A DNA stretch of 45,788 nucleotides from Verrucomicrobiota bacterium. Lineage in GTDB: Bacteria; Verrucomicrobiota; Verrucomicrobiia; Palsa-1439. The DNA lies in assembly GCA_016871575.1 (NCBI GenBank), contig VHCW01000032.1, forward strand, positions 1 to 45,788. Direction: 5' to 3'. Within the stretch, counting starts at the first letter, position 1; each line of letters starts with the position of its first letter. Shown one piece after another: positions 1-45,788 of the stretch. A model generated the notes under the pieces. The model worked only from the letters and a program-made list of their open reading frames with translations. It was not told the DNA's origin and did no database searches. The translations under genes were made by a program, and so were the position numbers.

Positions 1-228
1 TGCATGGCGGGGTTGTTTGCAGGAATGTTTGTGGTGCATCCCGACGTTAAAGCAAAATCGCGATGAAACCGGAAGTAAATAATTATCAATTACTTACAAA
101 CACACCCCAAATATCTAATCGGCATTGCGGTTAAGGGTGGAACGATAGGACTATTTTATGCCCATCTTAACCCCCCTGCTGGCGCCCATGCGAAGCCCCT
201 CTGAAAAGCAATTTCTGCTCAGTTCAGT
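1..228. other. left-end stretch without a recognised gene
   Basis: No convincing gene is seen in the first 228 bases. The stretch is more AT-rich than the rest of the window between about 50 and 160 and lies downstream of the minus-strand aldolase gene. A short plus-strand reading frame here is antisense to the aldolase and has no family resemblance. The stretch may hold the 3' flank of a gene outside the window. Confidence 0.5.
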
Positions 229-999
229 TCAAACCTTTAACACCTTGCGGCGGTATGCCTCGTCGGGACGCCCGGAGATGCGAGCGACGTTGTGCGGCGT
301 CATGAAGTTCGGCCCGCCGAGCGTGGCGGCTGCGGTCCAGATTCGGGCCGTTTTCTCTGCCATCAACATTGCGGCCAGCACGCCGTCGGCGGTGCGTCCG
401 AGCGTGACGATGCCGTGGTTTTGGATCAACACAACGCGGGGCACGCGACCACGGCGGGCACGGTACTCTTCAGTGGCTTTTTGAACGGCATGCGCCAGCA
501 CGAGACCGGGATCGGTGTACGGAACCAGAACCGACTCGACATCGCAACAGACGATTTCGTCGGGGAAGATGCGTTTCTTGGCGAACTCTTTTGCGCGACG
601 CGAACAGAGGATGCCGGTCACCGCCGGGGCGTGGGTGTGGCCGACGAAGCCGACATCGGGCAACGAGAGGAAATAGCCGTGGAAGAGCGCTTCCACCGAT
701 GGCTTGCGTCCGTTCGTCTTGTCCACGCGGGCGTCCATCAACGCGGCGTCCACCTCTTTGTCGCCGAGTTTCTTCTTTTTCAGCAACGCGTGGATGGCCT
801 CGAAACTGCACTCGACGGCTTCGTCTTCCTTCAACGTGCCAAGGCAGGTGCCGCTGGCCTTGACGAGAAAGGACTTCTCGTCGAGGCGCACCGAGGTGTT
901 GCCCTCGCCGAGAATGGCCAGCGAGCGCAGTGGATTTCCAAGTTCATGCGATAACCGCAATAGTTCAGTTAGTTTTTCTTTTCGTGAATTGGTGTTCAT
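229..999 (-). CDS. class II aldolase/adducin family protein
   Basis: A 256-residue protein of the class II aldolase family, which includes fuculose-phosphate aldolase and ribulose-phosphate 4-epimerase. These are zinc enzymes of sugar-phosphate metabolism in the cytoplasm. The family marks are visible in order: a phosphate-binding GEGNTS near residue 32, the zinc-ligand segment GHTHAP near residue 120, and a late QNHGIV segment carrying another zinc ligand. The length is slightly above the usual 210-230 residues. The ATG at 999 has no clear ribosome binding site, but a promoter ends about ten bases upstream, so the mRNA may be leaderless. It is a single gene, divergent from the zinc protease. 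The substrate cannot be read from the sequence; a short-chain sugar phosphate or a methylthioribulose-type substrate is possible. Confidence 0.85.
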   Translation of the reverse strand: MNTNSRKEKLTELLRLSHELGNPLRSLAILGEGNTSVRLDEKSFLVKASGTCLGTLKEDEAVECSFEAIHALLKKKKLGDKEVDAALMDARVDKTNGRKPSVEALFHGYFLSLPDVGFVGHTHAPAVTGILCSRRAKEFAKKRIFPDEIVCCDVESVLVPYTDPGLVLAHAVQKATEEYRARRGRVPRVVLIQNHGIVTLGRTADGVLAAMLMAEKTARIWTAAATLGGPNFMTPHNVARISGRPDEAYRRKVLKV

Positions 1000-1008
1000 G
1001 GAAGCAGC

Positions 1009-1037
1009 ATGAAACCGATTTCACCGCCCAAAGTCAA
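1009..1037 (-). promoter_or_regulatory. predicted promoter of the aldolase gene
   Basis: On the minus strand, TTGACT (1037-1032) is followed by a 17-base spacer and TTTCAT (1014-1009). The predicted transcript start is about 1002, only about three bases before the ATG at 999, so the message would be nearly leaderless. Confidence 0.5.
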
Positions 1038-1076
1038 TACTGCAACGGACACGGGGAAAATTCGCGTGTAGAGGCC

Positions 1077-1120
1077 GCCGTCCCGGCGGCCGGGATTTGT
1101 CCTGAAACCGCCGGGACGGC
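1077..1120. repeat. 13-bp perfect inverted repeat in a divergent intergenic region
   Basis: GCCGTCCCGGCGG (1077-1089) is the exact reverse complement of 1108-1120, with an 18-base loop. It lies between two divergent genes, so it is not at a gene end where a terminator would be expected. It resembles other GC-rich hairpins in this window built on CCGTCCCG/CGGGACGG and may belong to a dispersed intergenic repeat family. Confidence 0.6.
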
Positions 1121-1168
1121 AACGTTCTTGCACAAAACTCTGAACTGCGCGCAATACAGTGGGAACGG

Positions 1169-1197
1169 TTGAACGCTTTTGGCTCTTGTGCTATCTA
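1169..1197 (+). promoter_or_regulatory. predicted promoter of the zinc protease gene
   Basis: TTGAAC (1169-1174), a 17-base spacer and TATCTA (1192-1197) place transcription start near 1204. The leader would carry the ribosome binding site GAGGAG (1209-1214) before the ATG at 1223. Confidence 0.45.
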
Positions 1198-1222
1198 ACC
1201 GGGCGAACGAGGAGAATTCAAC

Positions 1223-1900
1223 ATGTCGCCTACTTCCATAACGTGGCTGCTGATCATCGGAGCGACGGTGATTGCGATCATCGCCCAAATCCGTGTGTCG
1301 AGCGCGTTCAAACGCTTTTCGCGGGTGCGCACATTGCGCGGTCTCACCGGTGCCGAAGTGGCCACGCTGATTCTGCGCGACGCCGGCATTGGGGATGTTC
1401 AGGTGCGACGGACGGAATCATGGCTCGGCGACCACTACGATCCGTCGAAAAAGGTGCTTTGCCTGTCGCCCGGTGTGTATGACAGTGAATCGGTGGCAGC
1501 GGTCGGTATCGCGGCGCACGAGTGCGGCCATGCCATCCAGCACAAGAACGCCTACTGGCCGTTGCAGGTGCGGATGACCGTGGTGCCCGTCACGATGATC
1601 GCTTCGCAACTATTGCCGTTTGTGGTGATTGGCGGCTTTTGGTTTGGCATCATGGGTTTCATCACGCTCGGCATCTTTGTTTATGCCGCCCTGACGGCGT
1701 TCCAACTGATCACGTTGCCCGTCGAGTTCGACGCCAGCCGCCGTGCCAAACAGATTCTCCGCGAGAGCGGCGTGGTGGTGGCGGATGAAGCCGAAGGTGT
1801 CAGCAAAGTTCTCAACGCCGCTGCGTGGACCTACGTCGCCGCGTTTCTGTCGGCGTTGACGCACCTGCTGCACCTGCTCGCTATTCGCAACCGGAATTAA
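1223..1900 (+). CDS. YugP-like membrane zinc metallopeptidase
   Basis: A 225-residue membrane protein of the neutral zinc metallopeptidase family typified by Bacillus YugP. The zinc-binding HECGH is at residues 99-103. An N-terminal membrane helix (about 5-23) and a long hydrophobic block after the active site (about 125-165) fit the family layout, as does a final hydrophobic helix. The later segment LPVEFDASRRAK, conserved in this family, supplies the likely third zinc ligand. The start has a good ribosome binding site, GAGGAG, nine bases upstream. The family is widely conserved, but its physiological substrate is not established; membrane protein quality control is a plausible role. The gene stands alone. 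Confidence 0.88.
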   Translation: MSPTSITWLLIIGATVIAIIAQIRVSSAFKRFSRVRTLRGLTGAEVATLILRDAGIGDVQVRRTESWLGDHYDPSKKVLCLSPGVYDSESVAAVGIAAHECGHAIQHKNAYWPLQVRMTVVPVTMIASQLLPFVVIGGFWFGIMGFITLGIFVYAALTAFQLITLPVEFDASRRAKQILRESGVVVADEAEGVSKVLNAAAWTYVAAFLSALTHLLHLLAIRNRN

Positions 1901-1950
1901 GCACGTTGTCGTGTGTTTATCCCCCTGTGACTTTTGGGAAAGGGCCGGTA

Positions 1951-1979
1951 TTGACTTTGTTTGTTGGGGCTTTTATTCT
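1951..1979 (+). promoter_or_regulatory. strong predicted promoter of the small secreted protein gene
   Basis: TTGACT (1951-1956), an ideal 17-base spacer and TATTCT (1974-1979). Transcription would start near 1986 and give a leader of about 59 bases with TAGGAG (2032-2037) before the ATG at 2045. The same -10 sequence, TATTCT, recurs before 18170 and 29473. Confidence 0.6.
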
Positions 1980-2044
1980 GCGCCGGGTAGATTGGGTTTG
2001 GTAAACGACGTGGAAGCAGACGCCACTAACATAGGAGAACTCAT

Positions 2045-2470
2045 ATGACAGCTACAAAAGCCTGGAAAAGTTTGATAACAGCATCTCTCGTTGGTGTGCT
2101 GTTTTTTCTTGCCTACAACGGGGCATCGGGACAGACGAGCACAAACATTGCCCGTGTGGTCTTCAAGCTCGAAGGTCTCAATGTCCGCACTCCATCAAGC
2201 GCGCCATTGACTGCCACTGTTGATCCCGCCAAAACCGGTCTTGGCAAGCCCCCTGCAATTGTTACGGTTAGTGGAGGACGTCCCGCCTACACGGTAACTT
2301 GCTCTAACCCCACCGGGTATGATATTGCCAAGCGTAGCGCCAATACATTTGCTGTTACGCGCACCAAGAATGGCGTTGGCACTGTCACTGTAACCATTAC
2401 TGATACCGCAAATAATTCTACACAGGTCAAGGTTACAAGTGTGATGACAGGGCTCAATATCCGCCGATAA
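2045..2470 (+). CDS. small secreted protein of unknown function
   Basis: A 141-residue exported protein. A basic start followed by a hydrophobic helix (about residues 11-26) and a cleavage-like NGASGQ give a typical Sec signal peptide. The mature part is rich in Thr, Val, Asn and Ser, with alternating hydrophobic residues, as in small all-beta (Ig-like) domains; TVTVTIT is one such strand. No cysteine pair, lipobox or catalytic motif stands out beyond a single Cys. The family is not recognised. A near-consensus promoter and a good ribosome binding site suggest abundant expression. Codon and base use are noticeably less GC-rich than in the neighbours (many A- and T-ending codons), which could mean selection or a recent arrival. 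A surface or matrix protein is a guess only. Confidence 0.72.
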   Translation: MTATKAWKSLITASLVGVLFFLAYNGASGQTSTNIARVVFKLEGLNVRTPSSAPLTATVDPAKTGLGKPPAIVTVSGGRPAYTVTCSNPTGYDIAKRSANTFAVTRTKNGVGTVTVTITDTANNSTQVKVTSVMTGLNIRR

Positions 2471-2539
2471 AGTCGCACAAGCATAAGGCGAGGATGCCAC
2501 GCGTCGCCGCCTTGTGACGCGCAGTCAGCAAGGAAAACC

Positions 2540-3817
2540 ATGCACCACTTTCTGAAGAGAGGTGCAAAAGTCGTCATTCTGGTATCGTTTTTGGCGCGGG
2601 CACTCGATGCTTCTGAAAAACTGGTCATCATCTCGCCGCATTGGGAGGGGATTCGGTTTGAGTTTGCGCGGGCGTTCTCGGACTGGCATCGTGCACAACA
2701 CGGCACGACGGTCGAGGTGGACTGGCGTGATGTCGGCGGCGGCAATTCCAATGTGAAGTTCGTTCTCAGTGAGTTCCAACAACGACCAGATGGGATTGGG
2801 ATTGATCTGTTTTTCGGCGGCGGCATCGAGCCGTTCCTCGAATTGAACCGGAAAGGTTTGTTGGAACGGTATCAGCCCGCGCTCGACGGGATTCCGTCGC
2901 AACTGGGAGGCGTGCCAATCTACGACGATGGATGTCGCTGGTTTGGCACGGCGTTGTCGGGGTTTGGCATCTTGTACAACAAGCGCGTGCTGGCGGCGCG
3001 TGGCTGGCCGGTGCCGTCCACGTGGCGGGAACTGGCGGAACAGGCGCTCATCGGTTCGGTCGCGTCCAGCGACCCGCGCGCCAGCAGCACGATGCACGTG
3101 ATTTATGAGATGCTGCTCCAACGATACGGATGGGATGACGGGTGGGGGATCATTTATCAGCTTTGCTCGAAAGTACGGCACTTCGACCGGCTCTCCAGCA
3201 CGACGGCCAAACAATGCGCCATCGGCAACACGGCCTACGCGCTCGCAATAGATTTCTACGCGCTCACCCAGATCGCCGCCACGGGCAAGGAGAACATGGG
3301 ATTTGTGTTGCCGCGCGATTGCGTGGTCGTCAATCCCGACTGCATCGGCATTCTGCGCGGCGCACCGCACCGGACGCTGGCGCAGCGGTTCGTGGAGTTT
3401 TGTCTCTCGGAAACGGGTCAGAACCTCTTCATGTTGCCGCGCGGTCATCCGGGCGGCGCGCAACGGTTTTCCATTGAGCGAATGAGTGTGCGGCCCGCGC
3501 TCTACGGGCGATGGCACGAGGTGTCGCTCGTCACGATCAATCCGTTTGCCGAACCGATCTCGTTTCAGTACGATGCCTCCAAGGATGCGGCGCGCAGCAG
3601 CGTTGTGAACTCCCTGATCGGCGCGACGATCATTGACGTGCATCCCGAACTGATCGCGGCGGCGCGGCGCGGGACGCTGGACGTGCGACCGCCGGTGGGC
3701 GAAGAGGAGGCGATGCGGCTGGCAAAGGGCGAGTGGCGCGACACGCGGTTCCGGCTGCGCAAAGAACTCGAATGGCAACGCTGGGCTTATGAACGTTATA
3801 CTAAGAAACCTCACTAA
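2540..3817 (+). CDS. ABC transporter periplasmic substrate-binding protein (Fe3+/polyamine type)
   Basis: A 425-residue extracellular solute-binding protein. It begins with a signal peptide (hydrophobic about residues 8-22, cleavage near LDASEK) and then reads like the family 1/6 binding proteins used by ferric iron, thiamine and phosphonate importers: an early beta strand LVIISPHWEG, a GIDLFFGGG segment, and GFGILYNKRVL in the hinge region. The gene ends 29 bases inside the ATPase gene and is followed by a fused double permease, so it forms a complete importer with them. The C-terminal 60 residues are basic and charged and longer than usual. The ligand is not predictable; ferric iron is the commonest for this architecture. 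A ribosome binding site, AAGGA, lies about nine bases before the ATG. Confidence 0.82.
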   Translation: MHHFLKRGAKVVILVSFLARALDASEKLVIISPHWEGIRFEFARAFSDWHRAQHGTTVEVDWRDVGGGNSNVKFVLSEFQQRPDGIGIDLFFGGGIEPFLELNRKGLLERYQPALDGIPSQLGGVPIYDDGCRWFGTALSGFGILYNKRVLAARGWPVPSTWRELAEQALIGSVASSDPRASSTMHVIYEMLLQRYGWDDGWGIIYQLCSKVRHFDRLSSTTAKQCAIGNTAYALAIDFYALTQIAATGKENMGFVLPRDCVVVNPDCIGILRGAPHRTLAQRFVEFCLSETGQNLFMLPRGHPGGAQRFSIERMSVRPALYGRWHEVSLVTINPFAEPISFQYDASKDAARSSVVNSLIGATIIDVHPELIAAARRGTLDVRPPVGEEEAMRLAKGEWRDTRFRLRKELEWQRWAYERYTKKPH

Positions 3818-4652
3818 ACGATTTGACTCGACGCTCGTGGTGAACGGCGTGTCACTCGACGTGGCCGATGGCGAACTGTTTTTCCTGCTTGGACCGAGCG
3901 GATGCGGCAAGACAACGCTGTTGCGTCTGCTCGCGGGTTTCTACCAGCCCGACGCCGGCGAGATCCGTTTTGGCCCGCGACCAATGAACGGCGTGCCGCC
4001 GAACCGTCGCAACACGGGCATGGTCTTCCAGAACTACGCGCTCTGGCCGCATCTGAACGTGTTCGAGAACGTCGCGTACGGACTCGATGTCCGGAAAGTC
4101 ACCGGCGCGGAACGCTCTCGACGTGTCGAGGAGGCGCTTGCCATCGTCCAGATGAACGACTACGCCAAGCGCAGCCCCGCCCAGCTTTCCGGTGGCCAGC
4201 AACAACGTATTGCGCTCGCGCGCGCGCTGGTGATCCGACCCGATGTGTTGTTGCTCGATGAACCGCTCTCGAACCTCGACGCCAAGCTCCGTCTGGAAAT
4301 GCGCGAGGAGATTCGCCGGATCCATCGCGAGACCAAGCTGACCACGATCTACGTCACGCACGACCAACAAGAGGCGTTGGCGCTGGCTGACCGGATCGCG
4401 TTGATGCGCGACGGCGGCATCGAACAAGTCGGCACGCCGCTGGAATTGTATCGAAGCCCGCGCAGTGCGTTTGTGAGCGAGTTCCTCGGCGCGGCCCACT
4501 TCATCGAGGGCAACGTCGTCGCTGTGCTAGACAGTCATCACGTCCGCATCACAACACCGATTGGCGAACTCGAATGTGCCGCGGACGCGCAACCCGGCCA
4601 GCGCGTGACCTGCGCGGTTCGTCCCAACGACGTGATCGCGTTGCGAGGGTAG
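3789..4652 (+). CDS. ABC transporter ATP-binding protein (FbpC/PotA type)
   Basis: A 287-residue ATPase that powers the importer from the cytoplasmic side. Walker A GPSGCGKT is at residues 35-42, the signature LSGGQQQR near 134, and Walker B VLLLDEP near 154 is followed by a D-loop SNLDAKL and the switch histidine in YVTHDQQEA. After the core, a C-terminal TOBE-like extension (about 235-287) matches the FbpC/PotA/MalK subgroup. The start overlaps the end of the binding-protein gene by 29 bases in another frame, which implies translational coupling. The phrase IEQVGTPLELY is typical for iron and polyamine ATPases. It is about 60 residues shorter than FbpC, so the second part of the regulatory domain is reduced. 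Confidence 0.93.
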   Translation: MNVILRNLTKRFDSTLVVNGVSLDVADGELFFLLGPSGCGKTTLLRLLAGFYQPDAGEIRFGPRPMNGVPPNRRNTGMVFQNYALWPHLNVFENVAYGLDVRKVTGAERSRRVEEALAIVQMNDYAKRSPAQLSGGQQQRIALARALVIRPDVLLLDEPLSNLDAKLRLEMREEIRRIHRETKLTTIYVTHDQQEALALADRIALMRDGGIEQVGTPLELYRSPRSAFVSEFLGAAHFIEGNVVAVLDSHHVRITTPIGELECAADAQPGQRVTCAVRPNDVIALRG

Positions 4653-4706
4653 GGGATGGAAGATCGCACATCCAGATCATTGTTGTGCTGCTCGCCGTTG
4701 TGCGAA

Positions 4707-4779
4707 GGTCTCCTGACCTCGCACACAACCCGACCGAAGGTCTCCCATCGTACAAGCGAAGCGGCGCGGTCAGGAGACC
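4707..4779. repeat. 13-bp inverted repeat between ABC ATPase and permease genes
   Basis: The 12-base GGTCTCCTGACC (4707-4718) is matched exactly by its reverse complement at 4768-4779; with one more flanking base pair the arms reach 13 bp. The loop is 49 bases. It sits in the 191-base gap (4653-4843) that separates two otherwise tightly linked transport genes. It may attenuate or process the operon mRNA, or be an inserted short repeat. Confidence 0.6.
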
Positions 4780-4811
4780 TGCGCCGAACTCTGTGGCCGC
4801 CGGGCAACCAC

Positions 4812-4831
4812 GGACGCGACGGAGCGCGTCC
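4812..4831. repeat. short hairpin with ACGGAG loop
   Basis: GGACGCG (4812-4818), loop ACGGAG, then CGCGTCC (4825-4831): a perfect 7-bp stem just before the permease start at 4844. The loop sequence is the same as in the hairpin at 14409-14430, and ACGGAGCG also occurs in the repeat at 27762. These look like members of one intergenic hairpin family. Confidence 0.55.
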
Positions 4832-4843
4832 CTCCAGACAGAC

Positions 4844-6523
4844 ATGAAACCGCGCGCCTTCACACCGGGGACTGTGGCGATGTTGGCCGGGCTGGCCGCG
4901 TTCTTCGGGTTGTTTCTTGTTTATCCGGTGGTGTGGATGTTGCGCGGTGCGTTTGTTGTGGACGGGCGGTTCACGTTGGAATTCTTCGCAATGGCATTCC
5001 GCAGCCCGCTGGTCGTGGGCGCGTTGACAAACAGTTTCCTGATTGGCGCGCTGGTGACGATTTTCACGACGCTGCTGGCGTTGCCGCTGGCGCACTTGTT
5101 CACCCGGTACGATTTCCCGTGCAAGACGCTGCTGAGCGCGTTGCTGCTCGCGCCGATGATTCTGCCGCCCTTTGTCGGCGCCATCGGGATGCGACAATTT
5201 TTCGGCACGTTCGGTTCAGTGAATCTCCTGTTTGGCCTGAACATTGATTGGCTCGGCGGCGGCGGCTTCTGGGGCGTCGTCATCATGCTGACGTTGAACC
5301 TCTACCCGATCATGTTCCTGAATGTGTCGGCGGCCATGGCGAATGTGGATCCAACTTTGCGCGAGGCGGCGGAGAACATGGGCGCGCCGCCGTGGCGCGT
5401 GTTCCGCACGGTCACGCTGCCGCTGATTGTGCCGGGATGTTTTGCAGGGGCGATTCTGGTGTTCATCTGGGCGTTCACCGATCTCGGCACGCCGTTGATC
5501 TTCGGGCTGTCGCGCGTCGTGTCCGTCCAAATCTTCGACCGTGTGACGGATGTCGGCACCAACCCGATGGGCTACGTGCTTGTTTGTGTCGTGTTGCTGT
5601 TGACCGTGGCGTTGTTCGTCGTGTCGAAACGCCTCGTCGGCGCGAAACGCTACGAGATGCTCGCGCGCGGCCACACGGCGGGCAGCGAACGGCGGTTGAG
5701 CGGTTGGCGCGCGGCGCTGGTGCTCGCAGGCATCGGCGCGGTCGTGGCGATGGCGTTGGTGCCGCACGCCAGTGTGGTGCTGCAATCGCTGGCCGACCGC
5801 TGGTTTTTTACCGTGCTGCCAAGCGAGATGTCCTTTGATCATTACATGGAAGTTTTTGCGCATCCGCTAACCGTCTCCAGTGTCCGCAACAGCCTGTTCT
5901 ACTCCTCGTTGAGCGCCGGCGTTGACCTCGTGCTCGGCGTCATGATCGCGTACCTGCTGACGCGCCGCAAGATTCCCGGCGCGTCGGTGCTCGACGCGAT
6001 GGCGATGTTGCCGTTGGCGTTGCCGGGATTGGTGCTGGCATTCGGTTATGTCGGCGGGTTCAACTGGAAACTCGACTGGCTCAATCCGCGCGACAATCCG
6101 ACCGTTCTGCTGGTCGTGGCGTACTCGGTCCGTCGGTTGCCGTACATAGTCCGCTCCGCGTACGCCGGGTTCCAACAGACGAGCATCACGCTGGAAGAAG
6201 CATCGTTGAACCTCGGCGCGTCGGCATGGCGGACACTGCGCAAGATTACGATTCCGTTGGTCATGGCAAACTTGGTGGCGGGAACGGTGTTGACGTTCAG
6301 CTATGCGATGTTGGAGGTCAGCGACAGCCTGATTCTGGCGATGCGCGAAAAGTTTTATCCGATCACCAAAGCCATCTACTCGCTGATGGGAAGAATTGAA
6401 CCAAACGCGCCCAGCGTGGCCAGTGCGCTCGGTGTGTTGGGGATGCTGCTCTTGGCTGCAAGCCTGTTCGCCGCCAGCAAGGTCCTCGGCAAGAAAATGG
6501 GGCAGTTGTTCCGTGCAGGGTGA
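4844..6523 (+). CDS. ABC transporter fused double permease (FbpB type)
   Basis: A permease of about 559 residues with two homologous halves, each with about six membrane helices, as in the ferric-iron permease FbpB. Each half has the cytoplasmic EAA loop that docks the ATPase: EAAENMGAPPWR in the first half and EEASLNLGASAWR in the second. The reading frame is open further upstream, but that part has no membrane or domain character and overlaps the ATPase gene; the ATG at 4844 begins directly before a positively charged first helix and is preferred. The gene follows the binding protein and ATPase and overlaps the uracil-DNA glycosylase gene by 11 bases. With a single fused permease no further membrane subunit is needed. 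Confidence 0.88.
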   Translation: MKPRAFTPGTVAMLAGLAAFFGLFLVYPVVWMLRGAFVVDGRFTLEFFAMAFRSPLVVGALTNSFLIGALVTIFTTLLALPLAHLFTRYDFPCKTLLSALLLAPMILPPFVGAIGMRQFFGTFGSVNLLFGLNIDWLGGGGFWGVVIMLTLNLYPIMFLNVSAAMANVDPTLREAAENMGAPPWRVFRTVTLPLIVPGCFAGAILVFIWAFTDLGTPLIFGLSRVVSVQIFDRVTDVGTNPMGYVLVCVVLLLTVALFVVSKRLVGAKRYEMLARGHTAGSERRLSGWRAALVLAGIGAVVAMALVPHASVVLQSLADRWFFTVLPSEMSFDHYMEVFAHPLTVSSVRNSLFYSSLSAGVDLVLGVMIAYLLTRRKIPGASVLDAMAMLPLALPGLVLAFGYVGGFNWKLDWLNPRDNPTVLLVVAYSVRRLPYIVRSAYAGFQQTSITLEEASLNLGASAWRTLRKITIPLVMANLVAGTVLTFSYAMLEVSDSLILAMREKFYPITKAIYSLMGRIEPNAPSVASALGVLGMLLLAASLFAASKVLGKKMGQLFRAG

Positions 6524-7160
6524 ACTCAACAACCGCATCATTGCCTGCGGGCGTTGTCCGCGTCTGGTAGCGTGGCGGGAACGGGTTGCACGCGAAAAGA
6601 AACGTGAGTTTCGGGACTGGGAATACTGGGGCAAGCCAATCCCAAGTTTCGGCAACTTGAGCGCGCATGTTCTGATAATCGGTCTTGCCCCCGCTGCTCA
6701 TGGCGCGAACAGAACCGGACGGATGTTCACCGGCGATTCATCGGGGCGCTGGCTCTACCGCGCCTTGCACAAGGCGGGTTTCGCGAACCAACCGGCCTCG
6801 GAGCGGCGCGACGATGGATTGCGGCTGATTGACTGCTACATCACGGCGGCGATTCATTGTGCGCCACCGGGCAACAAACCGTTACCCTCAGAAATCGCGA
6901 ACTGTAATCAGTTTTTGCGCGAAGAACTCGATGCGCTGCGGAATCTGAAGGTCGTAATCACGCTGGGACGGATTGCCTTCGAGACGTACCTGAAGACGCG
7001 CGGCATCGCGCCGCTGCCGTCGTTTGCCCACAATCGCCGGTGCGATTTCAATCCGGTGTTGATTGCGTCGTATCATCCGAGCCGCCAGAACACCAACACC
7101 GGGAAGCTGACCGAACTGATGTTCGATGCGGTGTTCGCGCAGGCCAAGGCGGTGCTGTAA
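6513..7160 (+). CDS. uracil-DNA glycosylase, family 5 (UDGb type)
   Basis: A 215-residue DNA repair enzyme that removes uracil, and in this family also hypoxanthine, from DNA. The family 5 signature is visible at residues 57-70 (GLAPAAHGANRTGR), followed by MFTGD. Family 5 lacks the catalytic acid of family 4 at this place, and here too the residue after GLAP is not acidic. Four cysteines, 12 and 15 (CGRC) plus 116 and 131, would hold the 4Fe-4S cluster. A late SYHPS supplies the conserved His-Pro-Ser. The frame is open upstream, but that part is only permease sequence in another frame. A GTG at 6513, overlapping the permease stop by 11 bases, gives the family's usual length. Confidence 0.87.
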   Translation: MQGELNNRIIACGRCPRLVAWRERVAREKKREFRDWEYWGKPIPSFGNLSAHVLIIGLAPAAHGANRTGRMFTGDSSGRWLYRALHKAGFANQPASERRDDGLRLIDCYITAAIHCAPPGNKPLPSEIANCNQFLREELDALRNLKVVITLGRIAFETYLKTRGIAPLPSFAHNRRCDFNPVLIASYHPSRQNTNTGKLTELMFDAVFAQAKAVL

Positions 7161-7227
7161 TGGAACTTTTCCGTCTTTTTACCTTGACCAATGCCGTCGA
7201 GTCGTGGCGAGGTTTGCGTATCGTCTT

Positions 7228-10200
7228 ATGTGGATTGTCCGATTAGCGTTGCGGCGGCCGTACACGTTTGTGGTGACGGCGCTGCTGTTGTTGTTGCTGA
7301 CTCCGTTCGTGCTGTTGCGCACGCCGACGGATATCTTTCCGTCCATTGACATCCCGGTTGTCAGTGTCATCTGGCAATACAGCGGCTTGAACGCGCAGGA
7401 GATGGAGCAACGCATCGCCTATATGTGCGAGCGCATCATGGCGACCACGGTCAGCGACATTGAACATCTCGAATCCACTTCCTACAATGGCATCGCGGTC
7501 GTGAAGGTGTTTCTCCAACCGGGGGCCTCGATAGATGCCGGCCTCTCGGAGGTCTCTTCCTCGTGTCAGACGATTCTTCGCAATTTGCCGACGGGCGTGA
7601 CGCCGCCGTTGATCATCCGCTACAACGCTTCCACGGTCCCCATTCTCCAGTTCGGGATCAGCGGCGCGCATCTTTCCGAGGCCGAATTGTTTGACGTGGC
7701 GATGAACCAGATCCGTCCCCGGCTCATCACGGTGCCGGGCGTGTCTATTCCCGCTCCGTATGGCGGCCGCCAGCGGGTCGTGTCGGTGGATCTTGATCTC
7801 ACGGCGTTGAAGGCCAAGAACCTCGCCCCTGTGGACATCGTGAACGCGCTCGATGCGCAGAACTTTGCGTATCCCACCGGCACGGCCAAGATCGGCGCCA
7901 CCGAGTACGACATCGAGTTGAACACCAGCCCCCGGTTGATCGAGGAACTCAACGATCTGCCCATCAAGACCGTCAGCGGCGCCGTGATCCGCATTCGCGA
8001 CGTCGCGCAGGTCCGCGATGGCTACGCGCCGCAGCGCAACATTGTCCGCCAAGACGGCATTCGCAGCGCCTTGCTGACGATTTACAAGAGCGGCGGCGCC
8101 TCGACGCTGCAAGTCGCCAACGGCGTGAAGGAATTGTTGCCCCGTGTCCTCAAGACGCTCACCACCGAAGTGCAGGTCAAGGAGTTCGCCGATCAATCCA
8201 TCTTTGTGCGGACCGCCATCAACGATGTCCTCAAGGAAGGACTGATCGCCGGTGCGCTGACGGCGTTGATGATCCTCCTGTTCATCGGCTCGTGGCGGAG
8301 CACGCTCATCATCGCGCTTTCCATCCCGCTTTCCGTTCTCACTTCCATCGCGTGTCTCAGCGCGCTCGGCGAAACAATCAACCTGATGACGCTCGGCGGC
8401 CTCGCCCTCGCGGTCGGCATCCTGGTGGACGAGGCGACGGTCACCATCGAAAATATTCACCGGCAACTGGCGCTCGGCAAATCCACCGTCCAGGCCATTC
8501 TGGACGGCGCGCAAGAGATCGCGCTGCCGGCGTTCGTCTCGATGATTTGCATCTGCATCGTGTTCGTGCCGATGTTTTTCCTGACCGGCACCGCGCGCTA
8601 TCTTTTTACGCCGCTGGCCAAGGCGGTCGTGTTCGCCATGTTCGCCAGCTACATCTTCTCGCGCACGCTGGTGCCGACGCTTGTCATGTGGCTGTACCGC
8701 AACGTCAACTACCACGGCCACCTCGCCGACGCCGCTCATGTCCCGATCATCTTCCGTCCATTCGCGCTCTTGCAGAACGCCTTCGAGCGCGGCTTCAATC
8801 GCTTCCGCGAACAATACCGTCAACTGCTGGGCTTGATTCTCCAGCAGCGAATGGCTTTCGCCGTGTTGTTCCTGGCATTCTGCGGCGGGACCTGCCTGCT
8901 GATCCCGCCACTCGGGCAGGACTTCTTTCCATCGGTTGACGCCGGGCAGTTCCGGCTTCACATCCGCGGACGCAGCGGGCTGCGCATCGAGGAAACCGCC
9001 AAGTTGGTGGACGAAATCCAGGCCGTCATCCGCAAGGAAATTCCCGCGCACGAACTGGTCGGCATCGTGGACAACATCGGCATCCCCAACTCCAGCATCA
9101 ATCTCAGTTACAGCGACAGCGGCGTTGTCGGCACCGGCGACGCCGATATCCTGGTCTCGTTGCATCGCGGGCACCGGCCAACGGATGAATACGTGCGCGC
9201 CTTGCGGCACCGGTTGAACCGGGAGTTTCCCGGCGTCCTTTTCTATTTCCTGCCGGCGGACATTGTGAGCCAGACGATCAACTTCGGCCTGCCGGCGCCG
9301 TTTAACATCCAGATCCTCGGTCGCAATCAAGCGGCCAATCGGGACATCGCCCGACGGATGGTCGAGAGAATCCGCCACATCCCCGGCGCCGTGGATGTCC
9401 GCATCCAACAGCCCGGCGACCGTCCGAAACTGGAATTCGTCGTGGACCGCACGAAGGCATCCGAGATGGAACTCACGGAACGCGACGTGGCCGAGTCGGT
9501 GCTGCTCAGCCTCAGCGGCAGCTCGCAGGTGCGCCGAAGCTATTGGCTCAATCCGCTTCTCGGCATCCAGTACTCCGTCAGCGTGCGTGTGCCGGAACAT
9601 CAGATTGATTCGATTGACGCGCTGCGGGCGATTCCCATCAACGCCAGCCGCCCCGGCGAAGGGGATGCTCAACTGCTTGCCAACGTCGCCGAGGTGTCCC
9701 GGTCGATGGGGCCGCCGGTTGTTTCGCATCGCGACATCCTGCCGGTCATTGATGTTTTCGGCGGCGTCAGCGGTCGCGATCTTGGCGGCGTCCTGCGGGA
9801 TTTGCGGAAAATCATTCCGGAATTTGAAAAGGAACTTCCGCGCGGCAGTTCCATCATGTTGCGCGGCCAGGCCGAAACGATGCGGAGCAGTTTTGTCGGC
9901 TTGGGCATCGGGTTTGTGATGGCGATTGCGCTGATTTACCTGCTGCTGGTCGTCAACTTCCAGAGCTGGCTCGATCCGTTCATCATCATCACCGCGTTGC
10001 CCGGCGCCGTGGCCGGCGTCGTCTGGGCGTTGCACCTGACGTTTACCACGCTCAGCGTCCCGGCGTTGATGGGTGCCATCATGTGCCTCGGCGTGGCCAC
10101 CGCCAACTCCGTGCTCGTCGTCACTTTTGCGCGCAACAATCTCCGCGAAGGCATGCCCGCTCTCGAAGCCGCCTGGGAATCCGGCGTGGGGCGGTTGCGG

Positions 10201-10428
10201 CCGGTGCTGATGACGGCGCTGGCGATGATCATCGGCATGTTGCCGATGTCGCTCGGCCTCGGCGAGGGCGGCGAACAAAATGCGCCGCTCGGCCGGGCTG
10301 CGATCGGCGGGCTTGCCGTGGCGACGTTGGCGACGTTGTTTTTCGTTCCCGTCGTGTTCAGTCTGTTGCATCGGCGCGCGCCGAAGCCGTCTCTGTCGGA
10401 GCTTGACCCGGCGTTGAAGGAGACGTAA
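7228..10428 (+). CDS. RND efflux transporter, HAE1/AcrB-like
   Basis: A 1066-residue inner-membrane proton-driven pump of the RND superfamily: one N-terminal helix, a large periplasmic loop (about 35-330), a helix bundle, a second loop (about 560-880) and a final bundle. RND hallmarks such as TDIFPSIDIP near residue 35 and the late GEGGEQNAPLG are present. The aspartate pair of the proton relay reads D401-E402 instead of Asp-Asp, and the position of the AcrB relay lysine is alanine (A959 in VATANSV), so coupling may differ from AcrB. The start at 7228 precedes the first helix; an upstream in-frame extension has no such character. The adaptor gene follows after 10 bases. No outer-membrane TolC-like gene is in the window. 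Confidence 0.9.
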   Translation: MWIVRLALRRPYTFVVTALLLLLLTPFVLLRTPTDIFPSIDIPVVSVIWQYSGLNAQEMEQRIAYMCERIMATTVSDIEHLESTSYNGIAVVKVFLQPGASIDAGLSEVSSSCQTILRNLPTGVTPPLIIRYNASTVPILQFGISGAHLSEAELFDVAMNQIRPRLITVPGVSIPAPYGGRQRVVSVDLDLTALKAKNLAPVDIVNALDAQNFAYPTGTAKIGATEYDIELNTSPRLIEELNDLPIKTVSGAVIRIRDVAQVRDGYAPQRNIVRQDGIRSALLTIYKSGGASTLQVANGVKELLPRVLKTLTTEVQVKEFADQSIFVRTAINDVLKEGLIAGALTALMILLFIGSWRSTLIIALSIPLSVLTSIACLSALGETINLMTLGGLALAVGILVDEATVTIENIHRQLALGKSTVQAILDGAQEIALPAFVSMICICIVFVPMFFLTGTARYLFTPLAKAVVFAMFASYIFSRTLVPTLVMWLYRNVNYHGHLADAAHVPIIFRPFALLQNAFERGFNRFREQYRQLLGLILQQRMAFAVLFLAFCGGTCLLIPPLGQDFFPSVDAGQFRLHIRGRSGLRIEETAKLVDEIQAVIRKEIPAHELVGIVDNIGIPNSSINLSYSDSGVVGTGDADILVSLHRGHRPTDEYVRALRHRLNREFPGVLFYFLPADIVSQTINFGLPAPFNIQILGRNQAANRDIARRMVERIRHIPGAVDVRIQQPGDRPKLEFVVDRTKASEMELTERDVAESVLLSLSGSSQVRRSYWLNPLLGIQYSVSVRVPEHQIDSIDALRAIPINASRPGEGDAQLLANVAEVSRSMGPPVVSHRDILPVIDVFGGVSGRDLGGVLRDLRKIIPEFEKELPRGSSIMLRGQAETMRSSFVGLGIGFVMAIALIYLLLVVNFQSWLDPFIIITALPGAVAGVVWALHLTFTTLSVPALMGAIMCLGVATANSVLVVTFARNNLREGMPALEAAWESGVGRLRPVLMTALAMIIGMLPMSLGLGEGGEQNAPLGRAAIGGLAVATLATLFFVPVVFSLLHRRAPKPSLSELDPALKET

Positions 10429-10438
10429 ACACCCAGCC

Positions 10439-11578
10439 ATGAACGAGCCGCCGAAAACCGCATCGTCGCACATGCTTCGCAACGCCGGATTGGTTGCGGT
10501 CGTGCTGATCGTGGCCGGCGCCGCGGCCGGCATCGTTCCGCGCAAGCAGCAACAGGCCGCCCTGCGCGCCGAGATGGAAGAACTCGCGGTGCCGACGGTC
10601 GCCGTGGTCGCTCCGTCGCCGGGCCAGACGACGCTGGGGCTTCCGTTGTCGGCCGAGATCAAGCCGTGGATTGACGCGCCGATTTATGCGCGTGCGAGCG
10701 GCTACCTCAAACAGCGGTTGGTTGACATCGGCGCGAACGTCACCAACGGCCAATTGCTTGCCGAGCTTGACGCGCCCGAACTGGAGCAGAACCTTCTCCG
10801 CGCCCGCGCCGAGCTGGCGCAGGCCGAGGCATCGCTTGTCATCGCCAAAGCCACTGCGGCCCGGTGGGCTGAACTGTTGCGCAGCGGCAACGTCAGTGAG
10901 CAGGAAACGGCGGAAAAAGACGCCGATCACAAACTCAAGGTCGCGGTGGTGGAAGCCAACAAAGCCAATGTTCGCCGGCTCGCTGATCTTCTTTCATTCA
11001 CCCGCGTTACCGCGCCGTTTGATGGCGTCGTCGTGGCCCGCAACACGGATGTTGGCGACCTGCTGCTTGCCGACTCGGTTGGCAAGGAACTGTTTCGAAT
11101 CGCTCAGACCCACAAACTGCGCGTGTTCGTCCGGGTGCCGCAAAGTTTCTCGCGCAGTGTTGCGCCCGGACAAACCGCCGAGCTGACCATTCCGGAATTG
11201 CCGGGGCGCGTGTTTGCCGCCACGGTCGTGCGCACCTCCGGCGCGATGTCCGCCGACTCGCGGACGTTGCTCACGGAATTGGAAGTGGACAACAAGAAAA
11301 GGGAAATCTTCTCCGGCAGTTTCGCGCAGGTGCGATTGACCGAGGCGAAACAGGAAGCGGCGCTGACGTTGCCCGCCAACACGTTGTTGTTCCGCGCCGA
11401 AGGACCGCAAGTAGGCGTCGTCCCGTCGGACAACAAGGTCGAATTGCGCTCCGTCAAGCTCGGACGCGATTTCGGTCCCATCGTCGAGATTCTCGGAGGC
11501 GTCGCGACCACTGACCGCGTGATCCTCAACCCGTCCGACTCCCTGATCAGCGGCGCCACCGTCCGCATCGCACAATGA
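10439..11578 (+). CDS. RND efflux periplasmic adaptor (HlyD/AcrA family)
   Basis: A 379-residue membrane fusion protein linking the RND pump to an outer-membrane channel. It has a single N-terminal membrane anchor (about residues 17-35, no lipobox), then a first lipoyl half-domain (IYARASGYLKQRLVDIG), a helical hairpin rich in Ala and Glu (about 115-180), a second lipoyl half (TRVTAPFDGVVVARN) and beta-barrel and membrane-proximal domains. It lies 10 bases after the pump gene and overlaps the next gene by four bases (ATGA), so the three are one operon. Pump-before-adaptor is the reverse of the usual AcrA-AcrB order but is common in other phyla. Confidence 0.9.
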   Translation: MNEPPKTASSHMLRNAGLVAVVLIVAGAAAGIVPRKQQQAALRAEMEELAVPTVAVVAPSPGQTTLGLPLSAEIKPWIDAPIYARASGYLKQRLVDIGANVTNGQLLAELDAPELEQNLLRARAELAQAEASLVIAKATAARWAELLRSGNVSEQETAEKDADHKLKVAVVEANKANVRRLADLLSFTRVTAPFDGVVVARNTDVGDLLLADSVGKELFRIAQTHKLRVFVRVPQSFSRSVAPGQTAELTIPELPGRVFAATVVRTSGAMSADSRTLLTELEVDNKKREIFSGSFAQVRLTEAKQEAALTLPANTLLFRAEGPQVGVVPSDNKVELRSVKLGRDFGPIVEILGGVATTDRVILNPSDSLISGATVRIAQ

Positions 11579-13524
11579 AACCCCTCCTCTTGCTTCTCGC
11601 TCTCGCGGCGTCCGGGATCAAATTCGACGACGCCACCCAATCGTACGCCGGCGAACGCTACAAATACCTCGGCGATGGCCCGATCAAACTTACCATCCCC
11701 GTTGCGCCGCAGCCCGGTCACGTGCTCGCGCTGAAATGGGGTTCCAAGAACGACCAACGCGCTGCCCGTGTGAGAATCAACGGCAAGTCCGTGGACGTCA
11801 CCGGCGGCGGCTACGACGGTTTTCGCTGGCTGGCCGTCCCGATGCCCGACGGCGTGACCGGCGACCGCTGCGAAGTCACACTGGAGAAAGCTCCCGCCGG
11901 GAAACCGGCGTTTCTCTCGGCGGTCCAAGTGACGACGAAGGACAAAGTCCCCGTGACTTTGGAACCGGCCAAGCCGGTGGAGGCGTTTCCCGAGATGCGC
12001 ACGATTTGGGACCGCGAACCGGCAAACCCGTCGCTGGCTGAACACAACGCGCGGCAAGCCGCTGAGGCGTTTTACCGGTGCCGGAAATTCGTGGCTGGCT
12101 GGCTGGCTCGCGCTGACCCGAAAACCGGTCTCATTCCGCGCAATTTCCGCGGCTCCGACTACTGGAACGGACGCGACGCGGCTGCCGACAATTATCCGTT
12201 CATGGTCTTGACGGCGGCGATGACCGACCGCGCGTTGTTCGAGGGACGAATGCTGGAGATGTTGCGGACGGAAATCAAACTGACCTGCCGCGTGGACCGG
12301 CTGCCGGAGGACTGGTCGTTTGCCACACAGGCGTGGCGGCGCGAGAAGGTTGACCTCGACGCCCTCATTTTCGAGGGCGCCGAGTATGTGAAGGACGGCC
12401 TGCTGCCCATCACCGAATGGCTCGGCGCCAGTCCGTGGAGCGAACGCGCCATCGGCATCGTTGACGACATCTGGAAAAACGCGACCGTCGAGACGCCGTT
12501 CGGAAAAATCCCGACCCTGAACTTTGAGGTCAACGGCGATCTCCTCCAAGCCTGTTCACGGCTCTACTGGTTCACCGGCGAGCGGAAGTATCTCGACTGG
12601 GCAATTCGTCTTGGCGATTACTACCTGCTCGGCAACCAGCACCCGACGAGGGACATCGCGGAACTCAAGCTCGGCGATCATTCCTGCGAAGTCATCAATG
12701 GCCTCTCCGAACTCTACGTCGCCTGCCATTACGCCGCGCCGGAAAAGAAGAAAGCCTACGAGAAACCGCTGCGCGAATTGTACGATCATCTCCTGAAAGT
12801 CGCGCGCAACGAGCACGGCCTGGTTTATCTCAAAGTCAACAACCGCACCGGCGAGCACACCACCGCGTTGACCGACAACTGGGGTTACAACTACGACGGC
12901 CTCTATACGGTTTATCTGTTGGATGGCACGACCGCCTACCGCGATGCCGTCCGCAAGGCGTTGAGCAACCTGAAAGAACACTACACCGGCCAAGGCGGCA
13001 TGTGCCAAAGCAACACCGCCGACGGCTACGCCGATTCCATCGAGGGCGCCATCACGCTCTTGAATCGCGAACCCATCGCGTCCGCGTTCGAGTGGGTTGA
13101 CACCGAAATCAAAACCATGTGGGCGAAGCAACAACCGGACGGCGTCATCGAAGGCTGGCACGGCGACGGCAATTCCGCGCGCACCTCGTTGATGTACGCG
13201 CTCTGGAAAACGCAAGGCTGCACGGTTGAACCGTGGCGCCCCGATGTGCGAGTCGGCGCAGCGCGCGACGGCGACAAGCTGCTCATCAGCCTCACCGCCG
13301 ACCAGCCGTGGACCGGCAAACTGATCTTCGACCGTCCGCGTCACAAGACCAACATGCGCCTGCCGCTCGATTACCCGCGCATCAACCAATTTCCCGAATG
13401 GTTCACCGTCGAGGCCGGTAAACGCTACACCGTCGGCAACCGCACGTTTACCGGCAACGAGCTTGCCGCCGGCATCCCCATTACCCTCAAGTCCGGACAA
13501 GAACTCCAACTGTGCGTTCAATAG
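11575..13524 (+). CDS. secreted glycosidase-like (alpha/alpha)6-barrel protein, function unknown
   Basis: A 649-residue exported protein with a short hydrophobic signal (residues 1-13). Residues about 20-130 look like a beta-sandwich carbohydrate-binding-like domain. From about 150 to 535 there are repeated helical segments with aromatic and acidic clusters (WDREPAN, YWNGRDAAADNYPF, NWGYNYDGLYTVYLLDG, GGMCQSNTADGYADSIEGA), typical of six-hairpin toroid glycosidases and related lyases. The C-terminal 90 residues form another beta domain. Catalytic residues cannot be assigned; the acidic pairs near NGRDAAADN and ADGYADSIEG are candidates. The start codon overlaps the adaptor stop (ATGA), which is unusual company for an efflux operon. 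No exact GH family is recognised. Confidence 0.6.
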   Translation: MKPLLLLLALAASGIKFDDATQSYAGERYKYLGDGPIKLTIPVAPQPGHVLALKWGSKNDQRAARVRINGKSVDVTGGGYDGFRWLAVPMPDGVTGDRCEVTLEKAPAGKPAFLSAVQVTTKDKVPVTLEPAKPVEAFPEMRTIWDREPANPSLAEHNARQAAEAFYRCRKFVAGWLARADPKTGLIPRNFRGSDYWNGRDAAADNYPFMVLTAAMTDRALFEGRMLEMLRTEIKLTCRVDRLPEDWSFATQAWRREKVDLDALIFEGAEYVKDGLLPITEWLGASPWSERAIGIVDDIWKNATVETPFGKIPTLNFEVNGDLLQACSRLYWFTGERKYLDWAIRLGDYYLLGNQHPTRDIAELKLGDHSCEVINGLSELYVACHYAAPEKKKAYEKPLRELYDHLLKVARNEHGLVYLKVNNRTGEHTTALTDNWGYNYDGLYTVYLLDGTTAYRDAVRKALSNLKEHYTGQGGMCQSNTADGYADSIEGAITLLNREPIASAFEWVDTEIKTMWAKQQPDGVIEGWHGDGNSARTSLMYALWKTQGCTVEPWRPDVRVGAARDGDKLLISLTADQPWTGKLIFDRPRHKTNMRLPLDYPRINQFPEWFTVEAGKRYTVGNRTFTGNELAAGIPITLKSGQELQLCVQ

Positions 13525-13575
13525 AGGCCGCATCGGGAAACTGGTTGCTGGTGGAAATGTAGGACGCTGAAGCGC
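13525..13575. other. short gap between convergent genes
   Basis: Fifty-one bases separate the stop codons of the glycosidase-like gene and rnc. No strong hairpin or T-run that would make a clear intrinsic terminator is seen. Confidence 0.4.
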
Positions 13576-14262
13576 CTATTCCCGCGGCAAATTGTTCAAG
13601 GCGGCGAGCGCGGCTGCTGTTTCCGCGTGTTTCTTGCTGGAACCGTTTCCGCGTCCAAGTTCCTTTCCATCCCACGCGACGACCACCTCGAAATACTTGT
13701 TGTGATCGGGGCCGGATTCGTGGATGACGCGATAGACGGGATTGGCGGGCGACTTGGCCTGAAGCAATTCCTGGAGCTGTCCCTTGGGGTTGTGATGGGG
13801 CGTTGATTGGCGGACCTGTTTGAACTCCTGGCGGAACTGTTGGTTGACGAATTTGCGGGCGGCCCGCACGCCGCCGTCAAGATACACCGCGCCGATCAAC
13901 GCCTCGTACGCGTCGGCGAGATTGGAGAGCCGCTCGCGGCCGCCGTTGGCCTCCTCGCCCTTGCCGAGCCGCAGATAGCCGCCCAGCGCGATGGCCTTGG
14001 CGCGCTGGTACAGCGCGTGGCGGTTGGCGAGGTGGGCGCGAATCTGGGTCAGCTTGCCTTCCGGTAAATCGGGGTGAAGCGCGTAAATCTTGTCGGTCAA
14101 CATCAACTGCAACACCGCGTCGCCGAGAAACTCAAGGCGCTGGTTGTGGTTGTTCACCCGTCCTTTCTCGTGCGCCAACGACGGGTGTGTCAACGCCTCG
14201 ACCAGAAGATCGCTGTTCTTGAATTGGTGGCCAATCGTTTCCTGCAATTGTTGCAACGGCAT
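13576..14262 (-). CDS. rnc: ribonuclease III
   Basis: A 228-residue double-strand-specific endoribonuclease for rRNA and mRNA processing. The RNase III signature QRLEFLGDAV is at residues 41-50 with catalytic E44 and D48; the second acidic pair, D117 and E120, lies in LADAYEALIG. A double-stranded RNA binding domain follows (about 155-225), beginning with NPKGQLQELLQ and ending in the KKHAETAAALAAL helix. The reading frame is open upstream over part of xerD, but the ATG at 14262 gives the expected length and domain start. Its neighbour xerD is on the same strand 206 bases upstream, separated by hairpin repeats. Confidence 0.95.
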   Translation of the reverse strand: MPLQQLQETIGHQFKNSDLLVEALTHPSLAHEKGRVNNHNQRLEFLGDAVLQLMLTDKIYALHPDLPEGKLTQIRAHLANRHALYQRAKAIALGGYLRLGKGEEANGGRERLSNLADAYEALIGAVYLDGGVRAARKFVNQQFRQEFKQVRQSTPHHNPKGQLQELLQAKSPANPVYRVIHESGPDHNKYFEVVVAWDGKELGRGNGSSKKHAETAAALAALNNLPRE

Positions 14263-14408
14263 CGCTCGCTCCGGTTGTCGTGCGGCAGGATGTGAACTTC
14301 GGGCCTCCTTCGACCGACTTCGCTCCGAAGCTGAAATCCAGCAGCAACTGACGGGCACTCTACCGAGAGGGTTTGAAAAAATCGAGTAAAACTTCCGCGA
14401 TGCCATTC

Positions 14409-14450
14409 GGGTTTCGACGGAGCGAAACCCTACGGAGGGCGGTGCTCCGT
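14409..14450. repeat. tandem hairpins between xerD and rnc
   Basis: The first hairpin is GGGTTTCG (14409-14416), loop ACGGAG, CGAAACCC (14423-14430). The second is ACGGAG (14432-14437), loop GGCGGTG, CTCCGT (14445-14450). They lie in the 206-base gap downstream of xerD. On either strand there is no T-run, so they are not classical terminators. The loop ACGGAG matches the hairpin at 4812, and the core resembles the MITE-like element at 45154. A further small CTTCG-CTC-CGAAG hairpin lies near 14325. Confidence 0.6.
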
Positions 14451-14468
14451 CGCCGCCGCTGTCATTTT

Positions 14469-15368
14469 TTACCGGCGTCCTGAGCGGGGATGGTAACGAT
14501 AGTGGGTGTCCTTGAGCCGGCCCTGGTCCACGTGGGTGTAGATTTGCGTCGTGCTGATGTCGGCGTGGCCGAGCATTTCCTGGATGACGCGGAGGTCGCC
14601 GCCGTTTTCGAGGAGATGGGTGGCGAAACTGTGGCGCAACGTGTGCGGGGTGATGTTCTTGGTGATGCCGGCGGCGCGCGTGTATTTCTTGATGTGGTGC
14701 CAGATGGTTTTGCGGCTGAGCGGCGTGCCGCGCGTGGAAAGAAATACTTCGCCGCGTGCCGGCGGTGTCTTGCCAAAATGCGGGCGCGCCTCCGTCAGGT
14801 AGCGACGAAGCCATTCGATGGCTTGTTTGCCGACGGGAACGATGCGCTCTTTGCTGCCTTTGCCAAGGGCGCGAAGGAAACCGGCCTCCTGGTTGATGTC
14901 GTTGATCTTGAGGGTGGCGGCTTCGGTCACGCGCAGGCCGGTGGCGTACATCAACTCGAGCATGGCTTTGTCGCGCAGGCCGAGCTTGGTGTGGGGCGGG
15001 GGCACGGCGAGCAGGCGGTCCACTTCGTCGTAGCTGAGCGTGTGCGGCAACCTCTGCCAGAGTTTCGGCGTGTCAATCAGTTGGGTGACCTCGTTGGCGA
15101 GGAGTTTTTCCCGGTAGAGATACCGGCAAAACATGCGGACGGCGGCCAGATGCCGGGCGACGCTGCGTGCCGAGAGGCCGCGTTTGCGTTGATGCATGAG
15201 ATACTCGGTGATGTGCCGTCGTTGGAGGGCGTTGATCTGGGTGATGCCGTGATGCTGGAGGAACGCGGTGAACCGCGCAAGGTCCGCCGTGTAGGCCAGA
15301 CGAGTATTGTCCGCCGAGCCGCGCTCGATGGCAAGGTGATCCAGAAAAGCGTCCACCAAATGTTGCAT
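14469..15368 (-). CDS. xerD: tyrosine recombinase XerD
   Basis: A 299-residue site-specific recombinase that resolves chromosome dimers at dif with XerC. All catalytic residues are present: R146 (TGLRVTE), K170 (GKGSKER), H242 and R245 (HTLRHS), H268 (LGHADIS) and the nucleophile Y277 (TTQIYTHV). The N-terminal SAM-like DNA-binding domain covers about residues 1-95. The length and the TTQIYTHV wording fit XerD rather than XerC or a phage integrase, and no phage genes surround it. A TATACT box ends six bases before the ATG at 15368, suggesting a leaderless message. A longer upstream extension of the frame overlaps the divergent gene and is rejected. Confidence 0.92.
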   Translation of the reverse strand: MQHLVDAFLDHLAIERGSADNTRLAYTADLARFTAFLQHHGITQINALQRRHITEYLMHQRKRGLSARSVARHLAAVRMFCRYLYREKLLANEVTQLIDTPKLWQRLPHTLSYDEVDRLLAVPPPHTKLGLRDKAMLELMYATGLRVTEAATLKINDINQEAGFLRALGKGSKERIVPVGKQAIEWLRRYLTEARPHFGKTPPARGEVFLSTRGTPLSRKTIWHHIKKYTRAAGITKNITPHTLRHSFATHLLENGGDLRVIQEMLGHADISTTQIYTHVDQGRLKDTHYRYHPRSGRR

Positions 15369-15374
15369 GGCGGC

Positions 15375-15380
15375 AGTATA
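15375..15380 (-). promoter_or_regulatory. -10 box before xerD
   Basis: On the minus strand TATACT (15380-15375) matches five of six consensus bases and lies six bases before the ATG at 15368, so transcription would begin at or next to the start codon. The -35 region (TTTCAT with a 17-base spacer) is weak. Confidence 0.4.
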
Positions 15381-15397
15381 GCGGGTAATCTCGCGCC

Positions 15398-18042
<2,645 letters not shown>

Positions 18043-18051
18043 CGGGGCGGC

Positions 18052-18081
18052 ACTCTAGCAGAAGGGGCGTGCCGCTGACAA
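18052..18081 (-). promoter_or_regulatory. predicted promoter of kdsB-pyrG
   Basis: On the minus strand TTGTCA (18081-18076), an 18-base spacer and TAGAGT (18057-18052). Transcription would start about 18045, three bases before the ATG at 18042. Confidence 0.45.
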
Positions 18082-18104
18082 CGAGCAAAACATGGGAAAA
18101 AGGA

Positions 18105-18132
18105 TTGCATTCGCGCCGCGACCAATTATTCT
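18105..18132 (+). promoter_or_regulatory. predicted promoter of the 38-residue membrane peptide gene
   Basis: TTGCAT (18105-18110), a 16-base spacer and TATTCT (18127-18132). Transcription would start near 18139 and include the strong ribosome binding site AGAGGAGG (18157-18164). The region is back to back with the kdsB promoter. Confidence 0.5.
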
Positions 18133-18169
18133 AGCACCCAACTCAAAACTAAACCCAGAGGAGGAATGT

Positions 18170-18286
18170 ATGAGTGACTTGCTTCCGTGGATCGTGGTTG
18201 CGTTGGGCGTGATTGTCTTGGGGCTGGAAGTTCAGATCGTCAAACTCCAGCAGCGGTTGGCAAAACTGGAAGGCGGGAAGAAGTAA
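18170..18286 (+). CDS. 38-residue single-pass membrane peptide
   Basis: A tiny protein: a short N-terminus (MSDLLPW), a membrane helix (about residues 7-22) and an amphipathic coiled-coil-like tail (LQQRLAKLEGGKK). The ATG at 18170 is chosen because a near-perfect ribosome binding site AGAGGAGG lies five bases upstream and a promoter precedes it; a longer in-frame start at 18092 has neither. It stands alone between kdsB and parB. The family is not recognised. The strong translation signals argue that it is real. Comparable small membrane peptides often bind and tune a larger membrane complex, but no partner is indicated here. Confidence 0.7.
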   Translation: MSDLLPWIVVALGVIVLGLEVQIVKLQQRLAKLEGGKK

Positions 18287-18386
18287 CAAGCTGTCCCTGC
18301 GAGGGAGATGTGAGGTGTTAAGCCGAGGCGCATTGGACTAACAGCGCGCGCACTTGCAGTGTGTGACAAGGAGTTGTATTTCCACT

Positions 18387-19337
18387 ATGACAAAGAAGGC
18401 GCTGGGCAGGGGACTTGACGCATTGATCAGCGGCGGCGTTGTCCGCAGCGTCGCCGCTGAGGCTCCGCACATTGAGCCGGTGGTTCGTTCGCCGGTGCCA
18501 GCGCCCGTGGCGCAGCCGCCACGCGGCGACGAGGTGCTACGGCTCGACATCGGCTTGATCGAACCCAGTCCGTTCCAGCCGCGCACGGATTTTGATCCCG
18601 AACACCTTCGGGAACTCGCCGACTCCATCAAGCAACGGGGCGTCATCCAGCCCTTGCTGGTGCGGACCCGCCAAGGCGCAGATGGTGCGACGCGATACGA
18701 GTTGATCGCCGGCGAGCGGCGTTGGCGCGCTGCGAAGCAAGCGGGATTGGCCACGTTGCCGGCGATTGTGCGGCAGGCGAGCGACGAGGAAGTGCTGGAG
18801 ATGGCGCTCATCGAAAATCTCCAGCGCGAAGACCTCAACCCGATCGAGGAAGCGCACGCCTACGAACAACTGGCCACGCGGTTTCACCTGACACAGGACC
18901 AGATTGCCGAGAAGGTCGGGAGGAACCGCGCAACGGTTGCCAACGCCATCCGTTTGCTCGCGTTGCCTGAAGAAGTCCAGTCGTGGCTCGTGAACGGCCA
19001 ACTCAGCGTCGGCCACGCCAAGGCGATCCTCGGCCTCGCCATCGCCGAGGAACAGCGGCTCGTCGCCGAGCGCGTCCTGCGCCGCAGCTTGACCGTCCGC
19101 GAGACCGAACAACTCGTCGAGCACCTCAAAGGCGAAGCGAAAGCACGCGCCACCGGCACCGGCAGCGTCTCCGGCAAATCGGCGCAGGTGTTGGCCATTG
19201 AGGAGCGGTTGCGCCAGAAACTCGGCACGCACGTCAACCTCCGCCACGGCCGCAAAAAAGGCCGCATCGAGATCGAGTATTACGGCAACGAGGACCTGAC
19301 GCGCCTGCTCGGCATGCTGGGTATCGAAGACCTGTGA
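18387..19337 (+). CDS. parB: ParB chromosome partitioning protein
   Basis: A 316-residue DNA-binding CTPase that loads at parS sites and helps chromosome segregation. The N-terminus KKALGRGLDALI is the typical ParA-contact segment. The CTP-binding N-domain contains PFQPRTDF, GVIQPLLVR and GERRWRAA. A helix-turn-helix (LTQDQIAEKVGRNRATVANAIRLL spans about residues 175-200) reads parS, and the C-terminal dimer domain follows. An upstream in-frame ATG at 18354 exists, but the 18387 start begins with the conserved N-terminus and has AAGGAG upstream. No parA is next to it, which is unusual. No clear parS (TGTTTCACGTGAAACA-like) site was seen in the window. Confidence 0.94.
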   Translation: MTKKALGRGLDALISGGVVRSVAAEAPHIEPVVRSPVPAPVAQPPRGDEVLRLDIGLIEPSPFQPRTDFDPEHLRELADSIKQRGVIQPLLVRTRQGADGATRYELIAGERRWRAAKQAGLATLPAIVRQASDEEVLEMALIENLQREDLNPIEEAHAYEQLATRFHLTQDQIAEKVGRNRATVANAIRLLALPEEVQSWLVNGQLSVGHAKAILGLAIAEEQRLVAERVLRRSLTVRETEQLVEHLKGEAKARATGTGSVSGKSAQVLAIEERLRQKLGTHVNLRHGRKKGRIEIEYYGNEDLTRLLGMLGIEDL

Positions 19338-20299
19338 CTGCTTTTCATTCGCCGCGGCGCTCGCATTCTTACCGGACAGTTTACTGTTTCCTTGTTGCAG
19401 TGTGGGGCATGACGGTGGGGTTCGTTGCGTGCGGGCCGAAGCAGCCGTCGGAGATTGACTGGCAGGCGTTCAGCGGCAAGCGCGCCTATGCGCACGTGGA
19501 ACGGATCGTGGGGTACGGACCCCGACCGACCGCCAGTCCCGCCTTGATCAAGACCGCCACCTACATCAGCACCCAACTCCAAGAGTACGGTCTTGATGTG
19601 GAAGAACAGGCGTTCGTCGCACCCACGCCGCGCGGGCCGTTGCAATTCCGCAACGTCATCGGCAAAACCCGCACGCGCCGCGGCAGCGCCGGCAAGATCA
19701 TCATCATCGGCTCGCACTACGACACCAAATACCTGCCGTCCATGCACTTTGTCGGCGCCAACGACAGCGGTTCCAGTTCGGGCGCTCTCCTGGAGATGGC
19801 GCGCGTCACCTCCGGGGTGCCCAACCTCTGGTTTGTCTTTTTCGACGGTGAAGAGTGCGTGAAGGAATACGGCCCCAACGACGGCCTGTGGGGCAGCATG
19901 TTTTTTGTCGAGGACTTGAAAGGAAAAAAACAACTGGACCGCATCAAGGCGTTCATTTTGCTCGACATGATGGGCGACAAGGATCTTCACATCGTCATGC
20001 CGGGCAACAGTCATCGCGGCCTGGTGCAGCGCGTCTTCGAGTCCGCCAAGGCCACCGGCCATCGCTCCTATTTCAGCTTCAATCAACAACCCATCATGGA
20101 CGATCACGTTCCGTTCGCGCTGGCCGGCGTTCCAACGGTGGATCTGATTGACTTCCACTTCGGCAGCGCCCCCGGCCTGAACGACTACTGGCACACCGAG
20201 CAGGACACGCTCGACAAGATCAGCCCGCGCAGTTTGGAAATCGTCGGCCAGACCGCGTTGCACCTGGTGGATTCGCTCCGCCAGAATCCCAGATTTTAA
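19334..20299 (+). CDS. glutaminyl-cyclase-like M28 family metallohydrolase, probable lipoprotein
   Basis: A 321-residue exported protein. A hydrophobic segment (about residues 14-31) ends in VGFVAC, close to a lipobox, so it is probably an outer-membrane or periplasmic lipoprotein. The fold and zinc ligands match M28 aminopeptidase-like glutaminyl cyclases: SHYDTK, the Asp in GANDSGSS, the Glu pair in FFDGEEC, DDHVPFALAGVP, and the late His in YWHTEQDT. Such enzymes make N-terminal pyroglutamate; an aminopeptidase activity is the alternative. It starts with GTG overlapping the parB stop (GTGA), so it is co-translated with parB, and it overlaps the convergent tadA stop by four bases. Confidence 0.82.
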   Translation: MTAFHSPRRSHSYRTVYCFLVAVWGMTVGFVACGPKQPSEIDWQAFSGKRAYAHVERIVGYGPRPTASPALIKTATYISTQLQEYGLDVEEQAFVAPTPRGPLQFRNVIGKTRTRRGSAGKIIIIGSHYDTKYLPSMHFVGANDSGSSSGALLEMARVTSGVPNLWFVFFDGEECVKEYGPNDGLWGSMFFVEDLKGKKQLDRIKAFILLDMMGDKDLHIVMPGNSHRGLVQRVFESAKATGHRSYFSFNQQPIMDDHVPFALAGVPTVDLIDFHFGSAPGLNDYWHTEQDTLDKISPRSLEIVGQTALHLVDSLRQNPRF

Positions 20300-20766
20300 C
20301 TTGTTGCGCGTTTCGCGCGGAAAAACTCCTGCAACAATCGTCGCGCATCATCCTCGCGCACGCCGCCGACAACCTCAACAGTGTGATTCAATCCCGGACA
20401 CGACGTGATATCGAATGCCGATCCCGCGCCGCCGGACCGGTCGTCGCGCACGCCGAACACCACGCGGGCCACGCGCGACAGCGTGATCGCCCCGGCGCAC
20501 ATCGGGCACGGTTCCTTCGTCGCGAACAGGGAACAACCTTCCAGCCGCCAGTCGCCCAGTGCGTGCGCCGCCTGCGTGATGGCGAGCATTTCGGCGTGCG
20601 CCGTTGCGTCGCGCAACATCTCCACCTGGTTGTGGGCGCGGGCGATGACGCGGTTTTCACGGACGACGACCGCCCCGACCGGCACCTCATCCGCGTCAAA
20701 CGCCATCTGCGCAAGGCGCAACGCCTCGCGCATGAAATAATCGTCGCTGGTCAGGTCAATCGCCAC
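20296..20766 (-). CDS. tadA: tRNA-specific adenosine deaminase TadA
   Basis: A 156-residue zinc enzyme that deaminates A34 to inosine in tRNA-Arg(ACG). The zinc and catalytic residues are H57-A-E59 (TAHAEM) and C87 and C90 in PCPMCAG; GAVVV and HNQVE are also typical. A GTG at 20766 is preferred: it gives the expected N-terminus just before YFMREAL, and lies eight bases after the stop of the nucleotide-sugar dehydrogenase gene. An ATG further upstream (20850) would overlap that gene by 76 bases. No inserted or missing residues are seen. Confidence 0.93.
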   Translation of the reverse strand: MAIDLTSDDYFMREALRLAQMAFDADEVPVGAVVVRENRVIARAHNQVEMLRDATAHAEMLAITQAAHALGDWRLEGCSLFATKEPCPMCAGAITLSRVARVVFGVRDDRSGGAGSAFDITSCPGLNHTVEVVGGVREDDARRLLQEFFRAKRATS

Positions 20767-20774
20767 GGTGCGCG

Positions 20775-22427
20775 CTACCGTTTTCCCTTGCGTCGGACTT
20801 CTTCCTTGATGCGTTGAATGTGGCCGCGTCCAAGCGCCTTCACCTCGCAACCCAGCTCGAAGTACCGGCGAATCTTGTCGTCGCTGAGGATGCCGTAGCA
20901 GTCAATTACCGCCAGCGGGCCGCTGGCCCACTTCACCACGTCGTCGGGTTTCAAACCGAGATATTCCTGGTGTGGCACGGCGAAGATGACAGCCTCCGCG
21001 TCGTCGAGCGCCGCCTTGAGGTCTTTCAGCACCTGCGTTTTCGAGAGGCCGTCCTGGTTGCGGAAAAACCGGCTCCACGAATGGCCGGGCGCGGGATAGA
21101 CGTCCTGATTTTCCAACTCGTACCAGTGTTCGACGTACGGGTCGTGGACGCGCATCTCGGCGCCCATCTCGGTGAGTTTGCGGGTGACCAGTTCGCTGCC
21201 GCTGTAGCGGGTGTCGCCGACATCCTGCCGGTAGCTGGCGCCGCAAATCAACACGTCGGCGCCGGCGATGTAGCGGCCCATGTTGCGCAGCGCGTCGCGC
21301 GTCAACTCGGCGACGTGCAGGCCGCGGGTATCGTTGATGTCAATCGCAGTCGGCGTCAGTTTGAACACGGCGTCGCCGTCCTCGAATCCGAGGATGTGCT
21401 GGTAGGCCCAGTAGCCGAGGCCGCCGTCCTTCGGGAGGCAATAACCGCCGATGCCGGGGCCGGGGAAGATCATGTTGCTGTGGGTCGGGCGCATCTTGAT
21501 GGCGTTGATGACCTTGATGAGGTCCACGCCGTTGCGCTCGGCGAAGAGGCTCCACTCGTTCAAAAAGGCTAGGATCGTCGCCCGGTAGGAGTTCTCGACA
21601 ATCTTGGTCGTCTCCGACTCGATGGGGCGATCCATCACGGTCAGCGGGAACTCGCGCGTATTGAGGACTTCGTGCAGGAACTTTTCAACGCGTTTGCGGG
21701 CTTCTGCGTTGCAGCCGGAGCAGACCCGCCAGAAATCGCGGATGCTGGCGACGTACTCGCGGCCCGGCATCACGCGCTCGAAGCTGTGCGCCAACAGCGG
21801 CGTCGCTTTCAGGCCGCGCGCGGCAAACGCTTTCTTCAAAATCGGCCACGCGACGAATTCGGTCGTGCCCGGCGCGACGGTGGTCTCGATGAGCACGAGG
21901 CATTTGGGCGGGATTTTCTCGCCGATGGTGCGCATCGTCGCTTCGAGCGCCGCCATGTCGGCTTCGCCGGTTTTCATTTTGCCGAGGTCTTGCTTGGCGT
22001 AATCGCACTGCACGTCCACCACGACGCAATCGGCCAGTTTCAAGCAATCGCTGTTGAAGGTGGCAGTGAGCGTTTTCTTTTCGAGTACGGTTCGCGCGAT
22101 CATCTTGTCCACTTCCGGGTCCTCGGCCTTGACCGGCGACTGGCCGCGGCTGAGGAGCGGAATCTTCCAGTAACTGCGCGTGCTCGGCCGCTGGCAGCCG
22201 ATGACGAACTTGCTTGGCCGCCCTTTCTTGTCGGCGGTGTCGGCGACGATGGCCGCCATTACTGCGCCGACGAAACCGACGCCCATGACGACGACGATTT
22301 CCTTTCCCTCCTTGCGAGCAGCAGCGGCGAGCGACTCAAGCCGCTCCATTTCTGGCGCGTACTCGTCTGGGGCGGGGATGGCGAACTGTTCACCGTTGGG
22401 CGCGACGGAATACTGGGGCTTGCTCAT
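20775..22427 (-). CDS. nucleotide-sugar (UDP-glucose/GDP-mannose type) dehydrogenase
   Basis: A 550-residue NAD-dependent dehydrogenase that oxidises a nucleotide sugar to the uronic acid for surface polysaccharides. A Rossmann motif GVGFVG (residues 49-54) comes after an unusual 45-residue N-terminal extension. The catalytic cysteine is in PGIGGYCLPKDGG (about residue 330), and the C-terminal UDP-binding domain carries VLICGASYRQDVGDTRYS. It is about 100 residues longer than typical UDP-glucose dehydrogenases because of the extension and an insert near QDVYPAPGHSWSRFFRN. A GGAGAG ribosome binding site precedes the ATG at 22427. Nucleotide preference is not certain. Its product could feed the glycan genes at 30-38 kb. 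Confidence 0.85.
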   Translation of the reverse strand: MSKPQYSVAPNGEQFAIPAPDEYAPEMERLESLAAAARKEGKEIVVVMGVGFVGAVMAAIVADTADKKGRPSKFVIGCQRPSTRSYWKIPLLSRGQSPVKAEDPEVDKMIARTVLEKKTLTATFNSDCLKLADCVVVDVQCDYAKQDLGKMKTGEADMAALEATMRTIGEKIPPKCLVLIETTVAPGTTEFVAWPILKKAFAARGLKATPLLAHSFERVMPGREYVASIRDFWRVCSGCNAEARKRVEKFLHEVLNTREFPLTVMDRPIESETTKIVENSYRATILAFLNEWSLFAERNGVDLIKVINAIKMRPTHSNMIFPGPGIGGYCLPKDGGLGYWAYQHILGFEDGDAVFKLTPTAIDINDTRGLHVAELTRDALRNMGRYIAGADVLICGASYRQDVGDTRYSGSELVTRKLTEMGAEMRVHDPYVEHWYELENQDVYPAPGHSWSRFFRNQDGLSKTQVLKDLKAALDDAEAVIFAVPHQEYLGLKPDDVVKWASGPLAVIDCYGILSDDKIRRYFELGCEVKALGRGHIQRIKEEVRRKGKR

Positions 22428-22451
22428 GGGGATCTCTCCTTTATCGCGCGG

Positions 22452-22481
22452 AGTATAACATCAACAGTGGGGAAGATTCAA
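22452..22481 (-). promoter_or_regulatory. predicted promoter of the nucleotide-sugar dehydrogenase gene
   Basis: On the minus strand TTGAAT (22481-22476), an 18-base spacer and TATACT (22457-22452). The short leader (about 18 bases) contains GGAGAG before the ATG at 22427. Confidence 0.5.
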
Positions 22482-22566
22482 CTGGAACGAGCGCAACCGT
22501 CCGAACGAACGTGGAACGAGCACCGACAGGGCAATCATCGAGAAACGCACGGCCAACGCACACCAT

Positions 22567-22600
22567 ACACAATTCTGAAACGACCGTTACAAAATTGTGT
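22567..22600. repeat. 8-bp inverted repeat in a divergent intergenic region
   Basis: ACACAATT (22567-22574) and AATTGTGT (22593-22600) are exact reverse complements, spaced by 18 bases. They lie in the 327-base gap (22428-22754) between the divergent dehydrogenase and cyclophilin genes. A second small inverted repeat AAAGAA-CGGCC-TTCTTT lies at 22691-22707. Either could be an operator; nothing else was recognised in this gap apart from the two promoters. Confidence 0.4.
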
Positions 22601-22719
22601 AAAAGTCACCGGCGGTGTGGCAGTGCCGTCTTTGTAGCCGGCCGTGGTATTCGCTGTAATCCGTCAAATCGGCGCAGCCACTCGTCAAAAAAAGAACGGC
22701 CTTCTTTGCCATCGTGCGC

Positions 22720-22747
22720 TTGCAATGTGGACGCCGTTCGGTACAGT
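22720..22747 (+). promoter_or_regulatory. predicted promoter of the cyclophilin gene
   Basis: TTGCAA (22720-22725), a 16-base spacer and TACAGT (22742-22747). The expected transcript start falls at 22753-22755, at or just before the ATG at 22755, and no ribosome binding site precedes it. Confidence 0.45.
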
Positions 22748-22754
22748 GTGCGCC

Positions 22755-23381
22755 ATGCGTTACCTGCACACTCACTTGCTGATGGCCGCGCTCGTGCTGT
22801 TCGGTTGCGGCAAACCCGTCGCACAAACCAAAGAGGAACCCAAGAAGGAGCCCAAGATGGAAACCACAAACGAAGTCGCTGTGATTGATACCACGTATGG
22901 AACCATGGTCGTTGAGTTTTTCGAGAAGGACGCGCCCAACACCATCGCCAACTTCAAGAAACTCGCGCGCGACAAATTCTACGACGGCACGGCGTTTCAC
23001 CGGATCGTCAAGGGGTTCATGATCCAAGGCGGCGACCCGCTCAGCAAGGAGCCGGGCAACCCGAACGTCGGCACGGGCAGCCCCGGCTACCGGATCAAAG
23101 CCGAGTTCAACGCCAATAAACACGTTTTCGGCGTGCTCTCCATGGCCCGTTCGCAAGATCCCGATTCGGCCGGCAGCCAGTTCTTCATCTGCACCGGCGA
23201 CGCCACGTTCCTCGACCGTCAGTACACGGCCTTTGGCCGGCTCATCAAGGGCGACGACGCGCTGCGCAAGATTGACGATGTGCCGACGCGCACCGGGCGT
23301 TCCGGCGAAAAGAGCGAGCCGACCGAACGCGTGGTTGTTCGCAAAGTGACGATTGCCAATCGCGCCGACGCGATGAAGTAG
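22755..23381 (+). CDS. peptidyl-prolyl isomerase, cyclophilin type, lipoprotein
   Basis: A 208-residue exported foldase. The N-terminus ends in LVLFGC, a lipobox that would anchor it to a membrane, followed by a Lys/Glu-rich linker. The cyclophilin domain (about residues 40-200) has FHRIVKGFMIQGGDP with the active-site Arg and Phe, SMARSQDPDSAGSQFFI and DRQYTAFGRLIKG. The tryptophan that binds cyclosporin in human CypA is not at the usual place, as in most bacterial forms. The ATG at 22755 starts directly at the signal peptide; the frame upstream of it lacks export character. It is monocistronic or co-transcribed with the 5'-nucleotidase gene 66 bases downstream. Confidence 0.9.
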   Translation: MRYLHTHLLMAALVLFGCGKPVAQTKEEPKKEPKMETTNEVAVIDTTYGTMVVEFFEKDAPNTIANFKKLARDKFYDGTAFHRIVKGFMIQGGDPLSKEPGNPNVGTGSPGYRIKAEFNANKHVFGVLSMARSQDPDSAGSQFFICTGDATFLDRQYTAFGRLIKGDDALRKIDDVPTRTGRSGEKSEPTERVVVRKVTIANRADAMK

Positions 23382-23447
23382 GTTCGTGATTGTGATGCAT
23401 AGGTGGCGGGGCAGTCGCTGGCCTGTCAGCCGGGTTTGAGAATCATC

Positions 23448-24971
23448 ATGAGAACTGTCTGTTTATGGCTGCTGTTGTTGATTTCCCCGGTCTGGGCGCG
23501 GGAAGTCCGGATTACTGTCCTCCACACGACGGACCTCCACGGGCAGGTGGAGAACCTCGCGCGTTGCGCCACGCTCATTCACCAAACGCGCGCCTCGGAA
23601 CAGAACGTGTTGTTGGTGGACAATGGCGACACGATCCAAGGGACGGCAGTGAGTTGGCTGACGGGCGGCGAGGTGATGATTCGTTTGATGAACGCGCTCC
23701 GCTATGACGCCTGGGTGCTGGGCAATCACGAGTTCGATTGGGGCTTGGCGAAACTCACCAATTGCATCGCGCAGGCCGCGATGCCGGTGTTGGCCGCGAA
23801 TGCCGTCGGCTTGGCGCGTGTGGAACCCTACATCATCCGGGAAGTGGACGGCGTGAAGGTGGCGGTGATGGGACTGACGACGCCGGGGATTCCGAACTGG
23901 AGCCGTCCGCGGCTGATTCCGGGATTGCAGTTCGCCGGCTCGGTGGAAACACTTCGTCGTATCGTGCCAGCGGCGCGCAAGGCTGGGGCGCAACTGTTCG
24001 TGCTGGTTGTTCACCAAGGCTACAAGGAACGCGGCGACGACCACGCAAACCAGATCCGCGCCATTGCGGAGCGGTTTCCGGAACTGGAAGTAATCATCGG
24101 CGGCCACTCACACCGGGAGTTCCACGGGCTGCGCATCGGGCAAAGCCTCTACACGCAGGCCGGGTTTCATGGGCGGCGCTTGGGGCGCGTCGATTTGGTG
24201 TTCGACACCGAGAAACGCAAGGTCGTGTCACGCCGGTCACGCACGTTGTCGTCGGAGGAAACCGTCGGGCCGGACCAAGCGCTGATGTCGCTGGCGCGCG
24301 AGGATTTGGAGCGGGCGCAACGGTATCTGGCGACGCCCCTGGGCGAGGCTGCGGAGGACATTTCGCCGCGGGGCGGACCGAAGCGCGAGACGCCGATCCA
24401 CGATCTGATCTGCCGCGCCATCGCCGCGGCGCTGGAACAGCGCGGGGTGAAGGTGGACGCGGTGGTGCACGGGTTGTTGAGCGCGCGCGAACTGCTCGCC
24501 AAGGGGCCGGTGACGATTGCCGACGTGTGGCGGATTGTACCGTATGAGAATACCGTTGGCGTGGCACAGCTTCGGCCTTCGCAACTCCGAGAGATTCTCG
24601 ACGAGAATGCGGAGAAACACGGCAAGCCCGAGTTTCGCGGCATCTGGGGGATTCGCTGGCGGTTTGACCCGCGCGCCGAGACGGGAAAAAGGACGCTGGA
24701 ATTGCGGCGGGCCGACGGCGCGGTCATTGGGGAAGGGGAACAATTGGCGGTGGCGTTCAACAGTTACGAGCTTGCCAGCGGCGGGTTGCGCTGGCCGACA
24801 TTGCGGGAGATCGCAGACTTGCCGGGGACCAAGCTGATGGAGTATGACATTGGCACGCGGGAAGCCCTGGCGGAACTGATTCGGCGGGAACGTGTTCTGT
24901 CGCCCCGCACCAATGGCTGGTGGGAAGCAGCGGAAGCGCCGCGCCGGCGCACGAAGGCGCTGGCACGCTAA
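23448..24971 (+). CDS. secreted 5'-nucleotidase / metallophosphoesterase (UshA family)
   Basis: A 507-residue periplasmic nucleotidase. After a signal peptide (residues 1-17, cleavage after VWA) the calcineurin-like metallophosphatase domain shows its metal ligands in order: TTDLHGQ, DNGDTIQG, LGNHEFDWG, VVHQG and GGHSH. The C-terminal nucleotide-binding domain (about 310-500) has the family stretches VTIADVWRIVPYENTV and a late AFNSYELASGG. It likely cleaves extracellular nucleotides for phosphate and nucleoside uptake. The ATG at 23448 precedes the signal peptide; an upstream GTG (23403) would add an unlikely leader. Its last codons overlap the sigma-54 promoter of the next gene. Confidence 0.88.
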   Translation: MRTVCLWLLLLISPVWAREVRITVLHTTDLHGQVENLARCATLIHQTRASEQNVLLVDNGDTIQGTAVSWLTGGEVMIRLMNALRYDAWVLGNHEFDWGLAKLTNCIAQAAMPVLAANAVGLARVEPYIIREVDGVKVAVMGLTTPGIPNWSRPRLIPGLQFAGSVETLRRIVPAARKAGAQLFVLVVHQGYKERGDDHANQIRAIAERFPELEVIIGGHSHREFHGLRIGQSLYTQAGFHGRRLGRVDLVFDTEKRKVVSRRSRTLSSEETVGPDQALMSLAREDLERAQRYLATPLGEAAEDISPRGGPKRETPIHDLICRAIAAALEQRGVKVDAVVHGLLSARELLAKGPVTIADVWRIVPYENTVGVAQLRPSQLREILDENAEKHGKPEFRGIWGIRWRFDPRAETGKRTLELRRADGAVIGEGEQLAVAFNSYELASGGLRWPTLREIADLPGTKLMEYDIGTREALAELIRRERVLSPRTNGWWEAAEAPRRRTKALAR

Positions 24972-24976
24972 CTGCA
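24961..24976 (+). promoter_or_regulatory. sigma-54 (-24/-12) promoter before pilC/gspF
   Basis: TGGCACG (24961-24967), four bases, then CTGCA (24972-24976). The invariant GG (24962-24963) and GC (24974-24975) are spaced by exactly ten bases, as RpoN requires. Only one base departs from the core consensus (C for T before TGC). It overlaps the stop of the nucleotidase gene and lies 28 bases before the ATG at 25005. A gene for a sigma-54 activator follows at 26296. Confidence 0.7.
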
Positions 24977-25004
24977 ACAAGTTGACGCGGAGATTTGATT
25001 TTCG

Positions 25005-26216
25005 ATGGCAATATTTACTTATCAAGCACGAGATGCCTCGGGCAAGATCATGGCTGGGGAGATTGATGCCGCCGACCAGTCGGGCGCCGCAGCGCTGTTG
25101 ATGAACCGCAACTTGGTGGTGACGCAACTGCGGCTGGGGTCTGGACGGAAAGCTGCCGCGGTTGCCCGTTATCAAGGCAAGGTCAAGGCTCAGGACATGG
25201 TGGTGTTTACCCGCCAGTTGGCTACCATGATGGCTGCCGGCCTGCCTTTGGTCCAATCCATGACGGCGCTGGAGGAGCAGACCGAGAGCAAGACCTTCAA
25301 ACCGATCCTGCGCAACGTGACCGAGCGGATCGAAGCCGGCGATTCGTTCTCGCAGGCGCTCGCGCAACACCCCAAAGTGTTCAATCGCCTCTACGTCAGC
25401 ATGGTCGAGGCCGGCGAGACCGGCGGTTTGCTGGCTGAGATTCTCGACCGCGTGGCGTCGTATTTGGAGGCGACGGCGCGGCTGAAGAAGAAAGTGAAAT
25501 CGGCGATGAGCTACCCGACGATTGTCTGCTGCATCGCGATCGTGATTTCGCTGTTTCTCATCATGAAGGTCATCCCGATCTTTGCCGACATCTACAAGGA
25601 CTTCGGCGCGAAACTGCCGGCGCCGACCCAGATGTTGATCAGCTTCAGCGAATTGTTGCGCAACTATTTTCTGTTCTTCCTGACGGGAACAGCCGCTTTC
25701 ATCTTCGGCCTCATCAAGCTGAAAAAAACCAAACAGGGAACGGAGGCGTGGGACCGCCTGAAACTGAGGCTGCCGCTGTTCGGGAAATTGATCCACAAGA
25801 TTTGCATGTCGCGGTTTGCGCGCACGTTTGCGGCGTTGTTGCGCAGCGGCGTGCCGATTCTGGAGACGCTGCGCATTGTCGGCCAATCCTCCGGCAACAC
25901 GCTGGTCGAGTACGCCGTTGTGGCCACCGCCACCGGCATCGAGAAGGGCGAAAGCCTCGCCGTGGCGCTCGGTCAACACAAGGTGTTCCCTCCCATGCTC
26001 GTCCGCATGGTCTCCGCCGGCGAACAGACGGGCAAGGTGGACGTCATGCTGGAGAAGATCTCCGACTTCTATGACGAGGAAATCGAGGCGACGCTGAACG
26101 GATTGACCTCGCTGATCGAGCCGCTCCTGATCGTGTTCCTCGGCGTCGTGGTCGGCACGATTGTCATCTGCATGTTCCTGCCCATCTTCAAACTCAACGA
26201 GATCGTGCAGTTCTAG
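25005..26216 (+). CDS. type IV pilus / type II secretion inner-membrane platform protein (PilC/GspF)
   Basis: A 403-residue inner-membrane protein that couples the assembly ATPase to pilin insertion or extraction. Two homologous T2SSF domains are seen: the first starts at FTRQLATMMAAGLPLVQSM (about residue 68) and the second at RFARTFAALLRSGVPILETL (about 271). Three membrane helices lie near 175-195, 220-240 and 372-392. N-terminus FTYQARDASGKIMAGEI and the end LPIFKLNEIVQF are typical. PilC and GspF cannot be told apart from sequence alone; a PilR-like regulator next door favours pili. No pilin or PilB/T gene is in the window. GGAG lies 12 bases before the ATG. Confidence 0.92.
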   Translation: MAIFTYQARDASGKIMAGEIDAADQSGAAALLMNRNLVVTQLRLGSGRKAAAVARYQGKVKAQDMVVFTRQLATMMAAGLPLVQSMTALEEQTESKTFKPILRNVTERIEAGDSFSQALAQHPKVFNRLYVSMVEAGETGGLLAEILDRVASYLEATARLKKKVKSAMSYPTIVCCIAIVISLFLIMKVIPIFADIYKDFGAKLPAPTQMLISFSELLRNYFLFFLTGTAAFIFGLIKLKKTKQGTEAWDRLKLRLPLFGKLIHKICMSRFARTFAALLRSGVPILETLRIVGQSSGNTLVEYAVVATATGIEKGESLAVALGQHKVFPPMLVRMVSAGEQTGKVDVMLEKISDFYDEEIEATLNGLTSLIEPLLIVFLGVVVGTIVICMFLPIFKLNEIVQF

Positions 26217-26221
26217 AACGT

Positions 26222-26238
26222 TGACAACGCTGTTGTCA
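26222..26238. promoter_or_regulatory. operator-like palindrome between pilC and pilR
   Basis: TGACAAC-GCT-GTTGTCA, a perfect 7-bp dyad beginning five bases after the pilC/gspF stop and 57 bases before the regulator start. Its size fits a binding site for a dimeric regulator, such as an upstream activator site for the adjacent sigma-54 activator. A weak hairpin terminator is the alternative, but no T-run follows. Confidence 0.4.
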
Positions 26239-26295
26239 GTGTGCCTGTTCTTGACGGTCGGGAGCGTTGCTGATAACGTCGGCGGCACCTGGATT

Positions 26296-27756
26296 ATGGC
26301 AAAGATTCTGATTGCAGAAGACGACCCCAGCATGTTGGCGGTGCTCGTGGAAGCGCTCAAGGAGTTGAACCACGAAATCATCACCGCCAACAACGCGGAC
26401 CGCGCCTTTGACCTTGTCCAAAGCCAGGACCCCGACCTTGTCCTGACCGATATTGAAATGCCCGAAGGCCAGCCCAAGGGACTCGAATTGCTCCGGTCCG
26501 TCAAGGAGCGCGACCGCGCCATCCCGGTCGTCGTTCTCACCGGTTACGCGACCAAGGAGCGCGCCATCACGGCATTGCGCGCGGGGGCGCAGGATTTCAT
26601 CGAGAAACCGTTTCACATTGACGAACTGCTCAAACGCGTCGAGAACGCCATCCTCCAGAGCCGGGCGGAGCGGTTGGCCCGCGAGAACACCGCGTTGAAA
26701 ATCAATCTCCGCGACAAATTCCGCTTCGACAACATCGTCGGCGACAGCCCCCGAATGGAAGCAGTCTATCGCATGATGGAGCGCGTCGCCAAGACCGATG
26801 TCACGGTGCTGATCCTCGGCGAGAGCGGCACCGGCAAGGAACTCGTGGCCAAGGCGCTGCACTACAACAGCCGGCGCGCCGCCATGCCGTTTGTTGCCGT
26901 CAATTGCGCTGCGCTGCCGGAGCACCTGCTGGAGAGCGAATTGTTCGGGCACCGTAAAGGCGCTTTCACCGGCGCGGCCTTCGACAAGGTCGGTCTCTTC
27001 CAGCACGCCGATGGCGGCACGATCTTTCTCGACGAAATCGCCTCGATGGCGCTTGGCCTCCAAAGCAAACTCCTGCGGTTCCTCCAGGACCACGAGCTGC
27101 GGCGGGTGGGCGACACCGACACGATCAAGGTGGACGTGCGGATCATCGCCGCCACCAACGAGCCGCTCCAAAAGAAGCTCGAAGACAAAACCTTCCGGGA
27201 AGACCTTTTCTACCGCATCAGCGTGATCCCCATCGAACTGCCGCCATTGCGCGAGCGCACCAGCGACGTTCCGTTGTTGGCGCAGTATTTTCTCCAGACC
27301 ATCGCCCAGCGCAGCGGCACGCCGCCGCCGGCGATTTCCGACGAGGTCATGGCGGTTCTGCACGCTTACCGTTGGCCCGGTAATGTGCGCGAACTCCAGA
27401 ACGCCATGGAACGCGCCTCCGCGTTGTGCAACGACGGCATCATCGCGCTTTATGATCTTCCGGAACGAATTCTTCGTGGCGTGGGCAAGGAAGTGCCTCC
27501 ACCCGCTCCCGCGCCCTCCCTGGCGCGACTGGATGCCGCATTGGTTGAACAAGCGGCGGCGGCGGCGCACGGAACACCCGGCTTGTCGGCTCAATCGTTG
27601 AAAGACTTCATTCATCAACAGGAAGTGCGATTCATCCAACAAGCCATTGCTGCTTGTGGCGGCGACAAGGAAAAAGCCGCTGCCTCGCTCGACGTCAGCA
27701 TGGCCACGCTCTATCGCAAACTCGCTCCGCCGTCAGTCGAAGACGCAGCCAGTTAG
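26296..27756 (+). CDS. sigma-54-dependent response regulator (PilR/NtrC type)
   Basis: A 486-residue transcription activator. The N-terminal receiver has the phosphoacceptor D52 in LTDIEMP and a conserved Lys near residue 104 (FIEKPF). The AAA+ domain has Walker A GESGTGKE (about 175), the sigma-54 contact loop GAFTGA (about 223), Walker B GGTIFLDEIA (about 240) and RWPGNVRELQNA. The C-terminal Fis-type helix-turn-helix (EKAAASLDVSMATLYRKL) binds enhancer DNA. The ATG at 26296 is right before the receiver; the frame upstream overlaps pilC and is not protein-like. No partner kinase gene is adjacent. Its position downstream of a sigma-54 promoter suggests it controls its own operon. Confidence 0.92.
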   Translation: MAKILIAEDDPSMLAVLVEALKELNHEIITANNADRAFDLVQSQDPDLVLTDIEMPEGQPKGLELLRSVKERDRAIPVVVLTGYATKERAITALRAGAQDFIEKPFHIDELLKRVENAILQSRAERLARENTALKINLRDKFRFDNIVGDSPRMEAVYRMMERVAKTDVTVLILGESGTGKELVAKALHYNSRRAAMPFVAVNCAALPEHLLESELFGHRKGAFTGAAFDKVGLFQHADGGTIFLDEIASMALGLQSKLLRFLQDHELRRVGDTDTIKVDVRIIAATNEPLQKKLEDKTFREDLFYRISVIPIELPPLRERTSDVPLLAQYFLQTIAQRSGTPPPAISDEVMAVLHAYRWPGNVRELQNAMERASALCNDGIIALYDLPERILRGVGKEVPPPAPAPSLARLDAALVEQAAAAAHGTPGLSAQSLKDFIHQQEVRFIQQAIAACGGDKEKAAASLDVSMATLYRKLAPPSVEDAAS

Positions 27757-27761
27757 CCCTT

Positions 27762-27831
27762 CGTCACACTTGAATGGAATCGCGCGTTTGCCGTCCCGCA
27801 CGCCGTCCCGCGCCGTTTCGGGACGGAGCGC
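27762..27831. repeat. half-copy of a MITE-like element between convergent genes
   Basis: This stretch aligns without gaps to 45158-45227, about 55 of 70 bases identical by hand count, which is the left part of the MITE-like element there. It holds a perfect 8-bp hairpin CCGTCCCG (27803-27810) / CGGGACGG (27819-27826). Like the other copy it fills the gap between two convergent stop codons (pilR and thuA), where a hairpin could serve both genes as a terminator. Confidence 0.65.
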
Positions 27832-28562
27832 TACTTCCCTGGTTGTACCGAGCCGGTGGCGGCCCACTCGGCGCCGCGCTCGATGAGTTTCCGAACTTCC
27901 GGCGTGGAGAGTGATTTCACGTCGTGGCCGAAGGTGTGGTGGAACACACGGCCCTTGCCGTAGTTCAACGTAAACACCATCGGCTCGGTCTTGTTGCTCC
28001 AGTCGGAATCAGCGGTGGCCAGCACACGAATCGGCGCATCGCCTTGGAGTTTGGCGTACAGTTCATCATCCTGTTCGAAATCCTTCAAGCCTTTCATGAT
28101 CGGGTTGTTCTTCTCCTTGATGTTGACCTTGAAGACGCTGCGCGGGCCGTGGCCGGACGTTTTCATCACCCAGCAGCGACCGCACAGTTTCTTGAACTCC
28201 TCCCACTCCTTGAACGACGCGCTGGCAAGATGGGCGACAACGAATCCCTTGCCGCCCTTGACGGCGTTCAGCAGGTTGGCTTTGCCCGCGTCGGAGGCCG
28301 TCGGCGTCGTGGCGTTGTACAGGTGAAGATAAATCACGTCGCATTTCTTCAGCGCGTCGGCGTCATCGAGTGCCTTGGCGCCCTCGACAACCGTGACAGC
28401 GAATTTGCCCGACGATTCCAAAATCTTTTTCGTCTCCGGTGCAGTCTCCCTCCAGTTGTGGGATTTCACGTCGTCGCCGGTGATGAGCAGGACGTTGATC
28501 TTGGCGGCGTGGACAGAGGTGATGATCGCGAAGCTGGCGATGGCAATGAGTAAACGGCGCAT
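27831..28562 (-). CDS. secreted ThuA-like domain protein
   Basis: A 243-residue exported protein with a signal peptide (residues 1-19, cleavage at VHA-A) followed by a ThuA domain, a flavodoxin/amidotransferase-like fold found with carbohydrate metabolism genes. INVLLITGDDVKSHNWRET, a GKGFVVAHLAS turn, and the late GKGRVFHHTFGHD are the family marks. The exact reaction is not established for the family; sugar binding or modification is assumed. Such secreted ThuA proteins are frequent in Planctomycetes and Verrucomicrobia, one of the hints to the organism. GGAA lies seven bases before the ATG. Monocistronic, convergent with pilR. Confidence 0.85.
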   Translation of the reverse strand: MRRLLIAIASFAIITSVHAAKINVLLITGDDVKSHNWRETAPETKKILESSGKFAVTVVEGAKALDDADALKKCDVIYLHLYNATTPTASDAGKANLLNAVKGGKGFVVAHLASASFKEWEEFKKLCGRCWVMKTSGHGPRSVFKVNIKEKNNPIMKGLKDFEQDDELYAKLQGDAPIRVLATADSDWSNKTEPMVFTLNYGKGRVFHHTFGHDVKSLSTPEVRKLIERGAEWAATGSVQPGK

Positions 28563-28587
28563 ACAATGTTCCTTTCGTTGTCCTGAG

Positions 28588-28615
28588 ATGTAACGGCATT
28601 ATGCGCTTCGGTCAA
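28588..28615 (-). promoter_or_regulatory. possible promoter of the thuA-like gene
   Basis: On the minus strand TTGACC (28615-28610), a 16-base spacer and TTACAT (28593-28588). The -10 is weak. The leader would include GGAA before the ATG at 28562. Confidence 0.35.
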
Positions 28616-28709
28616 GACCCGACTTGGAGAAAGCCCGTACCGTCCTCGACAAGTGACGGTCCGCTTTGGTAAACAAGACACCGAACGAAAACCGACACGC
28701 GGATTGTGT

Positions 28710-29381
28710 ATGGCAACCGATCATCCTCCATTCGAGTCACTCGATGACATGGCAGCGGCAACCGCCTGCGCGCTGAGCGAGGCGGCCAGTCACGCGGCGT
28801 TTGCCGTGTTTTCCGACAAGCAATTCCGACGGCTGGCGAAGTTCGATGCCATTTCGCAAGGCGAACAGGATCGCATTTTCAACGAACTCGTCGTGGCATG
28901 GCTGGTCCTGATTCGGCTGACGCTGGAGGCGCCGGATTTGCGGGTGGATGACGATATCAGGGACTATCTGCGGTTGTTGCAGCCCAAGATTGCGGCGGCA
29001 TATCTGGAGAGCCTTGCCAAACTCGGAGTAGCCCCCGAACATTGTGGCGAGTGGGAAACGCTGCTTGGCCTCCGCTATGACGAATACGCGCAGGATCGTC
29101 GCAAAGCCCGCGCCGCGGCAATGCAATTGGAGTCGGCAGAGAAAGAACTCACGCTGGCCGACCTCAGCCGGCTGCAAGTGTTTGTTCCTGTCCATGCGGT
29201 GGCCATCGGTTGTCATCATCACATTTGTCGGGGCGAGACCGGTGGGCGGGACGAATTGTTCAAGGCGGTGTTGCGGCCGCTGGCCCGGTTTTATGTGGAT
29301 TTGCGTTTGCGTTTTGAAGGAGTCAATCCCGGCCCTCTTGCGCGGATGCGCGCGAAACTCCGTCGTTTGCTGCGCGGATGA
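28710..29381 (+). CDS. hypothetical protein, mostly helical
   Basis: A 223-residue protein that I do not recognise. It is predicted to be soluble, mostly alpha-helical and acidic, without signal peptide or membrane segment. Features are an Ala-rich N-terminus, a helical repeat-like middle (DDIRDYLRLLQPKIAAAYLESLAKLG), a short His cluster (GCHHHICRG, about residue 168) that could bind a metal, and a basic C-terminal helix (RMRAKLRRLLRG). The ATG at 28710 is the first good start after the divergent thuA-like gene; the frame is open a little further upstream to 28653. It precedes the toxin-antitoxin pair by 91 bases and probably does not share its promoter. Confidence 0.6.
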   Translation: MATDHPPFESLDDMAAATACALSEAASHAAFAVFSDKQFRRLAKFDAISQGEQDRIFNELVVAWLVLIRLTLEAPDLRVDDDIRDYLRLLQPKIAAAYLESLAKLGVAPEHCGEWETLLGLRYDEYAQDRRKARAAAMQLESAEKELTLADLSRLQVFVPVHAVAIGCHHHICRGETGGRDELFKAVLRPLARFYVDLRLRFEGVNPGPLARMRAKLRRLLRG

Positions 29382-29437
29382 TCAGCTTCATTCCATGCCT
29401 GTTCAACGGGATTGGCATTTGCCTGTCCATTGCCAGC

Positions 29438-29469
29438 TTGACTCTTTCCTTGGTAAGGCTATTCTTACC
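29438..29469 (+). promoter_or_regulatory. promoter with overlapping operator of the toxin-antitoxin operon
   Basis: TTGACT (29438-29443), a 16-base spacer and TATTCT (29460-29465). A perfect inverted repeat GGTAAG (29452-29457) / CTTACC (29464-29469) brackets the -10 box, exactly where the antitoxin would repress. The transcript would start at about 29472-29473, the first base of the ATG, so the mRNA is predicted to be leaderless. Confidence 0.6.
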
Positions 29470-29472
29470 CGC

Positions 29473-29730
29473 ATGATTGCCAAGGTTTCAGTCAAAGGTC
29501 AGATGGTCATCCCGGAGGCCGTGCGCGAGCAGGCTCGCATCCGCCCCGGAGACGAAGTGGACATCGGCTATGCCAACGGTCTCGTTGTGCTACGGAAACG
29601 CCGCCCGTTGACCGCTTCCCGTGTTCGTTCCCTATTGCTGGCCGGTAACGAGCTTCCCGATCTGACGAGCAAGGACGAGGAAACCGTTGCCGCCGCCATT
29701 CGACGTGTCCGAACCCGGACCCAACCGTGA
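29473..29730 (+). CDS. AbrB/MazE-type antitoxin
   Basis: An 85-residue DNA-binding antitoxin of the SpoVT/AbrB swapped-hairpin family: KVSVKGQMVIPEAVREQARIRPGDEV covers residues 4-29 and is the complete beta-hairpin domain. The C-terminal half (about 50-85) is acidic and helical, fit to wrap the PIN toxin. The start at 29473 has no ribosome binding site but coincides with the predicted transcript start. Its stop overlaps the toxin start (GTGA), giving coupled translation. It probably represses its own operon through the palindrome over the -10 box. Confidence 0.88.
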   Translation: MIAKVSVKGQMVIPEAVREQARIRPGDEVDIGYANGLVVLRKRRPLTASRVRSLLLAGNELPDLTSKDEETVAAAIRRVRTRTQP

Positions 29731-30140
29731 GGGTTGTCCTCGACACCAACGTCGTTGCCAGCGCCACTTTCTGGCGAGGTGCGCCGTTTGATTGCCTTGC
29801 TGCGTGGGCACAGGGGCGATTTGAGGTGGTTGTCAGTCCCGCCTTGCTCGCCGAGTATCACGAAATCATTGAGGAACTCAGTCGCGAGTATCCCAACCGT
29901 CCAAACGCACCTTGGACTGAAGCACTCACGGATTCTGCTGTCTTGGTGTTTCCAGTCGAACGCGCCGCCGGTGCGACGCCAGACCCAAAAGACGAAATGA
30001 TTCTCGAATGCGCACTGACTGCCGAAGCCGACGTGATCGTTAGCGGCGACAAGAAGCACCTGCTTCCGCTCCGGCGATTTCAAGGCATTCCAGTCCTTAG
30101 CCCATCGGATTTCTTACGTTCACTGCCGGCTGCTGCCTGA
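29727..30140 (+). CDS. PIN-domain toxin (putative ribonuclease)
   Basis: A 137-residue PIN-domain protein of the COG1569-like toxin group, usually an Mg2+-dependent RNase held by its antitoxin. The acidic active-site residues are all visible: D6 (VVLDTNV), E43 (LLAEYHE), D86 or D89 (DPKDE) and D108 (VSGDKKHL). It starts with GTG overlapping the antitoxin stop by four bases, which sets the toxin level by coupling. No frame break is present, so the pair looks functional. A hairpin follows at 30155. Confidence 0.9.
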   Translation: MRVVLDTNVVASATFWRGAPFDCLAAWAQGRFEVVVSPALLAEYHEIIEELSREYPNRPNAPWTEALTDSAVLVFPVERAAGATPDPKDEMILECALTAEADVIVSGDKKHLLPLRRFQGIPVLSPSDFLRSLPAAA

Positions 30141-30154
30141 TCGGAGTTCCTTAA

Positions 30155-30175
30155 GCTGTTTCAAAATGGAACAGC
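30155..30175 (+). terminator. weak hairpin after the toxin gene
   Basis: GCTGTTTC / GGAACAGC with a five-base AAAAT loop and one G-T pair lies 14 bases after the toxin stop. There is no T-run, so it is at best a rho-assisted terminator or mRNA-end stabiliser. Confidence 0.35.
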
Positions 30176-30305
30176 CGCATCGCAATCCGATAGCATGGCC
30201 GGTGGCATCCCAACCTCGATGCCTTGGCTGATAATCCTCCTTCCACAACGATCTTCCGTCAGTTTCCCAAAATTAAATTCCCCTTCCGTGATTTTCAGAC
30301 CGCGC

Positions 30306-30334
30306 TTGCACTTGGCGTATGAAAAGGGCATATT
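30306..30334 (+). promoter_or_regulatory. predicted promoter of tRNA-Thr
   Basis: TTGCAC (30306-30311), a 17-base spacer and CATATT (30329-30334). Transcription would begin about ten bases before the tRNA. Confidence 0.45.
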
Positions 30335-30350
30335 CCGCGCACTATTGAGC

Positions 30351-30423
30351 GCCGGCGTAGCTCAATCGGCAGAGCATCTGATTTGTAATCAGAAGGTTGT
30401 CGGTTCAAGTCCGACCGTCGGCT
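30351..30423 (+). tRNA. tRNA-Thr (anticodon TGT)
   Basis: A 73-base cloverleaf: acceptor stem GCCGGCG paired with CGTCGGC (one G-U pair), D-arm GCTC/GAGC, anticodon stem TCTGA/TCAGA with loop TTTGTAA giving anticodon TGT (threonine), variable loop of five, and T-arm GTCGG-TTCAAGT-CCGAC. The discriminator is T and the CCA end is not encoded. It lies between the toxin-antitoxin pair and the end of the glycan operon. Confidence 0.95.
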
Positions 30424-30436
30424 CCCGTTTTGTATC

Positions 30437-32404
30437 CTACCGTCCCAGCGGCGCATGGATGATTCCGCCAAGATCGGAATCGGCTGTTGTGAAGCGTACT
30501 TGCAGCCGGACCACATAGAGCGGAACAAGGAGGGGAGCGGAATCGGCGAGCACGGGAACTTTGTCCAGCAGTTCGATCCGGAATCGGGACGAAACTTGTT
30601 TCTCGTGAGGCGAAACGTAGTTGGGGATTTCGTCCGACGCCACCAGCCAGTACACCACGCCTTGCGGGGCGGTCCTCAACAGTTCGGACACGCGTTTGAC
30701 AAATACAGGCGCCGAATCCTTGCCCAAACTGCACAGCGTGTAATGTCCCACTCGCAGGCGGGTGGACTGGAGCAATGTGGTGGCGCGACGTCCGATCACA
30801 ATGGCGTTGGAAGGAATTTGCCGTTCAATTCGGGTGGCGGCATATCGCGCCGAGTGGCGGCGCGTCAACAGGTCGGGGCGCGCGCGAAGCCAGGCGGGAT
30901 TGAAGATCACGGCCGCATAAAACACCAATGCCGCGCACAGGTACCAGTGTCTCCACCGGATCCATCGCCGTCCGGCAAGGATGAGGATGAAGGCCGTCAG
31001 CACGGTGCACTGGATCAGGATCTGGTTGGGGATGAACCAGGATTGGCGCCCCATGGCGGCGTATCCGTAATTGCAGGCGAACAGCCAACCCGCGCCGATT
31101 CCCAGCGCGCCGATCATGAACCAGTGACGGAATCCCCCGCGCCATCCGAGCCGTGTCACCGCCACTGCAATCAGCAGTGCGATGCTGATCAACAGCACCG
31201 GCCAAGTCACCACCCACGCATACCCGTCCGGGAGGATGTAGGCGTTCGAGAAGAAATTCTTGAGACCGTCTTTTGGCAGATGGACCGGTCTCCAATAGAC
31301 CGCAAACAGAACAACAAGGGCGACGAGCGTCGCGCCTGCAAATACACGGGGCCGCGCATCAGCGCGGGGCAACAGCCGTCGGGCGTACACCAGCAGCAGC
31401 GGCGCGAAAAACAACAGCGGCACAAAATACCGGCATGGATTCCGTGGTTGCAGAGCCAAAATGCCGACATACACGAACAATCCCGCGCACATCATGATGC
31501 GCGGCGTGAGCAGGCGGCCGGTGCGCTGCCACAGGATCGCGAGATACCAGAGCGGCAAGATCATCGCCCAGAAAATGAACGGCCCCAGGTCCGCGGCGGT
31601 GTAGGCCCGCGGAAAAACGGCAAGCGCCTTGAGCATCTCCATCACGTTGAAGGTCAATATCCCTTCGACGTGCGGATAATCCATCGGGTTCAACCCCTCC
31701 AGGATGGCTTGATTCAGTTGCCATTTCACCCAGAGCTGGCCGGTGGCGTATAGCACGACGAACCCGGCAACGAAACAAACGGCGCGCCACAGTCTCCGTT
31801 TCGGACGCGTGAGGATTGCCGCGAAGAGGAACGGCACAAACACGATAGCGGTCATCTTGGCCAGTACCGCAAACGCAGCCGCGACTCCCGCCAGCGTGGC
31901 GCGCGCCAGCGAGGGTTTGCGCAGCAGCCACCAACCCGCCACAATTCCAGTGGCGAACAGCACGTCGGACGATCCCCACCGTTCATACGTCAGGCTCGCC
32001 GGGTTGCAGGAGGCAACCAGCGTCACGGCTCCCGCCAGCCACGGCGCGGTCGTGCGGCTGGCCATGTGGTAGATCAGCAGCCAGGCGATCACGGCGGCCA
32101 GCATGCTCGGCCAGCGCGCGGCCGCGATACGCAGACCGCAAATCTCGTAACTGATGGCGCTCAGCAGGTGCATGGCCGGCGCATAGGTCAACGTGCTGGG
32201 ATACCCCATCTCCGAATCCAGCCATTTCCCCGTCAGGAACATCAACCGTCCGCCGCCGGTGTATTCGCCTTCATCGGTGGAAAACGTGCCGTATCCCCAG
32301 ATGCCCCAATTGCCGGGATCGCACTCGATCCACGGGAACCGCAGGGCGCAGAGAACGACGGCCAACGCGATGCCGATCAACCAGCGTTGCCGGCGCGTGC
32401 TCAT
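30437..32404 (-). CDS. membrane glycosyltransferase, GT39/ArnT-like (GT-C fold)
   Basis: A 655-residue protein with about twelve membrane helices, of the GT-C superfamily that transfers sugars from lipid carriers on the periplasmic side. The first helix (about residues 6-23) is followed by the acidic catalytic loop TFSTDEGEYTGGG near residue 45, as in PMT and ArnT enzymes; a long soluble C-terminal part (about 560-655) follows the last helices. The ATG at 32404 overlaps the DegT aminotransferase stop by four bases (ATGA); the open frame upstream has no membrane character. It is the last gene of the minus-strand glycan operon and ends 13 bases from the tRNA gene. The substrate may be the amino sugar made by the preceding aminotransferase. 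Confidence 0.8.
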   Translation of the reverse strand: MSTRRQRWLIGIALAVVLCALRFPWIECDPGNWGIWGYGTFSTDEGEYTGGGRLMFLTGKWLDSEMGYPSTLTYAPAMHLLSAISYEICGLRIAAARWPSMLAAVIAWLLIYHMASRTTAPWLAGAVTLVASCNPASLTYERWGSSDVLFATGIVAGWWLLRKPSLARATLAGVAAAFAVLAKMTAIVFVPFLFAAILTRPKRRLWRAVCFVAGFVVLYATGQLWVKWQLNQAILEGLNPMDYPHVEGILTFNVMEMLKALAVFPRAYTAADLGPFIFWAMILPLWYLAILWQRTGRLLTPRIMMCAGLFVYVGILALQPRNPCRYFVPLLFFAPLLLVYARRLLPRADARPRVFAGATLVALVVLFAVYWRPVHLPKDGLKNFFSNAYILPDGYAWVVTWPVLLISIALLIAVAVTRLGWRGGFRHWFMIGALGIGAGWLFACNYGYAAMGRQSWFIPNQILIQCTVLTAFILILAGRRWIRWRHWYLCAALVFYAAVIFNPAWLRARPDLLTRRHSARYAATRIERQIPSNAIVIGRRATTLLQSTRLRVGHYTLCSLGKDSAPVFVKRVSELLRTAPQGVVYWLVASDEIPNYVSPHEKQVSSRFRIELLDKVPVLADSAPLLVPLYVVRLQVRFTTADSDLGGIIHAPLGR

Positions 32405-33474
32405 GGCAAACAGACGAGCGATTCGCAGATGGTTTGGATCTCGGCGCCGCTCAGTTCCGGCCACAACGGCAAGGAGAGAATCTCGCCGACCGCCTGCTCG
32501 GTGACGGGCAACGGGACGTCTTGGCGATACGCCGGTTGACGGTGGACCGGTTGCGGATAGTGCACGGCAGTCGCAATGCCGTCGCCCGCGAGCCGGTCGC
32601 GGAGCCGGTCGCGTTGCGGGTGGCGGATGACGTATTGGTGGTACACGCAGCTTCGATGGGGGAACGATGGCGGCGGCGTAAGGCCGGTGCCGCGCAACGC
32701 GGTCGTGTACGCGTTGGCAATGCTCCACCGGCGATCATTGTCGGCGGCCAAGTAACGGAGGCGCACGCGCAGAACGGCGGCCTGAAGTTCGTCCAGCCGG
32801 CTGTTCCAGCCGTGCTCGGCGCTGACGAATCGTTCCCGCCAGCCGTACTGGCGCAACGAACGAAGCCGTTCGGCCAGCGCAGCGTCCGCCGTCACGACAG
32901 CACCGGCGTCGCCGAGCGCGCCGAGGTTTTTGGTCGGATAAAAACTGAACGCGCCGAGTGTTCCCCACGCGCCGACGGCGTGTCCGTCGCATCGCGCGCC
33001 GTGCGCCTGGGCGCAGTCCTCGACAATGGGAATCCCGGCGGCGCAAATCTCCGGCAGCCGGGCGGCTTGGCCGTAGAGATGGACGGGGACGATGGCGCGC
33101 GTGCGGGGCGTGATCGCGCCCGTCAGTTGCGACGGGTCGAGCGTCAGATCGTCAGGACAGACATCCACAAACACGGGGCGCGCACCGGTTCCGACGATGG
33201 CGGTGACGGTGGCCGTGGCGGTGAGTGAGACGGTGATGACCTCGTCGCCGGGACCGATGTCCAACGCTTTGAGGGCGAGCCAGAGCGCCTCGGTGCCGTT
33301 GGCAACGGCAACGGCGTGGGGTGCCCCGACAAAATCCGCGAACTCTCGTTCCAACGCCTCGACTTCGGGACCGAGGATGTAACGACCGGAATCGAGGACG
33401 CGGGCGATGGCGGCGTCAATTTCCGCGCGGTGGGCGCGAACAAAGGCGCCGGGGTTGGCGGCGGGAATGTTCAC
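32401..33474 (-). CDS. DegT/DnrJ/EryC1-family sugar aminotransferase
   Basis: A 357-residue PLP enzyme that transaminates a nucleotide-linked keto-sugar. The PLP lysine is K182 in FYPTKNLGALGDAG, with the ring-stacking segment VEDCAQAHGA (about 151-160) and the phosphate-binding ANGTEAL near 59. The start is a GTG at 33474 that overlaps the epimerase stop (GTGA); a longer in-frame ATG at 33552 would put 26 residues of the neighbour's frame in front. Product is an amino sugar for the glycan assembled by the operon. It is translationally coupled to the genes on both sides. Confidence 0.9.
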   Translation of the reverse strand: MNIPAANPGAFVRAHRAEIDAAIARVLDSGRYILGPEVEALEREFADFVGAPHAVAVANGTEALWLALKALDIGPGDEVITVSLTATATVTAIVGTGARPVFVDVCPDDLTLDPSQLTGAITPRTRAIVPVHLYGQAARLPEICAAGIPIVEDCAQAHGARCDGHAVGAWGTLGAFSFYPTKNLGALGDAGAVVTADAALAERLRSLRQYGWRERFVSAEHGWNSRLDELQAAVLRVRLRYLAADNDRRWSIANAYTTALRGTGLTPPPSFPHRSCVYHQYVIRHPQRDRLRDRLAGDGIATAVHYPQPVHRQPAYRQDVPLPVTEQAVGEILSLPLWPELSGAEIQTICESLVCLP

Positions 33475-34466
33475 CAGTAGTGGGCATAGTTGGCGCGATA
33501 GTAGGCGAGGGTTTGCGACAGACCATCGCGCAGGGTGACGGTTGGTTGCCATCCGATGGTGCGTTGGATGCGGTTGAAATTGGCGTAGTAGTCGCCGACG
33601 TCAATGGCTTTGCGGTCGGGTGGAAACGGCACGAGCCGGAACGCGCCGTTGCCGTTCACCTCGATGAGCAATCGCGCAAGATTCTTCAGGGAGACGACTT
33701 CGTGGCTGCCGAGGTTGTAGGTCTGGCCTTCGGTTTTCGGCGAGAGCGCGGCCAGGAGGATGGCGTTCAGGGCGTCGTCCACGTAATTGAGGTCGCGGGC
33801 TTGGTTGCCGTCGCCATAGACTTCGATTTCGGCGCCCTCGATGACTTGCCGCAGCCAGAGACCGAGGAACGTCTGGCGCGCGTCGCGCACGCGCATTCGC
33901 GGGCCGTAGGTGTTGGTCAGCCGCAACGAGGTGGCGCGCAGCCCGTAGGTGCGATGGTACAGCGTGTGGTACCAACTGCCGGCGAGTTTGTGGATGCCGT
34001 TGACGTCCACGGGCGAGAGCGGATGATCTTCGTCCACGGGCAACCGGACAGGCCGTCCATACACCTGGCGGGTGCAGGTGTACACGATGCGGACGCCGGG
34101 GTTTTGTTTGCGGCAGGCTTCGAGCAGGAAAAGCTGGCTCCGGCAGTTGATTTCGAGGTCGGTGAACGGGTTCTCCATCGAATCGAGATGGCTGACCTGC
34201 CCCGCGAGATTGAAAATGAAGTGCTGGTCCTTGACGAGGTGGTTGATGCCGTGCTCGTCGCGCATGTCGCCGATGTTGATGTGGATGCGGTCTTCGTAGC
34301 CGGCAAGGTTGAAGAGGTTGCCGCCGTACTCGGGAATCAAGGAATCAAGCACCGTGACGCGGGCGTCGAGATCGGCAAGCCGGCGGGCGAGATTGCTGCC
34401 GATGAAACCGAGGCCGCCGGTGATGAGAACACGGGTGCCGGCAAATTGCGTGAACGGTTCAGACAT
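33471..34466 (-). CDS. NAD-dependent epimerase/dehydratase-like SDR
   Basis: A 331-residue extended SDR acting on a nucleotide sugar. The NAD-binding GGLGFIG is at residues 17-23. In place of the usual YxxxK catalytic pair it reads NGIHK, i.e. Asn where Tyr is expected, and the usual catalytic Ser/Thr region reads CTRQVYG. The same wording (NGI-K-AG-WYH) is, as far as I recall, shared by a subfamily, so it is probably not a mutation but a changed mechanism. TNTYGPRMR and NYVDDALNAI are otherwise typical. The ATG at 34466 follows AGGAG by seven bases; an ATG two codons earlier is too close. It overlaps the GT2 gene by eight bases. Confidence 0.82.
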   Translation of the reverse strand: MSEPFTQFAGTRVLITGGLGFIGSNLARRLADLDARVTVLDSLIPEYGGNLFNLAGYEDRIHINIGDMRDEHGINHLVKDQHFIFNLAGQVSHLDSMENPFTDLEINCRSQLFLLEACRKQNPGVRIVYTCTRQVYGRPVRLPVDEDHPLSPVDVNGIHKLAGSWYHTLYHRTYGLRATSLRLTNTYGPRMRVRDARQTFLGLWLRQVIEGAEIEVYGDGNQARDLNYVDDALNAILLAALSPKTEGQTYNLGSHEVVSLKNLARLLIEVNGNGAFRLVPFPPDRKAIDVGDYYANFNRIQRTIGWQPTVTLRDGLSQTLAYYRANYAHYW

Positions 34467-35220
34467 TGGCATTCTCCTGTAATGAGGGTGAACCGGTGGG
34501 TTCCGTCTGGAGATGGGCGCGGCGGATGACAAGCTTGTACCAGAGTTGCATCAGGTGCACGGCAACCCGGCAAAGCCGGCGAAACTGGAAGAACTGGCTT
34601 TTCCCGTACACGCGGTGCCAGTGGCACACTGGCACCTCGACAAACCGGCAACCGGCGTCCTGGAATTTCTTCACCATCTCCAGGCAGATGACGCCCGTGT
34701 CCGATTCCAGCGGGACGGACTCCAGTACCTGTCGCCGGATGAGCCGGAAATCGCAGTCCACGTCGCGCAACCGAAACCCAAACGCCAGGCGGACGGCATA
34801 GTGGTACAACCGGCCAATGATGGCCCGGTGGAACGGGTCGCTGCGGAAGATTTTGTAGCCGTTGACAACATCCACGTTCTCGCGCACGGCGCGCACCAAC
34901 CGGAGCAATTCACGCGGGTTGTACTGGCCGTCGCCGTCGGTGTAGAAGACCCATTCCTTGCGGGCGTTCGCGAAGCCGGTTCGCAGCGCCGCGCCGTAGC
35001 CGCGGTTGCGGTCGTGATGGATGACGCGCAGGCGCGGATGGCGGTACGCCAACTCGTTGAGGATTTTGGCCGTGTGGTCGGTGCTGCCGTCGTTGACGAC
35101 AAGGACTTCGTAATTGGGCGTGATTTGCGAAAGAGTCTGCATGGCCGTGATGACGAGATCGCCGATGGTGCCGGCGTCGTTGTAGGCCGGGAAAAAGGCG
35201 GTGATGGAGTGCGGGATCAT
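34459..35220 (-). CDS. glycosyltransferase family 2 (DPM1/DPG-like)
   Basis: A 253-residue cytoplasmic GT-A enzyme. The N-terminus SITAFFPAYNDAGTIG and VVNDGSTDHTAKIL form the nucleotide-binding part, and the metal-binding DGDGQYNP (about residue 100) corresponds to the DxD motif. The arrangement, without membrane helices, resembles dolichyl-phosphate mannose or undecaprenyl-phosphate sugar synthases, which would charge a lipid carrier for the GT-C enzyme at the end of the operon. The ATG at 35220 overlaps the methyltransferase stop (ATGA). The frame is open upstream but is the shadow of the methyltransferase gene. Confidence 0.88.
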   Translation of the reverse strand: MIPHSITAFFPAYNDAGTIGDLVITAMQTLSQITPNYEVLVVNDGSTDHTAKILNELAYRHPRLRVIHHDRNRGYGAALRTGFANARKEWVFYTDGDGQYNPRELLRLVRAVRENVDVVNGYKIFRSDPFHRAIIGRLYHYAVRLAFGFRLRDVDCDFRLIRRQVLESVPLESDTGVICLEMVKKFQDAGCRFVEVPVCHWHRVYGKSQFFQFRRLCRVAVHLMQLWYKLVIRRAHLQTEPTGSPSLQENANV

Positions 35221-35954
35221 GCGGCCTCCTTTTGGGCGAGCGCGAGCACGCTGAGGCCAAACGGCAGCGGCAGGCGCCGCAACCAGACGCCCTCGGCGCG
35301 CAGGCACCACTCCAGCAGCCGGTTCAACCATGGCGGCAACGGACGAACATCGCTGGCCGGTTCGGAGTTGGTGGAGCGTTGCAACAATCGCCAGATGATG
35401 GCGAACGGGAACAGCAGCGCGTTGGCATAGCTCACGCGGACCGGCCGCAGCCCGGCGGCCTGCAATTTGGCGGACACTTCCTTGCAGGTGTAGCGGTGCT
35501 GGGTGTGGACGGCCAGGTCGTGCGCGCCCCGCAGCCAGTTGTAGGCCGGCAGGCGAACAAACAACCATCCCTTCGGTTGCAGCACGCGGGCCAACTCGCG
35601 AAAGGCATCCCAATCGCTGCCGACTCTGCTGTGACACAACACGTCGAACGTTGTCACGATGCTGAATCGGGCCGCGGCAAAGGGCAGCGATTTCACGTCC
35701 GCCTGCACAAGCCACGGGCAGCCGTGTTGCGCCGCCAACTGCAACGCCAGCGGATGCATGTCCACCCCGCAGGCGCGCCCCAATTGCGTCAGCCACTCCA
35801 GATTGCCGCCGGTTCCGCAGCCGGCGTCGAGCACGATTCCATGCGCTGGTGCCGGCAATCGTTTGAGCCAGTCGGCGGCGATGGCGGTCATGCCGGTGTA
35901 CCACCAGTGCGTGTGTTCCGAGCGGGCCATGTTATGGAATTCGGATGTGTTCAA
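35217..35954 (-). CDS. class I SAM-dependent methyltransferase
   Basis: A 245-residue methyltransferase. Motif I LDAGCGTGGNLEWL (about residues 42-55) binds SAM, with the acidic GVDMHP of strand two and a QADVKSLPF at motif III. The N-terminal EFHNMARSEHTHWWY is typical of sugar or small-metabolite methyltransferases in glycan clusters and supports the TTG start at 35954, four bases after the preceding stop; an internal ATG at 35930 would remove it. The C-terminal 60 residues contain a hydrophobic stretch (ALLFPFAIIWRLL) that may touch the membrane. The acceptor is unknown, probably the sugar of the same operon. Confidence 0.85.
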   Translation of the reverse strand: MNTSEFHNMARSEHTHWWYTGMTAIAADWLKRLPAPAHGIVLDAGCGTGGNLEWLTQLGRACGVDMHPLALQLAAQHGCPWLVQADVKSLPFAAARFSIVTTFDVLCHSRVGSDWDAFRELARVLQPKGWLFVRLPAYNWLRGAHDLAVHTQHRYTCKEVSAKLQAAGLRPVRVSYANALLFPFAIIWRLLQRSTNSEPASDVRPLPPWLNRLLEWCLRAEGVWLRRLPLPFGLSVLALAQKEAA

Positions 35955-35958
35955 ATGC

Positions 35959-37836
35959 TCACCGAAGGTTCAAGTTCCGGGGGTTGCTTTCGGACGGGAT
36001 CATCGCGGCGATCTGTTGGACGACCTGCTGGATCTCCGGGTTTGCCGGCGACAGGGCGGCGGCGATCTCATTATGTTTTCGGGCGGCGTCGTAGTCGCGG
36101 CGTTTGGCGTGGAGTTCCGCGAGGCAAAGATGCGCCCGCACATGCGTGGGGCGGATGGCGACCGCTTGCTTGAACGATTCGATGCTGCTGTCAAACTCGC
36201 CAAGCCCGACGTACGACACTCCCATGTTGAAATGCAGCTCCTCGTAGAATTGCGCGTAACGAAGGCCGATCTGGGACGTGACAAGGGCTTCCTGGTGTTT
36301 GCCGGCGCGGTTGAGCAGCGTGGCGAGGTTCTGATAGGCCCTGACCGACGACGGCTCAACCTGAAGCGCCTTTCGGAAACAGGCGATGCCCTCTTCCGGT
36401 TTCCCGTGCTCACAGTAGGCCACGCCGAGATTGATCAGGGGACGCGACTTGTTCGGGCTTTTGGCGGCCACATCATTCCACATGGTAATTTCGGAGCGCC
36501 ACACTTCGTTCCGCGCCACCGTGGCAACGCTCAAGGCGGCAATCCAACCGGCGAGGATCACCGGCACGACAAATCCAAAGCCCCGCACACCGGCCAAGCG
36601 GGTCCGCAGCAGATCAACGCCGCAAACCATCGCCGCGAACGCGCCGATGGTGGCGAGGTAGCAGCGGTGTTCGCACAGCAGATCGGGCAGGGGAACCACG
36701 CTGGAGGAGATCGCCAGCGTCGTGAAGTACCAGATCACGGAAACGAAGATCAACGAAACGCGCACGTCCGTCCGCCGCCGGAAATACCAGAGCCAGGAAC
36801 CGCCAACGAGCGCGAGGATGATCGCGATGGAGATCAAGACGCGCGCTTGCAGCAAGGAGGTCGAAAGCTCGTACTCCCAATCCAGGTTGAGTCCCGCTGG
36901 GAAGATGATCAGCCGCAGATAGGCCAGCACCACGCTCAGTTGGGTCAGGGCGTAATGGAACGGCGGATAGTTGTACGGGTTGACGATGTTGACCGCGCCG
37001 ACCAAGCTCAAACTGCCGCCGCTTTGGGCGTGCGAGGTCAAGGCAAGGAGCAGGGGGATGACCGGCAGACAGAGCAACTGCGGCAATGCGCGTTTGCCGG
37101 CGATTTTCAGCGGCGTGCCCCTCACCAGCCAGTCCAGCGCCACCAGCAGGAAGGGCGCGGTGAACACTTCCTCCTTGGACAACATCCCGAGCAGCAATGC
37201 GGCGACCGAGCCGGTCTTCAGCAGCCATCGGTTTTTTTGATGGGTTGCGGCGATGGCCAGAAAGTGCGTCAGGATGGTCAACAGATAGAAAAAAGCTCCC
37301 AGTGACGTGAACCGTTGCACAATGTAGGTGACCGACTCGGTCTGGAGCGGATGCGCCAAAAACAACAACGCGGAACCGAGCGCGATGAATCCCGCTGAGA
37401 ATTCCGTGAGATTGCCGCGCTTCGGCGATGTGCGAAGGAGATAAAAGAGAACCTGGAACAACAGGACGGCGTTCAGGCAATGGATGGCGATGTTGACCGC
37501 CCGGTAGCCGCGCGGACGCATTCCGTCAGCGGCGTAGTTGAGGTGGAACGTGAGGTAGGAGACCGGCCGCAAAATGAAGTTGGTGGAAAGATCGGGGTCC
37601 AAGCCCATGTTCTTGCTCGCCGTGGCGAACGTTGAGAAATCCCGCATGAACGCAAAACTGCGGGCATCTTTTACCAGGGGATTGTCAACCAGATAGATAT
37701 GGTCATCGAAGACAAAGGGAAACGACAAGGTGTATCCATACAGCAATGCGCCGCCTCCCAAAAGGATCGCGCAGGCAATCCAACGGAATCGGGAGATGGT
37801 CGTCCGGGCACCGGCGATGTCGCCACATGTTCCCAT
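35959..37836 (-). CDS. membrane glycosyltransferase-like protein with TPR tail
   Basis: A 625-residue protein with an N-terminal GT-C-like membrane region of about ten helices (residues 15-440) and four TPR repeats (about 455-595; e.g. PEEGIACFRKALQVEPSS, FDSSIESFKQAVAIRPTH). The first periplasmic loop holds FVFDDHIYLVDN, the acidic pair used by protein O-mannosyltransferases and the TMTC family. It may glycosylate secreted proteins or move sugars from a lipid carrier, with the TPR repeats binding the partner. It is the first gene of the six-gene glycan set. A palindrome identical in its arms to one before the response regulator lies 39-56 bases upstream. Confidence 0.8.
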   Translation of the reverse strand: MGTCGDIAGARTTISRFRWIACAILLGGGALLYGYTLSFPFVFDDHIYLVDNPLVKDARSFAFMRDFSTFATASKNMGLDPDLSTNFILRPVSYLTFHLNYAADGMRPRGYRAVNIAIHCLNAVLLFQVLFYLLRTSPKRGNLTEFSAGFIALGSALLFLAHPLQTESVTYIVQRFTSLGAFFYLLTILTHFLAIAATHQKNRWLLKTGSVAALLLGMLSKEEVFTAPFLLVALDWLVRGTPLKIAGKRALPQLLCLPVIPLLLALTSHAQSGGSLSLVGAVNIVNPYNYPPFHYALTQLSVVLAYLRLIIFPAGLNLDWEYELSTSLLQARVLISIAIILALVGGSWLWYFRRRTDVRVSLIFVSVIWYFTTLAISSSVVPLPDLLCEHRCYLATIGAFAAMVCGVDLLRTRLAGVRGFGFVVPVILAGWIAALSVATVARNEVWRSEITMWNDVAAKSPNKSRPLINLGVAYCEHGKPEEGIACFRKALQVEPSSVRAYQNLATLLNRAGKHQEALVTSQIGLRYAQFYEELHFNMGVSYVGLGEFDSSIESFKQAVAIRPTHVRAHLCLAELHAKRRDYDAARKHNEIAAALSPANPEIQQVVQQIAAMIPSESNPRNLNLR

Positions 37837-37874
37837 ACCGGCAACACCATATGGATTCAGGATGGGGTCAGCCA

Positions 37875-37892
37875 GTCGGTAAAATTACCGAC
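37875..37892 (-). promoter_or_regulatory. 18-bp dyad before the glycan operon (copy 1)
   Basis: GTCGGTA-AAAT-TACCGAC on the plus strand, a perfect 7-4-7 dyad in the 68-base gap between the response-regulator stop and the TPR gene. The flanks CA before and AAC after are shared with the second copy at 38580, so 19 fixed bases match. If CATATG at 37853-37848 is the -10 box, the dyad is centred at about -42, the classical position for LuxR/NarL-type activators. The -10 is weak, so this placement is an inference. Confidence 0.6.
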
Positions 37893-37904
37893 AACCATGT
37901 GCTG

Positions 37905-38552
37905 CTACAGCGTCTTTTGTCCGAAATAACGCGCGACCGCCTGGGCGCGGGAACGGACGTGGAGTTTGTGGTAGATCCGCTCGATGTGAGTGCGCACCGT
38001 CGCGTAACTGGAGCCGGTGCGGTCGGCAATCTCCTTGTAGAGATAACCTTGCGCGAGGAAGTCGAGCACTTCCTGTTCGCGCGGGGACAGCGTGTCCACC
38101 TCCTGGGCGGAAGGCCGGCTTTTTTGGAAGAGTTGGACGACCTTGCGGGCGATGCCGCTGGTCATCGGCGCGCCGCCGCCATAGACATCGTGGATGGCGT
38201 CAATCAGTTGCGCGGCGCGCACGGGTTTGACGAGGTAACCGACCGCGCCCGCTGACAACGCGTCGAAAATGGAGTCGGCATCCTTATAGACCGTCAGCAT
38301 CAGCACCTGCAATTGCACGGGCTGCTCACAGAGCCGGCGCACGCATTCCACGCCGCTCATGCCGGGAAGGTCAATGTCCATCAAGACCACTCGCGGAGGC
38401 TGCTGCGGGATTCCCACCAGCGCTGCCTCGGCCGAGCCGTATTCGCCCACACAATGGCAGCCGTCGTCGCGCTCGATGATGTTGGCGAGCGTGCCGCGGA
38501 CCTCCGGGTCGTCTTCCACAATGGCAACGGTGATGGGCATTTCTTTTTTCAC
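37905..38552 (-). CDS. NarL/FixJ-type response regulator
   Basis: A 215-residue two-component regulator. The receiver holds the phosphoacceptor D59 in VLMDIDLPG and the conserved Lys in GYLVKPV. The C-terminal GerE-type helix-turn-helix starts LSPREQEVLDFLAQG (about residue 150) and continues KEIADRTGSSYATVRTHIERI. It starts with GTG overlapping the kinase stop (GTGA), with an ATG four codons later as alternative. Its partner is the adjacent kinase. The twin palindromes at 38580 and 37875 have the 18-bp size typical of LuxR/NarL family sites and are likely its targets. Confidence 0.93.
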   Translation of the reverse strand: MKKEMPITVAIVEDDPEVRGTLANIIERDDGCHCVGEYGSAEAALVGIPQQPPRVVLMDIDLPGMSGVECVRRLCEQPVQLQVLMLTVYKDADSIFDALSAGAVGYLVKPVRAAQLIDAIHDVYGGGAPMTSGIARKVVQLFQKSRPSAQEVDTLSPREQEVLDFLAQGYLYKEIADRTGSSYATVRTHIERIYHKLHVRSRAQAVARYFGQKTL

Positions 38553-41110
38553 CGTGCATCCTCCATCCCGGTTGCGTCAGTCGGTATTGCTACCGACAAC
38601 ACCGTGCGCGAGCCGCCGCCCGGCACATTCTCCTGGAGGAGACGGCCGCGAACTTCCAGGAGGCGCGCGCGCAGATTCGTCAACCCGTCGCGCCCGGCCT
38701 CCGGCCCCGACACGGCCTCTGCCGGAAACCCGCGTCCATTGTCCCGGATGGCAAGGGTCAATTCCCGTCCGGCGAGCGTCACGGACAGATGGACCTCGGT
38801 GGCGCCGGCGTGCTTGACGGTGTTGTGGAGCACCTCCTTGACGGCGAGGCAGAGGTGATGGCGCATTCCCGATGAGATGGCCAGCGGCGGCGGATCCGGC
38901 GGCAATTCGAGGCGGCATGCCAGGTTGGCCGCCCCCAAAAACTCCTGCGCAAAATCGGCAATGTAGGAAAGCAAGCTCTCCAGCGTGTCGTTGACCGGGT
39001 TGATGGCCCAGACGATTTCGTTCAGCGACTGGATCATCGCGTGTGCCCGGCGGAAGATGCCATCGAGGTGTTCCCGCAACTGGACCGGGTGCGCTTCGTC
39101 TTGATGCGCCAGTTCGCTGAGCATCGCGACTTCCGTCAAGCCGGCGCCGACTTCATCGTGAATGTCGCGCGCGATGCGGGCCCGTTCGCGCTCCAACACG
39201 TTGGCGTGCTCCAGCGCCAGCAACTCCCGCATTCCTCGTCGGCGGTAGTACAGCCTGACAATGACAATGACCAGCGCCAGCGTGGTGATGGTGGCAACCC
39301 AGATAAACCATGCGGTTTCCCAGAAAAACGGCGGCACGATCAGCGTCAGTGGCGGTGTCGGCTCGCTCCACGCGCTATCGCGGTCGCGGGCCATCACGCG
39401 GAACCGGTACGTGCCGGCCGCCAACCTCGAATAACGCACCGACCGGTCCGTCGAGGCGCGAGACCAGTCCGTGTCGTGACCTTCCAACTGGAACTTGAAA
39501 TGGGCGCGTTCCGGCGCCGTGAATACCGGCGCCGTGAAAAAGATCTCCACCTCGCGCATTCCCATCGGCAACCGCAGGTCGCCGCCCCGCCACGGCATCA
39601 GCCCGTCATTGGCGTGGATCTCCTCCACGTACACTCGCGGCGGATCGGGCGGGCCGGGAATCTTTTTCGGATCCACCACGACGATGCCGTCCATCGTGGG
39701 AAACCACAACCGTCCGCAAACCGTTTTTGCCGCCCGCGCGCCGAGCCGTCCCGTGCATTCCTCGTCGGCCATGCCGGCCTCCAATCCCAACTGGCGCGCC
39801 GCCATGACCGTCTTACGGCCTGCGATGATCTCCTCAAACTCGCTCTTTCGCACCCGCATCAGGCCGCGCCGCGTGCCGATCCACAAGTCGCCGGCGTCGT
39901 CTTCCAGAATCTGCAGGATGACGTCGTCGGCCAGGCCGTTGGCCGTCGTAAACCGGTGGCGCTCCGTCCCGCGCCAGCGCGCCAAGCCGCGGGTTGTGCC
40001 GATCCACAACACGCCTGCCGAATCCTCGTGCAACACAAGGATCGCTCCATCCGGCAGGCCGTCTTTCTGTTGGAAACGTTCCACCCGATTCTCAGGCCGG
40101 AAACAAACCAGCCCGAAATCCTGATACGCCACCCACACAGCGCCCGTCCGGTCCTCCAACAGCGAATGCACCATGTCCAACGGCTTTTCGGCCGACTTCA
40201 TTTCACCCACGCGATAACTGACCGGCACCAATGCGCCCGCGTCGTTCACTTGCATCAACCCTCTCCATGTTCCCACCCAAAGCCGTCCGTTGCGGTCCTC
40301 CAAGAGCGCGCTGATGCCGCGCCCCATCATGCCGCCGCGCTCCTTCAGCCGCACCAAGGAGACGTCGCCATCCGGTCGCCGTCGCCACAATCCATCACCC
40401 TGTGTGCCGATCCATAACGTGCCGTCGCCTCCTCGCAGCAACGACGATACTGTCGTATCGGCCCGCAACGTTCCCACCTGCGCCGGTCGCAATGCGCCCG
40501 GCGCGCCGGCCAATAGTCCCAACCCCGCCAAACCGACGTGGAAACTGGATGGCGAATCCGCCACGAGAGCCGTCACCGATTCGCTGCTGACCGACAACCC
40601 GGAACGGAGTGTTGTGACTCGCTTGCGCCGCAACCGCAACAGGCCGCCGCTCGTGCCGATCCAGACATTGTTCTCTCGGTCCAGCGCGAAGCACCGAGCA
40701 TCACACGGAAACACGCCATCGCGTGGCGTCAAATCGCTCCACGCGCCCGCCTGCCAGCGATATACCCCGTGCATTGTTCCCACCCAGAGCGTGCCGTCTG
40801 CCTCGGTCATCGTCGCTGTTACACTGTCTGCCGTCACCTCTGTCGGGAGATTGGTGACTGCCGCGCGCGGGGGCTGCGTCAGTTGCCGCGCCGGCATTTT
40901 GGTGAACTGCACGCCATCGAAGCGCAGTAAATAATTGGGCGTGGCACACCACAAATAGCCGTCGCCACCCTGTTCCACCGCAACCACGCGCGACTCCGGT
41001 AAACCATCCTCCACCCCCCACCGACGGATGGTGAAGTTCGACAACAGACTCGTTTCCGCCGCCGCTGTGACGGCGAACAACAAAGCAAACAGTCTGATAA
41101 CGAGGCTCAC
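38549..41110 (-). CDS. propeller-type sensor histidine kinase (two-component regulator propeller, HisKA_3)
   Basis: An 853-residue membrane sensor. After a signal peptide (about residues 1-18) come many repeats of the LWVGTxxGLxR type (about 30-450) that form two beta-propellers, then a Y_Y_Y-like Ig domain (about 500-595), a single membrane helix near 610 (VATITTLALVIVIVRLYY), a HisKA_3 dimerisation box RIARDIHDEVGAG with the phosphoacceptor His near 648, and a HATPase with the ATP-binding DNGRGFP near 793. This layout is like the glycan-sensing hybrid regulators of Bacteroidetes and Verrucomicrobia, but here kinase and regulator are separate. The start is a GTG at 41110, at the predicted transcript start, with no ribosome binding site. 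It senses an unknown extracellular ligand, plausibly a carbohydrate. Confidence 0.9.
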   Translation of the reverse strand: MSLVIRLFALLFAVTAAAETSLLSNFTIRRWGVEDGLPESRVVAVEQGGDGYLWCATPNYLLRFDGVQFTKMPARQLTQPPRAAVTNLPTEVTADSVTATMTEADGTLWVGTMHGVYRWQAGAWSDLTPRDGVFPCDARCFALDRENNVWIGTSGGLLRLRRKRVTTLRSGLSVSSESVTALVADSPSSFHVGLAGLGLLAGAPGALRPAQVGTLRADTTVSSLLRGGDGTLWIGTQGDGLWRRRPDGDVSLVRLKERGGMMGRGISALLEDRNGRLWVGTWRGLMQVNDAGALVPVSYRVGEMKSAEKPLDMVHSLLEDRTGAVWVAYQDFGLVCFRPENRVERFQQKDGLPDGAILVLHEDSAGVLWIGTTRGLARWRGTERHRFTTANGLADDVILQILEDDAGDLWIGTRRGLMRVRKSEFEEIIAGRKTVMAARQLGLEAGMADEECTGRLGARAAKTVCGRLWFPTMDGIVVVDPKKIPGPPDPPRVYVEEIHANDGLMPWRGGDLRLPMGMREVEIFFTAPVFTAPERAHFKFQLEGHDTDWSRASTDRSVRYSRLAAGTYRFRVMARDRDSAWSEPTPPLTLIVPPFFWETAWFIWVATITTLALVIVIVRLYYRRRGMRELLALEHANVLERERARIARDIHDEVGAGLTEVAMLSELAHQDEAHPVQLREHLDGIFRRAHAMIQSLNEIVWAINPVNDTLESLLSYIADFAQEFLGAANLACRLELPPDPPPLAISSGMRHHLCLAVKEVLHNTVKHAGATEVHLSVTLAGRELTLAIRDNGRGFPAEAVSGPEAGRDGLTNLRARLLEVRGRLLQENVPGGGSRTVLSVAIPTDATGMEDAR
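38580..38597 (-). promoter_or_regulatory. 18-bp dyad before the response regulator (copy 2)
   Basis: GTCGGTA-TTGC-TACCGAC on the plus strand, inside the last codons of the kinase gene and about 28 bases before the regulator's GTG. The arms and flanks are identical to copy 1 at 37875. On the minus-strand RNA it would read as a 7-bp hairpin with a GCAA tetraloop, so an RNA role is a second possibility. Confidence 0.6.
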
Positions 41111-41116
41111 GCTGCG

Positions 41117-41145
41117 AGACTAAGACCTGTTGGCCACCGGTGCAA
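41117..41145 (-). promoter_or_regulatory. predicted promoter of the kinase-regulator-glycan unit
   Basis: On the minus strand TTGCAC (41145-41140), a 17-base spacer and TAGTCT (41122-41117). Transcription would begin at about 41110, the first base of the GTG start codon, so the message is predicted to be leaderless. Confidence 0.45.
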
Positions 41146-41191
41146 GAGCAGACTGGCGCGACGGCAACGCGGGTGGTACTCTGGCCGCATC

Positions 41192-42187
41192 ATGAAACGA
41201 CTTGGTGTTTGCATTGCGGGACTCGACGGCGCCGTCGCCTCCACCATGGTGGCGGGCGCGGCGTTGTTGCGGCGCGGCTTGGTCCAGCCAATCGGGCTGC
41301 TCTCGGAACCGTACACGCAGTCCCACGCGCTGGCTCGCTGGGACGACATCGTCTTCGCCGGTTGGGATCCGCGCAGTGAGACTATCCACGATGCCGCGCT
41401 GCGCCACGGCGTCATCGGCCCCTGCAAACTCAAACCCGTCCGTCGCGACCTGGCCGCGCTCAAGCCCTGGCCCGCCGGCGCCGACCGGATCGCGTCGTTC
41501 CGTCGCGAACACAAACTTGACACGGTCGTCGTGTTGAACCTCCTGCCCACCGCTCAACCCGCGGCGTCGAAACAGTACGCCCGACTCGCCGCAAAGCACG
41601 GTTGCCCGTTCGTGAACTTTACGCCGAATGACTGTGGCGAGCGCGCGCTCCGCGACGTGCCGTTCGCCGGGCGCGATGGCAAGACGGGACAGACGTGGTT
41701 GAAATCAGTGCTGGCACCGGCGTTGCGGGACCGCGGGTTGCGCGTCGCCGGCTGGTTTTCGACCAACCTGCTCGGCAACGAGGACGGCAAGGTCGTCGGC
41801 CACCCCCAACTCGGCGAGGCGAAGATTCGCGACAAATCGAAACTGCTCGGCGAGATGCTCGGCTACGAGCCGGTTCACACTGTCCGCATCGAGTATTTCC
41901 CGCCGCGCGGCGACACGAAGGAAAGCTGGGATTACATCGAGGCGGAAGGGTTCCTCGGCCAGCCGGTCCAGTTCCGCATCAGCGCCCGGTACCCCGACTC
42001 GATCCTTGCCGCGCCGATGTGCCTTGATCTTTGCCGGTTCATCGCGCTGGCGGCGCGGCGCGGCGAGCGCGGCAACCAGGCCTGGCTGAGCCTTTACTTC
42101 AAGGCACCATACGGCGGTCCGCCGCACGATTTCTTCCAGCAGGAACAGGCATTGCGCCGTTATCTGGCCGGCGCGGCATCGTCATGA
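41192..42187 (+). CDS. myo-inositol-1-phosphate synthase family protein
   Basis: A 331-residue NAD-dependent enzyme of the inositol-3-phosphate synthase family, converting glucose 6-phosphate to inositol phosphate. Family stretches in order: a Rossmann-like CIAGLDGAVASTMVAG (residues 7-22), FVNFTPND, FAGRDGKTGQTWLKS (lysine and phosphate-binding region) and STNLLGNEDGKVV, then the C-terminal ARYPDSILAAPMCLDLCRF. It is shorter than most relatives. A TACTCT box ends nine bases before the ATG, again hinting at a very short leader. Its stop overlaps the cysD start (ATGA), an unusual pairing that ties inositol synthesis to sulfate activation. A divergent paralogue with altered substrate cannot be excluded. 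Confidence 0.85.
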   Translation: MKRLGVCIAGLDGAVASTMVAGAALLRRGLVQPIGLLSEPYTQSHALARWDDIVFAGWDPRSETIHDAALRHGVIGPCKLKPVRRDLAALKPWPAGADRIASFRREHKLDTVVVLNLLPTAQPAASKQYARLAAKHGCPFVNFTPNDCGERALRDVPFAGRDGKTGQTWLKSVLAPALRDRGLRVAGWFSTNLLGNEDGKVVGHPQLGEAKIRDKSKLLGEMLGYEPVHTVRIEYFPPRGDTKESWDYIEAEGFLGQPVQFRISARYPDSILAAPMCLDLCRFIALAARRGERGNQAWLSLYFKAPYGGPPHDFFQQEQALRRYLAGAASS

Positions 42188-42975
42188 ACCATCTCGACCG
42201 TCTCGAAGAACAGAGCATCTTCATCCTGCGCGAGGCGTTCCACAAGATCGAGCGGCTCGCCATGCTGTGGAGCGCCGGCAAGGACTCGCAGACCATCCTC
42301 TGGCTCGTCCGCAAGGCGTTCTTCGGGCGCGTCCCGTTCCCGGCTGTTTTCATGGAAACCGGTTTCGACATGCCGGAGTTGATCGCCCTGCGCGACCGGC
42401 TCGCGAAGGAGTGGAACCTCAACCTCATCGTCGCCCGCAACAACGTTGAGGGGATGAATCCCTCGAAAGGACGCGTCGTGTGTTGCTCGGCCTTGTTGAA
42501 GGAGAACCTCAAGAAGATCGTCGCCCGTCACAACTTCGGCGGCCTGATCGTCGGCGTCCGTCGCGACGAGGACCCGACCCGCGCGAAGGAGCGGTACTTC
42601 AGCCCGCGCGACGCGCACATGGAGTGGCACGTCGAGGACCAGCCGCCGGAACTCTGGGACCAGTTCAACACCGACCTCGCCGGCAGCGTGCATTTGCGCG
42701 TCCATCCGCTGTTGCATTGGACGGAATCGGACATCTGGGAGTACGCCGAGCGCGAGCAGATTCCGATGGCGCAACTTTACTTCGCCCGCCACGGGAAACG
42801 GCACCGCTCGCTCGGCTGCGTGCCCTGCACGTCGGCGATTGAGTCCGATGCCGACACACCGGCGAAAATCCGCGCCGAACTTCGCGCCACAAAAAAGAGC
42901 GAGCGCAGCGTCCGCGCGCAGGACCAGGAAAGCGAAGACGCCTTCGAGAAGTTGAGACGCGATGGGTATATGTGA
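42184..42975 (+). CDS. cysD: sulfate adenylyltransferase subunit 2 (CysD)
   Basis: A 263-residue ATP pyrophosphatase that forms APS from ATP and sulfate with the GTPase CysN. The PP-loop SAGKDS is at residues 30-35; GFDMPE, GVRRDEDPTRAKERYFSPRD and the C-terminal RYHRSLGC-like RHRSLGCVPC are family marks. Length is close to the usual 300. The ATG at 42184 overlaps the inositol-phosphate synthase stop. Downstream a GxxExxY gene separates it from its partner cysNC; without that insert the two would be about 20 bases apart. Together with the sulfotransferase gene the set looks built for sulfation, not only assimilation, since no APS/PAPS reductase is in the window. Confidence 0.93.
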   Translation: MNHLDRLEEQSIFILREAFHKIERLAMLWSAGKDSQTILWLVRKAFFGRVPFPAVFMETGFDMPELIALRDRLAKEWNLNLIVARNNVEGMNPSKGRVVCCSALLKENLKKIVARHNFGGLIVGVRRDEDPTRAKERYFSPRDAHMEWHVEDQPPELWDQFNTDLAGSVHLRVHPLLHWTESDIWEYAEREQIPMAQLYFARHGKRHRSLGCVPCTSAIESDADTPAKIRAELRATKKSERSVRAQDQESEDAFEKLRRDGYM

Positions 42976-43388
42976 TGATGCAGAGTGAACCACAGAGACA
43001 CAGAGAACACCGGGACGGCAAACATCGGGAACTGACCCAACAGATCATCGGTGCGGCCATTGAAGTGCATCGAGCGATTGGACCGGGCTTGTTGGAATCA
43101 GTGTATGACAGTTGTCTGGCGCACGAGTTGTCATTACGAGGTATCCCCTTCGAGTCGCAGAAGCAGGTGTTGGTGCGCTACAAGGCCGTCCAGTTGGCTT
43201 CGGATTTGCGCGCGGATTTCATTGTGGACGGCAAGGTCATCGTGGAATTGAAGGCGGTGGATGCGCTCCTGCCGGTTCATCGCGCGCAAATCCTGACCTA
43301 CATGAGGCTCGCAACCTGTGACGTTGGCCTTCTCATCAACTTCAACGTGGAGCAACTGACGAAAGGCATCGAACGATTCATCCTCTGA
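42975..43388 (+). CDS. GxxExxY family protein
   Basis: A 137-residue protein of the GxxExxY family (Pfam PF13366-like), named for GLLESVY, here at about residues 33-39. The rest shows a PD-(D/E)XK nuclease-like core: [33 protein letters not shown] and a final [12 protein letters not shown]. Function is not established; a nuclease role is often suspected. Its first codons overlap the cysD stop (a GTG at 42972 is an alternative start), and its N-terminal residues are encoded within the left 19-bp inverted repeat. The whole gene is enclosed by that repeat and its mirror copy at 43392-43410, so it looks like an inserted cassette that captured the cysD stop for translation. Confidence 0.85.
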
Positions 43389-43410
43389 GACCTCTGTGTC
43401 TCTGTGGTTC
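42987..43410. mobile_element. GxxExxY cassette bounded by 19-bp perfect inverted repeats
   Basis: GAACCACAGAGACACAGAG (42987-43005) and its exact reverse complement (43392-43410) enclose the GxxExxY gene. There is no transposase. Cutting the 424 bases out would leave the cysD stop 18 bases from the cysNC start, the spacing of an intact operon. No clear target duplication is seen at the edges. I recall that GxxExxY genes in other genomes often have the same ACAGAGACACAGAG wording at their ends, but this is from memory. Confidence 0.7.
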
Positions 43411-43417
43411 CATCCCC

Positions 43418-45154
43418 ATGCATTCAACCGAACAACTCCGCATCGTCATCGCCGGGCACGTGGACCACGGCAAGTCAACGTTCATTGGCCGGCTCTTTCA
43501 CGACACGGGGTCGCTGCCGGAAGGCAAATTCGAGCAGATCCAGGCAGCCTGCGAACGGCGCGGCGTCCCGTTCGAGTGGGCGTTCCTGACCGACGGCCTT
43601 CAGGCCGAGCGCGACCAGAACGTCACCATTGACACGGGGCACATCTGGTTCCGCACGCCGCGCCGGCGTTGCGTTCTCATTGACGCGCCGGGCCACAAGG
43701 AGTTTCTCAAGAACATGGTCACCGGCGCAGCCGGCGCCGAGGCCGCGCTGCTGCTGATTGACGCCGTGGAGGGCGTGCGGGAACAAACCCGCCAGCACGA
43801 GCAGTTGCTCCAGTTGCTCGGCATCAAACAAGTCGTGGTGCTCGTCAACAAAATGGACCGGTGCGGATTCCGTGTCGACGTGTTTCGCCGGCTCGCTGCC
43901 GGGTACCCCGGCAAACTGGTCATCCCGATTTGCGCCAAGACCGGTGACAACATCGCCGCGAAATCCGCCAACATGCCGTGGTACGACGGGCCGACGGCGC
44001 TCGAAGCGCTCGACGGTTTCGAGTCCCCCGAACCGCCTGCGAATTTGCCGCTGCGACTTCCGGTGCAGGACATTTACCGGTTCGACAACCGCCGGATCGT
44101 TGCGGGGCGGATCGAGTCGGGCGCGCTGCGCGTTGGCGACAGGATTCTGTTTTCGCCGCGCCACAAACTCGGCACCGTCCAAAGCCTCGAAGGCCGGCAA
44201 TCGGTCGGCATCACGTTGGCCGAGCAGATTTTCGTCGAGCGCGGCCAGATTATCTCCCACGAGCACGACGCGCCGCTGGTGGCCGACGTGTTCAGCGCGA
44301 AACTGTTCTGGCTCGGCAAACAGAAGCTCGACATTGGCCGGCGACTGAAGCTCAAGCTGGTCACGCAGGAAATCGAGTGCCACATCGAGTCCCTTTCGAA
44401 CATCACGGATGACGGCGCATTTGCCGATGTCGCCATCCGCACGAAGCGTCCCATTGCGTTCGACACGCACGACCGTGTCGCCGCCACGGGCCGGTTTGTC
44501 CTGGTGGACCAGCATCGTGTGTGCGGCGGCGGCATCATCACGAAAGGCGAGAGCATCGAACGCAGCCAGAATGTTTTCTGGACTGAGACCGAGGTTTCAC
44601 GAGCCGACCGCGAGCGGCGCAACAAACACAAAGGCACCGTCGTCTGGCTGACCGGACTTTCGGCGTCGGGCAAATCCACCATCGCCAGCGCGTTGGAACG
44701 CGAGTTGTTTGCGCTGGGAATGCACACCTACGTGCTCGATGGCGACAACATCCGCCACGGCCTCAGCGCCAATCTCGGCTTCCGCCCCGACGATCGCACG
44801 GAAAACATCCGCCGTGTCGGCGAAGTGGCGAAACTGTTTTGCGACGCCGGCATCATCGTCGTGGTGGCATTCATCTCGCCATATCGAGACGACCGGCGAC
44901 TGGCGCGGTCATTGGTGGACGAGGGCGACTTTGTCGAGGTCCATGTCAACGCGTCGCTGGCTGCTTGTGAACGGCGCGACAAGAAGGGGCTGTACCGGAA
45001 AGCGCGCGCCGGTGAGATTGCGAACTTCACCGGCGTCTCCGCGCCGTACGAACCGCCGGAGCACGCGGAGATTGTCCTCGACACCGAACGGCACACGCCG
45101 GCCGAATGCGTCGAGCAAATCCTGCGTCACTTGCAGGACAACGGCCGGATCTAG
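43418..45154 (+). CDS. cysNC: CysN-CysC fusion: sulfate adenylyltransferase GTPase subunit / APS kinase
   Basis: A 578-residue bifunctional enzyme that makes APS with CysD and phosphorylates it to PAPS. The N-terminal GTPase (about residues 1-400) has G1 GHVDHGKS (13-20), G3 DAPGH (89-93) and G4 NKMD (144-147). The wording around switch [11 protein letters not shown] and [12 protein letters not shown], is closer to EF1A than to ordinary CysN (which has TIDVAYRYF), and the region is about 70 residues shorter. The APS kinase domain has its P-loop GLSASGKS at 413-420, then DGDNIRHGL and a FISPYR stretch. The start is 8 bases after the right inverted repeat of the cassette. The stop shares its last base with the MITE-like element. 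Confidence 0.9.
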
Positions 45155-45319
45155 CTCCGTCAAACTTGAATGGAAGGGTGCGTTTGTAGTAACGCACGCA
45201 GCCTCGTGTCGTTTCGGGGCGGAGTGCGGACCGTTTGGCCGGTACGATCTCCCGCAACGCCACTTCGCTTCGCTGCGTGGCTTACTACGAACCACCCTTT
45301 GAATGAGGCTTGACGGAGC
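45154..45319. mobile_element. MITE-like element with terminal inverted repeats
   Basis: The ends GCTCCGTCAA (45154-45163) and TTGACGGAGC (45310-45319) are exact reverse complements. The similarity goes on inward for about 45 bases per arm (for example GTAGTAACGCACGCA against TGCGTGGCTTACTAC). It is 166 bases long, non-coding, and fills the gap between the convergent stop codons of cysNC and the sulfotransferase gene. Its left 70 bases have a diverged copy at 27762-27831. An inner hairpin (45201-45220) is kept by a G-U pair. No transposase is present, so mobility would need one elsewhere. Confidence 0.7.
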
Positions 45320-45320
45320 A

Positions 45321-45788
45321 CTACCGTGAACTGCGGTTCCGGTACAATTCTGGATCCACTGCGCCGGCCATCGCGACCTCGTCGAGCGAGCCGCCAAGGA
45401 ACGCGTTGACACGCACAGCGGCCGCGGCCGGATCAGCGATCACTTGCCGGTACTCCACGTAGAGCGCCGGGATGTTGCGGACCGCGAGCAGTCGCTGGAT
45501 TTGGCGCACTTGCGCCGCAAACGTCCGGGCCAGATGCTCGGGCGTGTCCGCTTGGCCGAGCATTTTCTGTTGCGACGCGATGACTTCGTCGAGATTGCGT
45601 TGCATGAAGATGACGCGGTAACGGCACTCGTTCGATGACGGCAAGGCGCGGAGCAGTTGCGCGACGATCTTGACCACCTTGCCTTTTGCCGACGTCAGCC
45701 AACTGTTGTCGGTCGCCAACTGCTTGGCTTTCTCGAACTCGAAGTAGCCGCGCGGATTGTTCTCGTCGGCGGCGCGCGCGCCATCGGT
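45321..45788 (-). CDS. sulfotransferase family protein, 5' part outside the window
   Basis: The C-terminal 155 residues of a PAPS-dependent sulfotransferase; the start lies beyond the right edge. The visible part begins with ENNPRGYFEFEKAKQL and contains DNSWLTSAKGKVVK, RVIFMQRNLDEVIASQQKML and LYVEYRQVIADP, typical of the bacterial sulfotransferase group with the 3'-phosphate-binding R..S motif (RNLDEVIAS). It is convergent with cysNC, which makes its donor PAPS. An internal TTG at 45719 is not the start because the conserved sequence goes on upstream. The acceptor is unknown. Confidence 0.82.
   Translation of the reverse strand, partial: TDGARAADENNPRGYFEFEKAKQLATDNSWLTSAKGKVVKIVAQLLRALPSSNECRYRVIFMQRNLDEVIASQQKMLGQADTPEHLARTFAAQVRQIQRLLAVRNIPALYVEYRQVIADPAAAAVRVNAFLGGSLDEVAMAGAVDPELYRNRSSR

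Follow-up and report, generated by a model that had tools for sequence, protein, structure and literature searches.

Predicted operators of a NarL-family response regulator beside a glycan operon in a Verrucomicrobiota bacterium

The window, i.e., the whole 45,788-nt stretch of DNA analyzed here, carries two palindromes with identical arms around the gene of a response regulator, one of them just ahead of a glycan operon. This raises the question of which protein, if any, reads these dyads and with what effect on the neighboring genes. We consider it highly probable (roughly 88%) that they serve the NarL-family response regulator encoded next to them as operators, through which the glycan operon would be activated, and that positive autoregulation also takes place is probable.

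Two exact dyads in a kinase, regulator and glycan locus

The features relevant to this question are listed here; the genes all lie on the minus strand, which is the coding strand of the entire operon, including the genes adjoining both dyads:

38549..41110, minus strand: sensor histidine kinase (Pfam Reg_prop beta-propeller, Y_Y_Y, HisKA_3 and HATPase), syntenic with the regulator in relatives
38580..38597, with GTCGGTA-GCAA-TACCGAC as its minus-strand reading (38597-38580): dyad 2, the upstream copy, exact, in the 3′-terminal part of the kinase coding sequence, ahead of the regulator gene
37905..38540, minus strand: NarL/FixJ-type response regulator (Pfam PF00072, 6e-27, and PF00196, 3e-15, i.e., receiver and GerE HTH)
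37875..37892, with GTCGGTA-ATTT-TACCGAC as its minus-strand reading (37892-37875): dyad 1, the downstream copy, exact, predicted operator of the glycan operon promoter
37851-37846, minus strand: TATGGT, a probable -10 element that starts at +33 counted from the dyad 1 centre
35959..37836, minus strand: first gene of the glycan operon, encoding a large protein embedded in the membrane and bearing TPR repeats at its C terminus (Pfam: TPR families only; N-terminal part hydrophobic)
35217..35954, minus strand: SAM-dependent methyltransferase (Pfam PF08241), also in G003 and G011
34459..35253, minus strand: GT2 glycosyltransferase (Pfam PF00535), kept in G003 and G011; the true start is slightly inside this interval
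33471..34469, minus strand: NAD-dependent nucleotide-sugar epimerase/dehydratase (Pfam PF01370; nearest NCBIfam dTDP-glucose 4,6-dehydratase, below cut-off)
32401..33462, minus strand: DegT/DnrJ/EryC1 sugar aminotransferase (Pfam PF01041; NCBIfam ArnB/PseC-like, below cut-off)
30437..32467, minus strand: GT39/PMT-type membrane glycosyltransferase (Pfam PF13231), with a homologue in the G011 cluster

A sequence-only reading of this locus had reported exact copies of GTCGGTA-N4-TACCGAC at 37875-37892 and 38580-38597 with identical flanks; the coordinates were checked and are correct, and the flanks are CA on the left and AAC on the right of the plus strand in both cases. It had also placed the dyads ahead of the regulator gene and of the first glycan gene, which is true of both, but the 38580 copy lies within the kinase coding sequence. 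Dyad 1 is located between the stop of the regulator gene (37905) and the ATG of the first glycan gene (37836), 47.5 nt from centre to ATG. Dyad 2 occupies the last kinase codons, its centre being 48.5 nt from the conserved regulator ATG at 38540, a start that was set from the homologue beginning MSIRVAIVEDD. The two dyad-to-ATG distances are nearly equal.

Within G000, the genome to which the window belongs (class Verrucomicrobiia, 5.19 Mb in 257 contigs), a scan found these two dyads to be the sole copies at ≤1 mismatch, and base composition predicts ~0.02 exact copies per 5.19-Mb genome. Dyad counts were restricted to 0-1 mismatch, since scans at 2-3 mismatches are swamped by background (250 matches in G000, compared with 141 for a control pattern).

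The regulator consists of a receiver domain followed by a GerE/LuxR-type HTH and is adjoined by a HisKA_3 kinase, a pair that is kept in relatives, as in the NarL/FixJ family. Its recognition helix is SYATVRTHIERIY, and its best solved sequence matches are DevR/DosR (3c3w) in first and NarL (1a04) in second place, with VraR also among the best. The architecture of the 35959..37836 product suggests a protein-glycosyltransferase-like enzyme. We also looked into a connection with PEP-CTERM regulation; it was unsupported and had no match in the literature searched.

Linkage and covariation of dyad and regulator

A class-wide scan of 385 genomes returned 15 exact dyads, 11 of which fall in 7 genomes found to carry a regulator of the Arg/Glu type (see below). 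The other 378 genomes, which may include further carriers, contain 4 exact dyads versus 10 matches for the reversed control pattern. The exact dyads of G168, G308, G386 and G277, none of them near this regulator, were counted as background; the centres of those in G277 and G386 fit the consensus described below. The dyad is therefore not spread over many unrelated places but near background where this regulator type was not seen. A scan with the C-type pattern over 286 genomes gave mostly background matches at unrelated positions, which were reused as the unlinked control set. De novo searching for palindromes near other regulator subclasses turned up terminator-like repeats for the most part, and no common dyad.

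Beside orthologous kinase-regulator pairs, exact dyads are kept in other genera and in several families (G003, G011, G042, UBA695, G132, G208 and others). In G003, which belongs to another genus, the order kinase, regulator, dyad, membrane protein, methyltransferase, GT2, epimerase is kept. Here the dyad GTCGGTAGTTTTACCGAC lies immediately 3′ of the regulator gene, whose product is 78% identical to the window regulator; the first downstream gene is different, and the dyad is retained. The dyad is likewise immediately 3′ of the regulator gene in G011 and G042, from another family, and in G011 it is followed by a cluster of methyltransferase, GT2, epimerase and PMT-like protein. In Spartobacterium UBA695 a dyad is present at both places, within the 3′ end of the kinase and following the regulator. 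The dyad 1 position, between the regulator and the first downstream gene, is thus common to G003, G011, G042 and UBA695. Findings to the contrary are that no dyad was found ahead of the regulator gene in G003, G011 and G042, and that the same-genus genome G001 yielded neither a close regulator nor a dyad.

Alignment of 106 regulators reveals that dyads occur only with those bearing Glu at the position of NarL K192 (16/106). Ten of the 106 combine this Glu with Arg at the position of NarL K188 (helix SY[AS]T[VIL]RTH[IV]ERIY; in the window regulator, the R of TVRTH), and all 10 have a GTCGGTA (T-type) dyad, 8 within the fetched locus and those of L052 and L057 farther along the same contig. Six combine it with His; five of these have a C-type dyad (4 with GTCGGCA or TCGGCA in the locus, 1 with ATCGGCAGTTTTGCCGAC on the same contig) and the sixth a GTCGGCA dyad with 1 mismatch. 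With the remaining 90 aligned regulators, neither a T-type nor a C-type dyad was found. The residue at the NarL K188/DosR K182 position tracks the arm, Arg going with GTCGGTA in 10/10 cases and His with GTCGGCA in 5/5. Fisher tests give ~3e-17 for dyad presence and ~3e-4 for R/H versus T/C; as they ignore shared ancestry and the sites are phylogenetically related, these p-values overstate independence. A tree built from the receiver only, with the HTH left out, needs 3 T/C changes among the dyad-bearing rows, and therefore residue and base appear to have changed jointly on more than one occasion. In the alignment, the switching residue falls at NarL K188 and at DosR K182, the latter making base contacts in the DosR-DNA complex (PMC4082495).

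This covariation is the strongest evidence that the window regulator would read the dyad. Because the palindrome follows the regulator in distant relatives, is rare elsewhere and covaries with one residue of the recognition helix, the dyads are very probably the sites of this regulator, which the sequence-only reading had named as the candidate binder. The alternative that another transcription factor, encoded elsewhere and co-inherited, binds them would account for the few exact dyads that have no close regulator nearby, such as L186, which lies by a different NarL-type regulator. We regard it as very unlikely, since covariation with a single recognition-helix residue, recurring on the tree, and the tight linkage of the dyad to the gene of this regulator are hard to reconcile with it.

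Still less probable is a role of the dyads as hairpins (attenuator, terminator or processing site) within a polycistronic mRNA. Both are found at gene junctions, and each could form a 7-bp stem with a 4-nt loop, which in one case (minus strand) would be GCAA. However, the arms are invariant save one base pair, dyads also stand before kinase genes and before divergent genes (L055, L058), and the site covaries with a protein residue. Indeed, an intrinsic terminator or RNA element was rejected, as no U-tract follows the dyads, neither was called a terminator and no Rfam match was found.

Promoter geometry and predicted mode of action

Positions relative to the sites were counted such that the first base after the 18-mer is +10 from the dyad centre. 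With this count, a TAnnnT starts at +32/+33 in 11/25 oriented sites and almost nowhere else, a result that 0 of 20,000 random rotations reached. When each site is taken once, it is present at 12/24 linked versus 1/31 unlinked sites (p = 6e-5); the 24 include the later-found site L237, which has it at +33. Several linked sites lack it at this position, among them both orientations of L236 and L185. With the first T of the box at -12, the dyad centre would fall at about -44, the position of a class II activator. The sequence-only reading had taken CATATG at 37848-37853 as the -10 box and placed the dyad at about -42; a geometry of the -42 type is borne out statistically, but the register of the box was off by 2 nt. 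TATGGT overlaps that CATATG and recurs at the same position in relatives.

No consensus -35/-10 pair of the sigma-70 type was found in 37600-38800, which fits an activator-dependent promoter. By sequence, dyad 1 fits the pattern of a class II activator site, for which a centre at about -41 to -45 is expected together with a -10 and with a -35 that is weak or missing. The position of TATGGT would imply that the transcript starts a few nt before the ATG at 37836. For comparison, NarL activates napF via a site spanning -40 to -49 (PMC4549865).

The central 4 bp, whose bases were unused in the search, conform to RWWY in 18/21 linked versus 3/31 unlinked sites (p = 3e-8). The aligned sites give GTCGGYA-RWWY-TRCCGAC as the consensus of the putative operator, and the centre of dyad 1 fits it. 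Helix covariation, TAnnnT spacing and RWWY centre are three independent lines in favor of direct binding by the regulator, and together they give good support to the earlier proposal that it controls the glycan operon.

The regulator could bind the dyads and yet repress, e.g., by keeping polymerase off a promoter that would be active without it. A dimer over about -53 to -36 could also block the -35 region, and frdA is repressed by NarL through a 7-2-7 site close to the start (PMC4549865). This reading is unlikely: the fixed spacing between dyad and TAnnnT is what class II activation needs, and the missing sigma-70-type consensus promoter in 37600-38800 is expected of an activator-dependent one. 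Spacing and missing -35 favor activation over repression.

Dyad 2 is less clear. Its centre, GCAA, is not RWWY, and at +33 it has CACGGT, one base off TAnnnT. Autoregulation, as put forward in the sequence-only reading, is plausible but forms the weaker half of that proposal, because this copy lies in kinase coding sequence with an off-consensus centre and -10. It is a possibility of some weight, though the lesser one, that only dyad 1 is functional and that the glycan operon is controlled without autoregulation, dyad 2 being a coincidence or a relic of the kinase C-terminal LSVxxPT. Indeed, an L-S-V-type C-terminal motif is present in 4/5 aligned kinases, and in G011 and G042 the motif has no dyad in its coding sequence. 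Against this, the kinase gene of UBA695, a member of another family, carries the dyad at the corresponding codons, with TTG TCG GTA nnn nTA CCG ACT identical to the window, and dyad 2 uses GTA, ATA and ACT, which are rare codons there (3.8% of Val, 1.2% of Ile and 3.3% of Thr, respectively); both facts point to selection on the DNA. A chance copy is also unlikely given the 0.02 exact copies per genome predicted from composition. Autoregulation via dyad 2 is likely but not established.

The comparative support for regulator-dyad recognition consists of conservation with the regulator, a covarying specificity residue, fixed -10 spacing and a palindrome consensus. From these sequence comparisons we infer DNA binding, its dependence on phosphorylation, activation rather than repression and a function for dyad 2. 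In the proposed mechanism, the Reg_prop/HisKA_3 kinase would phosphorylate the regulator, which would then dimerise and place one recognition helix on each half-site GTCGGYAR. At dyad 1 (about -44) the dimer would activate a promoter with the -10 TATGGT and no recognizable -35, driving the glycan operon from 37836 to 30437 with an almost leaderless start. Dyad 2 would probably give the regulator gene its own activator-dependent promoter.

Known relatives and the genes behind the operator

In every feature tested, the window system qualifies as a two-component system of the NarL family that has a predicted palindromic operator to itself. It resembles the E. coli NarL/NarP heptamer sites (7-2-7; napF and yeaR activation) in the HTH family, the inverted repeat and the AT-containing centre, and the napF site at -40 to -49 is near the -44 proposed here (PMC4549865). 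Unlike the NarL/NarP TACYYMT-N2 arrangement, the half-site is GTCGGYA, with arms facing outward around a 4-bp RWWY centre, the kinase has a Reg_prop propeller sensor and the targets are glycan genes. Mycobacterium tuberculosis DosR/DevR is the best solved response-regulator match (3c3w), and its base-contacting Lys182 aligns with the switching residue (PMC4082495); half-site sequence, kinase and regulon are all different here. The DosR/DevR operator is a palindrome of ~18-20 bp with an AT centre, similar to the dyad. The lux box of Vibrio fischeri LuxR, ACCTGTA-N6-TACAGGT, is likewise a palindromic site for a GerE-type HTH overlapping the -35 of an activated promoter; LuxR differs in being an autoinducer-binding one-component regulator, and its box has wider spacing and other bases. 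The sensor, with its propeller (Reg_prop) and periplasmic Y_Y_Y parts, and the glycan genes recall the hybrid two-component systems of Bacteroides polysaccharide loci, whereas here the kinase is a protein apart from the regulator, and the output domain is an HTH of the NarL type. The Bacteroides hybrids fuse kinase and regulator and have a different HTH (PMC11253607).

Systems of this kind have been described; what appears to be new is the pair of regulator and operator, together with its natural specificity switch. The literature searched, which had partial coverage, contained no description of this operator or regulon, nor of a regulon for the numerous Verrucomicrobiota propeller-kinase/NarL-regulator pairs. 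We think it somewhat more probable than otherwise that in this Verrucomicrobiota clade regulator and operator changed specificity jointly on more than one occasion, via one residue (Arg/His at NarL K188) and a single symmetric base pair (T-A/C-G), while the operator, keeping a constant distance to the -10, moved before different gene sets. The unusual part is this recurrent switch combined with operator movement. If true, the co-switch would give NarL-family regulators a specificity code that is natural and readable, and constitute a natural experiment on how they choose DNA, and the recognition helix would offer a route to assign operators to other members. For one propeller-kinase/NarL pair, a predicted operator, a promoter geometry and a target list are gained, all testable in vitro without culture of the host.

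The term glycan regulon, used in the sequence-only reading, suits the nearest relatives but is lineage-specific, because beyond them the same site precedes other gene sets, such as glycan degradation and PVC-type sugar oxidation. In Chthoniobacteraceae-like genomes, the dyad is either upstream of the kinase, in the interval that separates it from a large divergent gene, or several kb off, in the latter case upstream of a gene similar to the divergent one; the genes next to these dyads encode ThuA/DUF7133/cytochrome c proteins. Further sites in UBA695 lie ahead of a sialate-type acetylesterase and a GDSL hydrolase, that of G290 ahead of a PSCyt1/DUF1549/DUF1553 and DUF1501 pair, and that of G289 ahead of a glycoside-hydrolase-like gene. 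Behind the operator there is glycan synthesis in the group of the window, and PVC-type sugar-oxidation cytochromes, esterases and glycosidases elsewhere.

Dyads with and without a nearby regulator in other genomes

An exact GTCGGTAAAATTACCGAC is found in genome G277 (L186:5982-6647), immediately 3′ of a different NarL-type regulator gene (31% identical) and ahead of the next gene, an arrangement which is the same as that of the window; the recognition helix of this regulator is unrelated. The -10-like element TAnnnT is absent at +32/+33 from the centre of this dyad. Two dyads, GTCGGTAAAATTACCGAC and GTCGGCAAAAATACCGAC, occur at locus L219 of G386 (7554-7571 and 8090-8107, spaced by about 0.5 kb), and no close regulator was found in the 15 kb of sequence examined there. 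In G393 and G292, the dyad (L236:3501 and L218:9980) lies upstream of other genes; it shares a contig with the regulator gene, at a distance of approximately 7 kb.

A duplicated promoter

G289 carries GTCGGCAGTTTTGCCGAC at L202:165, L204:1501 and L208:111, each time ahead of different genes; the ~60 bp that follow are nearly identical at the three loci. These sites are one promoter duplicated several times within a single genome.

Surroundings of the kinase and glycan genes

30351-30425: tRNA-Thr (anticodon TGT), directly ahead of the glycan cluster at its 3′ end
42130-45719: CysD, a CysN-CysC fusion and one more ORF, upstream of the kinase and divergent from it
45321-45719: ORF at the contig end, putative sulfotransferase fragment

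The interval between the divergent starts (41110 and 41192) is without a dyad. The location of CysD, CysN-CysC and what may be a sulfotransferase fragment upstream of the kinase suggests that the glycan made nearby could carry sulfate.
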